Shown: positions 1 to 64,000 of the stretch, one piece after another | How positions within the stretch are numbered: position 1 is the first letter of the stretch | Layout: every line of letters begins with the position of its first letter | Assembly (NCBI RefSeq): GCF_000968135.1 | Contig: NZ_FO538765.1 | Location: forward strand, 372,001 to 436,000 | Direction of reading: 5' to 3' | Length of the DNA stretch: 64,000 nucleotides | Source: Magnetospira sp. QH-2 | GTDB lineage: Bacteria; Pseudomonadota; Alphaproteobacteria; Rhodospirillales; Magnetospiraceae | Notes under the pieces: model-generated | Told to the model about the DNA's origin: nothing | The model's database searches: none | Seen by the model: only the letters and a program-made list of their open reading frames with translations | Position numbers and translations under genes: made by a program

Positions 1-449
1 GGAATGATTTTGTTCTCAAGCCACATTTCAACCATCCTCAGATTCCAATCACTGAGATGGGGGTGGGTCCGCATTGCCCCCATCTTGGCCATTTTCCCTC
101 CGCCGCTAAGGAGAGCGCGCCGGTACCAATAATGGGCAACCTGTTGATTGCGGGGCAATCTTTTCCCGGTCTCATATCGACCGGCGACCTCCAACATTGC
201 CGAAAGCTCACCATTGTCAGCCAAGACCAGCAGATTGGTTTTCCAGCGCGCAAACTTCTCCTTGGGGGTAAACCGGTATCCGGGGTCACCCTGCTTGGCA
301 TCTTCATGGAAAGTCTGCGCAATCACTTTCAACGCTATGGGAAGTTCTTCGGCAGGGGTATCGGGCGCCGATATGGTAAGAATAAAGAATAAAAGACCAA
401 GCATTGCTCTCATGAACCGACTATAGCGCCATTCGACCATTCGGTCCAT
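1..449 (-). CDS. Sel1-like repeat secreted protein (3' end outside window)
   Basis: The frame is open from 449 to the left edge, so the C-terminus is missing. The start at 449 (MDRMVEW) is chosen because AGGAG lies 7 nt upstream; a second ATG at 413 has no ribosome site. Residues 13-33 form a signal peptide (MRAMLGLLFFILTISA), so export is likely. A Sel1/TPR-like repeat follows, including ARWKTNLLVLADNGELSAML and the pair RYETGKRLP / QVAHYWYRRALL. Sel1 proteins are helical scaffolds and are often immunity or accessory factors beside secreted toxins. A second Sel1 fragment lies at 3966-4228 and a toxin-like cassette lies between them, which fits that role, but this is inference. Confidence 0.72.
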   Translation of the reverse strand, partial: MDRMVEWRYSRFMRAMLGLLFFILTISAPDTPAEELPIALKVIAQTFHEDAKQGDPGYRFTPKEKFARWKTNLLVLADNGELSAMLEVAGRYETGKRLPRNQQVAHYWYRRALLSGGGKMAKMGAMRTHPHLSDWNLRMVEMWLENKII

Positions 450-584
450 GGTCCCGCTCCTACGAGCGAACCTCGCGATCAAGTTTGCGGGTTGGGGTTA
501 CGGTAATGGCATGGACGCCCCCTATCGGCTTCGTGATGAGCCATACTGGAGGTTGTCGAAACTTTCCAATAGCGGGAGCGTCCA

Positions 585-733
585 ATGAGCAATGTTACCA
601 TGATCGACCTTGATCTGGCCAAGAACCTGTTCCAAGTCCATGGCGCCGACGAGGCGGGTCGTCCGGTGCTGCGTAAGAGGCTGCGGCGGAGCCAGCTTTT
701 GCCGTTTTTTGACGGGCTCGAGCCCTGCCTGGT
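585..733 (+). pseudogene. IS110-family transposase, N-terminal fragment
   Basis: About 50 residues match the start of IS110 DEDD transposases: MSNVTMIDLDLAKNLFQVHG contains the first catalytic Asp (IDLAK type), followed by RKRLRRSQLLPFF and LEPCLV. The reading then runs directly into a repeat array and stops, so nearly all of the roughly 340-residue protein is gone. The 80 bases upstream look like the leader of such an element. A separate IS110 C-terminal fragment at 4229-4366 could be the other end of the same or a related copy. Confidence 0.8.
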
Positions 734-734
734 G

Positions 735-865
735 AGTTGCGGTGACAGTTGCTGTGACAAGTTGCTGTGACAAGTTGCGGTGACAGTGCATAGAAGTTGC
801 GGTGACAGTGCATACATAAAGTTGCGGTGACAGTGCATAAATTGAAGTTGCGGTGACAGTGCATA
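735..865 (+). repeat. Seven-copy direct repeat, transposon-end-like
   Basis: Three short copies of AGTTGC(G/T)GTGACA start at 735, 747 and 760. Four longer copies of AGTTGCGGTGACAGTGCATA lie at 773-792, 795-814, 820-839 and 846-865. Start-to-start spacing grows from 12-13 to 22-26 bp, so this is not a simple slippage repeat or a CRISPR array. The block abuts the broken IS110 gene at a TG dinucleotide (733-735). Arrays of transposase-binding sites of this kind occur at the ends of Mu/Tn7-like and IS21-like elements. I see no inverted partner in the window, so the element is either lost or very degraded. Confidence 0.7.
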
Positions 866-937
866 AATTATCCACCCGAACCAACCTCGCTACACCCATT
901 TTCAACGCGCACGGCAAAAGAAATAATTGCAAAAGTA

Positions 938-1429
938 GTGGTATTCGGCAGGTCAGCCTTCGCCCTTCAAGGTATGGCTCCGACATCACCTCTGTGCGGC
1001 ACCTTGTCAGTTAGCGGCGGCTGGAACAACAGTGGTTTTGGAAGCTGGCATGATGACACGAACCCCGGCGGTCGCAACGACGGCGACTACAACGGCTCGG
1101 CGATCGACAACACCGCCTCCCTCGACGGCGGCGCGCAAATCGCCCAAACACCGGAGAAGGGACCGGACAAGAATTGGATTGGTACGAAGGACCCATCCGG
1201 CCACCTGAAATCAACGAATCCCCGTGGCCATATCGGCACCAACCCCAAGGGCCACATATCCTTGGAAGACAAAAAACCCTCGCCCTCCGAAATCCTGGGC
1301 CAGCGTCCGGGCGAAAGGATCGAAGACGAACTCGGCGCAGTCTGGGAACTCATGCCGGACGGGCAATGGCAGCGGGTGCTGGATGAGAATACGTTGGAGA
1401 TTCTGGAAGGAGATGAGGATGGCTACTAA
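938..1429 (+). CDS. Hypothetical glycine/asparagine-rich module upstream of a cassette junction
   Basis: This is a 163-residue frame starting at GTG 938, with no convincing ribosome site; the true N-terminus may have been lost to the transposon debris upstream. The first half is low-complexity and rich in Gly, Asn and Asp. Residues 92-110 carry two related motifs (NPRGHIG and NPKGHISLE). The acidic C-terminus contains AVWELMPDGQWQRVLDENT. I do not recognise the family. The NPKGHISLE segment is repeated at DNA level 500 bp downstream, where it begins the next frame. That arrangement suggests exchangeable C-terminal modules of a secreted toxin, though this is not proven. Confidence 0.45.
   Translation: MVFGRSAFALQGMAPTSPLCGTLSVSGGWNNSGFGSWHDDTNPGGRNDGDYNGSAIDNTASLDGGAQIAQTPEKGPDKNWIGTKDPSGHLKSTNPRGHIGTNPKGHISLEDKKPSPSEILGQRPGERIEDELGAVWELMPDGQWQRVLDENTLEILEGDEDGY
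1243..1268 (+). repeat. 26-bp junction repeat, copy 1 (copy 2 at 1743-1768)
   Basis: The two copies differ at two positions, lie exactly 500 bp apart and are read in the same frame (PKGHISLE versus PKGNISLE). Each copy begins a different downstream coding segment. Confidence 0.75.
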
Positions 1430-1701
1430 GCTTGAGAGAGACTGCACCGTCTCAGTATCGCCCAACCTTTTTGCCTTACGTTTTCCAGTGCCCATAGCAC
1501 TTTGGAACTCAAAGGTGGGCGATGGATACCAACATTGACGTCATCGTCTCTGATGCCTTCATTGTAGTGAACTTCAACACAAATATCCGGCGGGATGGGA
1601 TACGGAACCACGGTCCCTTCCTCGAACGAGGACGGCCTGTCCGTTCCCGTCGGCGGGTCGGCCATCAGAAACACGGCAAGGATGATCGGGGCGAGTTGCA
1701 T
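1426..1701 (-). CDS. Small secreted hypothetical protein
   Basis: This 91-residue frame runs opposite to its neighbours and lies between the two junction repeats. The N-terminus MQLAPIILAVFLMADPPTGT looks like a short signal peptide. The rest has no motif I recognise. An AT-rich TATTAT-like box lies just upstream of the start, but no clear ribosome site does. It could be an immunity-type gene for the upstream module, or a chance frame; the overlapping plus-strand frame is less protein-like. Confidence 0.35.
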   Translation of the reverse strand: MQLAPIILAVFLMADPPTGTDRPSSFEEGTVVPYPIPPDICVEVHYNEGIRDDDVNVGIHRPPLSSKVLWALENVRQKGWAILRRCSLSQA

Positions 1702-1742
1702 GTGCCTATAATATCACACCTAAAGCACGAATAAAAGACCAC

Positions 1743-2526
1743 CCCCAAGGGAAACATATCCTTGGAAGCCGAACGCGCCGACCAGGCCCGCAAGGAGGCC
1801 GAGGCCAGGGAGAAGGCTGAACAGGCCGCCCTGGCCCAGGCGCGCGCCGCCAATACCGCCAAGTTCGGCACCCAAGGGCCGGTCCGACAGCCCACCCTGA
1901 AAGAGTCCATTGATCCCCTGGGGCTGGGCGGATGGCGGCCCGGGGATCCGATCGACAAGGGGCTGGAGGGACCGAAACCGTCACCTTCATATAGCCCCGA
2001 TACGGGGGCGCCTCGGAATACCCCCGCGCTGGAAAACAAGCCGCCTACCAAGCAGCCGCAAAAAACCGCGCCCGCCCGCTCCGACTTGTCCATCACTGAT
2101 CGCGAGCGCGCCATGGCCAAGGCGGGCAATGCCTTGGGTTTCTGGTCCTCCCGCAAAGCCAAGGGGGATCCTGTCGCCGATATTGCGCTGGCCTCCCTCA
2201 ACCCACCCGGTGGCCTCAAGGACGCCTTGTTCGGCGGCAAACAGGTCAATGACCGATTGGAGGCCTTCTCCCGGGCCTATGCGGGGAAGAGTGTCGATCA
2301 GGACAAGGTCCGGCAGGATCTGATGGAGGCTCACATTGAAGCTGTGGAAGAGGATGATCGAGGAGTGCTCGGATTACTTGATCCAGAACAAATATACGAC
2401 TATCATAAGGGTGTATTTTCCAAACACGGCCTTCCTTCAACCACCTTCGGTGGTACTCCCTTGACCGGCAGCCGATGGGAGGCAAACCTGTGGAGTGGCC
2501 TATGGTGTTCCGACTGCGACGATTAG
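1743..2526 (+). CDS. Truncated toxin-like module starting at the junction repeat
   Basis: The frame opens after a stop at 1732 and the only start is TTG at 1762, inside junction copy 2; no proper N-terminus exists, as expected for an orphan C-terminal cassette. An alanine/glutamate-rich helical stretch (about residues 1-30) precedes a proline-rich linker. A globular region follows (about residues 115-254), including ALASLNPPGGLKDALFGGKQ and ending in GLWCSDCDD. I do not recognise an enzymatic family. The next gene starts inside the end of this one (24-bp overlap), typical of toxin/immunity pairs. The functional reading is inference. Confidence 0.5.
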
Positions 2527-3230
2527 CCATTGGCCTCACAGGCTTGTTTGGAATTTGGGCGGCGGTGGCATCTTTGGACCCCGCCGCCGCCCGGGAATCC
2601 GGTCCGGCCCCGCAAACCGAGGAGGTCCGCCTCGGCGATCGGATCTTTCACATCCCGAACACCTACCTGGAAAAATCGAGCCACATCACGGCGTGGCTGC
2701 GTTGGATGCCGGGGCTTGATGACGGCAGCCGTTCCATGCTGATGGAAATCGATGCCGATGAAGTCGCCGCTAGCGTGCAAGGCTACATCACCCGGAACCT
2801 CATTGGGAAAGAGAATATAAACTTGAACATCACGGTTCTGACGCCAATTGAGGTTGAACGATACACTTATCCCAGTTGGGTTCGAGAAATCGTGACCAAA
2901 ACAGAATCATACAAGCGACGCATTATTGAGCCGGATCCTGGAACTGGCTATTTCCGCGCCTACCGGGAAATCGAGTATGATCGGTCATGGGATCTTCTCA
3001 AGTTTGACCCCGACAATCCACCCCAGGGGTATGGGCACTTCAGCAACTGGGTCGCTGGGTGCAGAAAATACCATGCCACAACGGCAACAGGGGTCCTGGC
3101 CGGATGTTCGAGCTATACCCTTTTCGATAACATCTATGTCCACTTCCGTGTCCGCGAGGAAAACATCCATCACGCCGATGCGATCAGAGTGTTCCTGGAA
3201 AAATTGGTCGGTGGATGGGTGGTGAAATAG
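2502..3230 (+). CDS. Exported hypothetical protein, possible immunity partner
   Basis: This 242-residue protein starts at ATG 2502 (MVFRLRRLAIG), with GGAG 6 nt upstream; the longer frame from 2475 adds a tail without a ribosome site. Residues 1-31 are a signal peptide (ALA-type end in DPAAARES). The mature part begins with RLGDRIFHIPNTYLEKSS and has two Cys (in VAGCRKYHA and LAGCSSYTL) that could pair in the periplasm. No family is recognised. Translational overlap with the preceding toxin-like frame supports co-expression. Confidence 0.65.
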   Translation: MVFRLRRLAIGLTGLFGIWAAVASLDPAAARESGPAPQTEEVRLGDRIFHIPNTYLEKSSHITAWLRWMPGLDDGSRSMLMEIDADEVAASVQGYITRNLIGKENINLNITVLTPIEVERYTYPSWVREIVTKTESYKRRIIEPDPGTGYFRAYREIEYDRSWDLLKFDPDNPPQGYGHFSNWVAGCRKYHATTATGVLAGCSSYTLFDNIYVHFRVREENIHHADAIRVFLEKLVGGWVVK

Positions 3231-3294
3231 GGTGGCCTGGTGCGGCGATTATTCCCGATGACGGTGGTAGGGGTTGCTGGATTTAGTAATCAAA

Positions 3295-3330
3295 GGGGTC
3301 AGAATCAAGAATCAAAGGGGTCAGAGTAAA
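3295..3330 (+). repeat. RAYT-associated repeat (GGGGTCAGA), left side
   Basis: Two copies of AATCAAAGGGGTCAGA lie in tandem, the second continuing as GGGGTCAGAGTAAAT (3317-3331). The inverted version, TTTACTCTGACCCC, is at 3594-3607, with a further TTTTGACCCCATTGGTCC at 3617-3634. These repeats frame a RAYT transposase fragment, the usual context of such sequences. Confidence 0.65.
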
Positions 3331-3335
3331 TCGAT

Positions 3336-3593
3336 TTAGGCATTTGCCGCCTCCCGATATTTTTTTGACCTCAGATCCCCACCTCTGGGAATTGGCTCTA
3401 TACGCCTGTCCGTCATTTTTTTGATTTCACCCTTGAAGCGATCACCGCCGAGTACCCAGCCTTTGTTGGTGTTCAACCGGATCTCCTCCAGCGCTCGATC
3501 CGGAATGCCTTCCTTAAAAAGTCCCTGATACGCCTTTCGTCTTTGCCCGCCAGCATGGCCAAGGGTGTCGTAACAGGGGTGCCCGGTTATCAA
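3336..3593 (-). pseudogene. REP-associated tyrosine transposase (RAYT), C-terminal fragment
   Basis: The frame carries the typical tail of Y1/RAYT transposases: HPCYDTLG, RRKAYQGLFKEG, LEEIRLNTNKGWVLGGDRFK and a final PRGGDLRSKKYREAANA. The catalytic HUH/Tyr half is absent. The fragment joins directly to a GGGGTCAGAGTAAATTG repeat at 3593-3607, so a deletion fused the element's terminal repeat to the coding tail. It is not functional. Confidence 0.72.
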
Positions 3594-3639
3594 TTTACTC
3601 TGACCCCATTGGTCCATTTTGACCCCATTGGTCCGCCGA

Positions 3640-3965
3640 GATGTGATAAACAGATTCTTGGCAGCATGATCAAACAACGGAATACACCTTAAAAACGCTG
3701 CCAAGCTGTCCAACTATGTGGGACCACCTCAGATCGCCGTCTGAACGGCGAAAGCAGCCTTACCCGCCTCAACGGCAAGGGAAAGATGGAAACGGGACAA
3801 AAAGACGACCACTGACTTCGGCAAGTGCAAAGGTCACGATAAGACCGAGGTGTTGATGGAAGCAGTGGTCTTCGAAAATCCATTTGGGCCAAGGCAAAGT
3901 AGATGCCCGCAAATAGGCCGGATACATGTTAGCCGTTGTCCCCATAAATCCATTTTAAGCTTGCC
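3640..3965. other. Gap with no recognisable gene
   Basis: Short frames exist on both strands but none has protein-like composition or a ribosome site. It is probably decayed mobile DNA between the RAYT remnant and the Sel1 remnant. Confidence 0.4.
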
Positions 3966-4228
3966 TCAAAGGGGAGATCCATACATGCGCTTGAAATTTG
4001 AATCCAGCCGCCCACCAATGGCGAAAAACATATCCGCCGCATAGCGCTGTTGCCCCTCCGGTTCGTCCGCCAATGCCGCCTTTCGGTACCATTCCCGCGC
4101 CCTCGGTGGATCCTGCTCGATCCCGTGGCCCGCACCGATGAAATCCCCCATCAGGGTCATGGCCCGGGGCACGCCCGCCTCGGCGTGGCAGCGCATTGCC
4201 TCGACGATTCCGGCGTCACAATCCCGAT
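3966..4228 (-). pseudogene. Sel1-repeat protein fragment, 5' end cut by IS110 debris
   Basis: Read backwards from 4228 the frame gives a Cys-containing linker (RDCDAGIVEAMRC). A good Sel1 repeat follows (GVPRAMTLMGDFIGAG, REWYRKAALADEPEGQQRYA), then a short tail ending MYGSPL and a stop. The beginning of the gene is replaced by the IS110 C-terminal fragment at 4229. It resembles the Sel1 protein at the left edge of the window. Confidence 0.6.
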
Positions 4229-4366
4229 ATGAAGCAGAAGTACGACGCCTTGATCACCGCAGGAAAACCCCCCAAGGTCGCGCTCACCGCCATCATCCGA
4301 AAGCTCGGGATCCTTGCTAACGCCCTCTTGCGCGACAATCGTAAATGGGCCGAAATCAGTCCTTGA
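4229..4366 (+). pseudogene. IS110-family transposase, C-terminal fragment
   Basis: The last 45 residues of an IS110 transposase remain: GKPPKVALTAIIRKLGILAN and LLRDNRKWAEISP, the usual C-terminal helix and ending of the family. No upstream part is present. The 30 bases around its stop codon (AATCAGTCCTTGATCAAGAC...) recur at 10021-10046. Confidence 0.75.
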
Positions 4367-4390
4367 TCAAGACGGATACTGAAAACGTCC

Positions 4391-4530
4391 GATTTCGAGC
4401 CTGTGGCGACACATGCTTCGACAAGCTCAGCATGAGGACCCTTGAACTTTCAACATGTTAGCCTCACCCTGAGCTTGTCGAAGGGCGAGGCGGGCCGTAG
4501 GACAACACTTTTTCAGCAGCCTGTTAGGGC
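4391..4530 (-). repeat. REP-like palindromic repeat, intact copy
   Basis: A roughly 140-bp unit contains two facing CTTCGACAAGCTCAG / CTGAGCTTGTCGAAG arms and ends in CTTTTTCAGCAGCCTGTTAG. A second copy in the opposite orientation starts at 9901, but an IS110 element interrupts its end. This copy preserves the uninterrupted target, read on the minus strand as CAGGCTGCTGAAAAAGTG. Confidence 0.75.
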
Positions 4531-4667
4531 AATCTGATACGCCTCCCACTTCTCCCAAGCCCATCATGTCACCGCAATCCCTGAGCCAAGGAAAGGGTCT
4601 GATCGCGCCACATGGCCGATACCAGCTTTGCCAAATTCAAAGTGTTCCGAGGCATCGCCAAGGTGTA

Positions 4668-4830
4668 AGAGGCGGATTCAAAAGTATTCCTTTGATCTCA
4701 AGGGCGTATATTTCCGTTCTGGCGGCGTCAAGACCTCCTAACGGGGCGCCGCCCCGTGTCGTCGGCCTTTCCTGGCCAGATCAAAAATCTACTGCCTTGA
4801 TATTTAAAGGATACTTTTAAATCCGCCTCT
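4668..4830 (+). mobile_element. 163-bp MITE, copy 1
   Basis: The element is bounded by long imperfect terminal inverted repeats (about 36 bp) beginning AGAGGCGGATT(C/T)AAAAGTAT. Its core has a strong GGGGCGCCGCCCC palindrome and no coding capacity. Copy 2 (8338-8500) has the same length and orientation and differs at only three positions. No clean target duplication is visible. The bases just before it (SFAKFKVFRGIAK if translated) may be a transposase scrap, which is weakly supported. Confidence 0.8.
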
Positions 4831-4921
4831 AAGAACCAATCAGGCATTCCGCGATCTGGCATTTCCTCCAGCGCCAAATGACGAGCGTGGAATGGAACGA
4901 TCTTAGAAAATTGCGGCCCAA

Positions 4922-5815
4922 CTACTGTTGAAATTCGGCGATTTTCTTTAGCAGAAAATCTCGGAAAACGCTTATACGCTTGGAATGGCGCAGCTCTTCT
5001 GGATAGACGAAATAGGCATCAATGCTGGGCCGCTCGGTGAGGTCCGACAGCACCGGAACCATGGTTTCCAGATCCCGATTGACGTAATAGGGCAACGCCC
5101 CCAGGCCGAGCCCGCTCTGGATCGCCCGGAAAATCCCATACACATTGTTGACCCGCAGCAGCGGCTGGCGCGGACTATCGGGCTGGGCACCCAATTCCAA
5201 CAGCCAATTGGCATTGGAAAAGGGCGGTTTGGCGCCCTCGCCGAAAACGACCAGCGCATGATTGTCCAAGTCCGCCGGGGTTTGCGGCGTGCCATGGGCT
5301 TCGAGATAGTCCGGATGGGCATAGATCTCGATAGGCAGATTGATCAAGTGGCGCTGAATCAGGTCCGGCTGGCGGGGCGGCAGCATGCGGATGGCCACAT
5401 CGGCCTCGCGCATGGACAGGTCCAGATCCTGATCGGTGAGGATCACCGTCAAATCGATTTCCGGATAGGCCTCCAGAAACTCCTTCAGCCTCGGCGTAAG
5501 CCAGGTGCTGCCGAAAGCAACCGTGGTGGTCACGGTCAGCGGTCCCTGTGGGCGTTCCTTGCTCTCGCTCAGGCGTGCCTCGGTCATGGCCAATTTGGCA
5601 AAGACGTCGTGAGCGGTCTTGTAGAGCAATTCGCCCTGTTCAGTGAGGATCAGACCCCGGGCATGGCGATGGAAAAGATGAACGTCGAGACTTTCCTCCA
5701 ACGCACTAATCTGCCGGCTCACCGCCGACTGGCTGAGGTTGAGTGCTTCCCCCGCATGGGTGAAGCTGCCCGCCTCGGCCACCGCGTGGAAAACCCGCAA
5801 TTTATCCCAGTCCAT
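4922..5815 (-). CDS. LysR-family transcriptional regulator
   Basis: This 297-residue protein has the N-terminal winged helix-turn-helix of LysR regulators (MDWDKLRVFHAVAEAGSFTH, LNLSQSAVSRQISALE) and a C-terminal periplasmic-binding-like effector domain from about residue 90 (GPLTVTTTVAFGSTWLTP). It lies 53 bp downstream of trxB on the same strand and may be co-transcribed with it. The effector is unknown. The length is typical of the family. Confidence 0.93.
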   Translation of the reverse strand: MDWDKLRVFHAVAEAGSFTHAGEALNLSQSAVSRQISALEESLDVHLFHRHARGLILTEQGELLYKTAHDVFAKLAMTEARLSESKERPQGPLTVTTTVAFGSTWLTPRLKEFLEAYPEIDLTVILTDQDLDLSMREADVAIRMLPPRQPDLIQRHLINLPIEIYAHPDYLEAHGTPQTPADLDNHALVVFGEGAKPPFSNANWLLELGAQPDSPRQPLLRVNNVYGIFRAIQSGLGLGALPYYVNRDLETMVPVLSDLTERPSIDAYFVYPEELRHSKRISVFRDFLLKKIAEFQQ

Positions 5816-5868
5816 GGCATCCCCCTTCAGGGTCGGATATTACCGGGATGGGGTTCCATCCCGGCGCC

Positions 5869-6813
5869 TTAGGCCTCGTTCTCGGCCAGGAACTTTTCCG
5901 CTTCCAAAGCGGCCATACAGCCGGTCCCGGCGGCGGTGACCGCCTGTTGGTATGTATGATCCTGCACATCACCGGCGGCGTAAACCCCTGGAATGCTCGT
6001 GGCCGCGCTATCGGGCTTGGTAATGATGTAGCCGCCCTCCATTTCCAACTGGCCCTCGAACAGGCCGGTGTTGGGGGAATGGCCAATGGCGATAAACACG
6101 CCATCCACGGCAATATCGGTGGTTTTCCCGGTCTTGACGTTTTTGAGACGCGCACCGGTGACCCCCGGAGGCGTGCCACCGCCGAGGATTTCGTCAAGCA
6201 CCGAATCCCAGACCACGGTGACCCTCTCATGAGCCAGGAGGCGTTTTTGCAGGATTTTTTCCGAACGCAGTTCGTCACGGCGATGCACCAAGGTGACCTT
6301 GGATGCCAAATTGGCCAGGTAGAGGGCTTCCTCCACCGCCGTATTGCCACCGCCGATGACCGCCACTTCCTTGTTGCGATAGAAAAAGCCGTCGCAGGTG
6401 GCGCAGGCGGAGACGCCGAAGCCCATATATTTTTCTTCGCTTTCAAGGCCTAGCCAGCGGGCCGTGGCGCCGGTGGCGATGATCACCACATCGGCAATAT
6501 AGGTATCGCCGGAATCGCCTTTGCAGGTGAAGGGGCGCCGAGACAAATCAGCCTCGGTGATGATGTCATCAATGATAGTGGTGCCCACATGGGTGGCTTG
6601 GGCCTCCATCTGCTCCATCAGCCAGGGACCCTGAATGGTCTCGGCGAATCCGGGATAGTTTTCCACGTCGGTGGTAATGGTCAGTTGGCCGCCGGGCTGC
6701 AGGCCGCGCACCATCATGGGCTCGAGGCTGGCGCGCGCCGCATAGATGGCTGCGGTGCAGCCGGCGGGACCGGAACCGATGATAAGAACTTTGACGGTAT
6801 GAGTCTGGGACAT
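5869..6813 (-). CDS. trxB: Thioredoxin-disulfide reductase
   Basis: This 314-residue flavoenzyme transfers electrons from NADPH to thioredoxin in the cytoplasm. It has an FAD-binding GSGPAGCTAAIYAARA near the start, the redox-active CATC (in ACATCDGFFY), an NADPH site GGGNTAVEEA and the second FAD motif GVYAAGDVQD. The start at 6813 (MSQTHTVKV) has AAGGTG 7 nt upstream; the longer frame to 6900 lacks a site. The peroxiredoxin gene next to it makes functional sense, but a terminator separates the two genes. Confidence 0.97.
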   Translation of the reverse strand: MSQTHTVKVLIIGSGPAGCTAAIYAARASLEPMMVRGLQPGGQLTITTDVENYPGFAETIQGPWLMEQMEAQATHVGTTIIDDIITEADLSRRPFTCKGDSGDTYIADVVIIATGATARWLGLESEEKYMGFGVSACATCDGFFYRNKEVAVIGGGNTAVEEALYLANLASKVTLVHRRDELRSEKILQKRLLAHERVTVVWDSVLDEILGGGTPPGVTGARLKNVKTGKTTDIAVDGVFIAIGHSPNTGLFEGQLEMEGGYIITKPDSAATSIPGVYAAGDVQDHTYQQAVTAAGTGCMAALEAEKFLAENEA

Positions 6814-6905
6814 GCTGGAACACCTTATGAATTTGTTTGGCCAAAGGATAAGCAGGCGCGGCCATCGCTGCAAGGGCTGGACCGCATTATCCGGGCCCAT
6901 CCACG

Positions 6906-6933
6906 GAAAAAGGGGCCACCCGTTGGCGACCCC
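6906..6933 (-). terminator. Rho-independent terminator of the peroxiredoxin gene
   Basis: On the minus strand a GGGGTCGCC-AACG-GGTGGCCCC stem is followed by TTTTTCC, 30 bp after the peroxiredoxin stop and before trxB. Confidence 0.8.
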
Positions 6934-6962
6934 TCGTTCGGTATCGGAAATAGCGGAAGGGC

Positions 6963-7571
6963 TTAGAGCTCTTCGGCGTGATCCGACAAGTACTTGGCGA
7001 CGCCGTCCGGGGTGGCGGTCATGCCGCTGTCACCCTTGTTCCAACCGGCCGGGCAGACTTCGCCGTGCTCTTCGTGGAACTGCAGGGCATCGACCATGCG
7101 GATCATTTCGTCCACGTTGCGGCCCAGGGGCAGATCGTTGATCACCTGGTGGCGCACATTGCCGTCGGTGTCGATCAAGAAGGAACCGCGATAGGCGATT
7201 CCGGCGCCCTCGACGACCACGCCGTAATCTTCACAGATGGACTTGGTCAGATCAGCGACCATCGGGAATTTGACCTGACCCAGGCCGCCTTCGTTGGTCG
7301 GCGTGTTCTTCCAGGCCAGATGGGTGAAGTGGCTATCGACGCTGACGCCGATCACCTTGGTGTTGCGCTCTTCGAAGGCGGCGACACGGTGATCAAAGGC
7401 GAGAATCTCGGACGGGCAGACGAAGGTGAAGTCCAGCGGGTAGAAAAATACCACGCCATAAGACCCGTTCAAATATTCCTTCAGGTTGAAGGCTTCGTTG
7501 ATGCTGTTGTCGCCCATGACGGCGGGGGCGGTGAAATCCGGGGCTGCATGACCGACCAGAACGTTACCCAT
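6963..7571 (-). CDS. Typical 2-Cys peroxiredoxin (AhpC/TSA family)
   Basis: This 202-residue peroxidase reduces H2O2 and organic peroxides using thioredoxin or AhpF. The peroxidatic Cys is in DFTFVCPSE, the conserved Arg lies downstream, and the resolving Cys is in GEVCPAGW. The start has a strong AGGAGG site. It is monocistronic, with its own terminator at 6906-6933 and an upstream intergenic region facing the lrp-like gene. TrxB next door is the likely electron source. Confidence 0.95.
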   Translation of the reverse strand: MGNVLVGHAAPDFTAPAVMGDNSINEAFNLKEYLNGSYGVVFFYPLDFTFVCPSEILAFDHRVAAFEERNTKVIGVSVDSHFTHLAWKNTPTNEGGLGQVKFPMVADLTKSICEDYGVVVEGAGIAYRGSFLIDTDGNVRHQVINDLPLGRNVDEMIRMVDALQFHEEHGEVCPAGWNKGDSGMTATPDGVAKYLSDHAEEL

Positions 7572-7841
7572 GGCTCAGTGTCCTCCTAAATACCAAAAAA
7601 GTGATGTCTTGATGACCAACAAAATGAGTCAAGCACCGGCGACCCTACTCCTCCCCAACCGCTACTTCAAGATATTTCCGTGCTCAATAACCTAGGCTTC
7701 GGCGGTTTTCTGGAACCATTTGAATTTGTAGGAAAACCCGAAAGGATTTCTATCGGCAAATGAATGAGATGGGTTGGCGGATGGCCTCTGGGCGAGTAAT
7801 ATCATTTCGCAAAACCACATTCCTTTGGAGCGATTCTTTCC

Positions 7842-8333
7842 ATGCAACGGGTCAAGCTGGACCTCATCGATCGACGTATCCTGCGTGATTTGCAAGAAGA
7901 CGGTCGGATCACCAATGTTGAACTGGCGCGCCGCGCCGGGATCTCGGCGCCGCCTTGTCTGCGCCGGGTTCGGGCGTTGGAGGAAGCGGGCTTTATTCGC
8001 GGCTATCATGCGGACGTGGATCCGGCGGCGATGGGCTATTCGGTCACCGTGTTCGCCAATGTGGGATTGGACAGCCAGGCGGAACCGGATTTGAAAGCCT
8101 TCGAGGATCTGGTCAATCAGTGGGAAGAAGTCCGTGAATGCCACATGTTGGCCGGCGAGACAGACTTTTTATTGAAGATCGTCGCCACCGACTGGGATTC
8201 CTATCAGACATTTCTGACCGCCAAACTGACAGCGGCACCCAATGTCAGCCATGTGAAATCCGCCCTGGGCATCCGCTCGGCCAAGGTCCGCCCCGGCGTG
8301 CCCATCGAGACCGACAGCGGGGATGAGTCCTGA
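7842..8333 (+). CDS. Lrp/AsnC-family transcriptional regulator
   Basis: This 163-residue protein has the AsnC-type helix-turn-helix (LDLIDRRILRDLQEDGRITN, ELARRAGISAPPCLRRV) and a RAM ligand-binding domain (from about residue 65, with the conserved GETDFLLKIVATD). Such proteins form octamers and respond to amino acids. It is divergent from the peroxiredoxin gene across a 270-bp intergenic region in which no other gene is seen. A MITE begins 4 bp after its stop. Confidence 0.94.
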   Translation: MQRVKLDLIDRRILRDLQEDGRITNVELARRAGISAPPCLRRVRALEEAGFIRGYHADVDPAAMGYSVTVFANVGLDSQAEPDLKAFEDLVNQWEEVRECHMLAGETDFLLKIVATDWDSYQTFLTAKLTAAPNVSHVKSALGIRSAKVRPGVPIETDSGDES

Positions 8334-8337
8334 TCTA

Positions 8338-8500
8338 AGAGGCGGATTCAAAAGTATTCCTTTGATCTCCAGGGCGTATATTTCCGCTCTGGCGGCGTCA
8401 AGACCTCCTAACGGGGCGCCGCCCCGTGTCGTCGGCCTTTCCTGGCCAGATCAAAAATCTACTGCCTTGATATCTAAAGGATACTTTTAAATCCGCCTCT
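8338..8500 (+). mobile_element. 163-bp MITE, copy 2
   Basis: It has the same size and orientation as copy 1 at 4668-4830, with three substitutions. It lies directly between the lrp-like stop codon and the REP-like repeat that hosts the IS110 element. Confidence 0.8.
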
Positions 8501-8579
8501 AACAGGCTGCTTCTGTAATCGAGTCATTTGAGTCAAGCTGATTTCCAAGCCGTCGGTTTGAACCTGGGGTATGTGGCGC

Positions 8580-8700
8580 CCTTTGCTTCTGTCCGCGGTC
8601 GACGTCGTCGCCGCATGATGGGGATCAAGGGGGATCGGGTGCAGCAATCTGAAAAGCGTGGTCTTACGCCACTGCAGCCTGCGCGCTGTCATCCGAGCCC
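8580..8700 (-). ncRNA. Predicted bridge RNA of the IS110 element
   Basis: Read on the minus strand, the first loop has CAGGCTGC (8682-8675), a GTGG-CGTAAGA-CCAC hairpin, then TTTTCAG (8655-8649). CAGGCTGC equals the left target, and TTTTCAG is the complement of CTGAAAA in the right target. The second loop has CCCCATC (8623-8617), a CGAC/GTCG-GCGG/CCGC hairpin, then ACAGAAG (8592-8586). ACAGAAG is complementary to CTTCTGT at the circular donor junction, and CCCCATC fits CGCCATC of the right end with one mismatch. The order target loop then donor loop agrees with known bridge RNAs. Exact transcript ends are not determined. Confidence 0.68.
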
Positions 8701-8755
8701 CGCGCGTCGCCACGCGTCCTGGCCGCCCTTCAGGCGGTCTCGGTTTTCGTTGTGT

Positions 8756-9787
8756 TTAGATGGCGGTCTCCTCCTTGCGGTACTGGAAGTCCGTGCCGTC
8801 GATCCACATGCGATGCATGATTACGGCGAGACGCCGGGCAACGGCGACCTTGGCGCGTTTCATCCCGCGCCTTTTGGCGACCGCGAGCCCCCAGTGTTTG
8901 AGCCAGGACCAACGGCGGGTTCGAGTGAGAAGTGCATTGGCGGCCTCGAACAAAAGCCAACGAACCATGGCATCTCCGCACTTGCTGATGGGGCCGCTTC
9001 GGTCCTGCTCTCCCGAGGCGTATCTGCGTGGGACAAGCCCGAAGTGGGCGCCGACCATGACCGACTTTTGAAACCGTTCCGGCACGTCGAGTCCTGTCCT
9101 GAAAGCGAGGGCGGTAACCGGGCCGACGCCGGGAACGGTCATCAGGCGCCGGCAAACGCTATCATCGCGCGCAGCGGCATGAACCTGCCGGTCGAGCTTG
9201 TCGAGTTGTTCGAGCAAGGCTTGGCGCGCAAGCAAGAGCGGCTCGGCGGCTGCGCTGAGGTGCGGGTTATCAGCCGTCAATTCCCGAACCCGCGCCGCGA
9301 AAAGGCGTCCGCGCGCCATACCGACCTTGAGGCCGAAAGCTTTCAATGTTCCTCGTACCGTATTGGACAACTGACGGACCTGATGAACCAGGGTCTCCCG
9401 ATGGGTCAGCACCATCCGGAGCTCCTGACTGCGCGCGGTCTTGACGTGGGTCGCGCGGTACAAACCGGTCCGCATCGCCTGGCTGATCAAGCGGGCGTCG
9501 CGACGGTCCGTCTTGACTGGGCTGGCGCTGGCAAAGGCCTTCATTTGCCGGGTCTCGATACAAATCACAGGGAGGCCCCGACTGGACAGTCCTGCGTACA
9601 GCCAAGGCGCCAGAGGGCCAGCTTCCAACCCAATTCGCGCAAAGCCACGCCCGCTTTCCTCGAGCCAAGTGGCGACCGCCTCGGGTGTGCTTGACACCTT
9701 GCCTTCGCGAATGACGGTTCCCTTTGCATCAATCTCACAGATCGAAATGCTTGCCATCGATACGTCCATTCCAACAAAATACTCCAT
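8756..9787 (-). CDS. IS110-family transposase (DEDD recombinase)
   Basis: This 343-residue enzyme appears intact. An RNase H-like DEDD domain has MEYFVGMDVS (first Asp), RIGLEAGPLAPWLY (Glu) and VKTDRRDARLI (Asp pair). A coiled-coil follows, then the C-terminal domain with PGVGPVTALAF, the probable catalytic Ser in YASGEQDRSG, and ISKCGDAMVRWLLFEAA. The start at 9787 has AGGAG 7 nt upstream; the frame upstream to 9838 lacks a site. It excises the element as a circle and reinserts it guided by the bridge RNA. The long antisense frame across it is a shadow. Confidence 0.95.
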   Translation of the reverse strand: MEYFVGMDVSMASISICEIDAKGTVIREGKVSSTPEAVATWLEESGRGFARIGLEAGPLAPWLYAGLSSRGLPVICIETRQMKAFASASPVKTDRRDARLISQAMRTGLYRATHVKTARSQELRMVLTHRETLVHQVRQLSNTVRGTLKAFGLKVGMARGRLFAARVRELTADNPHLSAAAEPLLLARQALLEQLDKLDRQVHAAARDDSVCRRLMTVPGVGPVTALAFRTGLDVPERFQKSVMVGAHFGLVPRRYASGEQDRSGPISKCGDAMVRWLLFEAANALLTRTRRWSWLKHWGLAVAKRRGMKRAKVAVARRLAVIMHRMWIDGTDFQYRKEETAI

Positions 9788-9900
9788 AGCTGGTCTCCTC
9801 TGTTCCATGTCCAGGAATTGACCCGGATACTTGATCAAGACCGAGTGTGGAGACCAGCTGACTGTCTAGGCAATCCCTGACTGCTCGATTACCGCCATCT

Positions 9901-10024
9901 GAAAAAGTGTTGCCCTATGGCCCGTCTCGCCCTTCGACAAGCTCAGGGTGAGGCTAACATGTTGAGAATTAAAAAACCCTCATGCTGAGCTTGTCGAAGC
10001 ATGTGTCGCCATATGCTCGAAATC
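9901..10024 (+). repeat. REP-like palindromic repeat, copy interrupted by IS110
   Basis: It matches the reverse complement of 4391-4523, including both facing CTTCGACAAGCTCAG arms, with scattered substitutions. Its missing end lies on the other side of the IS110 element at 8501-8511. It is followed by AATCAGTCCTTGATCAAGAC (10021-10040), the same sequence found around the stop codon of the IS110 fragment at 4366. Confidence 0.72.
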
Positions 10025-10047
10025 AGTCCTTGATCAAGACGGATACT

Positions 10048-11070
10048 TTAGGTAGCGCTCCCCGCTTCCTTTGGTAAACAAGGCGTATCGGAACAGACGT
10101 TCACCTCCACCGTCAAATGGGCGATGGTCTCGTCATGGGCCAGCAGGGCCTTATAGTGCTCGGCACTGCGCGGGAAGTGAGTGACGATGGAAACGATAGC
10201 CGCCACCTGCGTCGGTCCCACCTGCCACACATGCAGATCCACCACCCGGTTGTCAGAGTCCCCTTCGATGGCTTGTTTAATGGTCTCTTCTCGGTGCCCG
10301 GCGGCATTGCCGTCGAGCAGGATGCGGCTGGTGTCACGCACGAGGCCGTAGGTCCAGATGCCAATGACAATGGCGCCGACGATGCCCATCAGCGGATCCA
10401 TCCATACCCAGCCCAGGTGCTTGCCGGTGAACAAGGCAGCAATGGCCAGCACCGAAGTCAGGGCATCGGCCATCACATGTAAAAAGGCTGCGCGGAGATT
10501 GTGATCCTGTCCGTGGGCCTCGTGGCCATGGGGCGTGTGATCGTGGTGGTCGTGGGCGTGATTGTGGTGGTGATCGTGATGATCATGGCCGTGCCCATGG
10601 TGATGATGGTCATGGCCGCCGTGCAGCAAAAAGGCGCTGGCCAGATTGACCACCAGCCCCAGGGCGGCAACCAACATGGCGTCATCGAAGTTGATGCTTA
10701 CCGGTTCGGCCAGCCGTTCAACGGATTCCCAGACCATCAGCAGGGCCACCATACCCAGCACGATGCCCGAGGTGAAACCGCCGAGAACGCCTACCTTACC
10801 GGTGCCGAAGGTATAGCCGCGGTCATGCAGATGGCGGCGGGCATAGCGATAGGCAAAAACGGTGATCAACAAAGCGGCGGCATGACTGGCCATGTGCCAG
10901 CCGTCGGCCAACAGAGCCATGGACCCGAACCACCAGCCGCCGAGAATCTCCACGACCATCATCACCACGGTCAGGGCGATGACAAGGGTGGCCCGGCTTT
11001 CACCACGAGCCTGCTTGTCACCGATATAGACGTGCTCGTGACGCCAGTCGTCCAGGCTATGGATATGCAT
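10048..11070 (-). CDS. dmeF: Cation diffusion facilitator, DmeF-like divalent metal exporter
   Basis: This 340-residue inner-membrane antiporter starts at ATG 11070 (MHIHSLDDW), with AGAGG upstream. It has six predicted membrane helices, with metal-site residues in SMALLADGWHMASHAAAL and FLHVMADALTSVLA. Between helices 4 and 5 there is a very His/Asp-rich loop (from about 145 to 190) expected to bind metal. A cytoplasmic C-terminal domain follows. The family exports Co, Ni, Zn or Cd; the exact metal cannot be read. AT-rich DNA upstream (GAGAATGATTATTAATTG, 11079-11096) looks like a metalloregulator site, but no regulator gene is adjacent. Confidence 0.88.
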   Translation of the reverse strand: MHIHSLDDWRHEHVYIGDKQARGESRATLVIALTVVMMVVEILGGWWFGSMALLADGWHMASHAAALLITVFAYRYARRHLHDRGYTFGTGKVGVLGGFTSGIVLGMVALLMVWESVERLAEPVSINFDDAMLVAALGLVVNLASAFLLHGGHDHHHHGHGHDHHDHHHNHAHDHHDHTPHGHEAHGQDHNLRAAFLHVMADALTSVLAIAALFTGKHLGWVWMDPLMGIVGAIVIGIWTYGLVRDTSRILLDGNAAGHREETIKQAIEGDSDNRVVDLHVWQVGPTQVAAIVSIVTHFPRSAEHYKALLAHDETIAHLTVEVNVCSDTPCLPKEAGSAT

Positions 11071-11225
11071 GACCACCTCTTTGAGAATGATTATTAATTG
11101 TAACCGGGCGGAATTTAAGCCCCAGCGATCGCTATATCAAGAAAAATTTTGTGGGTATTGCCGTCCATGATCGTGTGCCTTGCCGCGCGATCCGAGCATT
11201 GACCTGTAATCTTAATATAAATTTC

Positions 11226-11243
11226 GTGTCATGTCGGTGTAAT
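11226..11243 (+). promoter_or_regulatory. Candidate Pho box upstream of phoU
   Basis: GTGTCAT-GTCG-GTGTAAT has the 7-4-7 architecture and 11-bp period of PhoB sites (CTGTCAT-N4-CTGTCAT) and lies 46 bp before the phoU start. This fits phosphate control of phoU. Confidence 0.5.
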
Positions 11244-11288
11244 CTGGGCGCAATGTTCGAGACCGAAAAAGCGAAACGGGAGGCACCC

Positions 11289-11993
11289 ATGAACCAGTCA
11301 CATACGGTCCGTTCCTATGAACGGGAGCTGGAGGATTTAAGGCAGACGGTCGCGGACATGGCTTCCGTGGTGAGCGAGGAAGTGGCTCAGGCCCTCAGGG
11401 CTTTGTCCCAAAGGGATGGCGTGGCTGCCGAAGCCCTGACCACCAAAGACGAGGTTGCCAACGCCTTGGAACGGGATATCGATGAAAAAGCCATCCGCAT
11501 GATCGCCCTGCGTCACCCCATGGCGGGGGATCTTCGCGTGATCATTGCCGCCTTGCGCATTGCCACCGATCTGGAACGGATCGGGGACTACGCCAAGAAT
11601 ATCGCCAAGCATACGGTATCCATCGCCACCTCGGGATCGGACGAATCGGTAGAGTCCGTGGTCGAAATGGGACAGCAGGTGGCCGACATGGTGCCCGACG
11701 CGGTCCGCGCCTTTTTGGATCGCGACGAGGGTCTGGCTAATGCCGTACGCGCCCGCGACACCGCGGTTGATAAGCGCCACACGGACCTGTTCCGGGATCT
11801 GCTGACCCGGGTCAGCGAGGGCTCGGCGGACGTGACGGCGGCGACACATCTGATGTTTATCGCCCGGTGCCTGGAACGGCTTGGCGACCATGCCACCAAC
11901 ATCGCCGACCACGCGCTATATCTGGTCGATGGCACCATTCCCGCCGATGACCGGGAGAAGGCCGATCAGGCAGCCTACGTGGTTGTCAGCTGA
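11289..11993 (+). CDS. phoU: Phosphate transport regulator PhoU
   Basis: This 234-residue protein starts at 11289, with GGGAGG 5-10 nt upstream; the longer frame to 11151 has no site. It is made of two repeated three-helix bundles with the metal-binding signatures ATDLERIGDYAKNIAKH and ARCLERLGDHATNIADH. PhoU restrains PhoR signalling and Pst uptake when phosphate is plentiful. No pst or phoB genes are in the window, so it stands alone here. Its last 19 bp overlap the convergent oxyR gene. Confidence 0.95.
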   Translation: MNQSHTVRSYERELEDLRQTVADMASVVSEEVAQALRALSQRDGVAAEALTTKDEVANALERDIDEKAIRMIALRHPMAGDLRVIIAALRIATDLERIGDYAKNIAKHTVSIATSGSDESVESVVEMGQQVADMVPDAVRAFLDRDEGLANAVRARDTAVDKRHTDLFRDLLTRVSEGSADVTAATHLMFIARCLERLGDHATNIADHALYLVDGTIPADDREKADQAAYVVVS

Positions 11994-12877
11994 TCGGCCA
12001 AGGCCGTGGCCAGGAGCCGCAGGCTTTCGGCGCGGGGAAATGAGGGTCGCCAGACCAGGGCGATGACCCGATGCGGTCCGGGTTCGTCCAGGGGCCTGAG
12101 CACCCAGTCCGCCTCTTTGAGGCCTTCCGAGCGCAGGGCCAGTTCCGGCAGGAAGGTAAGGCCCTGCCCTCCGGCGACCATCTGCACAAGTGTATACAGA
12201 CTGGTGCCTTCGAAGGCCGCCGAGCGACGCAACCCTTGCAGACGACAAGCGGCCAGGGCGTGGTCGCGCAGGCAGTGGCCATCTTCCAGCATCAACAGTT
12301 CATCGGGGGGCAGATCGGCGGAGCTGATCTGAGACGCCACGGCCAGGGGGTGTCCCTTGGGCACCGCCAGCCAGAAGTTCTCCGCCAATACTTCGGCACA
12401 TTCCAATCCCCGAATGTCGTAGGGCAGGGCGATCAACGCGCAATCAATATCGCCCCGATGCAGGCGCTCCAGTAGCTTCGCCGTCTGATCCTCGCGCAGC
12501 AGGGGGCGTAGATTTGGATGATCATGGCGCAAGGCAGGGAGCACCCGGGGCAATACAAACGGTCCAATGGTCGGAATAACCCCCAGCCGCAACGGTCCGG
12601 ACAGGGTGCCATCCCCAGGCCGCGCCGCCTCGACCAGATCGGCCATGTCGCGCAACAAGGTGCGCGCCCGCTGGCCAATCTCCATTCCCAAAGGCGTCGG
12701 GATGACTTTTCGTTTGGTGCGCTCGATCAGTGCCGCGTCCAGACCCGCCTCCAATTCCTGCAATCCCACGCTGAGGGTTGACTGGGTGACGAAACAGGCC
12801 TCCGCCGCGCGACCGAAATGCCGGTGGTCGAGCAGCGCGACCAGGTACTGGAGTTGGCGAGGCGATGGAAGATACAT
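11975..12877 (-). CDS. oxyR: Hydrogen peroxide-sensing activator OxyR
   Basis: This 300-residue LysR-family protein starts at ATG 12877 (MYLPSPRQLQYLVAL). The helix-turn-helix contains GRAAEACFVTQSTLSVGLQE. The effector domain keeps both redox cysteines in the diagnostic context LEDGHCLRDHALAAC, matching Cys199 and Cys208 of E. coli OxyR. It is divergent from rubrerythrin across about 120 bp of AT-rich DNA, so it probably controls the rubrerythrin-rubredoxin block and itself. Confidence 0.93.
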   Translation of the reverse strand: MYLPSPRQLQYLVALLDHRHFGRAAEACFVTQSTLSVGLQELEAGLDAALIERTKRKVIPTPLGMEIGQRARTLLRDMADLVEAARPGDGTLSGPLRLGVIPTIGPFVLPRVLPALRHDHPNLRPLLREDQTAKLLERLHRGDIDCALIALPYDIRGLECAEVLAENFWLAVPKGHPLAVASQISSADLPPDELLMLEDGHCLRDHALAACRLQGLRRSAAFEGTSLYTLVQMVAGGQGLTFLPELALRSEGLKEADWVLRPLDEPGPHRVIALVWRPSFPRAESLRLLATALADQLTTT

Positions 12878-13000
12878 AATCGTTTTTCTCAATAAGTATG
12901 ATTATTATAATGAATTGGATAAATATATCAACGGGCGATACCTTGCTTCTCAACAGGGCGCCACGGGGGTGCTCTCCAGGAAAACCAAGGAGCCGAAATC

Positions 13001-13477
13001 ATGTCCCATCCCGAGAACAGTGTCACCGTCAAGAACATCGAGGCCGCCTTCGCCGGCGAATCCATGGCCAATCGAAAGTATCTTTTCTTTGCCCGCCGCT
13101 GCCGCGAACTGGGCGCCGTCGACGTGGCCAAGGTCTTCGAAGCCACCGCCGAGCAAGAAACCGCCCATGCCTTTGGTCATCTGGACTTGTTGTTCCCCAA
13201 AGAAGAACTGACCGTCGCCAACATGCTGCAGATGGCCATCGACGGCGAGACTTACGAATACACCGAGATGTATCCGGAGTTCCGTCATCTGGCCGAGCAG
13301 GAAGGTAACGATGCCGCGGTGGCCGAAATGGATGAGCAGATCGCCGAATCCAAGGAGCATGCCGAGCAGTTCCAATCGGTCCTGAGCAAGGCCGCCAAGC
13401 GTTTTGCCGCCCTGGCAAAGGTCGAAGAGCGACACGCCGGTCACTATCAAGAGACTTTGAATCAGGTCGGGTCTTGA
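13001..13477 (+). CDS. Rubrerythrin (diiron peroxidase, no rubredoxin domain)
   Basis: This 158-residue ferritin-like four-helix bundle carries diiron ligands in AFAGESMANRKY, EQETAHAF, the acidic helix near EGNDAAVAEMDEQIAES, and VEERHAGHY. It reduces H2O2 to water with electrons from rubredoxin. Classical rubrerythrins carry a C-terminal rubredoxin domain, but here it is absent and supplied by the next gene. The ribosome site is AAGGAG. It is first gene of an apparent operon with rubredoxin and its reductase. Confidence 0.93.
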   Translation: MSHPENSVTVKNIEAAFAGESMANRKYLFFARRCRELGAVDVAKVFEATAEQETAHAFGHLDLLFPKEELTVANMLQMAIDGETYEYTEMYPEFRHLAEQEGNDAAVAEMDEQIAESKEHAEQFQSVLSKAAKRFAALAKVEERHAGHYQETLNQVGS

Positions 13478-13534
13478 GCTAAGGTCCGCCAACCCCATAT
13501 GCCATCAGAATTATGCCATCAAGGAGCAAGAGCC

Positions 13535-13702
13535 ATGAAGTACGTGTGTGTTGTCTGTGATTTCATCTACGATCCGGCCAAGGGTATTCCCGAGGACGGC
13601 ATCGCTCCGGGAACCGCGTTTGCCGATATCCCTGACGACTGGACCTGCCCCGACTGCGGTGTCGGCAAGTCCGATTTCGAACCCGTTGAAGAGGCTGCCT
13701 AA
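13535..13702 (+). CDS. Rubredoxin
   Basis: This 55-residue electron carrier has the Fe(Cys)4 site formed by [10 protein letters not shown] and CPDCGVGKS. The start at 13535 has AAGGAG 8-13 nt upstream; the longer frame from 13499 lacks a site. It most likely passes electrons from the reductase downstream to the rubrerythrin upstream. Confidence 0.96.
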
Positions 13703-13738
13703 GGGCAGCCTCCGAGCTATTCGGAGGACCAAAAGACC

Positions 13739-14890
13739 ATGAATGACATCGTGATCATCGGCAGCGGCTTGGGCGGATATGGCTTGGCTCGCGAGATTCG
13801 CGGCGCGGACCCCGACGTTCCGGTCACCGTCGTGACGGCGGATGACGGGGCCCAGTACTCCAAGCCCATGCTGTCCAACGCCTTTGCCCAAGGCAAGGAC
13901 GCGGCGGCGCTGGTGCAAAAAGCCCCGGAAATAGCCGCCGAGGCCCTGAAGATCGCGGTGCGTCCGAATAGCCGGGTGAGCGGAATCGACCCCATCGGCC
14001 ATCGCATCCAGTTGCAGGGCGGCGACAGCCTGACCTATGCCAAGCTGGTGCTGGCCCTGGGGGCCGATCCCATCAACCTGCCCATCCCGGGCGGCGAACA
14101 GGTGCCGGTGATGACCGTCAATGACCTGGATGCCTATGGGGCCTGGCGGGAGCGAATCGCCGAGGGCAAGCGGGTGCTGCTCATCGGCGCCGGATTGATC
14201 GGGGCGGAATTCGCCAACGATCTGGCCATCGCCGGGTACAAGGTCACCGTCGTGGACCCGGCGCCCTGGCCGGTGGCCCGGTTGGTGCCGGAAGCCCTGG
14301 GGTCGCTGTTGACCGACAGCCTGGCCGAGGCCGGAATCGACCTGCGCATGGGCCGTACCGTGGCCCGCATCGATCCGGCAGACAGCGGTTTCGTGGCCAC
14401 TCTGGATGATGGTTCGGAAGTGCCTGTCGACCACGCCCTGTCGGCCATCGGCTTGGCGCCGCGCACCCAACTGGCGGCGGCGGCGGGTCTCGAATGTGCC
14501 AAGGGGATCCGCATCGATTCCATGATGGGCACATCGGATCCGGATATTTATGCCCTGGGGGACTGCGCCGAAAGCGAGGCCGGACCGCTCCCCTTCGTCG
14601 CGCCGCTGCTGGCCCAGGCCAAGGCCCTGGCCAAGAGCCTGACCGGCACGCCCACGCCGCTGATGCTGCCTGCCCTGCCCGTGGTGGTGAAAACCCCGGC
14701 TCTGCCTCTGGTGGTCTGCCCGCCCAAACCGGGCGCCGAGGGCGACTGGACCGTCACCGGCGAAGGCCGCAATCTGGTGGCTGAATTCATCGCCGCCGAC
14801 GGCACCAAGCTCGGCTTCGCCTTGACCGGCGAAACCACCGGCCTACGCCGCACCATGGCCAAGGAGATGCCGGATCTGTTGGCGGGGTGA
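13739..14890 (+). CDS. Rubredoxin-NAD(P)+ reductase (FAD-dependent)
   Basis: This 383-residue pyridine nucleotide-disulfide oxidoreductase-family flavoprotein has the FAD motif DIVIIGSGLGGYGLAREIRG, an NAD(P) motif RVLLIGAGLIGAEFANDL, the ATG-like LVLALGADPINLP, and a second FAD motif SDPDIYALGDCAES. It lacks a redox CxxC, as expected for rubredoxin/ferredoxin reductases. The C-terminal domain is short, as in rubredoxin reductases. GGAGG precedes the start. It completes the chain NAD(P)H to reductase to rubredoxin to rubrerythrin. Confidence 0.92.
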   Translation: MNDIVIIGSGLGGYGLAREIRGADPDVPVTVVTADDGAQYSKPMLSNAFAQGKDAAALVQKAPEIAAEALKIAVRPNSRVSGIDPIGHRIQLQGGDSLTYAKLVLALGADPINLPIPGGEQVPVMTVNDLDAYGAWRERIAEGKRVLLIGAGLIGAEFANDLAIAGYKVTVVDPAPWPVARLVPEALGSLLTDSLAEAGIDLRMGRTVARIDPADSGFVATLDDGSEVPVDHALSAIGLAPRTQLAAAAGLECAKGIRIDSMMGTSDPDIYALGDCAESEAGPLPFVAPLLAQAKALAKSLTGTPTPLMLPALPVVVKTPALPLVVCPPKPGAEGDWTVTGEGRNLVAEFIAADGTKLGFALTGETTGLRRTMAKEMPDLLAG

Positions 14891-14900
14891 CGACCCCCCC

Positions 14901-15437
14901 TCACTCCGGAATGTTCGGCGGGTCCGGGTCTTCCGCCCAGTCGGGCGGCGGCGGGATTTGCGCTTCGATCCATTTCTCCAGCAACGCCACATGTTCGGCT
15001 TCCTCGTCGGCGAATTCCTGGGCCAGCTTGGCCACGCTCTCGTTGCGCGAGGTCGCTGCGACCCCGGCGTAGAAGCCCCGGGCGTTGCTCTCCGCCCGGT
15101 GGGCGATGAGCATGGCGTGATAGGGGGTCATCAGATAATGGGCGTCTTCCAGAGCCGCCGTCTCCGGCGAATCCTCGGTGCCCCATTTGTAGTCCCAGGG
15201 CGCGATATGGGGCAGGGTCAGGCCCTCGGCCCGCTCGCGCATTTCGGCGGCATGCTTGCGCCCGTATCCGGCCAGGCGACGAAGCAGTTCCGCCGTCTCC
15301 ATATTGTTATGGGTCTCCAAGGAATCAGCCATTTCCTCGTAGCGTTCCACCGCCTCTTCTTCCAGGGCGATGGCATGGACGAGCAGCTCTTCGAGACTAT
15401 CGAGGGCCTGACGCGGGGCAGTGGATGCGGTGCTCAC
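14901..15437 (-). CDS. Ferritin-like / rubrerythrin-related diiron protein
   Basis: This 178-residue mainly helical protein has metal-ligand motifs typical of the ferritin-like superfamily: ALEEEAVERYEEMAD, GRKHAAEMRE, AHRAESNARGFYAG and FADEEAEHVALLEKW. The C-terminus is proline-rich (PPPPDWAEDPDPPNIPE). It is convergent with the rubredoxin reductase, 10 bp apart. A role in iron handling or peroxide removal fits the neighbourhood, but the substrate is unknown. Confidence 0.85.
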   Translation of the reverse strand: MSTASTAPRQALDSLEELLVHAIALEEEAVERYEEMADSLETHNNMETAELLRRLAGYGRKHAAEMRERAEGLTLPHIAPWDYKWGTEDSPETAALEDAHYLMTPYHAMLIAHRAESNARGFYAGVAATSRNESVAKLAQEFADEEAEHVALLEKWIEAQIPPPPDWAEDPDPPNIPE

Positions 15438-15498
15438 GATGGTATCCCCCTGTGAACCTTGAAATGCGCAGGGAGTCTAAACCTTTAGGGGGCCCTTG

Positions 15499-16251
15499 TC
15501 AGCCTTTGCCGTCGCTTGCTTTCCGCGCCTGCACGATCAATTCCATCAACCGTTCCTGACCCACCGCGCCGGGGACGATCGCATCGCCGATGATGAAGGC
15601 CGGGGTACCGGTGATGCCCAGGGCCTGGGCCGTCTGTTCGGTAACGGCGAGTTCCTTGTCGACGGCGGGGGAGGTCATGCCTTTCTTGACCTTCTCCTTG
15701 TCCAAGCCCATGCCCACGGCGATATCGAGGATGCGCCCTTCGGTCATGCCGCCGCGCAGGTTCATCAATTCGGAATGGAAGGCGAAATACTTGTCCTTTT
15801 CCATATTCCAAACCGCCAGGGCCGCCCGGGCGGCCAGTTCGGAGGTTTCGTGCAGGATCGGCAATTCCTTGAGCACGTAGCGGATGTTTTTGTCCTTCTC
15901 CAGCAATGCCATGACATCGGGGAAGGCTTTCTTGCAGTAGCCGCAGTTGTAGTCGAAATACTCCACCAGAGTCACATTGCCGTCCGGATTGCCATAGACC
16001 GGCGATCCTTCACTGCGCTCCACGGTATCCCGCAGCATCATCAGGGCCTGTTGCTGTTGTTCCGCCTGGGCCTGTTCCTGGCGCACCTTGAGCACTTCGA
16101 TGGCTTCGAAGATGACCTCGGGGTTTTCCAAAAGGTAGGACCGGACCACTTCGCCCACGGCTTTTTTCTGTGCATCGGTCAGTGGTTCATCGGCGGCTTG
16201 GACGGGAGCGGCAACAAGCAAGATGGTGAGGAGAGTCAACATACGGAGCAT
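15499..16251 (-). CDS. DsbA-family periplasmic thiol oxidoreductase
   Basis: This 250-residue protein has a cleavable signal peptide (MLRMLTLLTILLVAAPVQAA). An N-terminal helical region rich in Gln (about 55-70) is followed by a thioredoxin fold with the CxxC site CGYC in FDYNCGYCKKAFPD. The DsbA helical insertion and the cis-Pro loop GITGTPAFIIGD follow. It resembles the BdbD/Com1 group of oxidases. It should introduce or exchange disulfides in exported proteins. Confidence 0.92.
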   Translation of the reverse strand: MLRMLTLLTILLVAAPVQAADEPLTDAQKKAVGEVVRSYLLENPEVIFEAIEVLKVRQEQAQAEQQQQALMMLRDTVERSEGSPVYGNPDGNVTLVEYFDYNCGYCKKAFPDVMALLEKDKNIRYVLKELPILHETSELAARAALAVWNMEKDKYFAFHSELMNLRGGMTEGRILDIAVGMGLDKEKVKKGMTSPAVDKELAVTEQTAQALGITGTPAFIIGDAIVPGAVGQERLMELIVQARKASDGKG

Positions 16252-16362
16252 GAAAAGGCCTTTCGGACGGTTCGAGAAACAAGCGGAGGCATCTTGATCG
16301 GTCCGGGCTCAATGCTCAAGGATTCAGACGCCCGGACACGAAATTGTGTCATCGCGAGCCCA

Positions 16363-17022
16363 TCACCTTGTCAAAGTTAACCCCGACAGTAAAAGGTCCG
16401 GCGATCCGGCGGCGTTGGGGTCTAGGGTCAGACCGAGAAAACGGATGCGCGTCCGGGTCGGATCCGCCGCCGGCCAGGCGCGACGATGCAGCACCGACAG
16501 ATCCGCCGATTCCCGGATCCAGCGCCCCTGGGCGATGGGGCGCGCGGTTGAAGGCCAGGGTACCGTCAACCAGCGCAACCCCTTGGGCAATCCTTCGAAG
16601 GGCGGAGGGGCTTCGCGGTTGGTCGCGCTTCCTGTGAACCCAACCAGCAACCGTGCGCCCGGCGGCCCGGTGACCTCGGAGGTATGGAATCGGAACCAGT
16701 CGAGAAACGGGACCGCCAGGGGCGAGGCATCCACGGGACGCAGCAATGCGAACCCATCCGACGGCGCCGCGGAAACCCGCAACGCTGGAACGCCGTTGCG
16801 CCGGGTGACAGACAGGCCAACGCGGGCCGCGTCGCGATCCCCCAGGAGAAGCCAACCGGTGGGCGGACCAATCGGATCAAACATCAGACTGGGCCCCAGA
16901 ATGGGCAGACTGCCGCCGACCGGAGTCACGGGTGTGGGGGGCGAGAGATCCGGGGCCGACGCACATGCCGAGATCGACAAGGCGAGAATCAAGATGGCAA
17001 ACCGAATAGGCCGTAAACTCAT
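16363..17022 (-). CDS. Hypothetical lipoprotein
   Basis: This 219-residue protein starts at 17022 (MSLRPIRFAILILALSISAC), which gives a clean lipoprotein signal with the lipobox SISAC-A; the longer frame to 17097 would bury it. The mature part is beta-rich and faintly like DUF3047 proteins (FHTSEVTGPPGARLLVGF, TRIRFLGLTLDPN). The function is unknown. It lies 164 bp upstream, on the same strand, of nothing obviously linked; the M48 protease gene ends after its start region. Confidence 0.75.
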   Translation of the reverse strand: MSLRPIRFAILILALSISACASAPDLSPPTPVTPVGGSLPILGPSLMFDPIGPPTGWLLLGDRDAARVGLSVTRRNGVPALRVSAAPSDGFALLRPVDASPLAVPFLDWFRFHTSEVTGPPGARLLVGFTGSATNREAPPPFEGLPKGLRWLTVPWPSTARPIAQGRWIRESADLSVLHRRAWPAADPTRTRIRFLGLTLDPNAAGSPDLLLSGLTLTR

Positions 17023-17185
17023 AAAAATGATCCATTCAACGCCGGTCATTTTGCGCCGGAGTGGGGACCCGGTCGTAGGAAACCCGCGCGATCCCATTGG
17101 TGCCGACCAATCGCGACGGGATCCAGGGCGGCGTCAACGGCCTTCGAATGAAAAGGATCAACGGCATCGCATCATTCTTATGAGC

Positions 17186-18568
17186 TTACGGCCGCGTGGG
17201 GTCCTGTTCATCCTTCTCGGGTCGGGTGGCGTAAAGGATATCCTGCGCCCGCAGCCAGGAACTGCTGTTGCGCGATAGCATCTTGATGGCCTTTCCCGCA
17301 TGGAAGCGGGCCTCGGAGTCCTTGCCGCGCAAATAGGCTTCTTCTGCCTGAGCCAATGTCGCCATGCCCATCTGGCCATCCTTGGCATAGGCGCGACCCA
17401 GCTGTGACCAGTAAAACGTGCTTTCCGGTTCCAGACGGAGCGCGATCTTTAAATCGCCGATGGCCAAGCGTGCCTGCTCCAGGTCGCCGGTTTCCAGTCG
17501 AGTCTGGGCCAAAATCGATGACAGCAGGGCATTGGGCGGCGACAGGCGTACGGCGCTTTCGTATGAGGGCAGCGCCTCGACCCCGCGTCCGTTCTCATAG
17601 AGGATCTGACCGCGGAGCTCATGGAAATAGGGATCGAGCGGATGATCGGCCAACAACAGGTCGATCTCTTGCAACGCCTCTTTCACATCGGACCGTCGGT
17701 AGTAGGCCACCGCCCGTGCATAGCGGGCCGGAAGAGAGGTATCGGTCACCGGATACTGGCGCAAGGTACGGGCGGGAGAGGTCAAGAACCCGACCAGCTT
17801 GGCCTTCATGCGGGCATACCGCCGTTGAAAGTCGGCGGACATTGGGGTGTCCGAGAATGGGGATTTGCTGACATGTTCGCGCAGGAAATCAACGCGCGTC
17901 TGGGTGATAGGGTGTGTCCGAACATAGGGGTCCTGGCTGCTGGCCGGAACCAGTTCCTGGTCTACCAGTATTTCCATGAACTCCATCAGCCCGCGCGCGG
18001 ACTGGCCCGTCGCATCAAGCAGTTTTACCGCCGCCTGGTCAGCCGAGGATTCCTGCACCCGGCTGTATTTGAGGAACTGGCGCATGCCCATTTCCTGCCC
18101 GCCCATCATAATGGCCGTACCCAAATCACCGCGACCGGTGCTAACGGCTGCCGCCGTACCCAGAACGACACCAAGGATGGTGGCCGCATTGGCCCCGGAC
18201 AGGGCCTCGCTGGTGCGCGAAAGGTGCCCACCAGAGATATGGCCGGTCTCGTGGGCAATGACGCCGATGATTTGTCCCGGGTTATCGGCCCTTATCAGCA
18301 AGCCGGTGTTGATGAACATCTGTAGGCCTCCGGCCACAAAGGCGTTGAGGGCCTTGTCCCGGACCAAATGTACGCGTATGGATTCAGGAGGCAGACCCGC
18401 GGCGCGGAACAGTGGCGCGGCATAGGCGCGAATGGTATTTTCCACTTCCGCATCACGGATGAAGGTTGGTCTTTTGGCCGCCGAACTGGGGAATGCAGCC
18501 GACAAAAGCACCGCAACGGTCACAACGGTCAGGACGACAATGCGTATGTTCAAGGAATTGATCTCCAC
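17186..18568 (-). CDS. M48-family metalloprotease with TPR repeats (BepA-like)
   Basis: This protein of about 460 residues has an N-terminal signal peptide (ending SAAFPSSAA). The zinc protease domain has HETGH (HExxH) in GVIAHETGHISGGHLSR and the third ligand in QESSADQAAVKLL. A C-terminal TPR region follows (about residues 280-440). BepA-type proteins work in the periplasm on outer-membrane protein assembly. The start is uncertain: GTG 18568 is used here; TTG 18580 or TTG 18553 are possible. Its 5' end overlaps the start region of the divergent ggt gene. Confidence 0.9.
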   Translation of the reverse strand: MEINSLNIRIVVLTVVTVAVLLSAAFPSSAAKRPTFIRDAEVENTIRAYAAPLFRAAGLPPESIRVHLVRDKALNAFVAGGLQMFINTGLLIRADNPGQIIGVIAHETGHISGGHLSRTSEALSGANAATILGVVLGTAAAVSTGRGDLGTAIMMGGQEMGMRQFLKYSRVQESSADQAAVKLLDATGQSARGLMEFMEILVDQELVPASSQDPYVRTHPITQTRVDFLREHVSKSPFSDTPMSADFQRRYARMKAKLVGFLTSPARTLRQYPVTDTSLPARYARAVAYYRRSDVKEALQEIDLLLADHPLDPYFHELRGQILYENGRGVEALPSYESAVRLSPPNALLSSILAQTRLETGDLEQARLAIGDLKIALRLEPESTFYWSQLGRAYAKDGQMGMATLAQAEEAYLRGKDSEARFHAGKAIKMLSRNSSSWLRAQDILYATRPEKDEQDPTRP

Positions 18569-20192
18569 CAAGAGTTCCAAAGGTAGTAGTGCCGGGAGGC
18601 TGCGTCAACGTGGTGGCGTGGGATTGACTCTGTCTTTGTTGATTACCCTAACCGCCTGCACCGGCCAGGATCCGGAAAAGGGGACCATTGGCTATGTCAC
18701 TGGATACCTTGGCGGCGTGGTGGCCGATGAGCCTCGCGCGGCCTTGGTTGGTCGCGATGTGCTGTCCGCTGGGGGCAGCGCCGCGGATGCCGCCGCGGCG
18801 GTCTATTTCGCTCTTGCCGCTACCATGCCCTCGTCGGCGGGACTGGGGGCGGGCGGGGTGTGCCTGACCCACAATCGCGAAGATGGAAAAGTCGAGGCGT
18901 TGGAGTTCCTGCCGCGCGCCACCCGCGAGACCGGCAAACTGGCCACGGCCGTGCCCATAGGACCGCGCGCCTTTTATGCCTTGCAGGCCCGCTACGGCAA
19001 ACTGCAATGGGGTCAAGTCGTGGCCCCTGCGGAGCAGTTGGCCCGTTTTGGCAATCAGGTATCCAGGGCCCTGGCAACAGACCTGGACCGCCACGGCGAG
19101 GCGTTGGTTTCTGATCCCGCCACCGCTCGGATATTTGCGACGAAGAGCGGCAAGCCTGCCGGCGAAGGCGCCTATCTCACCCAGTTGGATCTGGCCGCGA
19201 CGCTGGCCGTCATTCGTTCACAAGGACCGGGCGATTTTTACGTGGGACGTCTCTCGCGCACACTCGTTGCCGCCGTTGCCGCCATGGGTGGAACCCTTTC
19301 GGCAGCCGATCTGGTGTCCGCTCGCCCCACCTGGCTCGTGCCTTTGCAAATCGAATTTGGCCACAAGACCGCTCACTTCCCGCCGCCGCCTTCCTATGCG
19401 GGGAGCGTGGCGGCGCAGATGTGGGGGCTGTTGGAAGCCGACGATCTCTATGCTGACACACCAGCCGAGGGGCGCCTGCATCTTCTGGCCGAGGCGGCCA
19501 TGCGGGCCTATGGCGGTCGGGCTGCCTTGTTGGAAAAACAATTGTCTCCGGACAATTTGACGACCCAAGCCACCTTGGAAAAGCTGGCGGACAGCTTAGA
19601 CCCGGACCGGCATACCTCAGCGGATTCTCTGGTTCCGCCGCCGCGCGGTTTGCGTCAGGATTCATCGGAAACCAGTTTCGTGGTCGTCGATCCCGAAGGA
19701 TCCGCCGTGGTTTGCAATCTTAGCCTCAACGCGCCTTTTGGCAGCCAACGGATCATTCCCGGCTTGGGATTCCTGTTACCCGCCGCCCCAATGACCAAAG
19801 CTCAGCCCGGGCTATCCATGGGCCCGATGATGGTGACCAATCACCATGTGCGTGAGTTCTTTTTTGCCGCCGGATCCAGTGGCGGCGTGACCGCGCCAAC
19901 GGCCATGGTCAATGTGGCCGCCCGGGTATTGATTGGCGAGGAACGGCTGGAAACGGCCCAGGCCGCCAAGCGGGTTCACAACGGCGGCGCGCCGGATGTC
20001 AGCTTCATTGAGACCGGGGTGACTCAGGCAGAGATGACCAGTTTGACCCGTCGTGGCCACAAGGTGCAGGCGGTCAAACGTATCGGCCGGGTCAATGCCA
20101 TCTCCTGTCCCAAGGGCCTGCCCGTGCGCCCGGATTCCTGTAGCGTCAAGGCCGATCCCCGCCGCTTCGGACTTGGTCTCAGCGCCGACTGA
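18540..20192 (+). CDS. Gamma-glutamyltranspeptidase family lipoprotein
   Basis: This 550-residue Ntn-hydrolase family protein starts at ATG 18540, with AGGA 5 nt upstream. A signal with the lipobox LITLTAC (around residue 39) suggests a periplasmic lipoprotein. The family signatures are LSAGGSAADAAAAVYFALA, SSAGLGAGGVCL, a self-cleavage/nucleophile region at ETSFVVVD with NLSLNAPFG, and AAGSSGGVTAPTA. GGTs break down glutathione and transfer gamma-glutamyl groups. The aminotransferase gene 17 bp downstream is probably co-transcribed. Confidence 0.88.
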   Translation: MRMFKELISTKSSKGSSAGRLRQRGGVGLTLSLLITLTACTGQDPEKGTIGYVTGYLGGVVADEPRAALVGRDVLSAGGSAADAAAAVYFALAATMPSSAGLGAGGVCLTHNREDGKVEALEFLPRATRETGKLATAVPIGPRAFYALQARYGKLQWGQVVAPAEQLARFGNQVSRALATDLDRHGEALVSDPATARIFATKSGKPAGEGAYLTQLDLAATLAVIRSQGPGDFYVGRLSRTLVAAVAAMGGTLSAADLVSARPTWLVPLQIEFGHKTAHFPPPPSYAGSVAAQMWGLLEADDLYADTPAEGRLHLLAEAAMRAYGGRAALLEKQLSPDNLTTQATLEKLADSLDPDRHTSADSLVPPPRGLRQDSSETSFVVVDPEGSAVVCNLSLNAPFGSQRIIPGLGFLLPAAPMTKAQPGLSMGPMMVTNHHVREFFFAAGSSGGVTAPTAMVNVAARVLIGEERLETAQAAKRVHNGGAPDVSFIETGVTQAEMTSLTRRGHKVQAVKRIGRVNAISCPKGLPVRPDSCSVKADPRRFGLGLSAD

Positions 20193-20208
20193 CGGAGGTA
20201 TTGAACTC

Positions 20209-21366
20209 ATGGCTCTGAAGGTCGCCAGCCGCGCCACCGTTCCGCCGTTCATTGTCATGGACGTGATGCGGGCCGCCAACGCCCGAGAGATGGCGGGCAA
20301 GGACGTGCTGCATCTGGAGGTGGGGCAGCCGGGCTCCGGCGCTCCCGCCGCCGTGCGCGAGGCAGCGCGGCGGGCCTTGGACGAACAGCGATTGGGCTAT
20401 ACCGATGCCCTGGGTCTGCCAGCGTTGCGCCAGGCCATCGCCAAGCATTATCAAGACGATTACGGTCAGGCGGTCGATGCGGAGCGGGTGGTGGTGACCA
20501 CCGGCTCGTCCGGGGCCTTCGTCCTATCGTTTCTGTCTTGCTTCGACGCCGGAGACCGGGTGGCCCAGGCCGCGCCCGGTTATCCGGCCTATCGCAATAT
20601 TCTATCGGCCCTGGGGGTCGAGGCCGTGGATATTCCTGTGGGTCCCGACAGCCATTTCCAGCCGACGCCCGCGCTACTGGATCAGGTGGACAATCTGGAC
20701 GGTCTGATCCTGGCCAGCCCCGGCAACCCCACTGGCAGTATGATCGACCGGGACCGCTTCGCCGAACTGGTCGCCTATTGCGCGGAACGGGACATCCGGC
20801 TGATCTCCGATGAGATCTACCATGGCATCACCTATGAGCAGCGCGCCGAGACAGTGCTCGCCTTCACCGACGATGCCCTGGTGATCAACAGCTTCTCCAA
20901 ATACTTTGCCATGACCGGCTGGCGGCTGGGCTGGATGGTGATGCCGTCGGACATGCTGCGAGCGGTGGAATGCCTGGCCCAGAACTTGTTTATCTCACCC
21001 CCGGCCCTGTCCCAATATGCGGGCATCCATGCCTTCGACGCCCAAGAAGAGTTACAGGCCAACGTGGCCCGCTATGCCCGCAATCGCCAGGTTTTGCTGG
21101 ACGGCCTGCCGAAAGCCGGGTTCACCCAACTGGCACCCTCCGACGGGGCCTTCTACGTCTATGCGGACATCAGCGCCCTGACCGATGACAGCCCGGCCTT
21201 CTGCCGCCGCATGCTTGATGAAACGGGGGTCGCCGCCACTCCGGGCACCGATTTCGATCCGGCCCGGGGGCATCGCTTCATCCGCTTTTCCTATGCCGGA
21301 ACCACCGAGGATATGACGGCGGCCATGGCCGCCTTAGCGCGAGTCGGATCCAATGGGATCCGTTAG
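20209..21366 (+). CDS. Class I/II PLP-dependent aminotransferase
   Basis: This 385-residue fold type I enzyme starts at 20209, with GGAGG 9-13 nt upstream. PLP-binding features are TTGSSGAFVLSFLSC, SPGNPTG (Asn/Asp region), ISDEIYHGITY (Asp and Tyr) and the Schiff-base Lys in NSFSKYFAMTGWRLGW. The C-terminal Arg for the carboxylate is in HRFIRFSYAG. Substrate specificity cannot be read; aspartate- and alanine-type enzymes share these motifs. Confidence 0.93.
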   Translation: MALKVASRATVPPFIVMDVMRAANAREMAGKDVLHLEVGQPGSGAPAAVREAARRALDEQRLGYTDALGLPALRQAIAKHYQDDYGQAVDAERVVVTTGSSGAFVLSFLSCFDAGDRVAQAAPGYPAYRNILSALGVEAVDIPVGPDSHFQPTPALLDQVDNLDGLILASPGNPTGSMIDRDRFAELVAYCAERDIRLISDEIYHGITYEQRAETVLAFTDDALVINSFSKYFAMTGWRLGWMVMPSDMLRAVECLAQNLFISPPALSQYAGIHAFDAQEELQANVARYARNRQVLLDGLPKAGFTQLAPSDGAFYVYADISALTDDSPAFCRRMLDETGVAATPGTDFDPARGHRFIRFSYAGTTEDMTAAMAALARVGSNGIR

Positions 21367-21420
21367 ACGCGCGCGCCCCTATTGGAATCGATCACGACGT
21401 GATCGAGCGGCTTGGAAGCC

Positions 21421-22305
21421 ATGATCGATCTGAATGAAATGGTCATTTTCGCCCGGGTGGTGGAAGCCGGCTCCATCACCGGGGCGGCAAAGATGCTCGG
21501 GGTTCCCAAGTCCACCGTGTCCCGCCGCCTGGCGGAATTGGAAAGCCGTATCGGGGTGCGCTTGTTACAGCGAACCACCCGCTCCATGACCCTCACCGAA
21601 CTGGGGGCCGCCTACTACGAACATTGTGCCCACATCGCCACCGAGGCCGAAGAAGCCGACCGCCTGGCCTCCTTGGATCAAGCCGAACCGCGCGGCTGGC
21701 TGCGAGTCTCGGCGCCGGTGGAAATGGGCCTGGCGGACCTGGGACGGCTGATTGGCGAGTTCATGGCGATGTACCCCCAGATCAGAGTGCAGTTGGATAC
21801 CTCCAACCGCTTTGTGGATCTGGTCCAAGAAGGATTCGATTTGGCCATCCGTGCCGGAGACCTTGCGGACTCTTCGCTCATCGCCCGGCGGCTGGGCAGC
21901 GACCGCCCGGTGGTTTGTGCCAGTCCTGAATACCTGGCGCTCCACGGCACACCGACTCATCCCAGGGATCTGGAAACCCATGCAGCGGTGATGTTTGGAG
22001 GCATTGGGGATCGCAAATCTTTCCACTTCACCAAAGATGATGATCCGGTCACGGTGGTTCAGACCGCCCGACTTTCCGCGAACCTGATTGCCGTGGCCCG
22101 GGACGCCGCCATCGTTGGCTCGGGCATTGCGATTCTGCCCGGGGGTGTCTGCCGGAGCGCCTTGGAGAGTGGCGAACTGGTGGCGGTGCTGACCGATTGG
22201 TCGCTGCCGGAGACCGGCATCCATGCGGTCTATCCCTCGCCCCGGCATTTGACCACCAAAGTGCGGACCTTCATCGATTTTCTTGCTGAACGGTTTCCCC
22301 AGTAG
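21421..22305 (+). CDS. LysR-family regulator, probably of the b561-yceI operon
   Basis: This 294-residue protein has the helix-turn-helix MIDLNEMVIFARVVEAGSIT and LGVPKSTVSRRLAELESRIG, then a LysR substrate domain of the CrgA/PecT-type subgroup (DTSNRFVDLVQEGFDLAIR). A palindrome at 22311-22338 lies just after its stop, in front of cytochrome b561 and YceI, which suggests local control. Confidence 0.92.
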   Translation: MIDLNEMVIFARVVEAGSITGAAKMLGVPKSTVSRRLAELESRIGVRLLQRTTRSMTLTELGAAYYEHCAHIATEAEEADRLASLDQAEPRGWLRVSAPVEMGLADLGRLIGEFMAMYPQIRVQLDTSNRFVDLVQEGFDLAIRAGDLADSSLIARRLGSDRPVVCASPEYLALHGTPTHPRDLETHAAVMFGGIGDRKSFHFTKDDDPVTVVQTARLSANLIAVARDAAIVGSGIAILPGGVCRSALESGELVAVLTDWSLPETGIHAVYPSPRHLTTKVRTFIDFLAERFPQ

Positions 22306-22310
22306 GGGTC

Positions 22311-22338
22311 CTTATTGTCCCGTTAATAGAACAATAAG
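22311..22338. promoter_or_regulatory. Palindromic operator-like site
   Basis: A perfect inverted repeat CTTATTGT-N12-ACAATAAG fits the T-N11-A form of LysR sites and sits 88 bp ahead of the b561 start and 5 bp behind the LysR gene. Confidence 0.55.
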
Positions 22339-22425
22339 TCTCGATTTTACCGCCTAACCCTATAAAAGCGGTGTCACTACATTACCTGCATGAAGCGAAC
22401 CGACATCACCGTGATGAGGCGCCCT

Positions 22426-22986
22426 ATGCAGTTCAGCAACCATCCCTCCGGCTATGGCTTGGTGGCCATTGTCATCCATTGGACCTTTGCCGTGACGCTT
22501 TTGGGGCTATTTGGTCTCGGGCTCTATATGGTCGAGCTCACCTATTACCATCCCTGGTACCGGTCGGCGCCTGATCTGCATCGCTCGGTCGGTGTGGTGC
22601 TGGCTTTGTTATGGCTGGTGCGAATCCTTTGGCGGATGACCCAGGCCCGGGTGCTGCCGGAACCGGGCGCCCCGGCCTGGGAGACCCGTGTGGCCCATAT
22701 GGTCCATGGCCTCCTGTACCTTCTGCCCCTGGGCTTGTTCGTCAGCGGCTACCTGATATCCACTGCCGATGGACGGGCCATTTCGTTTTTTAATCTGTTC
22801 GATATTCCGGCTTTGCTGCCCCCTGCCAAGGGCCGCGAAGACTGGGCCGGAGATGTTCATTTCGCCATGGCCCTCGCGGTGGTCTCGCTGGCCGCCCTGC
22901 ATGCCCTGGCGGCACTCAAACATCATATGGTCGAACGGGACCGGACCCTGGTCCGCATGCTGAAACCCCTTGAATCCAAAAAGTAA
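22426..22986 (+). CDS. Cytochrome b561 family membrane protein
   Basis: This 186-residue inner-membrane di-heme protein has four predicted helices. Heme-ligand histidines occur in AIVIHWTFAVTLLG, DLHRSVGVVLALLW, HMVHGLLYLLPLGLF and VHFAMALAVVSLAALHALAA. The start at 22426 (MQFSNHPSGYGL) has GAGG 6 nt upstream; an ATG at 22390 has no site. Together with the YceI gene 23 bp downstream it forms a common pair; b561 probably feeds electrons to, or takes them from, quinone. Confidence 0.92.
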   Translation: MQFSNHPSGYGLVAIVIHWTFAVTLLGLFGLGLYMVELTYYHPWYRSAPDLHRSVGVVLALLWLVRILWRMTQARVLPEPGAPAWETRVAHMVHGLLYLLPLGLFVSGYLISTADGRAISFFNLFDIPALLPPAKGREDWAGDVHFAMALAVVSLAALHALAALKHHMVERDRTLVRMLKPLESKK

Positions 22987-23009
22987 TCCCCCCGAAAGGA
23001 GACTGCCCC

Positions 23010-23597
23010 ATGACCAAGACCTTCCTCCGCGCCGCTCTGGTGGCCCTGCCATTGGCCTTTGCCGCCCTCGCCCCGTCGGCCCAGGCTGACAGCTATGTGA
23101 TCGACACCAAGGGGGCCCATGCCTCGATTAACTTCAAGATCAAGCACCTTGGAATCAGTTGGCTGACCGGTCGCTTCAACAGCTTCCAAGGGACGTTCAA
23201 TCTGGACGAAGCCAATCCCGGCGATGCCAAGGTCCATGTGACCATCGATACGGCGAGCATCGATTCCAATCACGCCGAGCGGGACAAGCATCTGCGCGGC
23301 GGCGATTTCCTTGATGTGGACAAATTCCCCAAAGCCACCTTCGTCAGCCGCAAGGTCGAGGTTACCGGCAAGGATACGGCCAAAGTGACCGGTGATTTTA
23401 CCCTGCACGGAGTCACCAAGCCCTTGACCCTCGATGTGACCCATACCGCCGCGGGAACGGACCCCTGGGGTGGTTTCCGACGCGGATTCGAGGGAAAGGC
23501 CAGCTTCGCCCTGGCTGACTACGGCATCGATTTCAACCTGGGTCCGGCCTCCAAGGAGGTCCAAATCACCCTCTATATGGAGGGAATCCGGCAGTAA
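23010..23597 (+). CDS. YceI-family periplasmic lipid-binding protein
   Basis: This 195-residue protein has a signal peptide (ending APSAQA). The lipocalin-like YceI barrel has YVIDTKGAHASINFKIKHLG, the core SWLTGRFNSFQGTFNLDEAN, DKHLRGGDFLDVDKFPKA and HGVTKPLTLDV. YceI proteins bind polyisoprenoid or quinone-like lipids. The ribosome site AAGGAG is strong. A terminator follows at 23626-23667. Confidence 0.95.
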   Translation: MTKTFLRAALVALPLAFAALAPSAQADSYVIDTKGAHASINFKIKHLGISWLTGRFNSFQGTFNLDEANPGDAKVHVTIDTASIDSNHAERDKHLRGGDFLDVDKFPKATFVSRKVEVTGKDTAKVTGDFTLHGVTKPLTLDVTHTAAGTDPWGGFRRGFEGKASFALADYGIDFNLGPASKEVQITLYMEGIRQ

Positions 23598-23625
23598 CTC
23601 TACTCCGGCGCCGCCCAGAAGATGG

Positions 23626-23667
23626 ACCCCCACGGGATCGCGATAACCGCATTCCCTGTGGGGGTTT
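23626..23667 (+). terminator. Terminator of the b561-yceI operon
   Basis: A CCCCCACGGGA / TCCCTGTGGGGG stem is followed by a short T-run (GTTTGG). The stem is strong but the U-tract is weak. Confidence 0.6.
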
Positions 23668-23891
23668 GGTGGTACCAACGACTGATGTTCACGGGTTCTC
23701 CACTCCTTAAGGGTCAATTAAAAATCATACCTTTGTCGCAGCTCATGCGTTTCGTGCATAGCTGTCCTGTTATTTTGTATCTGGACCTTTAATCAGTAAA
23801 ATCTAATATATTCCGTAGACGATTTGAGTTGAAGGCTGCTTGCGGCCCTCTGATCGTCGCCAGTTTCCGGGCGCACCGCTCGGAAAAAAGG

Positions 23892-23993
23892 GGCTCGTCT
23901 CTTCCTCCCAGTTGGAACGAGTCCTACGTCTCCCAGACGTGAAGCCTCCCTGTTGAACTTACGCCCCGGCCTCCCAGCCGGGGCGTTCTTTTT
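23892..23993 (+). ncRNA. Candidate sRNA with CUCCC-type hairpin loops
   Basis: Three hairpins follow one another in a 550-bp non-coding stretch: CTCG...CGAG with a TTCC/GGAA inner stem and TCCCAGTT loop (23894-23921), ACGTCTCCCAGACGT (23926-23940), and CGCCCCGG-CCTCCCA-GCCGGGGCG with TTCTTTTT (23962-23993), a proper terminator. All three loops present a CUCCC/UCCC anti-Shine-Dalgarno motif, as in several alphaproteobacterial sRNA families. The 5' end is unknown; a TAATAT box near 23807-23815 could be a promoter. Confidence 0.5.
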
Positions 23994-24148
23994 CAACTGG
24001 TTAGATGATTTTCTGGGCGCTGGCGGACCGGTCTGTTGGCCGGAATTGGGCTTTGGGGGCTAAATGGGGGCCAAAACTGATTGGTTTCGTGGCTGCTAAC
24101 GGATAGGGTGCGTCTTCATCTACCGCGAACCTTGGGCAGATACCGCCT

Positions 24149-26110
24149 TCATGCCCGAAGCGCCGTGTCCTTTTCATCATACATTAGAACGGTATAGACA
24201 AAGGCAGAATGACTCCATGTGAGAGGAGAGACGCAAAGAGGAGAACCTGTGACGGGATGCACCTGCTCCGCCAACACGCCGGATGGAAGGGCGTTTTTCC
24301 TGCACCACTCCAGATAGGGAAGCACCGCCTCGAGTTCCTCGATGTTTTCCGCCCGGGCAATATCGTATTCGGCCAGCCAGAGCGTCGCAATAAACCAAGG
24401 ATTCCCAGGGATGTCTTGGGGGCCGTCCGGGTCCCGCTGATACACGTCGCCCTGGTAGCGGGCACAGCCTTCCACCGAGGTTTTGAGCCACAGCTGTTCG
24501 CGCACCGCTTCGGCGGTTGCAACCATCCGCGGATCCCTGGCATCCAGAACGCCCAGCGTGGCCAGGCTCAACAGGCTGACGTCAATGACCTCGTCAAGCC
24601 GATAGCCCCCTTCCACCCGGGAGCCTGAACGGGCAAAGCGTTTCAAGCCGCCATGATAGAGGTGCCGATCGATCCCCGCCGTCATTTCAGCGGCCACGAC
24701 TTCGTATTGGTCGGCTAGGGAGGCGTTGGAAAAGAGCCGGGCGAAATTCGCCGCTGCCTGCAGGCCGACGATCACCGTCGCCACCGTGTAGGCGTGCAAT
24801 GCATACCGCTCCTCCCACAGATCATAAGACGGGAGCGGCAGCCGCGTTTCCGGGTCCCGGTAAAGGACCAGAAAGTCGGCCATTTTCAGGATGAGTGTGC
24901 GGTAGAGAGGCCGGATGAATTCCACGTCCTTGGTTTTTTGGTAGTGTATCCAGAGCGCCCACAAGGTCAGTGCGGTCGAGTCCTCCTGGATGGGAAGGAC
25001 CTCCTTGCCGTCGATGAGCCATGCGTGCCAGTTGCTCGCCAACGATCCGTCGGGGTTGTAGTGCTGGAACAGATAGCCCTCGTCGGACAGAACACGGGCA
25101 CAGAACCTGAAGTACTTTCTGCACGCGTGCTCGTACCCGGCCGAGGCCAATGCGGCGGCAACGAATGCACCGTCGCGCCCCCACATGTACGAATAAGTGT
25201 CCTTGCCGAATCGGATGATGGCCGAATCGTTGGCGGCGATGATGGCGCCGCGATTGTCGATCTGCGTTCTCAGGATGAGAAGGCTCCGGTTGAAAATGTC
25301 GGTAATCTGCTCGGGTAGGTCCATGGGTTTGCCGGATTGTTCCCCCACCCAGGTCATCCAGTACTTCGAGGTGCGCCGGATGAGCTCTTCGGGCAATAGC
25401 TGGTGGGCATCGTGATTTAGCTTCGCCACTTCGTGGTAAGTCGTGCCCGCGGCCATCCAATAATAGGCATCCGCTTGTCCCCCGGCAGGCAAGTCCAGTT
25501 GAATGCCGAGGGTTGAATTGGGCGAGCCCCAAGCGGACGGATTTCCGTCCAGTTCAAAACCGCCGACGTCCTCGTCGAGGTCGAACCGATTGCCGTTCCC
25601 GTTTCTCCCGCAGGAAAAGTTTTTTACGCCCCACTGGTCATGGGTCCGGCAACTCATGAGGAAATATCGGTGGCCCTTGTAGTGGACAATCGAATGACTC
25701 CGAGGGTCGAAATAGGCCGTGCCGCCGATGTCGTTGCCGTACAGATGGAATTCGTGGGTGAAGAAGAGTTGGACCTGACGGGCAACCTTGCGCAGGTTAA
25801 CCACTTCGATCTTCCTGACGAAGATATTCAGATCCATATCGACCGTATCGGAACAAAGAAGCTCCAGGCCCAGGTCGTCGTTGCGCAGAGAGACATTCGT
25901 CACCAGGGTCTCGTCCAGGTACCGAAGATCCTTTTTCCATTCTGGTCCCATCCAGGAGAAATGCCCTTCTACCCGGACGCCGAACCGGAAAGGTCGCCCG
26001 CCGGAATGGTTCTCCTGCCCGATGAAGGGGAAGTAAATGTCTCGGATCTGATAATCCGAATCGAAATTGACCAGCAGGGATCCGTTGCTTACGGGGAGGT
26101 CTTTGGGCAT
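24149..26110 (-). CDS. Glycoside hydrolase family 15 (glucoamylase-like)
   Basis: This 653-residue protein has an N-terminal beta-sandwich domain (about 1-260, SNGSLLVNFDSDYQIRDIYF) and a C-terminal alpha/alpha-barrel. Catalytic-barrel motifs are YMWGRDGAFVAAALASAGY, QHYNPDGSLASNWHAW, IQEDSTALTLWAL and the acid SYDLWEERYALHAYT. No signal peptide is present, so it is likely cytoplasmic, acting on alpha-glucans or trehalose-like disaccharides. It overlaps the end of the upstream glycosyltransferase gene by 22 bp, so the two are translationally linked. Confidence 0.93.
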   Translation of the reverse strand: MPKDLPVSNGSLLVNFDSDYQIRDIYFPFIGQENHSGGRPFRFGVRVEGHFSWMGPEWKKDLRYLDETLVTNVSLRNDDLGLELLCSDTVDMDLNIFVRKIEVVNLRKVARQVQLFFTHEFHLYGNDIGGTAYFDPRSHSIVHYKGHRYFLMSCRTHDQWGVKNFSCGRNGNGNRFDLDEDVGGFELDGNPSAWGSPNSTLGIQLDLPAGGQADAYYWMAAGTTYHEVAKLNHDAHQLLPEELIRRTSKYWMTWVGEQSGKPMDLPEQITDIFNRSLLILRTQIDNRGAIIAANDSAIIRFGKDTYSYMWGRDGAFVAAALASAGYEHACRKYFRFCARVLSDEGYLFQHYNPDGSLASNWHAWLIDGKEVLPIQEDSTALTLWALWIHYQKTKDVEFIRPLYRTLILKMADFLVLYRDPETRLPLPSYDLWEERYALHAYTVATVIVGLQAAANFARLFSNASLADQYEVVAAEMTAGIDRHLYHGGLKRFARSGSRVEGGYRLDEVIDVSLLSLATLGVLDARDPRMVATAEAVREQLWLKTSVEGCARYQGDVYQRDPDGPQDIPGNPWFIATLWLAEYDIARAENIEELEAVLPYLEWCRKNALPSGVLAEQVHPVTGSPLCVSPLTWSHSAFVYTVLMYDEKDTALRA

Positions 26111-27321
26111 GCGTACCTTTCATCAATGATCCGCCGGTAGAGCTCGGAATACTTCCGAGCCATGCTGGTGATCGAAAAATTATTCTGGACGTGCCTGCGG
26201 CACGCGCTGCGATCGATCTGCCGCCGCGTCCCCACGGCCGCCAGCATCTCCTGCATGGAGCCGGAAACAAAGCCGGTCTTTCGGTGGGCTATGATCTCGG
26301 GCACGGAGCCCCTGTCGAAGGCCAGCACCGGGGTGCCGCAGGCCATCGATTCGATGAGCACAAGCCCAAAAGGTTCCCCCCAGCGGATCGGAAAGAGGGT
26401 CGCGCCGGCGTGCCCATACCACATGTTTTTCTGAGCGCTGCCGACTTCCCCGATATAGATAATCTGCTTTCCTGATTCCAGGATGGGCTTCATGACCTTG
26501 GTGTAGTAGGCGTCGCCGTAAAGCGGGGCGCTTGCGTCGACCACGAGGTCGATGGATTTCTCCAGTTTCTTGAAGAATGCCCGGTCCTTTCGTTTGTTCT
26601 GGGTATTGCCGGCGAGAATGAGTTGGGTGCCGGTGCTTTTGGCAATCTCGATGGCCGTGTCTTGCCCCTTGTCTTCGGTGATTCTGCCGATGGAAAACAG
26701 GTAATCCAGCGGTCCGGGATCGGCTTCAAACGTGAAGTTACTCAAATCAATGCCGTGATGGATAACCTCTTGCATGTTGACAAGCCCGCGATGCTGCTTT
26801 CTCTGATAGTCGCTAATGGGCACGAAATAGGCGTTGGTAGAGGTGGGGAGGGATTCGTTCCACAGCTCGAAATCTCCCTTCTCATCGGCAGGTACGTGGA
26901 GGGTCATGACAATCGGCACGGGCGTGTGAAGTAGGCCTTCGAAGGCCTGCATCATCATAACCGGGTCATGCATGTGAACGATGTCGATGTCTCCGCGTTG
27001 CGCCCGGTGCATCGCGCCGGACATGTGCCGACCCATGAATTCCAGCTTTGCGCGGGACTTCGTGCTGCAGTACTCGGCGAACCCATTTTCGATTGTGGTG
27101 TGTTTCTCTCCGACGATACAGGAATCGCCTGGGCAGGCGACGATCGACCGGTGGCCCAGTTCGGATAGTCCCTTGTCAAGATTGTAGATGACGTTCTCGA
27201 TAGGACCGTAACAGAGATCCTGCTGGATCGGTCGATTTAGAGTTGCAATCTGCAGGACCTTCAACGACGTGTCCGTCGGCAAGAGACGTTTCGACGTGTC
27301 GTCGGCGCAACTATCCATCAT
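26089..27321 (-). CDS. Family 4 glycosyltransferase
   Basis: This 410-residue GT-B fold enzyme has an N-terminal domain with DIDIVHMHDPVMMM and HVPADEKGDFELW. The C-terminal nucleotide-sugar domain has LFSIGRITEDKGQDTAIEIA and the E-x7-E motif EPFGLVLIESMACGTPVLAF with GSVPEIIA. It is paired with the GH15 gene, which suggests synthesis and trimming of a storage glucan or compatible solute. The start is one of two adjacent ATGs after AAGGGA. The flanking 27.3-27.6 kb is strikingly AT-rich. Confidence 0.93.
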   Translation of the reverse strand: MMDSCADDTSKRLLPTDTSLKVLQIATLNRPIQQDLCYGPIENVIYNLDKGLSELGHRSIVACPGDSCIVGEKHTTIENGFAEYCSTKSRAKLEFMGRHMSGAMHRAQRGDIDIVHMHDPVMMMQAFEGLLHTPVPIVMTLHVPADEKGDFELWNESLPTSTNAYFVPISDYQRKQHRGLVNMQEVIHHGIDLSNFTFEADPGPLDYLFSIGRITEDKGQDTAIEIAKSTGTQLILAGNTQNKRKDRAFFKKLEKSIDLVVDASAPLYGDAYYTKVMKPILESGKQIIYIGEVGSAQKNMWYGHAGATLFPIRWGEPFGLVLIESMACGTPVLAFDRGSVPEIIAHRKTGFVSGSMQEMLAAVGTRRQIDRSACRRHVQNNFSITSMARKYSELYRRIIDERYACPKTSP

Positions 27322-27793
27322 TCCCTTGGTAACTCCGAAATTCGTTAGAGATTGCGGCTAGCCCTTCTTTCTAGCCTCCGTTTTCTGCGCATTCGCTACC
27401 TCGAAATCCAAATATGTGGGCTCTCGCGGAGAGCGGAAACACCAAAATTAAAGAAATTATTTTATTACGGAGGAAAAATATCCATATTAAGAATAGCAAC
27501 AAAAAAAGAATTATTCAATGGTAACCATAAATAAAAAAAATAAAATTACGTCGTACATTGATTAATCAATATTTTATTGCCATATTTTCTTTTAATATGA
27601 ACCGTTTTTGCAGATCTAAAGAAGTTTTTTGCAATGTCATTCAAATTTTTTTCTGCCAAAGAACTCTCCGCTACTCAGGTGCATTCCTTCAAAAATCGAC
27701 CCGAAAATAAGGCGAACGATGAGGTGCCCAAAGGCCAGCAACCAGAGGCGCTGGGGCGGTTGCTGAAGGGCTGGCTGTCGTGATCCTGGTGAT
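27322..27793. other. AT-rich gap without a convincing gene
   Basis: About 27430-27640 is very AT-rich and unlike its surroundings. It may hold the promoter of the GT4-GH15 pair. Minus-strand frames around 27637-27904 (for example LWLLAFGHLIVRLIFGSIF) lie in the prophage remnant but have no start or family support. Confidence 0.4.
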
Positions 27794-27935
27794 CGGGGAG
27801 TTTGTAAACCGACGAAAGACGGCCCTTGGGTTTTTAGCCGGGTGGCCTGGACATAGCCCAAGCTCCCCGACCATAGGGGTCAAGGCGGTACGTTTCGGTC
27901 GCACCAGCCACTTTCGTCGGGGTTACAAAGCCCCG
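27794..27935. repeat. Imperfect inverted repeat flanking about 90 bp
   Basis: Arms 27794-27818 and 27911-27935 share CGGGG...TTTGTAA and CCGACGAAAG. It could be the ends of a small mobile element or a hairpin in the prophage remnant. Confidence 0.45.
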
Positions 27936-28044
27936 TAACCATGCGTCCTGGTTCCGTGTGGAATTCTATCAGGAGTTGCTGCCACTTGGAAGCATTGGGA
28001 TGGGTTTGGATGAGCCGATCTGGTATCACGTGATACCAATCCAC
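27880..28044 (-). CDS. Small phage-type protein after the terminase remnant
   Basis: This 54-residue frame from GTG 28044 encodes DWYHVIPDRLIQTHPNASKW then QQLLIEFHTEPGRMV and ends CDRNVPP. Its composition is protein-like and it begins 8 bp after the terminase frame stop on the same strand. The start region contains a perfect 18-bp palindrome, TGGTATCACGTGATACCA (28021-28038), which could be an operator or coincidence. The family is not recognised. Confidence 0.4.
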   Translation of the reverse strand: MDWYHVIPDRLIQTHPNASKWQQLLIEFHTEPGRMVTGLCNPDESGWCDRNVPP

Positions 28045-28052
28045 TTCAGGCT

Positions 28053-28527
28053 CTAATCGTCCAGGTCACGTACCCGTCGCCGCCCCGCAATAATCCGCTC
28101 CTCAATGCTCATCCCATGGCTGACATCAAGGCGGTCTTTGAAGGCTCCAACCTCGACATGCTTGCCGATCAACTCCAGGGCACGTGCTGCGGCACTGGCG
28201 TTGAAGGTGAACAGCGCATTGCCGTCTTCATCATAGCGCTGTTTGCCGGTCTTGGGATTGCGGGCGGGTTTAATCTCCTGCATACACCGGCCAAATAGCT
28301 CCACCCCTTGCCTTAGAACCTACTCTGCGTCGATCCTGGTGGCCTCAGGGCGCTCCTCCATGGCTTGCGATACCTTGCTGGATATCCGGTTTTGACAGGT
28401 TCTCTGAGCCAATCTGGCGGGCTGTCCGCTCGCTATAGCCAGCCCGAACTGCCGCCTGGGTGGCATTCAGGTCCAAGAGGTATTCTTCGACAAAGCGCTG
28501 CTGTTTCGGGGAGAGGTTCGAGGACAT
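28053..28527 (-). pseudogene. Phage terminase small subunit, frameshifted
   Basis: The 5' part (28527-28345) has the typical DNA-binding start SPKQQRFVEEYLLDLNATQA, AAVRAGYSERTARQIGSENL, SKPDIQQ. The 3' part (28304-28053) has NASAAARALELIGKHVEVGAFKDR and ends GRRRVRDLDD. Between them the frame shifts and there is at least one stop. This is a prophage remnant lying just outside the left att repeat of element A. Confidence 0.75.
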
Positions 28528-28920
28528 AGGTTTTCTCCATATTAAATGGCCCTTCCTCGACCCTCAAATTATAGCAAATTCAGCCCATAAAAACAATTCA
28601 ACGTGTGTGGACAGCGTGTGTGGTAATGACTGCCGTGAAAATTTTTAACGAACTGTTTTTATTGAATTTTTGAGGATGAAAATCGCTTGGCGTCCCCTAG
28701 GGGAGGGGATGACAAAATCGAAAAACCTTTCGATTCAAACTACTTACGAAACCGGTGTTTCACCGTATTTGCTACGACCGTAGCACATTGCCGTAGCAAA
28801 ACGAAGGATCCGTTCCAGCCTTCATACAACCGAAGTTTCGCCAGATTGGTAGGCGATGGATTTCCGCTTTGTGTTACTCTCGGCTACCGGCATTGCCTGG
28901 CTGGTTGAAGGAGAGTCGAA
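28528..28920. other. Gap holding the left att repeat of element A
   Basis: No gene is evident. The 18-bp tRNA-Glu end repeat lies at 28687-28704. AAGGAG before 28921 is the ribosome site of the next gene. Confidence 0.5.
28687..28704 (+). repeat. Outer att repeat (18 bp of tRNA-Glu 3' end)
   Basis: TTGGCGTCCCCTAGGGGA matches the last 17 bases of the tRNA-Glu gene plus one flanking base (60027-60044) and the start of the middle repeat at 36608. It marks the probable left boundary of element A. Confidence 0.65.
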
Positions 28921-29517
28921 ATGCCCTTCCGCTCCGAGTATGTCGAGACTCTAAAACTGCTGGCGCGGGCCTTCGAAGGAGTGACCGCGCGAGGCTTCGA
29001 GAGCCCCGTGTTGGTGGGCGGCGCCGTGGTCGAGTTCAACACGGAGAGCGATGTCACTTCCGGTGATTTCGACGTGGTGACGCCCTATCAGGACGCTCTG
29101 AAAGAGGAATTGGTGAGGGTGGGATTCGACCTGCCGTCACGGTTCGAGCCCTGTCAACGCGGCCTGATCCACAAGGGATTGGGGATCGGTGTGGAAGTCG
29201 TCGGCCGCGTCCCATTCGAGGGGGCCAGCGACCAATCGCGGCTCGTAGTGGTGGACGTGGGCGGCGGGGAGGTCACGATGATTCCGCCTGAGGATATCAT
29301 CGCCGACCGTCTCGGCCAGTACTGCATGGACAAGATCAGCGCAGTGGAGATGCTCGAACAGGCGCGCTATGTCTGGATTCTTGCGGAAATCGACGATGAA
29401 GAGTACCTTGATAAACGCATCCAGGAGGAAACCTCGGGTGAAATGAGTCTGGCCTCTGCAAAACGGCAGTTCGATCATGAAGCGGGTCACGCTGACAGAG
29501 CAAGAAAGAAAGATTGA
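28921..29517 (+). CDS. Nucleotidyltransferase-like protein
   Basis: This 198-residue protein has a polymerase-beta-type active site: VLVGGAVVEFNTESD then SGDFDVVTP (GG...DxD). A second region, MIPPEDIIADRLGQYCMDK, is like the body of AbiEii/DUF-type nucleotidyltransferases. A small gene overlaps its end by 41 bp. Such pairs are often toxin-antitoxin or abortive infection modules, but the usual AbiEi antitoxin is absent, so the role is open. It is the first gene inside element A. Confidence 0.7.
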   Translation: MPFRSEYVETLKLLARAFEGVTARGFESPVLVGGAVVEFNTESDVTSGDFDVVTPYQDALKEELVRVGFDLPSRFEPCQRGLIHKGLGIGVEVVGRVPFEGASDQSRLVVVDVGGGEVTMIPPEDIIADRLGQYCMDKISAVEMLEQARYVWILAEIDDEEYLDKRIQEETSGEMSLASAKRQFDHEAGHADRARKKD

Positions 29518-29668
29518 GGCGCGGAAGGCCCAGTACGGCATTTCCAGCAGTGGCTTCGTGCCGTTGAATTCCGGTAGCCGTCGGACTGATTCCAAGAAAG
29601 CAATGTTCGCCAGAATCAAGGAATCAGACTCCGATCAGAGGCGCAAGTCCAAGTTCGCTTTGGGTTAA
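29477..29668 (+). CDS. Small basic protein overlapping the nucleotidyltransferase gene
   Basis: This 63-residue protein (MKRVTLTEQERKIEARKAQY, then a Ser/Lys/Arg-rich tail) starts inside the upstream gene, so the two are translationally coupled. No family is recognised. It could be the antitoxin or regulatory partner. Confidence 0.5.
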   Translation: MKRVTLTEQERKIEARKAQYGISSSGFVPLNSGSRRTDSKKAMFARIKESDSDQRRKSKFALG

Positions 29669-29821
29669 TTCCCGGATGAATTGGTGATAGCGCGGGAAAA
29701 TCCATCGCAACACCTCGACAGGGCAATTTACGCCACCCTGGGTTCGTTCGCATATTGCGTCGGGGCAACGACCACCGCCACTCCGGGCGCAGTCAATTTC
29801 TTTTTCTTTCCTAATCCTCAT
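29624..29821 (-). CDS. Small Cys-containing hypothetical protein
   Basis: This 65-residue frame starts at ATG 29821, overlapping the end of the lipoprotein gene upstream. It has three Cys and the stretch CPVEVLRWIFPRYHQFI. The composition is protein-like. The 3' end overlaps the convergent small gene by 45 bp. Confidence 0.42.
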   Translation of the reverse strand: MRIRKEKEIDCARSGGGRCPDAICERTQGGVNCPVEVLRWIFPRYHQFIRELTQSELGLAPLIGV

Positions 29822-30380
29822 CGGCGTAATAGGTGACCAGACTCTGATCGTCGCAGCGATCGGCAATGGCCTGGATGAGTTTCACCCGACCTGCCACGCA
29901 TTCTTTCTTCAAATCGGGCGAGAATATTCCAACGGCGCCGCCGTAGCTGCTGTGACACCAACCGTCAGGGGTTCCCCAGGGGTACTTGCCACCGGTGACC
30001 TTGTGGCAACGAACCTGCAAGCACTGGGTCATAAGAAAGTTCTTGTACATCGTCTCCTCAAACTGCGCACCAATAGGCCCGGCAATCAACCCAACAAGCA
30101 TGCCTTCGCCGAGCGCACCAGCGGTGCCTGCCGCATAGTTGGCTGAACCAAACAGTCCGCTTGCAACGGTGCTACCGGCTGTCAATGTAGCTGTGGTGGA
30201 CATCATGATCCCCACACCGTCTGTGCCCATCTCGGCCAGGCTCTGACACTCGATCATGTCCTTCTGCAAAGCCTGCGGATCTTTAACGGTCTTCATGTCC
30301 ACGCGCGGTGGATCGTAGGCGGTCGTGGAACAGGCACCCAGTGCCAAAGCTGCGATGAGAATGGGTAGGGTAGGGCGCAT
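29811..30380 (-). CDS. Glycine-zipper-type lipoprotein
   Basis: This 189-residue protein has a lipoprotein signal with the lipobox LGACS at residue 16. A central Gly/Ala-rich hydrophobic segment (GTAGALGEGMLVGLIAGPIG) resembles glycine-zipper membrane anchors. Five later Cys probably form disulfides. It lies 11 bp after a second small lipoprotein gene, in one transcription unit. Function unknown. Confidence 0.62.
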   Translation of the reverse strand: MRPTLPILIAALALGACSTTAYDPPRVDMKTVKDPQALQKDMIECQSLAEMGTDGVGIMMSTTATLTAGSTVASGLFGSANYAAGTAGALGEGMLVGLIAGPIGAQFEETMYKNFLMTQCLQVRCHKVTGGKYPWGTPDGWCHSSYGGAVGIFSPDLKKECVAGRVKLIQAIADRCDDQSLVTYYADED

Positions 30381-30391
30381 GGGTTTTCTCC

Positions 30392-30610
30392 TTAGTTCAA
30401 CACCGAATGACCACGACCTTGCATGCAGCGTCGAACCTCTTGCTCGTCGCCGTCACCGTATCGGTCAGTCAGCCACTCACACTCCATCAGGTCCTCCTGC
30501 ATGGTGCGTGCGGTTTCATCCTCGGACGCCTTTAGATCAACCAGCGGCTCCCAAGGGCCACTACAGGCCGATGTCGTCAGCAAAGCGATTCCAACAACCA
30601 ATCGTTTCAT
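30392..30610 (-). CDS. Small lipoprotein
   Basis: This 72-residue protein starts at ATG 30610 (MKRLVVGIALLTTSAC), with GGAG 6 nt upstream; ATGs at 30622 and 30613 are closer or too far. The lipobox is TTSAC. The mature part is acidic with two Cys and shares DLMECEWLTDRYGDG-type spacing with the next gene (DMIECQSLAEM), so the two may be distant paralogs. Confidence 0.6.
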   Translation of the reverse strand: MKRLVVGIALLTTSACSGPWEPLVDLKASEDETARTMQEDLMECEWLTDRYGDGDEQEVRRCMQGRGHSVLN

Positions 30611-30624
30611 CATTTTCTCCATTT

Positions 30625-30677
30625 CCGCACCCTAAACCGCTCCAGAGGTGCGGTTAGGGTGCGGTTAGGGTGCGGTT
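30625..30677. repeat. 11-bp tandem repeat with an inverted partner
   Basis: GGTGCGGTTAG is repeated with an 11-bp period at 30647, 30658 and 30669 (last copy partial). CCGCACCCTAAACCGC lies inverted just before it. The block is in the leader of the lipoprotein genes and may fold into a hairpin. Confidence 0.6.
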
Positions 30678-30753
30678 GCAAGGTTTAGCGCGTTGATAAA
30701 ATACGATATCTACCTATGCAGGTAAATATACTATAGTCAATTCTGAAAAGGCA

Positions 30754-31419
30754 TCAGGATAATGATTTCTGGAGCATGACCCGTCTGACCGAGGTGGGCT
30801 TCCAGTACCCGCCTCGAGGGGCGCAGATACCCCTTGCATCAAGCGCCGCAGCAATCCCGCGCAGGGTGGTTATACCGGCAGACTGGATCTCGCCGATGAT
30901 AGGGTGGATGTTCGTGGCGAACTGATCTGCCCGCGCGCTCTTGACGGCATTGCCTATCGTGGAACCTTTTCGAGGGTTCGGACTTCCCAGTTTCACACCT
31001 CGCTGCTTGGCGGCGGCCAATGCCTCTTTGGTCCGCTTGCTGATCATCTCGCGCTCGTGTTCGGCGAATACCGCCATCATTTGAAGCATCGTCTTGTTGG
31101 CATGGGGCATATCGGTTGCGACGAAATCAACACCCGCTTCCATCAAGTTGGCGGTGAACGCAAGATTGCGAGACAGGCGATCCAGTTTCGCGATCACCAG
31201 CGTCGCCTTTTTCTTTCTGCAGATTGCAAGAGCATCGGCCAGCCGTGGCCGGTCATTATTTCGGCCGCTTTCAACTTCAACGAACTCGCCGACTACCTCC
31301 CACTGGCCATTGCCGAGATAGGTGGTCACCGCCTGGCGTTGGGCATCAAGCCCGAGGCCGGAACGCCCCTGCCGGTCAGTGCTTACCCGAAAATAGGTGA
31401 CCATTTTGGTGCTCGACAT
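30754..31419 (-). CDS. Serine recombinase (resolvase/invertase family)
   Basis: This 221-residue protein has the catalytic domain with the nucleophile Ser in YFRVSTDRQGRSGLGLDAQR, the Arg-containing LVIAKLDRLSRN and FAEHEREMISKRTKEAL. A C-terminal helix-turn-helix region follows (residues about 160-221). The start has GAAGGGG upstream. It probably resolves or inverts DNA within element A. Confidence 0.92.
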   Translation of the reverse strand: MSSTKMVTYFRVSTDRQGRSGLGLDAQRQAVTTYLGNGQWEVVGEFVEVESGRNNDRPRLADALAICRKKKATLVIAKLDRLSRNLAFTANLMEAGVDFVATDMPHANKTMLQMMAVFAEHEREMISKRTKEALAAAKQRGVKLGSPNPRKGSTIGNAVKSARADQFATNIHPIIGEIQSAGITTLRGIAAALDARGICAPRGGYWKPTSVRRVMLQKSLS

Positions 31420-31562
31420 GACGCAATCCCCTTCTTGTTACATTCTCAAACGCTCGTATGCGATTGTAACAAGGGGATGAATCGGTGTCGGGTGAATTCC
31501 TGGGGCGGCTAAAAAACCAAAATCAATGCATCAAAATATTCATCTCAAGCGAAATCAGACTC

Positions 31563-33542
31563 CTACCCGTCGATGCCCAATTCCTTGAAGAACGCCGCAT
31601 TTCGCGCCTTGGCATCTCTCAATAGTTTCGCATATGGGATGATCTCGACGAATGCCTTAGGGTTGTCGGTGTATCCGAACATGCCTTCGTTGTCGGGAGT
31701 GGGCTGCAACGGCATGCCCATGAGACTGTCACTGAGGCCCTGCGTGATATCAGCCACGATGTAACAATCGAAAGAAGTCCGATCATTGATGCTGGAGATT
31801 ACATGCCCCTTACTGTCCTTGAAAGTTTTCCCCGATTTCATGAGATTGACGTATCGGAGTGCCTGACGGACAGGGTCTTCGTCCTTGTAATCCTCCCGAC
31901 CGGGTCGTTTGAATTCGACGATGACAACTTTATCACTACCTTGTTCGCCGGTTCGCCATCCCAAACAACTGTCGTACAGAAAAGCTAGGTCGGGGCGATC
32001 CTGGCATTCGGTATCCAGATAGGCACGGGCTTGTTTGTCGGAGGCGAAAAAGTTGAAGAAGGCCAGGCGGTCATCGAGTATCCACAGGTTGTGACTGGCC
32101 AGTTCAAGGGCTGTTGAATCCACCCGCATCGGGCAAATAAGGCTGTGGACAGCATCTTCCAGATGATGGCGGTGTTTCTCCGGATCTTCGTATCCAGTCA
32201 AGGTATCAAGGAATTCCAGAATGGCCTTACGTTTCGCAACGTATTCGGCCAGAGCTCCCATGCGCTCCTTGTCCACGTAGCGCATGTAATCGTCCACTTT
32301 CTCTTTGATTTCCGGATTGTCTTCGTCTCCCTTGGCGATCTCCAAGCTGATCCGGTTAAAATCACGTTGCCGCCGAAACCGACTCCGGCACATGGAAACA
32401 TAGATTTCCTCTTTCCTCCCGGCGCTATTTGGTTGCAGGGTCTTGACGAAATCTTCCAGGTCTTCGTTCAAGTAGATGAATTGCGGGTTTTCGACGATCA
32501 AATCTTGGGTGTTCTGAGTCATTAGGGCCATTGTCTCGGCGACATAGTCGGCCAGGTACTCCCGGATACTCGTTGCGACCTGGCGACGGACCGCTGTCTC
32601 TGTTTCCAAGTCAAAGGTAAACCCATCCCGCTCCTGATTGACGTGCAGATCGAGGAAATCTCCGGTAACGCTACCGATGTAAATTGCTTCCTCGTCCAGC
32701 GCCTTGAGGCCGATCTGATCGTCGATGCATTGCTCGGTCACGCTCCGTTCATGACCACAGAGAAAAAGCCAGTTGTAGGAAGAACCCCGGGTTCGGATGC
32801 GTTTGTTGCACTTCATGTTATGAATGATGAAAGCGTGCTCGTCCTCGTCAAGTGTGACGGCGACCTCAACATCTTGTTGGTCTATGATCATTTCACCGAA
32901 GTATTTTCGCAGGTCTGTCACACCGTCATCATGTATGAAGATGCTCGGGGCAGCCTTGGCGGCGAAAGTTGGCAGGAAGTGGGCGATCAATCTTTCGACA
33001 ATGGTCTCAACTCTGGCCGGGCAACGGGTCTGATATCCGTCTTCGAAGCCGGAGAGTTCGATCACCGTGCCCGTCTTTTCGCTCGCGCTGCCCTCCTTGA
33101 TCTCATTGCGTATTTGATTCTCGTCAGCCAGAATGAAATCGAACATACGTTTCATCGGTTTCGGTGGGAGACCATCGTCCAGGTAAATGCTTTCAACCCG
33201 TGCCCCACCGAACACTCGGAGCCAGGACAACCGCCCGACGCCTTTGCCGCCTAGGCCCATCTTCCGGCGACTATCGGGTGTCTGGAAAGAAGTGTAGTTG
33301 TCTTCGGTAAAGCCGGGACCATTATCCTCGATCCTGAATCCGATTACCGCGTCGTCTTCTCCATCCCGGATGACGTTAATATCTATACGACCCTTGCCCA
33401 CAGCTTCATCTTTGAACCGTTCCCGAACCGCATGAAAAGCATTGCTAACTGCTTCCATCAAGGGCAGGAGCGCGTTGATCTCCGACGGCTTCAACGGCAA
33501 TCGTTCGACCCGACCGACGATATCACTTACGAGATCAGTCAT
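31563..33542 (-). CDS. GHKL ATPase with predicted PD-(D/E)XK nuclease tail
   Basis: This 659-residue protein starts at 33542 (MTDLVSDIVGR), with GGAGGAAGA upstream. The N-terminal Bergerat fold has N-box MEAVSNAFHAV, G1 IEDNGPGF and the lid GLGGKGVGRLSW (residues about 30-110), as in Hsp90/MutL/MORC ATPases. The middle is helical. The C-terminal domain (from about 510) has RPDLAFLYDS and VVIVEFKRPGRED, which fit a D...ExK nuclease core. It stands alone in a mobile island beside a resolvase. An antiviral effector is a reasonable inference; no named defence system is claimed. Confidence 0.8.
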   Translation of the reverse strand: MTDLVSDIVGRVERLPLKPSEINALLPLMEAVSNAFHAVRERFKDEAVGKGRIDINVIRDGEDDAVIGFRIEDNGPGFTEDNYTSFQTPDSRRKMGLGGKGVGRLSWLRVFGGARVESIYLDDGLPPKPMKRMFDFILADENQIRNEIKEGSASEKTGTVIELSGFEDGYQTRCPARVETIVERLIAHFLPTFAAKAAPSIFIHDDGVTDLRKYFGEMIIDQQDVEVAVTLDEDEHAFIIHNMKCNKRIRTRGSSYNWLFLCGHERSVTEQCIDDQIGLKALDEEAIYIGSVTGDFLDLHVNQERDGFTFDLETETAVRRQVATSIREYLADYVAETMALMTQNTQDLIVENPQFIYLNEDLEDFVKTLQPNSAGRKEEIYVSMCRSRFRRQRDFNRISLEIAKGDEDNPEIKEKVDDYMRYVDKERMGALAEYVAKRKAILEFLDTLTGYEDPEKHRHHLEDAVHSLICPMRVDSTALELASHNLWILDDRLAFFNFFASDKQARAYLDTECQDRPDLAFLYDSCLGWRTGEQGSDKVVIVEFKRPGREDYKDEDPVRQALRYVNLMKSGKTFKDSKGHVISSINDRTSFDCYIVADITQGLSDSLMGMPLQPTPDNEGMFGYTDNPKAFVEIIPYAKLLRDAKARNAAFFKELGIDG

Positions 33543-33950
33543 TCTTCCTCCGCCCATCACATGAGTGGCGATGATACCCGGAATGGACGAAGAATGTCAT
33601 CCTTTAATCTTCCGATGGCGCGGTGAAAATCGCTTGGTCGCTGGCCGGATTTCCCAATCCCAATGTAGATGTATAAGAGTCGAGACTCAGGAGAAAAATG
33701 CACGCGATGACATTATTCCATCAAGTCTTATACCTTGAGGATTGGTTTGGTCGTATAAGGAGCCAGCATCTTTTCGAAAGCTATACAGGCACCCCCCAGA
33801 AAGGGTCGCTTTTTGCGTAGGACTTCACCCTGCCCTGAAGCGCTTGAGAAGGAGTGCTCTTGGAAGCGTCTCAGGCGGTCCGTGGCAGCTTATGTGTGCT
33901 GGATGCTGGCCCACACAACCAAAACCGTCGAAAGCTCACCAGCGCGAATC
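33543..33950. other. Gap between the GHKL gene and the Rep-like gene
   Basis: No supported gene. The plus-strand frame at 33742 runs antisense into the Rep gene and looks like a shadow. TGAAAATCGCTTGG (33622-33635) also occurs beside the outer att repeat at 28677-28690. Confidence 0.4.
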
Positions 33951-34730
33951 CTACGAGCTCCTACGATATTCTGGCAGCCCCCGTAGCACCTTTATAGCCT
34001 GTGAGTGTCGGCGATATAAGGCACACGCGCAACGCTTGTATCGTTTGGTGCTGACAAATATTGATCTGTCGATCATCAGCGGCGTTATGTAAACGTCCTT
34101 CGTGCAATACCCAGCCCAGGATAGAGAATCTGTGGGAACGCCAAAATGTAAGACACGAGCCGGATTGTATCCCGGAGCTACGGCTCTCATTGCGCTTTTT
34201 GCCTTGATTACCTCATCGGGTTTGACAAGTGCTATCCCATGAAAATGTAATGAATTCGGGCCACCTTTGAACTCTGCCACCATGAAATACTCGACGCGCC
34301 GTCCGAGGGCAGCTTTAAGTTTTCGATCCATGTCCCGTTTCACATGGCTAACCACTCCGCGTCGGAACGATATTCCCCTGGTGATACGATCCTCGTCAAG
34401 ACGGAGAGAGAACGCGTACCGATGTCCGACATACTCGGAAACAAGCGCACAGTACGCCGCCCAAATGACAGGTGACGCCCTTTCCCAAGTCGGTAAGCGT
34501 TGTGGAAGATACCTACGCCCCAAGCCGAGTGCAGAGAGATGTTCGGCAACGTCTCTTGCTGTCCATTTCTCCTCAACGCCACCTTTTAGCTGCTCTACTA
34601 ATATAACTGGACGAAGCCGTGACGAAGGAGTTGGTAAAACCCCTGAAAGGCGCAGTTTCCTTAGTGTATTGGTGTCTGCCAAGGGGTTTCGACGGTCTTT
34701 GCGTTTTACCAATTTGGCCAACTCCTCCAC
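33951..34730 (-). CDS. HUH-type replication-initiation-like protein
   Basis: This 259-residue protein starts at GTG 34730 with GAGG upstream, 11 bp after the integrase stop. The motif SLHFHGIALV matches the HUH metal site, and SWAGYCTKDVY could supply the catalytic Tyr, as in rolling-circle Rep proteins. EYFMVAEFKGGP precedes the HUH strand, as in the family. It would nick and replicate the excised circle. Assignment rests on these motifs only. Confidence 0.6.
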   Translation of the reverse strand: MEELAKLVKRKDRRNPLADTNTLRKLRLSGVLPTPSSRLRPVILVEQLKGGVEEKWTARDVAEHLSALGLGRRYLPQRLPTWERASPVIWAAYCALVSEYVGHRYAFSLRLDEDRITRGISFRRGVVSHVKRDMDRKLKAALGRRVEYFMVAEFKGGPNSLHFHGIALVKPDEVIKAKSAMRAVAPGYNPARVLHFGVPTDSLSWAGYCTKDVYITPLMIDRSIFVSTKRYKRCACALYRRHSQAIKVLRGLPEYRRSS

Positions 34731-34741
34731 ATAGCCTCATT

Positions 34742-36517
34742 TTAAATCAAGTGCGACAGATCCAATCCTGGATATTCAATCGTCTTGATTGCCTCGAACA
34801 GCTCCGGCGCTCTTGGTGTCCTGTATGCTCGTGCTGAACTTGGGTCCTCTCGTCCGGTAAGCGCACTTCTTAAAGCCTCATCCCGGATGGAGCGGAACGC
34901 CGCTTCTTCGAAAGAATGTCGGAAGCCGTGCAATGGTGATACCCTTTTGGACGTGATCCCAACGGCGTCCAGGAGATTACGCATCCATTTCCCCATAGCT
35001 TCCGCCGAGTTGCTGAACAAACGCTTCTGCCCATCCGCTCGGACGGCCGCGACATATTCGAGAAATCCCATCGCGATGATCTGTGGGTGCAGAGGAACGA
35101 CGCGCCGACTCTGATCGTTCTTTAAGCTTCGCCCATCGCTCTCGCCAGTGTCCGCGTCATCTATATCTGAAACCCGGATGCACCAGACATCTTCATCCTG
35201 GAAAATGTCATCAACCGTCAGCACAGCGAATTCGCCTCGCCGGGCCCCTGAGAACAGCGCCAGCAAGACTGCCCAGAAGCGAAAGTTATGGCCGCTCCTG
35301 CGATAGGCCTTGAATGAATGATCACCTGGTTCTTTCCAGCGGCTCTGGCTCCTACAACCGGTGAACGCCACTGATGAAAAGATCCTATTCAATTGATCAG
35401 TAGTGAATGCGTCCCTCTTCCGCGTTTTCCGCTCTCTGCTTGAAACCGTGAAGCTGACGCCGCGCGCTGGGTTAAAGTCTTCCGGCACATAGGCATTCTT
35501 CGCAGCCCAATCAAAGAACTGCTCGATCGGTTTGAGTCGTTTTGCGTTCAGGATGTCACGTTTCTGCCTCTCGTCGGTATTCCCTGCACACCAAGCAGCG
35601 GCGACCCTGATAGGCAGATCACGGGTTTGTGGGCGGGTAGACCACTTGGGCCACAAGTTGCCGATGACATCTTTGAATTCGACGACGTCAGATTTGGAAA
35701 ACGAGCCAACGTTTTTTACTTCTCCGTAGCAGTCGACCAGCCAATTCAATGCGGTCGCTTTTTCACCGACAGACTTCTCCTTGATCCCGCTGGCGCGTTC
35801 CTCGTCCAGGAATGCTTTGATCAGCACAGTCATAGGCCTCTCTGCGCGGATCGCGGTGCTATCAGGCGACTGGGTCAGAGATGATCGCAGCGGTTTTTCA
35901 TTGCATTGCGCAAGTAGCGGGTCCGACGGCATATAGTCAAAGTCCCCTTCGGTGACGCGGGCAAGCCGCGCCTTTACGGCTGCCAGATGTCCCCGGGCCA
36001 CTGCGCGGCAAAGGTCGTGAAACTCTTCGCACTCATGATCGATGCTCTCTGGCGGAATGTCTTCGAAATGGAGCAAACCATCCACGTCGCACACCATTCT
36101 TCTGAAATCATCTGCCGCGAGCATATCGAGATAATCCTGTTTTGCCTCTTCGAGGAACTCGCGATGCTTCCGCGCCTTCTCCTTCACACTCATGTCGTCC
36201 GGGAGGTATTCGACCGCCACCGCTGGCTCATGATCCACGTAGTCCATCTCGACCACGAAGAGGCTTCGCACCAGTTCTTCAATCTTATCACGGTCTAGAT
36301 CCATGCCTCGTTTCCCCCTGACGGCGCGGAACAGCCTATCAGCCGCCCGCTGAGCGTCAAGGCGACGGCGTTTGGCTGTTTGACCATTGGTCGTCTTCAG
36401 GCTACGCCAGATCTCACGTCGACCGAACCGCTCCTGGAGGTCGCTGGGTATCGTGACACGGAAATGATAGATCGCACCGCGTCGGATCAGATTGCTCGCC
36501 AAAGGCATCGCCGTCAT
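34742..36517 (-). CDS. Tyrosine integrase of element A
   Basis: This 591-residue recombinase starts at 36517. The N-terminal domain (IRRGAIYHFRVTIPSDLQER) is of the DUF6538 type common in tRNA-targeting integrases. The catalytic domain has Arg in LFSGARRGEFAVL, HGFRHSF (HxxR) and a late Tyr in SARAYRTPRAP. It lies beside the middle tRNA-Glu repeat (36608), which places it at the right edge of element A. Confidence 0.88.
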   Translation of the reverse strand: MTAMPLASNLIRRGAIYHFRVTIPSDLQERFGRREIWRSLKTTNGQTAKRRRLDAQRAADRLFRAVRGKRGMDLDRDKIEELVRSLFVVEMDYVDHEPAVAVEYLPDDMSVKEKARKHREFLEEAKQDYLDMLAADDFRRMVCDVDGLLHFEDIPPESIDHECEEFHDLCRAVARGHLAAVKARLARVTEGDFDYMPSDPLLAQCNEKPLRSSLTQSPDSTAIRAERPMTVLIKAFLDEERASGIKEKSVGEKATALNWLVDCYGEVKNVGSFSKSDVVEFKDVIGNLWPKWSTRPQTRDLPIRVAAAWCAGNTDERQKRDILNAKRLKPIEQFFDWAAKNAYVPEDFNPARGVSFTVSSRERKTRKRDAFTTDQLNRIFSSVAFTGCRSQSRWKEPGDHSFKAYRRSGHNFRFWAVLLALFSGARRGEFAVLTVDDIFQDEDVWCIRVSDIDDADTGESDGRSLKNDQSRRVVPLHPQIIAMGFLEYVAAVRADGQKRLFSNSAEAMGKWMRNLLDAVGITSKRVSPLHGFRHSFEEAAFRSIRDEALRSALTGREDPSSARAYRTPRAPELFEAIKTIEYPGLDLSHLI

Positions 36518-36607
36518 CCCCCGCCCGTAGCACACGGACGTAGCAAAGCGGCTTCGAAAGCATCTGAATTGTCAGGGAGTTAAACCCCATCAATGGCTTA
36601 TCGGATT

Positions 36608-36654
36608 TTGGCGTCCCCTAGGGGATTCGAACCCCTGTTGCCGCCGTGAAAGGG
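36608..36654 (+). repeat. Middle att repeat: tRNA-Glu 3'-end copy
   Basis: The sequence matches 60027-60073 with one mismatch over 47 bp (first 42 bp identical), covering the CCA end, T arm, variable loop and half of the anticodon stem. It separates element A from element B. No complete tRNA is present here. Confidence 0.88.
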
Positions 36655-36760
36655 GGAAATAGCGTATTTTTGGGACATTCATGGACGGTCATGTATTAAA
36701 AAAATCAAATTAATTCATTTAGTTATAGTCCATTGCTATCCCCTTGTGTCCGGGAACGTA

Positions 36761-36781
36761 TTATGGGTAAAATATGGGTAC
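36761..36781 (+). promoter_or_regulatory. Integrase arm-type sites, att-proximal
   Basis: ATGGGTA occurs at 36763-36769 and 36774-36780, an 11-bp period. The same pair, in the same orientation, lies at 59963-59969 and 59974-59980 at the other end of element B. Confidence 0.55.
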
Positions 36782-36801
36782 GTTTTGAAAAGGGGAATTT
36801 G

Positions 36802-38130
36802 ATGGCCCGCACCGTTCGCAACGCAAAGCTGGACTCCCGCACGGCCCGGTTAAAATTGACCGCCCGGCGTGCGCCGTATTGGACCGTTCTCTCCAAAGGG
36901 GCGGCCCTGGGATACCGCAAGGGCGCCAAAGGCGGAACGTGGATTGCCCGCTTTCTCGATGATACGGGGACGCACCGTTATCAAGCCCTTGGCGCGGCGG
37001 ATGATGCCATGGACGCGGACGGCACCGTTTGCCTGTCCTATGCCGATGCCCAGCGCGAAGCGGATAAGTGGTTTCGAATTGCCGCCAACGGTTTCCAGGA
37101 TGATGCGCCCCGTTCCGGTTCGTATACCGTCAATGATGCGATGGCGGACTATCTGGCCGCGTACAGGCGCAAGGGCGGAAAATCCTTGGACCGCACGCAA
37201 TCGGCAATCGACGCGCATATCAATCCAACGCTGGGGGGCGTGCCTGTTTCCAAGCTGACAAAGCGCCGCGTAGAGCAATGGCTCGATGGCCTAGCCAATG
37301 CCGCCCCGATGGTTCGCACGGCCCCAGGGAAGCCTCAGAATCGCCGTGAGGCGGATAGCAGCACTGAGGGTGCCCGCCGCCGTAAATCCAGCGCAAATCG
37401 AATCCTAACGGTTCTCAAAGCCGCTTTGAATCATGCCTATGCCGATGGCAAGGTTTCCAGCGATGAAGCATGGCGAAACGTCAAAGCCTTTCGTGAGGTA
37501 GACGCGGCCCGCGTGCGTTATCTGAATGATGAGGAATCGCGCCGCCTTGTGAATGCCTGCACAGCTGATTTTCGCCCGATGGTGCAAGCCGCGCTTTTGA
37601 CCGGATGCCGCTATGGGGAAATTACCGCGCTCAAGGTTACGGACTACAGCGCGGACGCTGGCTCCCTGCATATTCGTATCAGCAAATCCGGCAAGCCCCG
37701 GCACGTTGTTTTGACGGATGAAGGGCGCGGTTTTTTTGACACCGCCACCGCTGGCAAGCCTGGAAGCGCCTATATATTCATTCGGCCCGATGGCGAGGCG
37801 TGGGGGCGCTCACACCAACAGCGCCCGTTCAATGCCGCGTGCAAGGTTGCCAAGGTTGAACCGCTCACCTTCCATGAATTGCGCCATAGTTACGCTTCCC
37901 GCCTTGTGATGAATGGCGCACCGCTGGCCGTCATAGCGGCCCAGCTAGGCCATAGCGACACGCGCATGGTGGAAAAGCATTATGGGCACCTATGCCCGAA
38001 TTACATTGCCGACACCGTGCGAGCTGCATTTGGCTCCCTTGGCGTGGTGGAACAAACCAACGTCAAGCCGCTGCGAAAAGCGGACAAAAAGCATTCAAGA
38101 GGCACTATATTCGTTACCGCTTCGGTCTGA
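36802..38130 (+). CDS. Tyrosine integrase of element B
   Basis: This 442-residue protein starts at ATG 36802 (MARTVRNAKLD), with AGGGGA 5 nt upstream; the longer frame from 36733 runs over the arm sites. A DUF4102-like/SAM-like N-terminal part is followed by the catalytic domain: Arg in LLTGCRYGEITAL, LTFHELRHSYASRL (HxxR), AAQLGHSDTRMVEKHYGHL (His and Tyr). It sits directly inside the middle att repeat and should act on the tRNA-Glu site. Confidence 0.95.
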   Translation: MARTVRNAKLDSRTARLKLTARRAPYWTVLSKGAALGYRKGAKGGTWIARFLDDTGTHRYQALGAADDAMDADGTVCLSYADAQREADKWFRIAANGFQDDAPRSGSYTVNDAMADYLAAYRRKGGKSLDRTQSAIDAHINPTLGGVPVSKLTKRRVEQWLDGLANAAPMVRTAPGKPQNRREADSSTEGARRRKSSANRILTVLKAALNHAYADGKVSSDEAWRNVKAFREVDAARVRYLNDEESRRLVNACTADFRPMVQAALLTGCRYGEITALKVTDYSADAGSLHIRISKSGKPRHVVLTDEGRGFFDTATAGKPGSAYIFIRPDGEAWGRSHQQRPFNAACKVAKVEPLTFHELRHSYASRLVMNGAPLAVIAAQLGHSDTRMVEKHYGHLCPNYIADTVRAAFGSLGVVEQTNVKPLRKADKKHSRGTIFVTASV

Positions 38131-38242
38131 ACAGCTTTTATGCACTGGTACATCCAAACCCATGGGAACAAGCACCTTAGCAGCAAATATCATACAGTCG
38201 CGGACAGAAATCTTGGGCGACGTCATTAGAAAGGGGGCTATC

Positions 38243-39133
38243 ATGCGAATTACACTACTGGCTTTGACCGGGGTGATGGGGGTGGTTGCCTGTCAGACAA
38301 TACCCCCAAACCCTCAGCAGCATTCCAGCGACCTGACCTCGATTAAAAGGGCGATTGCAACTCGATGCGTGATTGTGCATGGCGTCGATAACCCAGCAGC
38401 AACAAAAACCAAGGTTGACCTGTCAGGTATTTCAGTCCGCAGTGTTGCTTACAGTGAAAGAGGATGGATCAGAGCAGAGGCTACTACGCAGGGCATAAAC
38501 GGTTACGTGTATATGAACCCAGAGGCTAATCAGGTCGTTTGCGGGCAAAATGAGTGGGAGAGAAAAAATCTGCCGTTTGTGAAAGTAACACAGACCGAGT
38601 TTGAGAGCAGATATGGTATGCCATTTGGTGGAACATCGAGTAGGTCGGTTGATTCTTCTTTGGCACCTTCTGGTGGCAAGGGTTGGGAAGAGAGACCTTT
38701 GGCTTTCTCATGGGATGGGTTTGATGAGTTGATCGCGGGAACAGTCAGAATCAAGCAAAACTCAAAAACAGGATACGCCAGTATTTCATTACCCAATGGT
38801 GAAGGCATCTGTTCCGGGACCTACAAAATAATCGATCCGCCGTACGGAACTTGGTCGCTAACGTGCTCAAACGGCCTTACAGCGAAGGGCAGTTTGAAGG
38901 CGTTTGGTGCTGGCAAAGGGGCTGCTGGCGAAGGTGAAGACTCAAAGAACCGAAAGATAAAGTTTACTACGGGAGGATCCCAGTCTGTTGATTCTCAACA
39001 AACCACTGGGCAGCAGGCTTCGGGCATGCCAACCATTGAGGATGTGAAAGAGAAGATGCACTTAGGGCAGCCACTCACTGCAGCGGATAGGAAGGTTCTG
39101 GCCGACTACTATAACAAACACCACAAACCTTAG
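38243..39133 (+). CDS. Lipoprotein of unknown function
   Basis: This 296-residue protein starts at 38243, with AAAGGGGG upstream; the frame extends further up but overlaps the integrase. The signal and lipobox are MRITLLALTGVMGVVACQT. The mature part is Ser/Gly-rich with an SKTGYASISLPNGEGICSGT barrel-like stretch. No family is assigned. Confidence 0.7.
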   Translation: MRITLLALTGVMGVVACQTIPPNPQQHSSDLTSIKRAIATRCVIVHGVDNPAATKTKVDLSGISVRSVAYSERGWIRAEATTQGINGYVYMNPEANQVVCGQNEWERKNLPFVKVTQTEFESRYGMPFGGTSSRSVDSSLAPSGGKGWEERPLAFSWDGFDELIAGTVRIKQNSKTGYASISLPNGEGICSGTYKIIDPPYGTWSLTCSNGLTAKGSLKAFGAGKGAAGEGEDSKNRKIKFTTGGSQSVDSQQTTGQQASGMPTIEDVKEKMHLGQPLTAADRKVLADYYNKHHKP

Positions 39134-39156
39134 GCTGCTCGTAAGCGGTGTCCCGC

Positions 39157-39310
39157 TCACACGCCTGCCTGATAATTCCAGGGCAGCAATTCCTTGATGC
39201 GACTTTGCTTATGGCCATTGACGATGGATTTAAGCGTATGTGCGATGTAGGCGAAGGGATTGATGCCGTAGCTTACAGGTTTCGATGAGCGAGGCGAAAG
39301 CAGTAAGGGA
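39157..39310 (-). pseudogene. IS66-family transposase, C-terminal fragment
   Basis: The minus strand reads INPFAYIAHTLKSIVNGH and SRIKELLPWNYQAGV then stop, the characteristic end of IS66 TnpC. The upstream LIETCKL is in another frame, so one base is lost. Only the tail remains. Confidence 0.8.
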
Positions 39311-39403
39311 CATTGGCGCGGCTAGGGCGACGGCCCGAACATCCGGCACCGCACCGGACCGCCGCGCCGACCTTTCACGCGGAACCCTGCGGAAGGTGAT
39401 GAT

Positions 39404-39970
39404 ATGGCCTACAAGTCCCCTTGGATTTCCCTTAGCGAAGCGCGAGACCATGTTGCTTTCTCTCTTGGCGATGCCGATAAAGCATGGCCCCAGCTTCGGG
39501 ATGCCATACGCGACGGAGCCTTAGAGGCGCGCGGATTTACCGGGAAGATTGAGGAAGACCTTCCCCCATCTTGGTTTGCAGAGGGCGTTCCCTTGGACAA
39601 CGAACCGTCTTGGGAAATGGACGCACTATTTTACACCGATGATGCACGTTTTCTTGTTGATCCGCCAGCGCCCTATCTTTGTGTGGAGCGGATTAAAGTC
39701 AACGTCGAAACCATGCGCGAGTTGTGGCCGGGCAATAAGACCTGCACACAAAATAATTCGACACCTCCAAAAAACCATATAACCCAAAAAGAAAGTGAGA
39801 CTGCCTACAAAAAAAGGGTGAAAGGTTGGCTCCCTAATAAAATCCCACCCTCCAGGGAGGAAGACCAAAAATGGGGGAAAGACAATGGCCTGAGCCGTAC
39901 GCGCATTAGGCAGTTACGACGCAACCATGCGCCGGATAGCTGGAAAAAAACCGGGCCAAAAAAGAAATAA
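39404..39970 (+). CDS. Hypothetical protein of the island core
   Basis: This 188-residue protein has a GGAAGGTG site before its start. The N-terminal part (WISLSEARDHVAFSLGDADK, WPQLRDAIRDGALEARG) looks like a small helical regulatory module. The C-terminus is Lys-rich and basic. Genes of this shape commonly sit near integrase and AlpA in such islands. No function assigned. Confidence 0.6.
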   Translation: MAYKSPWISLSEARDHVAFSLGDADKAWPQLRDAIRDGALEARGFTGKIEEDLPPSWFAEGVPLDNEPSWEMDALFYTDDARFLVDPPAPYLCVERIKVNVETMRELWPGNKTCTQNNSTPPKNHITQKESETAYKKRVKGWLPNKIPPSREEDQKWGKDNGLSRTRIRQLRRNHAPDSWKKTGPKKK

Positions 39971-40072
39971 TAATAATTTTGGCGAAATAGTTCAGGCCGC
40001 CAGAATGCCAAAATATCCAGCCAGATTAGAAAATGTTTTCCTTATCCATCGTCAACCGATGGAATCTTACCC

Positions 40073-40279
40073 ATGCACACAAACAAACCAGAACGCCTGT
40101 CATATGGCATCCGTCAAGCTGTAGAGGCCACCAGCGTAGGGCGTTCCTTGCTGTATGAAGAAATAAAAGCCGGAAAATTAAAGAGCTTCACCATCGGCGG
40201 CAGACGGCTGATTGCCGCCGAAGACCTAACCACGTGGCTCGAATCCTATAAACATCGCACATCGGACGGAGTGTCGTGA
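40073..40279 (+). CDS. AlpA/excisionase-type helix-turn-helix protein
   Basis: This 68-residue protein has a MerR-like winged helix: SYGIRQAVEATSVGRSLLYE, EIKAGKLKSFTIGGRRLIAA, EDLTTWLESY. This is the excisionase/AlpA fold that binds att DNA or regulates the integrase. It lies two genes after the integrase. Confidence 0.8.
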   Translation: MHTNKPERLSYGIRQAVEATSVGRSLLYEEIKAGKLKSFTIGGRRLIAAEDLTTWLESYKHRTSDGVS

Positions 40280-40309
40280 GACGCCCCAGCCCTTAGATGG
40301 AGTTCAATT

Positions 40310-40480
40310 ATGACAAAACTAAACCCCGCGCCGGGGGCAACCGGCAACGGGGCAAGTAGCAAAAATCGATATGCCTACTATGCCCTTTTTCTTGCAAAAA
40401 TTCAATATTTTATCCTCTCCCCGTGGCCGCATTTGCTCCTGGCAATTGCCTTCGCCGCGCTGGCATGGAGGTCGCAATGA
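40310..40480 (+). CDS. Small single-span membrane protein
   Basis: This 56-residue protein has a start at 40310 with GGAG 7 nt upstream. A C-terminal membrane helix (HLLLAIAFAALAW) follows a polar N-terminus. Its stop overlaps the start of the replication gene (ATGA), so the two are coupled. Confidence 0.55.
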   Translation: MTKLNPAPGATGNGASSKNRYAYYALFLAKIQYFILSPWPHLLLAIAFAALAWRSQ

Positions 40481-40783
40481 CACCTCATAATATCCAGAGC
40501 CTACGTGAACTTCGCATTCTCCCCCATTGGATTTTGTGGCGGCTCGAAACCGTTAAGGGGAGACCCACAAAGGTTCCCTATCAGCCACACCATCCAACTC
40601 GTAAAGCGGCGACCAACGACCAAGCACATTGGGCTACATATGATGACGCTGCTTTAGCTTTGGTGACGCATGGCTTCAACGGTCTGGGTTTCGTCCTCAC
40701 GGGCACCGATTTTGTGGCATTCGACCTCGATGACTGTCGAGACCCGGAAACCGGGGCTTTGGATGACTGGGCGCAGGAGCTAG
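40477..40783 (+). pseudogene. PrimPol-DUF3987 replication protein, 5' part
   Basis: The first 102 codons have an N-terminal primase-polymerase-like domain: LPHWILWRLETVKGRPTKVP, ATYDDAALALVTHGFNGLGF, DFVAFDLDDCRDPETG (DxD). The gene is cut by an IS1380 element at 40784. After removing the element and one CTAG copy, the frame continues exactly (WAQE-L-VEEADSYTEI). Confidence 0.88.
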
Positions 40784-42384
40784 CCCGAATTATTCATGAG
40801 TCTCCCTGGCATCGCAACGGCCACGGGTCCTCGGCCGGGTTGACGGCCTAATTTTGGTTTTGATTTTTCAGGCGTTTGGGGGTTGATCATCGGGGACTGA
40901 GGGGCGGCTCGCTGCCGCGGTTTTCACGGGCCCTGGGAGGCGACTTTCCCGGCCATGGCGATCAGGGGTGTTTTGTATGGATATGCCGTCGGCAAGGCGA
41001 CGGTTATGCGGGATTTGAGTTCCTCGATGCGTACGGCGATTTTGAGGAAAGACCGTCGCAGCGTCTCGAAGGTGGCGTTTTTCCAGATTGATTTCCGGGG
41101 CGCGGCGTTTCGCAGTTTAAGCAACAGCCAATAGGCTCCGGTATGGAGGAACAGTCGGAACTGGTTGGCCTCCCAGCGGTGACACGAGGTGCGGTCGGAC
41201 TTGGTGTAGAGTTTGTGCTCCTTGATCATGTTCTCCATTTTGCCCCGCGCGCAGTAGACCTTTTCATAGAGGGTTTTGGCCCGGCCTGCCAGATTGGTGA
41301 CGATGAAACGGATGTCGGAACCTTTTGCGGTGGCCTCGACCCGGGCGATAACGGTTCGTTCCCGCTTCCAGCTCTTGGCCGCGTAGGCCGTTTGAAAGAA
41401 CCGGCGTATCTTTTCCTTGCCTGATGTTGCCCGGCGCACGGCCACGTCCTCGCCCCAGGGTTGGCCGATTTCCTTGAGCCGCCCATTGGAGGACAGGCCG
41501 AAGATATAACCGCAGCCTCGGCTTTCCAGCCAGTCCATGACCTCGGGCGTGCCGTAATGGCCGTCCCCGCGCACGGTGATATGAACCCGGGGCCAGTTGT
41601 TCAGGATGCGGGTAACGACATGGCGCAAGACCGTCGCGGCCTCCGCGCCCGAAGGCCGCTTGCCGGGCCGCAACAGGGACAGGATCGGCTTTCCGGTGGC
41701 GGCGTCATAGATATGGATCGGCTGGAAGCAGTAATCATCGTAATGGCTGTTGAACAAGGCCAACTGTTGGCCGCCGTGAACCGCATCGCCGGTGTCGTCG
41801 ATGTCGAGCGTGATGTGTTCGGGAACGCGGGCGAAGCTTTCGCAAAACAGATCGATCATCGACAAACCCATGCGGGCCAGTTGCCGCCAGGTCGGCGCGT
41901 TCTCCAACCGCGACAGGGTCGGCTGGCTCATCAAGTCCCGGCCCGTCTCCGACAGCCGCCCGCAGGCCAGCTTGAAGGCCGGATCGACGCGCAGGGCGTC
42001 CAGATCGTCGCAATCCTCATAGCCGCAGGCAATGGCGAACATCCGCGCCCGGATCATATCGTCGAAACCATGGATCACACTCCCCGGATCGCGGGTGTCG
42101 GGAAGATGCGAGGCCAAAAGATCGGCCAAACCGAGGTCACGTTCGATCTCGCGCAGAACCAGAACGCCGCCGTCGGATGACAAACGGCCGCCGTCGAAAC
42201 GGGCGTGGATTTCCTTGCCGCCGACGGGTGACAAACCGGGCAGATATGGGCTAAATTCCTTCATGGCGACCGTAGGTGAAAATGGTGTCGTGGTTTTGGC
42301 TTGGACACCATAAACTCTACGATAATTCAACCATTTAAGCTACGTTCGCCACCCTTTTCGGCCACGGATCGTGAATAATTCGGG
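40784..42384 (-). mobile_element. IS1380-family element, 1601 bp, CTAG target duplication
   Basis: Terminal inverted repeats begin CCCGAATTATTCA at both ends. CTAG is present at 40780-40783 and 42385-42388. The transposase is on the minus strand, and no other gene is present. Confidence 0.92.
40924..42264 (-). CDS. IS1380-family transposase
   Basis: This 446-residue DDE enzyme starts at 42264 (MKEFSPYLPGLSPVGGKEIH). The N-terminal region has SSDGGVLVLREIERDLGLAD; the catalytic Asp is in ITLDIDDTGDAVHG; a second Asp in ITVRGDGHYG; the late Glu in ENMIKEHKLYTKSDRTSCHR. It looks intact and possibly active, having inserted precisely without loss of host sequence. Confidence 0.93.
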   Translation of the reverse strand: MKEFSPYLPGLSPVGGKEIHARFDGGRLSSDGGVLVLREIERDLGLADLLASHLPDTRDPGSVIHGFDDMIRARMFAIACGYEDCDDLDALRVDPAFKLACGRLSETGRDLMSQPTLSRLENAPTWRQLARMGLSMIDLFCESFARVPEHITLDIDDTGDAVHGGQQLALFNSHYDDYCFQPIHIYDAATGKPILSLLRPGKRPSGAEAATVLRHVVTRILNNWPRVHITVRGDGHYGTPEVMDWLESRGCGYIFGLSSNGRLKEIGQPWGEDVAVRRATSGKEKIRRFFQTAYAAKSWKRERTVIARVEATAKGSDIRFIVTNLAGRAKTLYEKVYCARGKMENMIKEHKLYTKSDRTSCHRWEANQFRLFLHTGAYWLLLKLRNAAPRKSIWKNATFETLRRSFLKIAVRIEELKSRITVALPTAYPYKTPLIAMAGKVASQGP

Positions 42385-42388
42385 CTAG

Positions 42389-44421
42389 TCGAAGAGGCTG
42401 ACAGCTACACCGAAATCACCCCCAGCGGCAACGGCCTGCGTATCATCGGCAAAGGTAGCACCTATCCACTTCACACCTCGCTGAAGCGTCCCACAGGCCA
42501 TGTTGAGGTGTATTCAAAGGCAACCCGCTACATCACTGTTTCCGGCAGTCGACTGGAGGGAACACCAGACCATCTGGCTGACCTTGACGACCTAGTTTTT
42601 CGCCATCTTGAAGAAAAGCAAAACCGCGATAACGGGGAACGGAAAACATCCTCAGCGAACGATTCCGCAAACGCCAAGTGCAACCCTCCGCGTCAAATCC
42701 CTGCCGACCTCTGGGCGCTGGTCCGCGATGGGGTCGAGGAGAATACGCATGACCGAAGCGAACATTTCCATCATGCAATTGGATGGCTTAAGGATTTAGC
42801 TTACACGCCGGACGGCATTGAAGATTTGCTTACCCAATACCCGAACGGCATTGCCCAAAAATATGCTGGGCGTCTGCGGCAGGAAATTGACCGCTGTTAC
42901 AGCAAGTGTGAAACCAAGGCACGCTTGGATAATGAATCTCCTTGGCCTGACCTTGTGCCCCTTGGCGTTCCGACCCTGCCCAGGATGCCGGAAGGTGCCT
43001 TGCCGGGCTGGGCCGGGGCCTATGCTTCGGCCCTTGCGAAAGCGACCGAGACCCCCCCGGAACTGGCGGTCGCTATGGTGTTGGCTGCCTGTTCCGTCGC
43101 GGCCTCACGCTGGTTCAGCGTCATGGTACGGCCTGATTATTTCGAGCCGAGTAATCTGTGGATTGCCGCCGCCCTGCCGCCTGGAAATCGCAAGTCCGCT
43201 GTCCAAGGTGCCGCCGCCGCGCCGCTGCTGGCGTGGGAGCGGGAACGGGCCGAAGCCATGGCCGATGAGATCAAGCGCGTAACCTCCGAAATTGCCAGCC
43301 TGACCGCGCGCGTCAATCACCTTAGGCAGCGGGCCGCCAAGGAAGATGACGGCATCGAGCGGGAGAAATTGCAGCGGGAGGCCGCCGCGATTGAAGCCGA
43401 TATGCCGGAAATACCAAGGCCGCCACAGCTGTGGACTTCCGACGCCACACCGGAACGGCTGGGCACGATCCTTGCGGACAATGGCGAGCGGATGGCCTGG
43501 CTGTCGTCTGAAGGTGGAATTTTCGAGCTGTTGGCCGGGCGCTATTCTGGCGGGATTCCGAATTTGGATTTGGTTTTGAAGGCCCACAGCGGCGATGCCG
43601 AGAGGGTGGACCGTGGAAGCCGTCCGCCGGTATTCCTCCATAGCCCGCTGCTCACCGTTGGCCTGTCGCCGCAGCCTAGCGTATTGCATGGGCTGGCGTC
43701 CAAACCGGGCTTTCGTGGCCGTGGACTGTTGGGCCGCTTCCTCTACCTTCTGCCGCCCTCGCCGCTGGGCTACCGCAACCTTGAAGCCCCGTCTCTCCCC
43801 ACCTACGTGGAATCGGCGTATGAGGCGGGCCTTCGGGCAATACTCGACATGCCGCCCGCTGTTGGTGCCGATGGTGATGACGTGCCCCATGTGCTGCACC
43901 TATCTGCCGCCGCCTATCAGGAGTGGCTGGAGTTCGCCCGCAACATCGAAGAAACAATGAAGCCGGGCGGAGAGTTCGAGGGCGCGACCGATTGGGCGGG
44001 CAAGTGCCCCGGAGCCGCTGCCCGCATGGCTGGCGTTCTTCACGTCATAGAGCATGCCAGCGGCAGACCTTGGGCGGAAGAAATCTCCGAATCTACTATG
44101 GGCCGCGCCTTGGAAATCATGGCGGTTATTGCCCAACACTCCCGCCATGCGCTGGACCTGATGGGAGCCGATGAAAGCATTTCCAAAGCCCGTCGGGCCT
44201 GGGAATGGGTTGAGGGGGGTCGTAGGGCGCGCTTCAGCCAGCGAGAGGCCTATCAGGCTTTGAAGGGGAGCTTCCCCCGCGTGGCCGATCTTCGGGAAGC
44301 CTTCGACGCGCTGGCGGAGCGCGGATATTTGGAAATCATCGAGCCGCCCAAGGCCGGGCCGGGCCGCCCGCCATCGCCTTCCGTAATGGTTCGCCCCGAC
44401 ATTGCGGAGGGCTGGCGATGA
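42389..44421 (+). pseudogene. PrimPol-DUF3987 replication protein, 3' part
   Basis: This is the remaining 677 codons of the interrupted gene. It completes the primase domain (SGNGLRIIGKG, HVEVYSKATRYITVSG). The DUF3987 domain follows: PEGALPGWAGAYASALA, a P-loop-like AALPPGNRKSAVQGAA, a coiled-coil (about residues 355-395 of the joined protein), LSSEGGIFELLAGRYSGG and GFRGRGLLGRFLYLLPP. Joined length is 779 residues. Such proteins prime and unwind DNA of mobile elements. An internal start at 42508 could still produce the helicase part. Confidence 0.88.
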
Positions 44422-44594
44422 GCTGGCGCAGCATCATGGGGGCCGCTCCGGCGGCCAAACCCCATCCCCAATATTCCCACAATCCCCAAAATTCGGAGGG
44501 GTTGGGGGTTTTGAGGATATTGGGAATATTGGGGATAGCATTCCGCCGGTTGAAGTTACCCCGGAACCGGGGCGCGTCATGCATTGGGAGTTAA
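44418..44594 (+). CDS. Small protein overlapping the replication gene, with a long hairpin
   Basis: This 58-residue frame (MSWRSIMGAAPAAKPHPQYS...) starts by ATGA overlap with the DUF3987 gene. Its middle is made by a perfect inverted repeat, ATCCCCAATATTCCCA (44464-44479) and TGGGAATATTGGGGAT (44521-44536). The ATGA coupling and start context support translation. Small proteins of this kind are often found here in related islands. Confidence 0.5.
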   Translation: MSWRSIMGAAPAAKPHPQYSHNPQNSEGLGVLRILGILGIAFRRLKLPRNRGASCIGS

Positions 44595-44598
44595 GTTG

Positions 44599-45246
44599 AT
44601 GGCGAAGAAAAAAGTCAATTCTGAGGAGTGCCTTGGCGTTCTTAGGATACCGGAGCAGCCCGGAAAAAGCCGTCAGCGGGTTTCAGCTGAGGTCAGCACA
44701 TCACCCGAAACATTAAGCGCGATCACGGCACGGATTTTTACGCAAGTTGGAATGGGACCGCTTGATCTGACCGAGTGTGTTGAGGCTATGAAGGATAAGG
44801 GCGTCGCTGTGCGTTCTGGCGATCTATCTGAGGCTGAAGCTACTCTTGCCGCTCAGGCAGTGGCGTTGGACGCCATTTTCCATGAGATGGCGAGGCGATC
44901 AGCCTTGAATATGGGGCAGCATCTTTCGGCGGCGGAAACATACATGCGCCTTGCGCTGAAGGCCCAAGGTCAATGCCGAACCACACTGCAAGCCTTGGCG
45001 GAAATCAAGAACCCGCACCCGGTGGCATTCGTAAAACAAGCCAACATCGCCCATGGGCCGCAACAGGTGAACAATGGTGTTTCGACGGACCGGCGTGGCC
45101 CCGCGCGCGCGGAACAATTTGAAACTGAGCAAAGCAAACTATTGGAGAAATCGGGCGATGGCGAACGGATGGACCCCGGAACGGCGTGCGCGGCAGGCAG
45201 AAGCAATCAGGAAATGGCGACCGTGGGAAAAATCAAGCGGACCTAA
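44599..45246 (+). CDS. Hypothetical island protein
   Basis: This 215-residue protein starts at 44599 with GGGAG upstream. The helical central part has AAETYMRLALKAQGQCRTTL and QALAEIKNPHPVAFVKQANI, then HGPQQVNNG. The pattern is common in Rhodospirillales mobile elements, but its role is not known. The 3' end overlaps the next gene by 89 bp. Confidence 0.68.
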   Translation: MAKKKVNSEECLGVLRIPEQPGKSRQRVSAEVSTSPETLSAITARIFTQVGMGPLDLTECVEAMKDKGVAVRSGDLSEAEATLAAQAVALDAIFHEMARRSALNMGQHLSAAETYMRLALKAQGQCRTTLQALAEIKNPHPVAFVKQANIAHGPQQVNNGVSTDRRGPARAEQFETEQSKLLEKSGDGERMDPGTACAAGRSNQEMATVGKIKRT

Positions 45247-45406
45247 AACGCCACAAGGAAAGGCTAAGGTCGCCCAAAATGCCTACCGAGGTGGGCATTG
45301 GCTGATATGGCGGGAAGCTGTTAAGGCCTTTAATCAAGCTATGCGGGAACAACGTGAGGTGTGCGATGGCATAAAAATTCAGTGGAGGAACGGGGGAGCG
45401 GGGTAA
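45158..45406 (+). CDS. Hypothetical small basic protein
   Basis: This 82-residue protein has GGAG before its start. It opens with MANGWTPERRARQAEAIRKW, then SGPKTPQGKAKVAQNAYRGG. This signature (SxGPxTxxGKAxxxxNAxxHG) occurs in small proteins of many proteobacterial islands. It lies inside the end of the previous gene in another frame. Confidence 0.68.
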   Translation: MANGWTPERRARQAEAIRKWRPWEKSSGPKTPQGKAKVAQNAYRGGHWLIWREAVKAFNQAMREQREVCDGIKIQWRNGGAG

Positions 45407-45961
45407 ATGAAAAACATGAAAAATCACCCCATGAACCAGGCCCCCAGGTGCGGAGCCAAGACACGACGCGGGACGCCCTGCCAAGCCCCAGCAATGGTCG
45501 GCAAGCGCCGTTGTAGGCTTCATGCCGGTAAGGCTTCAGGAGCGCCCACCCGCAATGTCCGCGCCTGCCGTGGCATGGACCTGTTTGAAGTCGCCCGCGC
45601 CGTCGGACCGCTGGTTGCCGGGGGGTGGCTGGAGCCGGAATCGCCGTACGGCGGCAACAAGGCTTGGAGGGTAAACGACGCTGTTTTCGTCACGTTTGTC
45701 ACGAAATCCGCCGAAGAGGCCGAGCGCCGCCGCGCATCCCTTGAGTTGATCCGGCGCTGTCAAGGACACCAGGGAGTGGAAAAACGTGACAATCTCGATT
45801 GCGCGCGGGTAGATAAAAAGCATAAACCCCCTTTTTCTAGCTCTAAGCCTACTTCTCTACAGAACACAAATTCCGTCACGTTTGTCACGGTCCCCACGCA
45901 GGCCGAAAATCCGCCCGGTCCGCGTCAACAACCGGTTGACTCCGGGGAGGTGGTCCAATGA
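45407..45961 (+). CDS. HGGxW/HGGxSTG-type small zinc-like protein with extended tail
   Basis: This 184-residue protein has an N-terminal module PRCGAKTRRGTPCQAPAM / GKRRCRLHAGKASGAPTRN, matching small Cys/His proteins of islands (four Cys and one His). A longer C-terminal region follows (GGWLEPESPYGGNKAWRVND), which resembles a separate HTH-like domain. The tail is Ser/Thr/Pro-rich. Start follows the previous stop immediately. Confidence 0.65.
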   Translation: MKNMKNHPMNQAPRCGAKTRRGTPCQAPAMVGKRRCRLHAGKASGAPTRNVRACRGMDLFEVARAVGPLVAGGWLEPESPYGGNKAWRVNDAVFVTFVTKSAEEAERRRASLELIRRCQGHQGVEKRDNLDCARVDKKHKPPFSSSKPTSLQNTNSVTFVTVPTQAENPPGPRQQPVDSGEVVQ

Positions 45962-46164
45962 GCGCGACCATCTACCCGCACCCGTCCCTGAATCGTCTCT
46001 TTCGCTACTGGGTGCCAGAGATCAAGGATCCTTCGATTGACGCGGCGCTGATGTCAACGGCACTGGCGGGGTACCGGGTAGGTCCTGGTGTCCAGAACAT
46101 GCGGCGGCGGTGTTCTTGCCAGCCAAGAGGCCCAAGGAGAACGGGGCATGAGCAGACAGAATGA
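45958..46164 (+). CDS. Hypothetical small protein
   Basis: This 68-residue frame starts by ATGA overlap with the preceding gene. The first 45 residues (YPHPSLNRLFRYWVPEIKD...) are protein-like; the Arg-rich end looks like read-through into the next gene region. Possibly truncated. Confidence 0.45.
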   Translation: MSATIYPHPSLNRLFRYWVPEIKDPSIDAALMSTALAGYRVGPGVQNMRRRCSCQPRGPRRTGHEQTE

Positions 46165-46363
46165 AAGCTACCACCGCCGCAAGGCCGGTATTCAGATGCT
46201 GCGCGTTCCGGTCTCTCTGGACCTGGTGGACTCGTTGATTGATTCCGGCCTGCTGGACGGAGAGACGATGATCCCAGATTGGAGAATGCTGAGAAAAGAG
46301 GAAGTCCAAAAGGCCGTTGTTCAAGCTCTTCGGGATTGGGCGGATAAGCGGGACAGTATTTGA
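46148..46363 (+). CDS. Hypothetical island protein
   Basis: This 71-residue protein has AAGGAG before ATG 46148. It contains RVPVSLDLVDSLIDSGLLDG and VQKAVVQALRDWADKRDS, a largely helical fold. No family assigned. It is followed 1 bp later by a frameshifted gene. Confidence 0.62.
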   Translation: MSRQNESYHRRKAGIQMLRVPVSLDLVDSLIDSGLLDGETMIPDWRMLRKEEVQKAVVQALRDWADKRDSI

Positions 46364-46364
46364 C

Positions 46365-46659
46365 ATGTCAAAAATCAAGACGAAGACCTCTGATAGAATC
46401 AGTGGCATGGATAACCTGACATCGAAACAGCGCCGGTTTTCGTGTTTATGCGGGCACCAAGAAGTGGACGGGCGAAGCTTGGTATTCGACCCCCGAGGAA
46501 GCGCAGGCGTTCCTGGATGCCAATCCGCCTCAGAGCGGTGACCACCGGATCGCACAAGCGTTATTTGCTAGAGCAGCCCAGAACGTTGATTTAGTCGTTG
46601 AGCTTGATAAAAGGCACGCTCGCAACAGGGCTCGATCTGTGGCTGAGGGGCGCAGGTAG
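46365..46659 (+). pseudogene. Hypothetical protein gene with a one-base frameshift
   Basis: Frame 1 gives MSKIKTKTSDRISG and DNLTSKQRRF. Frame 2 continues with RVYAGTKKWTGEAWYSTPEE, AQAFLDANPPQ and RIAQALFARAAQNVDLVVEL to a stop at 46657. Removing one T from the TTTT at 46437-46440 joins them in a single reading frame. It may be a true mutation or a sequence error. Confidence 0.55.
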
Positions 46660-46670
46660 GCTTTCCAGAT

Positions 46671-46802
46671 TCAGAGTCCCAGGTCATCCATGACCCACTC
46701 ACGGTCACCTTCCGCGTGTCGGGAGATCATGATTGGTTGCTCTTTACTGGCTCCATTCTGCCTGATTTCAAAACGCGTGTGTGTGGCGTACAATATGGTC
46801 AT
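46671..46802 (-). CDS. Small hypothetical protein
   Basis: This 43-residue frame from ATG 46802 (MTILYATHTRFEIRQNGASK) has AAGGG upstream and ends REWVMDDLGL. The composition is protein-like. It is divergent from the sensor kinase gene and convergent with the frameshifted gene. Confidence 0.45.
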   Translation of the reverse strand: MTILYATHTRFEIRQNGASKEQPIMISRHAEGDREWVMDDLGL

Positions 46803-46830
46803 AGGTTGGCCCTTAGTAGGATAATGCCCC

Positions 46831-49074
46831 ATGGACTTGATCGCCCACCGCCTCATTCCGTGGCTTATTTCCATCGCAGTATTCCTTGCTCCGGGGGCAG
46901 GTTTATCCGCCGAGGCTTTGCGTGATGTGGTCCTGCAACTGCGCTGGCTGCACCAGTTCCAGTTCGCCGGGTACTACATGGCGGCGGAGAAGGGCTATTA
47001 CCGCGAGGCCGGTCTGAACGTCCTCTTCCATCCCGGTGGACCGGGGAAACCGGGACCGGTGCGCGAGATCCTTTCCGGGGCCGCGCTGTTCGGTACCGAT
47101 GGGACAGGGCTGGTTAAAAACCGCACCGACGGCGAACCGGTGGTGGCCCTGGCAGCGATCTTGCAGAAATCACCTTTGGTGTGGTTGGTTCGGGGCGATA
47201 GCGGGATCCATACCATCCAGGACCTGGCCGCCAAGCGGCTGATAATGCTGCATCCCCCGACCCGTACACCGGAGCTGTTGGCGGCTTTTTCCCAGGAAGG
47301 GATTGATATCGATGGTTTGGATATTCATCCCACCACCTTTGATGTTCAAGACGTGATCGACGGTCGTTTCGATGCCATCGCTTCCTATAGCAGCAACGGT
47401 CCCTGGGCCATGGCCCAGCAAGGCATCTGGCCGCGCACCATCGGACCGGAAATGGCGGGCATTCAGTTTTACGGTGACGTGCTGTTCACATCGCAGACGT
47501 TGATCGACGAGGACCCGGATCTGGTCAACGCCTTCCTCGACGCGAGCTTGAAGGGATGGGCCTATGCCTTCGATAACGTCGACGAGGTGGCGGAATTCGT
47601 TCATCGCAAGTACGCACCGGAAAAGCCGCTGGACCACCTGAAATTCGAAGGCCGCGAGCTGCGAAAGCTGGCGGCACCGGACCTCGTGCCAATCGGCGAT
47701 ATGAACCCAGGGCGTTGGACCCATATCGCCGAAACCTATGCGGGGCTGGGAATCATCCCCAAGGACTTCGATCTTGACGGTTTCCTGTACGATCGCAACC
47801 CGATGATCGAACAGGAAATCTATTACCGAACCATTCTGTTCGCCGGTTTCACGGTTCTGCTGGTGGGCCTGATCGCCCTGTGGATTCTCAATTTGCATAT
47901 GACTCTGCGGCGGGAGTATCGCCATAAGCTGCTGGCGGAAGCCGCCCTCAGCGAAAGCCAGCGAACCTTGGACACCCTGCTCAGCAACATGCCGGGGATG
48001 GCCTATCGGTGCCTGGAGCCGGCTCACAAGGAGATGCGTCTGGTCAGTCGTGGGGCAAAGGAATTGACGGGATATGGGCTGATGGAACTGGTCGGCCATG
48101 GTACTCAAGAATACAGCGACCTGCTTGATCCCGGCGATCGGGTTCTGGTCCGGGCCACGATTCTATCCGCCCTGGCGCATAAGGAACCCTTCCAGATTTC
48201 CTACAGGATTAAGACCGCTTCCGGGCAGCAGAAATGGGTCTGGGAAAAAGGCCGGGGGATCTATCGGAATGATGGATCCCTGGAAGTCATTGAAGGATTC
48301 GTGACGGATGTTACCGACCGGGAGCGGGCCGAGGAACAACTGCGTCAGGCTCAGAAAATGGAGGCCCTGGGTAATCTGGCCGGGGGCATCGCCCATGATC
48401 TCAACAACATGTTGCTGCCAATCCGATCCCTGACCGCGCTGATGCTCAAACAGCCCGATGAGACCGACCGCAATGCCTTGCGGATGGAAAAAATCCGTCA
48501 AGCCACCGATCGGGCGACAACCCTGGTCACGCGCATTCTGTCCTTCAGCCGAAAGGAAGAGGGCGGCTTCAAGGAGGAGCGCATCGATCTCAATACCATG
48601 CTGCTCAACGCCATGGATCTCCTGGGCTCGACCCTGCCGACCACGGTGGATCTGAAATTGAGCGTTGCGCCGGATGTGGGGCAGGTCATGGGTGACCTCA
48701 GCCAGCTAACGACCATGGTGCTGGATCTGGCCAGCAACGGCGTGGATGCCATGGAGGGACGCCCTGGAATCCTTGCAATCTCCTTGGCCCGAGAAACCGT
48801 CACCAAGTCCGCCACGGGCACGGTCCATGACCTGAGCTCGGGGGTTTATGCCCGCCTGAGCATCAAGGATTCGGGCAAGGGCATTGGGCCGGAGTACATC
48901 GACCGCATCTTCGATCCGTTTTTCACCACCAAGGAAGTTGGAGCGGGAACCGGTCTTGGGTTGGCCACCGTCCATGGTATCGTCAGCCATCACATGGGGG
49001 CCGTCCACGTTGAAAGTGAGTCGGGCCAGGGTGCTGAATTCATCGTCTATCTGCCCTTGGCGGACGATTCCTAA
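46831..49074 (+). CDS. Hybrid sensor: NMT1/THI5-like domain, PAS, histidine kinase
   Basis: This 747-residue protein has a signal peptide, then a periplasmic NMT1/SsuA-like ligand-binding domain ([20 protein letters not shown]; about residues 30-320). A membrane helix ([20 protein letters not shown], about 335-355) follows, then a PAS domain (375-490) and a kinase core with the phospho-acceptor His in [14 protein letters not shown] box [10 protein letters not shown]1 IKDSGKGIG and G2 GTGLGLATV. The ligand is probably a small metabolite. No receiver is attached. The CheY-like and HD-GYP genes nearby are likely partners. Confidence 0.93.
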
Positions 49075-49472
49075 ATGTAGCGGCAGGCCACGTGGGCTTC
49101 CTGATCTTCGCCTGTCATATGCGGGATGAGGCGGTTCAGCACCCAGGTTTCCAGGGTCTGGCCCATCTCATCGACAAAGCCCAGAAGATCCTCCCGCCAC
49201 AGGGCCCGTACTTCGCCCTCGAGCACGTGGTGCTGTTTCCTGTGTTCCTCAAGCTTGGAACAGCCGCGTTGTTCGAACAGGAGTTCCTCGTCCTTGAAGT
49301 GCTGCTGGGTATACAGCAACAGGGCGTCGAAGGCCTGTTTGAGGATCTGTTCCTCCTTGTGCTGGTCCACCGCATCGATCAGGAAATTTGCCAGATCGAG
49401 CAGTTGCCGGTGTTGGCTGTCGATCAGGTCGTCGCCTAGTTCAAAATCGGGATTCCAGTCGATCATGGTCAT
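49071..49472 (-). CDS. Bacteriohemerythrin
   Basis: This 133-residue four-helix bundle binds O2 at a diiron site. Ligands are in SQHRQLLDL, QHFKDEELLFEQRG, EEHRKQHHVLEGEV and HMTGED. The start at 49472 overlaps the HD-GYP stop (ATGA), with GGAG just upstream, so the two are co-translated. It may deliver or sense oxygen for the signalling cluster. It converges with the sensor kinase, overlapping by 4 bp. Confidence 0.93.
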   Translation of the reverse strand: MTMIDWNPDFELGDDLIDSQHRQLLDLANFLIDAVDQHKEEQILKQAFDALLLYTQQHFKDEELLFEQRGCSKLEEHRKQHHVLEGEVRALWREDLLGFVDEMGQTLETWVLNRLIPHMTGEDQEAHVACRYI

Positions 49473-50488
49473 TTGGCCGTCTCCGCAAAAGCCGTTGTCC
49501 ATTCGAAGTCGTGCTGGCGGAACAGCATTACGCAAACGCCGACCACATCGTCGTCGAAACCGCTGCCGCGCCCCTCGTTGAGAACCTTCAGAGCGGTCTC
49601 GATCCCCAGGGCTGCCCGGTAAGGGCGGTGTCCGGTGATCGCCTCGGCCACGTCGGCCACTGCGATGATCTTCGATTCCAGCAAGAGGTCCGGCTCTTTC
49701 ATGCCCAAGGGATAGCCGCTGCCGTCCAGCCGCTCATGATGTTGTCGAACCATGTCCATCACCGGCCAGGGCAGGGGAACGTCGCGCAGGATGGTGGCTC
49801 CGGCGGATGTGTGAGTTTTCAGAAGCTCGTATTCCTGGCTGCTGATTCTGCCAGGCCGGGTGAGAATTTCCGCAGGGATATGGATTTTACCGATGTCGTG
49901 AATCATCGCCCCCATCTCCAATCCGGTCAGGCGGTCCTGCGCAAGACCCATCTCGCGCCCGATGGCCAGGGACAGTTCGGCGACCCGGGATTGATGACCG
50001 GCGGTGTAGGGGTCACGGCTCTCTATGGTTCGGGCCAGAGCCCGCACCGTCTGCACCAAAGCCTCGTTGGTGGCTTCTTGGGAGCGTTGGAATTCCGCCC
50101 GGGCGCGATCAAGGTCGGTGATGTCGGTACCGGTAAAGAGCAAGGGGGAATCCGACCCGTCTTCCGCCGACAGGAGACGAATTTTCCAATGCAGTGTCCG
50201 CTCGGTCCCGTATTTGGAAACCCACTCGCCAGTTCCGTGGATCTGTTCGCGCGGATCGCCAGCCAAAGGGAGGTTGTCACGCATGCTCTTGCCTTGGGCG
50301 CCCGCCATGAAGTGCCAGAGTTGGCGACCGACCAGTTCCGAGGAATCGATCAGTAGCGACTCCTGTGCAGCCTTGTTGGCGTAGCGAATAGTTCCATCGC
50401 TGGCGAGGATCATCACAACGTCGCCAATGACATCGAAGGCGGCCCACAGGGCGGGCATCTGTTCCGACTGACGGAAGGCGTCCATCAT
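49469..50488 (-). CDS. PAS domain HD-GYP phosphodiesterase
   Basis: This 339-residue protein has an N-terminal PAS domain (FDVIGDVVMILASDGTIRYA; residues 15-130) and a HD-GYP domain with GAMIHDIGKIHIP, HTSAGATIL and RQHHERLDGSGYPLG. It should hydrolyse cyclic di-GMP. It is coupled to bacteriohemerythrin by a 4-bp overlap. Confidence 0.95.
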   Translation of the reverse strand: MMDAFRQSEQMPALWAAFDVIGDVVMILASDGTIRYANKAAQESLLIDSSELVGRQLWHFMAGAQGKSMRDNLPLAGDPREQIHGTGEWVSKYGTERTLHWKIRLLSAEDGSDSPLLFTGTDITDLDRARAEFQRSQEATNEALVQTVRALARTIESRDPYTAGHQSRVAELSLAIGREMGLAQDRLTGLEMGAMIHDIGKIHIPAEILTRPGRISSQEYELLKTHTSAGATILRDVPLPWPVMDMVRQHHERLDGSGYPLGMKEPDLLLESKIIAVADVAEAITGHRPYRAALGIETALKVLNEGRGSGFDDDVVGVCVMLFRQHDFEWTTAFAETAK

Positions 50489-50599
50489 GGCGCTTTCATT
50501 GAAATCATCGGTTCCTCCGCAATTTCGTGTATATTATCCATTGGATTGACCATTCCTGTCAAAACTCTCGTGACGAGTGGTGGAAATAAGGGCGAGGCC

Positions 50600-51844
50600 A
50601 TGGCACAGACAAAATCCAAGGACGCCTTCATTCAGCAACTCAAATCGCTGCTGGCCAGCCACCGCGCGGTCATGGAAGGGCGGATCTTTCAGCTCGATCT
50701 CTCGGCGGTGAAAGAGGACCTGGGCGAGAAGTGGGACAAGATCGCCAAGAGCATCGACCGGATCGTGGTCAGTATTCTAGATCTGCGGCTGTCCGCTTCC
50801 GATGTTTTCATGAAGCAGGACCCGACCCATTATCTAGTCGCCTTCGCCACCACGGATTCCGCCCGTGCCCGGCTGAAATTGGCCTTGGTGGCACAGGAAG
50901 TGGGGCAGCGGGTGCTGGGGCTGTCCTGGCACGAGAACGCGGGACTGGTCAAATCCCTGACCCTGGACGAAAACGATGAAATCAAGGTCGAGGATTACGA
51001 AGTCGACAAAAGTGCCATCGAGGAGACCAAGCCATCCGCAACGGCCAAGGCTCGCGGCGGTGCCCAACTGTTTCCCGGTCTGGATCATGTGGCGGAAGAC
51101 GAGGGAAAGATCGGCTTCATGTTCCGGCCCATGTGGTACGTCAAACGCAAGGTCATCACGACCTATCTTTGTGTACCCGCCATTACCAGCGAGAATTCCA
51201 GTTTCCGCTGCGGCTACAACGTCCTGCCCAAGCCCAGCGACCCGAAACAGATCGCGTTTTTGGACAATGCCACCGCCAAACGGTTGAGCCAGGAATTCAA
51301 GTCCCTGGCGCAAAAGAATATGGCGCCGTTGCTGACCATGCCGGTGCACTACGAGACCCTGTTCCAGCCACAGGCCCGCATTGCCTTCATCAAGACCTGC
51401 CGGGAGCACCTGGACAAGAACAGGAAACATGTGGTGCTGGAAATCGTCGGACTGCCCGAAGGCATTCCCTTTTCCCATCTTCAGGAAATTACCCAGGCGG
51501 TGCGGCCCCTGTGCCGTGCGGTGATGGGACGGGTCCGGCGCGGCGTGGTCAAGCTGCCGTTCCATCGCGAGGCGGGCCTGCATGGAGTCGGCATCGACCT
51601 GAGCGTGGGGGGCCATTCCGAAGACACGATTATTCAGGAATTCGATGCCTTCGTTTCCGTCGCGGCGGAAAACGACCTGCATACCTACGTGCATGGGATC
51701 GGATCACTGGCCCAGAGCACGGCGGCGGTCTGCGCCGGGTTCGACTATGTGGACGGCTATGCCATCGCCAACGTGGCCGACGCGGCCCGGGATATCGAAG
51801 TCTACGATATCCGCGATCCCTACAAGAAACGGCTGGATCGTTGA
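50600..51844 (+). CDS. Degenerate EAL-like protein
   Basis: This 414-residue protein starts at 50600 (MAQTKSKDAFIQQLKSLLAS). The N-terminal half is helical and unrecognised. The C-terminal half has the EAL-like pattern VHYETLFQPQARIAFIKTCR, KHVVLEIVGLPEGIPFSHLQ, GVGIDLSVGG, NDLHTYVHGIGSLAQ and FDYVDGYAIAN, but the metal-binding EAL, DDFGTG and KxD motifs are replaced. It is probably a non-catalytic cyclic di-GMP or protein-binding module. Lies between the two kinases of the cluster. Confidence 0.75.
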   Translation: MAQTKSKDAFIQQLKSLLASHRAVMEGRIFQLDLSAVKEDLGEKWDKIAKSIDRIVVSILDLRLSASDVFMKQDPTHYLVAFATTDSARARLKLALVAQEVGQRVLGLSWHENAGLVKSLTLDENDEIKVEDYEVDKSAIEETKPSATAKARGGAQLFPGLDHVAEDEGKIGFMFRPMWYVKRKVITTYLCVPAITSENSSFRCGYNVLPKPSDPKQIAFLDNATAKRLSQEFKSLAQKNMAPLLTMPVHYETLFQPQARIAFIKTCREHLDKNRKHVVLEIVGLPEGIPFSHLQEITQAVRPLCRAVMGRVRRGVVKLPFHREAGLHGVGIDLSVGGHSEDTIIQEFDAFVSVAAENDLHTYVHGIGSLAQSTAAVCAGFDYVDGYAIANVADAARDIEVYDIRDPYKKRLDR

Positions 51845-51852
51845 GCTTGGTA

Positions 51853-52215
51853 CTACAGTAGTTCGTTGACCACGGCCATCAGGTCCTCGTCGGTGAAGGG
51901 CTTCACCACGACGCTGGTGGCGCCGTATTCCTTGGATAATTCCAGGAAGTCCAGGTTGCGGGTCCGCCCACCGCCTGAAATGGCAATTACCGGCAGGTTG
52001 GGGGCATCCGCCTTGAGTTCGGAGATGGTCTCGATGCCTTCCTTGCGCGGCATGATGATATCGGTGATCACCAGATCCACTTTGTTGTCACGGAACACCG
52101 CCAGGCCTTCTTCTCCGTTGGCGGCTTCGAGAACCACATGGCCTTCGCTCTCGAGAATCTCTTGAATGGTGAAACGGGCCAGTTCTTCATCGTCGATGAC
52201 TAAGATGGTTGCCAT
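51853..52215 (-). CDS. CheY-like single-domain response regulator
   Basis: This 120-residue receiver has the acidic pocket LVIDDEE, the phospho-acceptor Asp in LVITDIIMPRKEG, the Ser in VIAISGGGR and the Lys in VVVKPFTDED. No output domain. It lies 9 bp downstream of the MASE1 kinase and is its probable target. Confidence 0.95.
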   Translation of the reverse strand: MATILVIDDEELARFTIQEILESEGHVVLEAANGEEGLAVFRDNKVDLVITDIIMPRKEGIETISELKADAPNLPVIAISGGGRTRNLDFLELSKEYGATSVVVKPFTDEDLMAVVNELL

Positions 52216-52224
52216 GGTTGTCCT

Positions 52225-54690
52225 CTATTCGCCGGTTTTTGTTGTTCTCGGAATTAGTATATCAAAAATCGCCCCCTTGCCGACTTCACTTTCCACTGTA
52301 ATAGCCCCACCGTGTTTGGCGATGACCCCATAAGCCATGGATAGGCCAAGGCCGGTGCCTTCACCCACTGCCTTGGTGGTGAAGAAGGGATCGAACAGGC
52401 GCTGCAGGATCTCTTCGGACATGCCGCAACCGTTATCGGATACGGCAATCCGGACGTAGTTACCCGGGGACAGGTCCGTTGTGCGGCTGTGGTGTTCCGG
52501 CCCCATGGTCATGGAGTTCACATTGAATCTGATTTCTCCCACATTACCCGCTATGGCATCCACGGCATTGGTGGCCAGATTGATCAGTACCGTTTCCAAC
52601 TGCGAGACATCGGCCTCGATCAGACTGTTGTCGGGATCCAGGTCCGCCTGAACCGTGACTGTCGATGGCAGGGTCGATTGCAGCAGCTTCACGGTGTCTC
52701 GAACCAGGTCGTTGACCGCAATCACCTTGAACTCCGATTCCTGGTCGTCCCGTCGGCTGAATGCCAGGATCTGGGAAATCAGCTTCTTGGCGATATTGGC
52801 GGCCTCGATCACCTTTGCCAGGCGCGCCTTGTCGCGGCTGTCATTGGGGAGTTGCTTGAGGGTCAGGCCGGTCAGGGCGATGATCGGCAGCAGCATGTTG
52901 TTCACGTCATGGGCGATGCCGCCGGCCAAATTGCCCACGGCTTCCATTTTTTGGGCTTGGCGGACCGTCTTCTCGGCCTCGATGCGCTCGGTAATGTCGG
53001 TGAAAGAAGTGACACCGCCGATAATTGCGTCATCTTTTTTGATGGGTTGGACCGCGTAACGGACCCGCAAGGGCGTGCCGTCGGCTTTCCAAAACACCTC
53101 GTTTTCGATGGTGATGGAGCGCCCTTCGCGTACCGCCCGCAGAGCATGGCAGTCGGATTTCCGCATGAGGGCGCCATCGGCATTCGTATGGTGGATGAGT
53201 TCATGCATGGACTGCCCGACCAGCTTCTCCGGGCCTTCGTATCCCAGGAGGTGGGCCGCGGCGGGATTGGCCAGAGTACAGATCCCGTCGGTGTCGATGG
53301 CATAGATACCATCGCTGGTGCTGGCCAGGACCATGCTCAGCATTTCCTCGCTCTCTTTTAAGTCTTGGTCCGTCTTCTTTTTTTGGCTGATGTCGGTGGC
53401 GACTTCCATGCGCACATAGCGACCGTCCAGCCATTCAATGGCACGATCCCGGCAGTCGAGCCAATTGCCGGTAATGGTGTTCTGGAATTCCCAAACATAG
53501 GTGGGAGCGGGGGTTCCATCCGCATTCAGCAAGTACTTGTTGGTACAGAAATCACAAGGTCCGGTCTGGCCCTGTTGCAGAACTTTCCAGCAGGTCTGCC
53601 GTTCCACGTCCCCAAACAGGCGCCGGGCGGAGTCGTTCAGGAACAGCAGTTCATAGGTCTCCATGTCGGCCACATAGACAACGGCATCCAGGCTGTTCAT
53701 GACCCGGCGGAAGCGGTTCTCGGATTCCACGGCCTGACGATGAGCCTCTTCATCCACGCGGGCCTCGGCCAATTGGTCACGGGCCCGGTTGCGCTCGGCC
53801 AGGCCCGCCGCCAGGGTCATCACCGAAAGCGACATGACACCAATGAAGAATTGCACCTGGATCAGGGCCAGATTGATGTCGTCGCTGAAAAACGGGCCGG
53901 TTCGTAAGGAAGTGGCGACAATGGCGAAGGCGGCCACCACGGCCACGCAGAAAAACGCAAACCAGTCCTGCAAGCGCGTGGCGGCCCATAGGGTGACCGG
54001 GATCAGGGCAAAGACAAAAGAGCCATGGAAGGGGTTGTCTTCCCGCATGCCAAAGGCCAGGGCGGCGATAAGCACCAGCAAGGAGAAGGCGGCCAGGCTT
54101 TCGCCTCGGTTGTCCCATCGGTTTGCGCCTTCCCCGGGGAAGGCCAGACTGAGAATCAGCGGGGCCAGGACGACCACCCCGACCGCATCGCCGGTCCACC
54201 AGGTCACGAAGGTATAGGCGTAGTTTTCCCAGGGCAGGAAGCCTGCAACGGCGAGTCCGGTGACACCGAACAGGGCGCTGATGAACTGCCCGAAGACCAC
54301 CGCGATCCAGAAAAAATGCAGCAGGTTGCTCAGTTCGCCAAACGGGTGGGTGGTTCCGGTGAGCCGCCGCACCGCCCAGGCGGCCCCGACCGTGGACAGC
54401 ACATCGCCCAGTCCGTTGGCGCTGGCCGAGCCAAGGGCGGCCAGAAGGGTAGCGAGCGATTGCATGTCGAGATAGGCCCAGGCATTGCCTGCAAAGGCTC
54501 CCAGGAACACGCCGGGCCAGATCCGGGGCCCCCTGATCATGGCCCAGGCGAACATGATCCCCGATGGGAGCCAGACGGCGGTGACATTGCCAGGTGGAAT
54601 GGCGAGGGTCTGGCCGATCCGTGCGGTGACGACGTAGGCCGTCGCCACGGCCAAGATTTCGAGTAAGCTTCTATCGACCCTCAGACCCAT
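52225..54690 (-). CDS. MASE1-PAS-PAS histidine kinase
   Basis: This 821-residue membrane kinase has an N-terminal MASE1 sensor with about eight helices ([20 protein letters not shown] through residue 300). Two PAS domains follow (about 325-445 and 455-580; the first has a CDFC pair in [11 protein letters not shown]). The kinase core has the His in [14 protein letters not shown] box [10 protein letters not shown]1 VSDNGCGMS and G2 [11 protein letters not shown]. The start is ATG 54690, with AGGTG upstream. The CheY gene follows. The transmitter resembles that of the NMT1 kinase at 46831, so the two probably share ancestry. Confidence 0.95.
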
Positions 54691-54759
54691 CAAACGCTAC
54701 ACCTAACGAATACAGGGCCTTAAATTATACAGTTTTTATTGGAGGGATTGAAGCTGTGA

Positions 54760-54972
54760 ATGGTCTTTACTCTACTGAGCATCGTTGTCCATAACATTTT
54801 GTCGATTGGAGTATTCGCCTTTTTCCTGAAACAATTTTGGCCGATGATAAGGCGGAGATATTGGACCCGTTTCGATTTGATCCTGGTCATATCCATCGGC
54901 AGCACCGGTATACTCAACAAAGAAGTAAAATTCGGCATGCTGGTGTCCCTGTATAACAATCCCGCAAACTGA
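54760..54972 (+). CDS. Small membrane protein
   Basis: This 70-residue frame has two hydrophobic segments (LLSIVVHNILSIGVFAFFL and DLILVISIGSTGIL). GGAGGG is 13 nt upstream, further than usual. It may be real or a chance frame after the kinase promoter. Confidence 0.35.
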   Translation: MVFTLLSIVVHNILSIGVFAFFLKQFWPMIRRRYWTRFDLILVISIGSTGILNKEVKFGMLVSLYNNPAN

Positions 54973-54993
54973 ATACATACCCCCAAGCACTGG

Positions 54994-55410
54994 AATGACG
55001 CGACGTCAAAGACGGGGTGTGGCAACGGGTGCAAGAGCGGCACGGTACTCTGGACGCCAGGACAAAGCCATTCCAGCGTCACAAAGACCTGCGCTACTTG
55101 CTGACCCGAGCGGGTCGAGTGTGGTGTTTGCAGGTCCATACGAAGCGCGACCGCCGGGAGATCGACGAACTGAGCGAGTTGTTGAACCGCAACAGGTAGA
55201 TAACCCTTGCCCAGGGGCGGACTCGGTCACTGATTGCCAAGATTGTACCAACGCCGAACGAGCGTGAAGACGCTCTGTCGATCGACCTGCACGGGGATTT
55301 GGCAAGCAGCTTGGCCTTGGCAAAAAATAAAGGGAAACCGGTTATGACCACCGGTTTCCCCCAAACTGAGATTCAATTGGTAGCGGAGGAGAGACTTGAA
55401 CTGCCAGGGG
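54994..55410 (+). pseudogene. Large serine recombinase, C-terminal remnant
   Basis: After an in-frame TAG at 55197, the same frame reads RSLIAKIVPTPNEREDALSI, DLHGDLASSLALAKNKG and QTEIQLVAEERLELP. This is the typical tail of large serine recombinases (LIxRIVLTP...IDLHGDLAxIL...QxxMVAG). The part before the stop (RTKPFQRHKDLRYLLTRAGR, REIDELSELLNRNR) may belong to the same gene but is less certain. No catalytic domain remains. An IS30 fragment abuts it on the other strand. Confidence 0.55.
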
Positions 55411-56176
55411 GAATGGGGATCGCAAAAGAAGGCGCGCACAGGCAGGCTCTTGTGGTCGTAGAACTCGCCGCCGTTGTCCAGGGTGACGGTTTTCCGAGCC
55501 CGTTTGGGCGCCCGATTGAGCAAACCGGCCAGCGCCTCGGCGGTGGTGCGGGCGGTTTTGTCTGGAAGGGGCGCGGTGAGCAGCAGCCGTGACCGGCGCT
55601 CGATGCAGGTGAGCAGACAGGCCCGTTGCTTGCGGAAATGCACCAGATCGGCCTCCCAATGGCCCGGCTCGGCGCGCAGATGGGCCTTGGTCGGGCGCAT
55701 ATGGATCGGCATCCGGTCGGGGATCGGCGGATCGCGCCGCCCTTTTCGGGCCCGTCGTCCGCGACGGGATTTGGCCTGCGGCAACAGGCGGTGGAGCTTC
55801 CGCCGCCGCCCGTGGGGCCCGTAGATCCAGGCATAGATTGTCTCGGCGCTGACGGTATGCTCTGATCCTTCGAGCTTGAGCCTTCCGGCGATCTGCTCCG
55901 GGCTCTGTTCCATAGCAAGTGCATCCAGGATGTGGGTTTTCAGAGGGCTCAAGCGCTCGATCTTCGGCAGGCGGCGTTTGCGCGCCCAGGCCATGCGCTC
56001 GGCCATGGCGGCTTGTATCCGGCCCGGGGCAGCCGGTTTGTACTAATTCCCGGCCAATGGTCGAGGCCGAGCGGGCCCATCAACCGCCCAATGGCCCGTT
56101 GAGATTTACCGTCTGCATGCAGACGGTAAATCTCGCATCTTTCGTCCAAGCTGACGTGTGCATATCTCTGTCCCAT
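55401..56176 (-). pseudogene. IS30-family transposase, frameshifted and 3' truncated
   Basis: The N-terminal helix-turn-helix is in one frame (MGQRYAHVSLDERCEIYRLH, SQRAIGRLMG). A second frame has SASTIGREL. A third continues with MAERMAWARKRRLPKIERLS, SAETIYAWIYGPHGRRRKLH, the DDE core PGHWEADLVHFRKQ and VTLDNGGEFYDH. It ends at HSPWQ (55401), where the family continues with RGSIEN but another sequence begins. At least two frameshifts make it inactive. Confidence 0.82.
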
Positions 56177-56216
56177 AGCATTCCCAGCATACCTGGGTGG
56201 TGCACTTGGGGTCTGA

Positions 56217-56548
56217 ATCTAGGAGGTACACCCTACGTCTTCAGCGTGATGTTCTTGGACTATCTGCAAGACAAGTTGGCCACTGATCCAGCCTCCATCA
56301 AAAAGCAGATCGCCGGTCGGTTTCGCGACAACCTTCTCGGCGTCATGTACTTCTTCACCGTCGAAGTGAGCCGAGGCGACAAGACCCATGTTCACGGCGC
56401 TCTAACGGTGACGGACGAACATAATCCAATAGATAGCCAGAACGCCCTAAAGCATGGCCGCTACACTGCCGAGGCCATTGAGGGACGGCGGGCAATATCT
56501 GAACTGTTGAAGCAGTGCCGGGAGACGATGGGAAGTCTTACGCCGTAA
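56217..56548 (+). pseudogene. HUH-like replication protein fragment
   Basis: The frame carries FLDYLQDKLATDPASIKKQ, then MYFFTVEVSRGDKTHVHGAL with an HVH motif like Rep HUH sites, and ends RETMGSLTP. The N-terminus is missing at the IS30 junction. It resembles the Rep-like gene of element A in this motif. Possible internal start at ATG 56249. Confidence 0.5.
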
Positions 56549-56609
56549 GGGTAACATTACGAGCAGAAATCATTCTATAATGTTAGTGGAACGATGAAAG
56601 GGAAATCCA

Positions 56610-56643
56610 ATGAAGCTGAAGATGAATATGCTGATGGTTCTAG
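56610..56643 (+). pseudogene. Secreted protein, 5' part (interrupted by IS5)
   Basis: The gene starts at ATG 56610 with AAAGGGAAA upstream. Codons 1-11 (MKLKMNMLMVL) begin a signal peptide that is completed after the IS5 element at 57497. See the 3' part. Confidence 0.8.
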
Positions 56644-57492
56644 GCTCAGGACCCATAAAAGGGATTCCCAATAGTCGGTGGACATGATTCCCTTCCCTGG
56701 AATTTTAGGGAGGGGAAAGCCGATGCAGAGCCATCATTTCTGGTTGTCCGACAAACAATTCGAACGCCTTCAACCGTTGCTGCCGAACAAAACAAGAGGC
56801 GTCCCGCGCGTCGATGACCGGCGGGTGATCAGCGGCATCATCCATGTTCTTCGCCACGGCTTGATGTGGCGTGACGCGCCCGTCGCCTATGGACCGCACA
56901 AGACCCTGTACAACCGCTTCGTCCGTTGGAGCGAGGCCGGAGTGTTCGACCGGATCTTCGCCACCCTGGCCGCCGAAAGCACGGCCACCCATACGGTGAT
57001 GATCGACGCCACCCATCTCAAGGCCCACAGGACGGCGGCGAGCCTGCTCAAAAAGGGGCTGTTCCCCGCCGTATCGGGCGCACCAAGGGCGGCCTGAATT
57101 CGAAACTGCATGCCGCCTGCGATGCCGATGGAAAGCCCCTGATCCTGCTGCTGACCGAAGGACAAGTCAGCGACTATCGCGGCGCCGACACCATGCTCCC
57201 TGCATTCCCTGATGCCGACGACCTGATCGCCGACAGGGGATACGACAGCGACCGTTTCCGCCAGGCCCTGCTTGATCTCGGCATCGAGCCCTGCATTCCA
57301 GGTCGCTCGAACCGCAAAGAGGAAATCCTTTACGATAAAGCCCTCTACAAGCAGCGAAACTTGATCGAGCGCATGTTCGGTCGGCTCAAGGACTGGCGGC
57401 GTATCGCCACCCGCTACGACCGTTGCGCCCATACCTTCATGAGCGCAATCTGCATCGCCGCAACCGTCATCTTCTGGTTATGAGTCCTGAGC
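56644..57492 (+). mobile_element. IS5-family element (IS427-like), 849 bp, CTAG target duplication
   Basis: Terminal inverted repeats GCTCAGGACCCATAA (56644-56658) and TTATGAGTCCTGAGC (57478-57492) match with one mismatch. CTAG flanks both sides (56640-56643 and 57493-57496). Confidence 0.92.
56723..57483 (+). CDS. IS5-family transposase, two frames joined by frameshift
   Basis: OrfA starts at 56723 (MQSHHFWLSDKQFERLQPLL), with AGGGAGGGG upstream, and contains DDRRVISGIIHVLRHGLMWR and the first Asp in TVMIDATHLKAHR. OrfB continues with RRIGRTKGGLNSKLHAACDA, the second Asp in LIADRGYDSD and the Glu in LIERMFGRLKDWRRIATRYD. The shift lies at AAAAAGGGG (57051-57059), a likely slippery site, as usual in the IS427 group. 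It looks capable of making a fusion transposase. Confidence 0.88.
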
Positions 57493-57496
57493 CTAG

Positions 57497-57939
57497 CTGT
57501 CTTGATGATGCCTTGGCCTGCTTTTGCGGACTCTATGTTATGCATCGCTGAAAAATCGGTTGGTTTTGATTGGGAACAAGAACAATGGGTGCCCAAAATC
57601 TTTCGCACTGATTCAAAATTCATTCTTAGAACAGCGACAGAAAAAGATAAGGATGACCCAAAGCTTAGTAATCCAGGAAACTTGGCAAAGACGCAAATCA
57701 GTCATGTCTGGTCGATGTTTGGCGTGGGTTACCTTCAGGCTTGTCGGAGCAGTAAAGAAGGAATCCACTGCGATGCAGGTGTTGGAATTTTTAATTTTCG
57801 CAAATTGAGCCAAAGGTTCATCTTTGAACAAGGCCTTGGTATGCCAATGCTGGACCATCCTCAGGTCCATGAGTTCAAAAAGACCTATGGTTTCGTTGGG
57901 TCTTCAACTGTGGAAATCGGTTCCTGTTCCAAGATTTAA
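57497..57939 (+). pseudogene. Secreted protein, 3' part (interrupted by IS5)
   Basis: Joining 56610-56643 to 57497-57939 gives one 158-residue reading frame whose start is a textbook signal peptide: MKLKMNMLMVLAVLMMPWPA then FADSM. The mature part has DWEQEQWVPKIFRTDSKFIL and GYLQACRSSKEGIHCDAGVG, with four Cys. No family recognised. The precise rejoining shows the gene was intact until IS5 inserted. Confidence 0.8.
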
Positions 57940-57999
57940 GGAACACGTCCGTGCGGCGATGGGGGGGCATTACTTCATCGCCATAGTGGCAGGACTGCA

Positions 58000-58269
58000 T
58001 TAAATCAGCATTCGCAAAGTCAGCTTTGGCTGATTTGCGGGAACAGATACCAAGCGCCCATTATCTACATCAACTTTCAAACTGGGCTTCTTTCGCGCTT
58101 TCAGCTTGTTGTGTTTTACGTCATAGCTGGACACCCGCATTAACCGGCCCATTCCGGCTTTGAAGAGCTTTGAAGGCCCGGTTTGGTGAGTGGGCGTGAT
58201 GATCCTCACCGCCGATCGCTCTGATCGGGCGGTTTTTGTGGTGAACCTTTGCTGTTTGGGCGGATTCAT
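58000..58269 (-). CDS. Small basic hypothetical protein
   Basis: This 89-residue frame is Lys/Arg-rich (KHNKLKARKKPSLKVDVDNG), with a Ser/Thr N-terminus. No ribosome site is striking and no family is recognised. It is plausible as a small nucleic acid-binding protein but could be spurious. Confidence 0.4.
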   Translation of the reverse strand: MNPPKQQRFTTKTARSERSAVRIITPTHQTGPSKLFKAGMGRLMRVSSYDVKHNKLKARKKPSLKVDVDNGRLVSVPANQPKLTLRMLI

Positions 58270-58540
58270 CCCCTCAAAGCGCGGCGTTCATGGAAGATCA
58301 GGCGGACAGACCCACGCCAACTCTGACAGCCGCCCTCCAACTTGAATCCAATTTATGCAACCTGGCACCCTTAGAGAATAAAAACTCTAAATATTACATA
58401 AAAAATATTAGGAACTTAAATGCCACAAAAAAACATAAAATAAATATATTGCATTTATTTAAATAATGTGGCATCACATTATAATGTTCAGTAGAAAATA
58501 TATTGGAACCATTTCCAATAATATAAATTATCCCTGCACA
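58270..58540. other. AT-rich promoter region
   Basis: A very AT-rich stretch (about 58375-58530) with several TATAAT-like boxes and no gene. It probably drives the small genes at 58541 and beyond. Confidence 0.45.
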
Positions 58541-58816
58541 ATGAAAGTCAGCATGACCCCCCCCCTACATGTAGAGAGCTTCAACCTCGGGGTTGAGGCA
58601 TGTGGTCATCTGTATTCAGATGCCATCATCCAGATGTTATCTGGAAATAAGTGGGACGCCTACGAGATCTACGACCGACTGCGACGTTGCCACAATCGGG
58701 ACAAGTGCGGCAATGGCTCCTGCCTCGGCAGGATTGAGAGTTTGGCGAGCCAATTGTCCGGTTTCCCGCTTGTGGGCCAGCACAACGCCTATGCCGATCT
58801 GTTTGATTTTCGATGA
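58541..58816 (+). CDS. Small Cys-containing protein, paralog 1
   Basis: This 91-residue protein starts at ATG 58541. The core is FNLGVEACGHLYSDAIIQML, YEIYDRLRRCHNRDKCGNGS, CLGRIESLASQ. Its pattern of Cys and helices matches the N-terminal half of the next gene (C-x5-C-x4-CL), so they look like tandem paralogs. No known family recognised. 10 bp separate the two genes. Confidence 0.6.
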   Translation: MKVSMTPPLHVESFNLGVEACGHLYSDAIIQMLSGNKWDAYEIYDRLRRCHNRDKCGNGSCLGRIESLASQLSGFPLVGQHNAYADLFDFR

Positions 58817-58826
58817 GGGGATCTTC

Positions 58827-59315
58827 ATGAGTGTGAATATGGAAAGTTGTCAAATTGTCTGTGGGTCCATGGCTCAAGCTGGAATGAACGCCCTGGAAGG
58901 GCGTGACCTGTGTACGGCGCGGTCTATTTTTGACCGAATCAATCTGTGCATCAACCAAGGGAATTGTTCCGAGTCTTTTAGCTGCCTAATTGGCAGTTCC
59001 AAACTGGGGAGCGCCATCTTCGAATTCAAGATGAACGCCAAACCCGCAGGACTCAAGGGGGGGCTAAGCGAGCAACCCCTACCCCATCAACCGACACGTA
59101 AACCTATGAATATTTGGAGAATTCAAATGTCTAAGACAAATGAAGAAAGCATTCGAGACAGAGCCTATCAGATCTGGGAAAAAGAAGGACATCCCACTGG
59201 CAATGAAGACGCAAACTGGACACAAGCAGAGCTGGAACTGTCTGAGTCCCCGAAGGTCCTTAAGGTGCAGCCGGTCAAACGGCCATCCCCTCAAGAGCCA
59301 ACTCTCAACTCCTAA
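58827..59315 (+). CDS. Small Cys-containing paralog 2 with a DUF2934-like tail
   Basis: This 162-residue frame has GAGGGG before ATG 58827. Residues 1-75 contain VCGSMAQAGMNALEGRDLC, RSIFDRINLCINQGNCSESF and SCLIGSSKLGS, the paralog of the previous protein. Residues 101-140 have the DUF2934 signature ESIRDRAYQIWEKEGHPTGN, EDANWTQAELEL. A separate start at 59127 with GGAG 7 nt upstream suggests that the DUF2934 part may be translated as its own protein. Confidence 0.65.
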   Translation: MSVNMESCQIVCGSMAQAGMNALEGRDLCTARSIFDRINLCINQGNCSESFSCLIGSSKLGSAIFEFKMNAKPAGLKGGLSEQPLPHQPTRKPMNIWRIQMSKTNEESIRDRAYQIWEKEGHPTGNEDANWTQAELELSESPKVLKVQPVKRPSPQEPTLNS

Positions 59316-59329
59316 GAATGGTGAACAAC

Positions 59330-59626
59330 ATGTCCTTTAGTAGTTTCTCATCTGCACAAAAAGCCCCCAAAATTATCAACCTCGACGACAAGACCAAGGA
59401 CGCGCCGACACCCCCTCAGCCCCCCATAAAACCGGTTAAAATACCTTTACACAGGCTGCCTGACGGCAGTTGGAAATTTTCCAACGTCAAAAGAGGCAGT
59501 CGCCATGAAGCTGTGGAAGGCTTTCACCAACAGCATGATCAACCTGCTCTCGGTCCTGGACAACTTCACCGAGGGCACCAACGAACTATCGCTCATGTAC
59601 AGGGACGCCTGTCAGTCGGCACGTAA
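59330..59626 (+). CDS. Small proline-rich hypothetical protein
   Basis: This 98-residue frame from ATG 59330 starts MSFSSFSSAQKAPKIINLDD and has a Pro-rich stretch (APTPPQPPIKPVKIPLHRLP). Its last 40 codons overlap the next gene in another frame, so the true end may be different. Confidence 0.45.
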   Translation: MSFSSFSSAQKAPKIINLDDKTKDAPTPPQPPIKPVKIPLHRLPDGSWKFSNVKRGSRHEAVEGFHQQHDQPALGPGQLHRGHQRTIAHVQGRLSVGT

Positions 59627-59714
59627 AGAGCAGGCCCTCGAGGTTGCTCACGAACTAGAGCATTTTTTGATCAATCCAAGTCATATCCGGCAGCAGAGAA
59701 GTAGTCCGTCCTGA
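59505..59714 (+). CDS. Small helical hypothetical protein
   Basis: This 69-residue protein (MKLWKAFTNSMINLLSVLDN, SARKEQALEVAHELEHFLIN) has AGAGG upstream. Its helical character and start suggest it is the real gene here rather than the overlapping frame. No function assigned. Confidence 0.55.
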   Translation: MKLWKAFTNSMINLLSVLDNFTEGTNELSLMYRDACQSARKEQALEVAHELEHFLINPSHIRQQRSSPS

Positions 59715-60026
59715 ACAACGCCTAAGCCATTGAGATTAAATATATTTGCTCATGTATAGATCAGAAAACTTACGCCAAAGCGGAAATAAGTTTGAGAAGT
59801 GTAATTTATCGTTTGCTATCTTAACTGCCAATTCTCCATTCAACAGAGATGGAGGCCCAGGCAGCCAAGCGAGGCATGTAGGTTTGAGCCTATACCTGCC
59901 CCATATCAGTGCTTCCGGTGTCGCCTTTGTCCATCATCATCCACCCATTTCCACCCCGGATTATGGGTATTTTATGGGTACAAACGAAAAAAACCCGCCG
60001 TGTGGCGAGCTAACTATTTGAAAAAC
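59715..60026. other. Gap inside the right end of element B with arm-type sites
   Basis: No convincing gene. TTATGGGTATTTTATGGGTAC (split as two ATGGGTA at 59963-59969 and 59974-59980) repeats the att-proximal pair at 36763 and 36774, with the same 11-bp spacing. These are candidate integrase arm sites. Confidence 0.55.
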
Positions 60027-60027
60027 T

Positions 60028-60103
60028 TGGCGTCCCCTAGGGGATTCGAACCCCTGTTGCCGCCGTGAGAGGGCGGTGTCCTAGGCCTCTAGACGAAGGG
60101 GAC
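60028..60103 (-). tRNA. tRNA-Glu (anticodon CTC)
   Basis: The 76-nt gene on the minus strand has the acceptor GTCCCCT / AGGGGAC, D arm, anticodon stem CCGCC-CTCTCAC-GGCGG with anticodon CTC, T arm CAGGGGTTCGAATCCCCT-type and an encoded CCA. Its 3' end faces the islands and forms their attachment site. Confidence 0.97.
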
Positions 60104-60123
60104 CCGGAGCGAAGGCCCGTTGT

Positions 60124-61062
60124 TTACGGGAAAGCCGGGGGGGGGTCAAGGGAAATCGGGGAGTCCGGGCGGCCCGCGATAGGGGCGGATTGCAGTCGTC
60201 CATCGTGGGTGCGCAGACCCTGTTGCAAGGCCAGATACTCGGGGTGTTCTGGCGGTAAATGGCCGTGGCGGATAAGGAAATCGATCACCACCAGGGCACA
60301 ATTGAATTTAAAGCTATCCGCCGTTTCCAACTCCTCGATAATCCGTTCGATGGACCAGAGCAGGAAGTGGTCGATCTCGCCGTCGGTGTTGCGCGGGGTG
60401 AAGTCGGCGGGGACCTCCAGGTCATAGACATAGAGGATATCCCGGCGCATGCCGTTTTCCCGTTCCAACTGATAGGAGATGGCCCCCACTGGCCGGGCGC
60501 GGCGCGCCAGATGTTCGGGGATGTCGGCTTCCTCGGCACATTCCTTGATCAGATTATCCATGAGCGACAGGGTGGCGGGCTGGCCGCCGGCGACCAACTG
60601 GTCCAACTTTCCCGGCGCTGTGGGTTTGTCCAGCGCCCGTTTGCCAATCCACATATGCGGGCGGCTATTCTGGGTCAAATAGCCATTGAGATGGACCCCG
60701 GTGCCAAGAATTCCGAACCGGGCCACCGCTGCCCGTTCCAAATACAGCAACGGCGACGCGCCCGGGGCGGTGACGGCGGCATAAAGCTCGTCCCGCCATT
60801 TGGTGAAATGGCCTTCTTCGGCCATGCGCCGCAGGGCCGGGTCCATGGCCCGGGTGCGGTCCTCCACGGTTTGCCACCTGTCGAGCACCGCTACTCGGTC
60901 ATCGGAGCAGCCGAACACTTCCGGATGGCGGCTGCAGACGGGGATGAATTCCCGGCGCACCCAGCCCACCTGCTGATCGGCCACCACGAAGGGCACGAAG
61001 AAATCCGGTGTCCAGCGGTTACAGCGGCGCAGGTGACGGAGCAGGGGGCGGGCTTCGGTCAT
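60124..61062 (-). CDS. DUF4743-NUDIX hydrolase
   Basis: This 312-residue protein has an N-terminal DUF4743 domain (LLRHLRRCNRWTPDFFVPFV) and a C-terminal NUDIX domain with DQLVAGGQPATLSLMDNL followed by IKECAEEADI, the NUDIX box. These resemble eukaryotic TPK-type NUDIX enzymes acting on pyrophosphates such as oxidised thiamine derivatives. The start is ATG 61062; an in-frame ATG at 61092 overlaps the upstream gene. Confidence 0.9.
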   Translation of the reverse strand: MTEARPLLRHLRRCNRWTPDFFVPFVVADQQVGWVRREFIPVCSRHPEVFGCSDDRVAVLDRWQTVEDRTRAMDPALRRMAEEGHFTKWRDELYAAVTAPGASPLLYLERAAVARFGILGTGVHLNGYLTQNSRPHMWIGKRALDKPTAPGKLDQLVAGGQPATLSLMDNLIKECAEEADIPEHLARRARPVGAISYQLERENGMRRDILYVYDLEVPADFTPRNTDGEIDHFLLWSIERIIEELETADSFKFNCALVVIDFLIRHGHLPPEHPEYLALQQGLRTHDGRLQSAPIAGRPDSPISLDPPPAFP

Positions 61063-61069
61063 GGTCGGT

Positions 61070-61378
61070 TCAGGCGCTGAGAGCCACCGCATCCTTTTCC
61101 GCCGTCAAGACCACCTCGACCCCAACGATGCGGCGCAGGGCGGCGGCTAACTTTTCCCGCTGGTCGTGATGCATATCGCGGACCTGGATGTCGATTTGCA
61201 GGTCGTCCCGTTGAACATTGCGCACGGTGCTGTACCAGGTGGTGGGGACCAGGCCACGCTTGGCAAAGGCCTCCATCACCCGGGGCATGACCCCGGCATC
61301 GGCAACGGCATGGACGGAAAAACAGGCGGTGGATGATTGCGGCTCGGTCGCAGCGGACCGGAAGGGTGTCAGGGACAT
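61070..61378 (-). CDS. ACT-domain protein (acetolactate synthase small-subunit-like)
   Basis: This 102-residue protein starts at 61378 (MSLTPFRSAATEP), with GGAG 9 nt upstream. One ACT fold: STACFSVHAVADAGVMPRVM, EAFAKRGLVPTTWYSTVRN, DIQVRDMHHDQREKLAAALR. ACT domains bind amino acids. It lies just before the NUDIX gene and after a hairpin-bearing leader. Confidence 0.82.
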   Translation of the reverse strand: MSLTPFRSAATEPQSSTACFSVHAVADAGVMPRVMEAFAKRGLVPTTWYSTVRNVQRDDLQIDIQVRDMHHDQREKLAAALRRIVGVEVVLTAEKDAVALSA

Positions 61379-61424
61379 GACGGGATACTCCAAACAGTCG
61401 AATAACATTGAGGCGAACGGGAAG

Positions 61425-61511
61425 GCCCGGTTCTCAGCGGAGAACCGGGCCGGTAATTCGCATCGCGACAGCCGCGAGGGCGGTCCAGCCTGTTTGGGTC
61501 AAGTGGGTCAT
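61425..61511 (-). promoter_or_regulatory. Candidate leader peptide and hairpin upstream of the ACT gene
   Basis: A 25-codon frame (61511-61434) ends in MRITGPVLR inside a perfect hairpin, GCCCGGTTCTC-CGCT-GAGAACCGGGC (61425-61450). The arrangement is that of an attenuator sensing branched-chain amino acids, but the poly-U tail is weak. Confidence 0.35.
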
Positions 61512-61616
61512 AACGGCATGATCCTAGACCCTAAAGAGTCGACAAATCAAGGGGTCGTCTTGATTTCGTCTCTCGTGCTGTGTCACTTTGGGGCATCTTC
61601 AACAACGGATCCGGTC

Positions 61617-62084
61617 ATGAAAATCAGCGCCAAGGCTCTCGGCAAGAACCAATACCTGCTCGCTTTCGATGATGCGCGGGTGACATTGGATCAATCGGAT
61701 CTGAAGCAGCTTCTGGCGCAACTGAACAAGTTGGTCAGCGGCGGCGCGGTCACTCCGGACAAAGTGCAGGCGCACCTGATCGCCTTGATAAAGGCCGCCG
61801 ATAACCTGGGGTTACAGGCCCTGCTCCATGCCTCCGAACCCGACGATATTTTGATGCTGCTCAAGGCGGGAGAGGCAGATAAGACTCTGAAGGATCGTTT
61901 GTTTGCCAATATGTCGGAGCGTGCCCGCCGAGTGGTCGAAGAGGATCTGGCGTTCAAATACAAAGACGGTGTGCCCCATGCTCACCTGAGCGTGGCCCTG
62001 GCCCGGTTGTCGCGGACCATAACGGCGCTGCGGGGCGAGGGGCGTCTGAGCATTCAATCAAAAAAGCAAACGGGCAGCACCTAA
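61617..62084 (+). CDS. FliG C-terminal-domain-like protein
   Basis: This 155-residue protein starts at ATG 61617. Residues 70-125 have NLGLQALLHASEPDDILMLL, KAGEADKTLKDRLFANMSER and ARRVVEEDL, the armadillo-like FliG-C pattern (DDxxxAL...LxxNMSxRA). The rest of FliG is absent and no flagellar genes are near. It may bind MotA-like partners or serve elsewhere. Confidence 0.72.
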   Translation: MKISAKALGKNQYLLAFDDARVTLDQSDLKQLLAQLNKLVSGGAVTPDKVQAHLIALIKAADNLGLQALLHASEPDDILMLLKAGEADKTLKDRLFANMSERARRVVEEDLAFKYKDGVPHAHLSVALARLSRTITALRGEGRLSIQSKKQTGST

Positions 62085-62123
62085 AAGGCCTGCCCGTGGG
62101 TACACCAATCCGCAAAAGCTCTT

Positions 62124-62693
62124 TTACGCGGCGGCATCCGCCTTTGTCGCGGCGGCAGCCGCTGCTGCTGCTGCAGCCTGTTTCTTGGCTCGATCAGCGC
62201 GATCCCCCTTGCTGCTTTTCACATAGGCGATCTGGCAATGAGGCAGGCAATAGGGCTTGCCGGGCACCGCTGTTTCGCCGCAGAACTGAAAGTCCGGTTT
62301 GCCAGGCTCGCCAATGGGCCAGCAGCACATGCCGTGGGTGAGCTGGTCCAAGGTGATGATCTCGTTTTTGCCAGATTTCTTGGCTTTGGCCACGGGGGCC
62401 GGCTTGGGCTCCGGCTTGGGCTCGGGCTTGGGAGCGGCAACGGCCGGTTCGGCCTTGGCCGCCGGAGCCTTGGAGGCCTTCTTGGCTGGCGCCGTCTCGC
62501 GCGGCGTCGTTTTCTTGGCGGCGGCAGCTCGCTGAATGGGGGACTGCCGTTTGGGCAGGCCAAGGCGGTGGGCCTTGCCGATGACGGCGTTCTTGGTGAA
62601 GCCCAGGCGGCGGCCAATTTCTCCGGTGGCCAGGCCTTCACTCCACAATTCGGTTAAGAGCTTGATACGGTCGGGGGTCCAATCTTGTGACAT
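62124..62693 (-). CDS. gcrA: Cell-cycle regulator GcrA
   Basis: This 189-residue protein starts at 62693 (MSQDWTPDRIKLLTELWSEG), with AGAGGCAG upstream. The N-terminal helix-turn-helix (LGFTKNAVIGKAHRLGLPKR) is that of GcrA, which recognises GAnTC methylated by CcrM. The middle is Ala/Pro/Lys/Glu-rich with PKPEPK repeats. The C-terminal part has the conserved CCWPIGEPGKPDFQFCG and PYCLPHCQIAY Cys/His motifs. It ends in an Ala-rich tail. GcrA is restricted to alphaproteobacteria. Confidence 0.96.
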   Translation of the reverse strand: MSQDWTPDRIKLLTELWSEGLATGEIGRRLGFTKNAVIGKAHRLGLPKRQSPIQRAAAAKKTTPRETAPAKKASKAPAAKAEPAVAAPKPEPKPEPKPAPVAKAKKSGKNEIITLDQLTHGMCCWPIGEPGKPDFQFCGETAVPGKPYCLPHCQIAYVKSSKGDRADRAKKQAAAAAAAAAATKADAAA

Positions 62694-62845
62694 GCTGCCT
62701 CTGTCTTGCGCGTCCATTGGAAGAGGACGGAAGGAAAAAATCATTGAAACCAGTAGCTTGGCGGGAAGCGTGGCCGGTCCCGAATGGTCAGCGCGAGATT
62801 ACATCATCTGTTCCCACGCGGCAACCCCGCCCCGAAACTAAGACC

Positions 62846-62874
62846 CAAAAGGCGGCCACCGGATGGAGGCCGCC
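62846..62874 (-). terminator. Terminator downstream of the DUF2892 gene
   Basis: On the minus strand GGCGGCCTCC-ATC-CGGTGGCCGCC is followed by TTTTGGG. Confidence 0.65.
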
Positions 62875-62905
62875 TCAATAGGAACGCGCGGAATAAGCGG
62901 AGGCC

Positions 62906-63109
62906 CTATTTTTCGCTGGCCGGGCAGGTCTTGATGCCGAGGATGCTGTAGGCCGGGCACCAGCCAAGCATGGTGGTCAGCACCGGCACGATACCAATCA
63001 GGCCAACCCAGCGATAGGATACGCCTTCGGCCACGGCGGCGAAGGTGAGCAGCAGGCCTCCGACGAGAACGCGCAAAAAGCCATCGAGAAAACCGACATT
63101 ATGAGGCAT
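62906..63109 (-). CDS. DUF2892 (YgaP-like) membrane protein
   Basis: This 67-residue protein has two membrane helices (GFLRVLVGGLLLTFAAVAEG and VGLIGIVPVLTTMLGWCPAY) and conserved Cys in GWCPAYSILGIKTCPA. It resembles the membrane domain of YgaP. Gene pairs of DUF2892 with a Crp/Fnr protein are common and may relate to sulfur stress. Confidence 0.9.
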   Translation of the reverse strand: MPHNVGFLDGFLRVLVGGLLLTFAAVAEGVSYRWVGLIGIVPVLTTMLGWCPAYSILGIKTCPASEK

Positions 63110-63203
63110 TGGAAAAATCTCCGTTGGACGATGATGGGATCACATGGACCCATCATGACGGTCCTGGGCGAGCCTGTCGGTGACCAAGTCACCTAGGGGA
63201 GAT

Positions 63204-63860
63204 TTATTTTGCCACAAGCCCTAATCCCTCCCGGTCGGCCAGATCGATACGGCCCCGGGCGAGGCGGACCAGCCCCCGCCGCTCGAATTCTTTTAACTGA
63301 CGGCTGATCACCTCGCGGGCCGAACCCAGCTCCACGGCGATGTCTTGATGGGTGAGGGGAAGGCTGGCCGATTCCCGGCCTCGATCCAGCAGAAACTGGG
63401 CAAGGCGCTGGTCGATACGCCCGAAGGCCACTTCCTCGATCAGTGCCAGCAAGCCATTGACCCGCGTGCCATAGGCGGAAAAAACGAAGGCACGGAAAAT
63501 GCGAGACGTGGCGAGCAAATCCTGAAAAGCGGCGGCGGGCAGAATGGCGGCGGTGACGTCGGTCTCGGTCAGGCCCTCGGCGTTGTAATCCTCCCCGGCC
63601 ATCAGGCAGGAGGTGGTGAGGACGCAGGTCTGCCCCTTCTCCACCCGATAGAGCACGATTTCCCTCCCGCTTTCAGCGACCATCTGCACCCGAACACTGC
63701 CGTCGATCACCATCAGGTAGTTGGCGCAGGCGCCGCCGTCGTGAAATACCGTTTGCCCGGCGGGCAGGGCTGCGATCTGGGCAATCTGCAAGAGCCTTTG
63801 ACGCTGATCGTCTGGCAGCGCTGCCAGCGGGGGAAATGCGGCAAGCCAGTTTTCGGTCAT
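63204..63860 (-). CDS. Crp/Fnr-family transcriptional regulator
   Basis: This 218-residue protein starts at 63860 (MTENWLAAFPPLAALPDDQR). It has a cyclic-nucleotide-binding-like fold (YLMVIDGSVRVQMVAESGRE) and a Crp helix-turn-helix (LTHQDIAVELGSAREVISRQ). A Cys pair in QTCVLTTSCLMAG may sense redox or sulfide. It probably controls the DUF2892 gene downstream. Confidence 0.93.
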   Translation of the reverse strand: MTENWLAAFPPLAALPDDQRQRLLQIAQIAALPAGQTVFHDGGACANYLMVIDGSVRVQMVAESGREIVLYRVEKGQTCVLTTSCLMAGEDYNAEGLTETDVTAAILPAAAFQDLLATSRIFRAFVFSAYGTRVNGLLALIEEVAFGRIDQRLAQFLLDRGRESASLPLTHQDIAVELGSAREVISRQLKEFERRGLVRLARGRIDLADREGLGLVAK

Positions 63861-64000
63861 CAAGGGTTTTCCTTTGCCAAGCGGTATTGGATCATAGCGT
63901 GAAGCGAAATTGGGCGCCATCGGGTTGGTGACCCCGCACGATGTCTGCTAGGCTTGAACCCATCGAACGAGTCGTCCCAATACCCGGCGAATCCAGGGGG

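Follow-up and report, generated by a model that had tools for sequence, protein, structure and literature searches.

Six signaling genes at 46831–54693 of the window (the whole 64,000-nucleotide stretch of Magnetospira sp. QH-2 DNA analyzed here) lie inside a 23.4-kb element bordered by 47-bp repeats of a tRNA-Glu end. We lean toward reading this cargo as one multi-component circuit linked to c-di-GMP, in which two kinases would converge, a receiver would switch a catalytically dead GGDEF-EAL-like protein, and a hemerythrin would set an HD-GYP enzyme. The six genes are not a random assortment: their core recurs together in related genomes. A preliminary description had named the genes and treated them as a unit. 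All six have intact frames, as judged from open reading frames and domain matches, and the grouping is upheld by the co-occurrence of the core and by a clade common to both kinases.

46831–49074, + strand: NMT1-PAS-HisKA-HATPase histidine kinase (PF09084, 1.9e-39; PAS_3, HisKA, HATPase_c; 13-residue H-box)
49071–49472, − strand: stand-alone bacteriohemerythrin (PF01814, 2.1e-8; seven diiron ligands)
49469–50488, − strand: predicted PAS-HD-GYP phosphodiesterase (HD_5, 1.7e-34; PAS_4, 5.2e-11)
50600–51844, + strand: degenerate GGDEF-EAL-like protein (matches to the LapD GGDEF-EAL fold; catalytic positions apparently replaced)
51853–52215, − strand: single-domain CheY-like receiver (PF00072, 7.4e-26; phospho-acceptor D52)
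52225–54693, − strand: MASE1-PAS-PAS histidine kinase (PF05231, 4.6e-37; PAS, HATPase_c; 13-residue H-box)

Recurrence of the core and kinase relationships

A kinase, a single-domain receiver and the degenerate GGDEF-EAL-like protein were found together across the order. In the 21 loci that were selected through the EAL-like protein, the receiver type lay within 3 kb in 17, a related kinase within 5 kb in 18, and both in 15. These loci comprise the 18 top-ranked genomes other than our own from outside the family, G066 and G142, and one locus of the same family (L065); G181, G115 and genomes of lower rank were left out. G066 and G142 were picked after their neighbors were known, and without them both neighbors were present at 13 of 19 loci. 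Twenty further stretches were chosen by the receiver in order of rank, mostly one per genome (G166 twice) and leaving aside stretches already included. A kinase was present in 14 of these, the EAL-like protein in 10 and both in 9. The loci in these counts are not all independent, because several genomes share a genus; the genus of the window is represented by one genome in the collection and its family by three. The EAL-like protein has its closest relative in L065 (47% identity), a locus with neither the receiver nor a clade kinase nearby.

The remaining genes are less constant companions. A hemerythrin was found near the core in 6 of the 41 loci, three of them of one genus, and an HD-GYP gene in two, both of one genus. 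The order HK-REC-EAL-(EAL2)-Hr was seen in L045, L046 and L047 and HK-REC-EAL-Hr in L053, while kinase, receiver, HD-GYP and EAL-like genes stand together in L140 and L142.

The hemerythrin has the seven diiron ligands H21, H58, E62, H77, H81, H118 and D123, all kept in the seven aligned module hemerythrins (7/7), and the HD-GYP protein carries the canonical motifs HDIGK and HHERLDGSGYP, so that the unit does combine these two proteins and a receiver as had been proposed. The 4-bp overlap between the PAS-HD-GYP gene and the hemerythrin start was borne out by coordinates and translation. A hemerythrin search at E 1e-22 reached 12 of 317 genomes and returned 14 non-self places, five of them in module loci. 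At the other nine, neither a receiver at 80 bits nor an EAL-like gene was present in the stretch read, and no HD-GYP gene directly adjoined, the nearest being about 2.4 kb away (L212). The loci surveyed gave no second case of a hemerythrin immediately next to an HD-GYP gene.

The receiver is a separate protein of 120 residues, with GGGRTRNLDF following β-4 in the alignment. The MASE1 kinase gene, with its ATG at 54690, lies upstream of it on the same strand. The likeness of the two kinase transmitters, claimed earlier from their letters, was evident in a genome-wide comparison: among 58 transmitter-like places, the one that best matches the MASE1 kinase, apart from itself, is that of the NMT1 kinase (45%, 225 bits), against 38% and 152 bits for the next best. 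In the kinase tree both window kinases fall within a clade of 15 rows, whose other members are 11 module kinases and those of L048 and L051 (support 87/95). None of 27 other kinases of this genome joined the clade; these are the ones, out of 56 other transmitter-like places, that were among the loci and were long enough. The fork of this clade is not fully supported, and the well-supported set (98/96) additionally takes in two other kinases of the genome.

Clade membership and neighborhood go together. A receiver of at least 80 bits lies within 1.5 kb of 8 of 13 clade kinases, of none of the 15 kinases at these loci that fall outside the clade, and of 1 of 27 other kinases of the genome. The corresponding counts for an EAL-like gene are 10/13, 3/15 and 0/27. 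Chance co-occurrence was rejected on the co-occurrence counts and these two control groups.

The strongest rival explanation is that two separate systems merely adjoin, an ancestral one of MASE1 kinase, receiver and EAL-like protein and an unrelated arrival consisting of the NMT1 kinase and the hemerythrin/HD-GYP pair. HD-GYP and the NMT1 kinase do stand outside the common core, the NMT1 domain was found in none of the other 41 loci, and the genes form convergent and divergent units, not one operon. Nevertheless, the transmitter of the NMT1 kinase belongs to the same clade as the module kinases, two kinases of at least 200 bits recur within single loci (L054, L060, L146 and L154), and the hemerythrin is itself a recurrent neighbor of the EAL-like protein. 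We regard two independent systems as rather unlikely, and the single circuit remains the preferred reading.

Probable integrative element and its repeats

36608–36654: left attachment-site copy, 47 bp of the tRNA-Glu 3′ end, 46/47 identical to 60027–60073
36733–38130, + strand: tyrosine integrase of the element (PF00589, 1.5e-24)
60027–60073: right attachment-site copy, within a complete tRNA-Glu(CTC) gene (60028–60103, − strand)

The earlier placement of the cluster between att sites was supported by the near-identical tRNA-end direct repeats and the integrase, the marks of a tRNA-integrated mobile element. The translated integrase has the catalytic motifs GCRYGE and HELRHSY and the C-terminal HYGHL tyrosine. 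A further copy of the repeat was not found in the window (26-bp repeat stretch, up to 3 mismatches; mean 0.00 in 100 shuffles). Three transposase regions interrupt the element, at 40924–42330, 55227–56006 and 56678–57483. In six relatives compared, no tRNA-Glu lies beside the conserved right-flank gene.

The survey of co-occurrence that had been proposed gave a divided answer. The core genes are usually together, but an integrase like the two in the window was absent from the fetched stretches of 39 of the 41 loci. The two exceptions are L050/L067, with such an integrase at about 100 bp from the receiver, and L144, with one about 7 kb away. Carriage of the module beside an integrase is uncommon, as had been suggested, and is not unique.

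Among plasmid records none covered 80% of the cluster query as a close DNA copy, and the best of the matches listed covered 3%; matches to the whole element were short, of transposon or tRNA size. Viral contigs searched with the EAL-like protein gave 95 pattern matches and no relatives, and distant relatives (23–25% identity) were present in 3 of 72,556 plasmid records. The phage collection was queried with the integrase only.

The genes could instead be ordinary chromosomal signaling genes caught between two tRNA-like repeats, a decayed relic with no mobile element of its own. The breaks made by the transposase regions and the lack of a close plasmid or viral copy are consistent with such a relic. 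Nevertheless, the 46/47 identity of the repeats, the intact integrase adjoining one of them and the complete tRNA gene that encloses the right one together make a classic integration layout; we judge a relic unlikely.

The GGDEF-EAL-like protein

The open reading frame of this protein opens at a TTG (50546), and the ATG at 50600 is the likelier start. By sequence the protein was not found among solved structures, being too distant, and it scores 16.6 bits against Pfam EAL, below the cut-off of 31.3. Its predicted model (mean pLDDT 64) matched the LapD dual domain 3pjw with a Foldseek E of 4.2e-11 and Z of 15.5, aligning over residues 44–404, and has the EAL barrel fold when compared with the LapD EAL domain (VIA Z 15.6). 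The N-terminal half alone matched mostly GGDEF and nucleotide-cyclase chains (best E 3.6e-3, nothing at E 0.001 or better), and the GGDEF Pfam family was found in none of 12 members of the family. This half is probably a degenerate GGDEF domain.

As the reference we took ten canonical EAL domains from this genome, in which seven catalytic positions vary little or not at all. In a weak profile alignment (probability 8.3%, E 0.0041), E299 alone is kept, and the EAL glutamate, the Asn, both Asp, the Lys and the second Glu are replaced; the catalytic residues of EAL thus appear to have been lost. The preliminary label of a degenerate EAL protein stands as to barrel fold and apparent loss of catalysis, and needs amendment for the probable second, degenerate GGDEF half and the sub-threshold EAL match. 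H268, E270, E299 and D351 are invariant and H383 near-invariant in 12 diverse members, while the classical ligands are gone, and the protein might instead be an enzyme or metal site of a new kind with a remodeled rather than dead pocket. The alignment placing these residues in the pocket is weak, however, and the conservation could be structural or serve binding partners; we consider this reading very doubtful.

Proposed circuit and comparison with known systems

In the circuit that we infer, both kinases would sit in the membrane, one combining an NMT1-type outer binding domain with a PAS domain and the other MASE1 with two PAS domains, and both would pass phosphate to the single receiver. 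Once phosphorylated, the receiver would dock on and switch the neighboring GGDEF-EAL-like protein, which would serve as an effector that binds c-di-GMP or protein and not as an enzyme. The hemerythrin, presumably produced alongside the PAS-HD-GYP protein, would meanwhile inform that protein of the oxygen or redox state and thereby set the local c-di-GMP level. The output may be a choice of lifestyle or motility that depends on oxygen.

If this is correct, the cargo defines a chain of kinase, receiver and pseudo-enzyme in which reading of c-di-GMP is uncoupled from its chemistry, and this chain is tied to an oxygen-binding protein in a genus that is probably magnetotactic and depends for its life on gradients of oxygen. 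An integrative element would then carry an entire second-messenger decision circuit and not a single enzyme, and the module may serve as a portable switch for the oxygen response. More tentatively, with confidence well short of even, it may represent an alphaproteobacterial system so far without a name: a pseudo-GGDEF-EAL family with a remodeled pocket (the five residues above), a dedicated kinase clade and receiver type (GGGRTRNLDF) and a hemerythrin oxygen input, taken into integrative elements on at least one occasion and perhaps on two. A description of this gene combination was not found among the entries listed in searches of the open-licence literature.

The whole model finds its best fold matches among degenerate GGDEF-EAL receptors of the LapD and FimX type, which have lost enzymatic motifs, as the protein here appears to have done. 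In LapD, periplasmic, transmembrane and HAMP parts precede the GGDEF domain, and FimX has extra N-terminal domains. The protein of about 414 residues has no room for these, with only about 25 residues between the ATG at 50600 and the first modeled helix.

Bhr-HD-GYP of Ferrovum sp. PN-J185, described as a fused hemerythrin sensor and HD-GYP output active only when reduced (PMC9388753), likewise joins the two as sensor and output, and the seven diiron ligands and HD-GYP signature are present here. It is a single polypeptide, whereas the element has two overlapping reading frames and an HD-GYP protein with its own PAS domain.

In the Hno system of Shewanella oneidensis (HnoK/HnoS-HnoB/HnoC/HnoD), two kinases act on shared c-di-GMP regulators (PMC6335343). 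The likeness would lie in kinases converging on shared regulators, as the two element kinases of one clade may do, in EAL and HD-GYP-type parts, and in gas-responsive control of c-di-GMP (PMC6335343, PMC8846402). There are three differences: the EAL protein of the Hno system, HnoB, is a response regulator that fuses a receiver to an active EAL domain, whereas in the element the receiver is separate and the EAL-like protein looks dead; the Hno HD-GYP protein is degenerate, whereas that of the element looks active from its motifs; and the Hno sensor is H-NOX, whereas the gas binder here is a hemerythrin. By analogy, the element circuit would work like the Hno network, but it is not a member of it.

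Gene order of the cluster and recurrence of its core

The preliminary description had reported a signalling cluster of six genes within the element, and all six were found with intact frames at 46831-54693. The genome comprises two contigs (4,021,307 bases and, by subtraction, 31,063 bases), and the window lies in the 4.02-Mb contig. The genes follow one another in this order:

NMT1-PAS kinase, strand +, first in the cluster
Hemerythrin and PAS-HD-GYP genes, strand -, overlapping each other by 4 bp
EAL-like gene, strand +, 111 bp from the divergent start of the PAS-HD-GYP gene
Receiver, then MASE1-PAS-PAS kinase, strand -, after the EAL-like gene

Two gene pairs are convergent: the NMT1-PAS kinase with hemerythrin, overlapping by 4 bp, and the EAL-like gene with the receiver, separated by 8 bp. 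The QH-2 genome is hemerythrin-rich, with 23 matches, 21 of them above Pfam's cut-off.

At E 0.001, 137 of the 317 genomes searched in the order hold relatives of the EAL-like protein, many of which match via the EAL half only; receiver relatives were found in 59 of 317 at E 1e-25. A same-type receiver was scored within 3 kb and a kinase of at least 200 bits within 5 kb. At the 21 loci chosen by the EAL-like protein, a receiver was found in 17, a kinase in 18, both in 15, hemerythrin in four and HD-GYP in none. The 20 loci chosen by receiver had a kinase in 14, an EAL-like protein in 10, both in nine, and hemerythrin and HD-GYP in two each. Kinase, receiver and EAL-like protein form the core that recurs (15/21 and 9/20 loci).

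With HK for kinase, REC for receiver, EAL2 for a second EAL-like gene and Hr for hemerythrin, the order is HK-REC-EAL-EAL2-Hr at loci L045, L046 and L047, HK-REC-EAL-Hr at L053, and HK-HD-GYP-EAL-REC-REC at L140 and L142. An SG(G/S)GR stretch, usually SGGGRTRNLDF, is common to 24 aligned receivers (the window's and 23 from other loci), and seven aligned hemerythrins keep all seven ligands plus an RL(I/V)PHM stretch. The closest relative of the EAL-like protein comes from a MAG that carries the name Magnetospira (L065).

Elsewhere on the QH-2 chromosome, at locus L073 (9363-11991; C1:1604362-1606990), two distant EAL-like relatives stand in tandem, with 22-23% identity over the N-terminal half; module kinase and receiver are absent from the 20 kb read. 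At L075 (8859-12406), in the same genome, a chromosomal kinase precedes a single-domain receiver that shares 42% identity with that of the element; the EAL-like gene is missing there. On the Azospirillum lipoferum plasmid AZO_p3 (L187), a distant relative (24.6%) lies within a hydrogenase gene cluster.

The kinases and the EAL-like protein

The likeness noted between the two kinases was confirmed: among 58 transmitter-like places in the genome, the NMT1 kinase is the best non-self match of the MASE1 kinase. A tree of 57 transmitters places both in a 15-row clade (support 87/95), together with 11 kinases from module loci plus those of L048 and L051. None of the 27 other QH-2 kinases included lies inside it; the next set outside, which is well supported (98/96), takes in two of them. 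NN(M/L)LLP is present in 10 of the 13 non-window clade kinases and the proline in all 13; neighbouring transmitters outside read NNLLT, NNLLG and similar. A receiver (at least 80 bits) lies within 1.5 kb of 8/13 clade kinases, 0/15 non-clade kinases of the same loci and 1/27 other QH-2 kinases; for an EAL-like gene the counts are 10/13, 3/15 and 0/27. A 149-nt inverted repeat (48304-48452 and 52853-53001, 73% alike) corresponds to the phospho-acceptor regions of the paralogous kinases in opposite orientation.

Against Pfam, the EAL-like protein gave only a sub-threshold EAL match; the domain was matched by nine of 12 family members at E 1 or better, with 2.2e-4 as the best value. A structure model built from seven sequences (mean pLDDT 64) resembles solved GGDEF-EAL dual domains, with LapD at the top (E 4.2e-11; Z 15.5 over residues 44-404). 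Modelled alone (pLDDT 72.8), the N-terminal half gave no structure match at E 0.001 or better; GGDEF and nucleotide-cyclase chains made up most of its top rows (best E 3.6e-3). This half is probably a degenerate GGDEF domain.

Positions that we take to be catalytic were mapped by profile alignment to ten canonical EAL domains encoded in this genome. In this weak alignment (E 0.0041, probability 8.3%), the EAL glutamate, the Asn, both Asp, the Lys and the second Glu are replaced, and the catalytic position E299 is kept. Judged from sequence, phosphodiesterase activity has likely been lost. Across the family H268, E270, E299 and D351 are invariant and H383 nearly so, a pattern that would be compatible with a different pocket.

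The element and its possible mobility

The element (36608-60073) is flanked by 47-bp repeats (identity 46/47), the right one within a complete tRNA-Glu(CTC) gene, and a tyrosine integrase adjoins the left. It also contains a DUF3987 gene and three transposase regions. A second integrase, of DUF6538 type (34745-36535, strand -), stops about 70 bp short of the left repeat and adjoins a stretch of lower GC content that carries resolvase and HATPase genes; this region is probably a separate neighbouring element.

No ORF like the window's two integrases was found in 39 of the 41 loci; these two were the only queries, so other integrase types would escape the survey. At L050/L067 a DUF6538-type integrase lies about 100 bp from the receiver and EAL-like genes, and at L144 an integrase like the window's is about 7 kb away. 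L067 is from a Rhodospirillaceae MAG: its integrase, of the neighbouring-element type (891-2534), is directly beside the receiver/EAL-like pair (2636-4577), and no direct repeat clearly flanking that cluster was seen. tRNA genes lie near the module genes in L061 and adjoin the receiver in L148 and L149. Six relatives were compared for an empty site; in none of them does a tRNA-Glu adjoin the conserved right-flank gene. No close copy was found in plasmids or viral contigs.

A candidate circuit and its precedents

In the proposed scheme, the NMT1 and MASE1 kinases would both act on the single receiver by phosphotransfer, and the receiver would then dock onto and switch the EAL-like pseudo-enzyme. 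Hemerythrin may tune the HD-GYP enzyme in response to oxygen or redox state.

In PMC6335343 and PMC8846402, shared c-di-GMP regulators of the Hno network are served by two kinases, a precedent for two kinases acting on shared regulators as proposed for the element. PMC9388753 describes a fused Bhr-HD-GYP that is active in the reduced state only. This is a precedent for hemerythrin control of HD-GYP, exerted there within a single fused protein.
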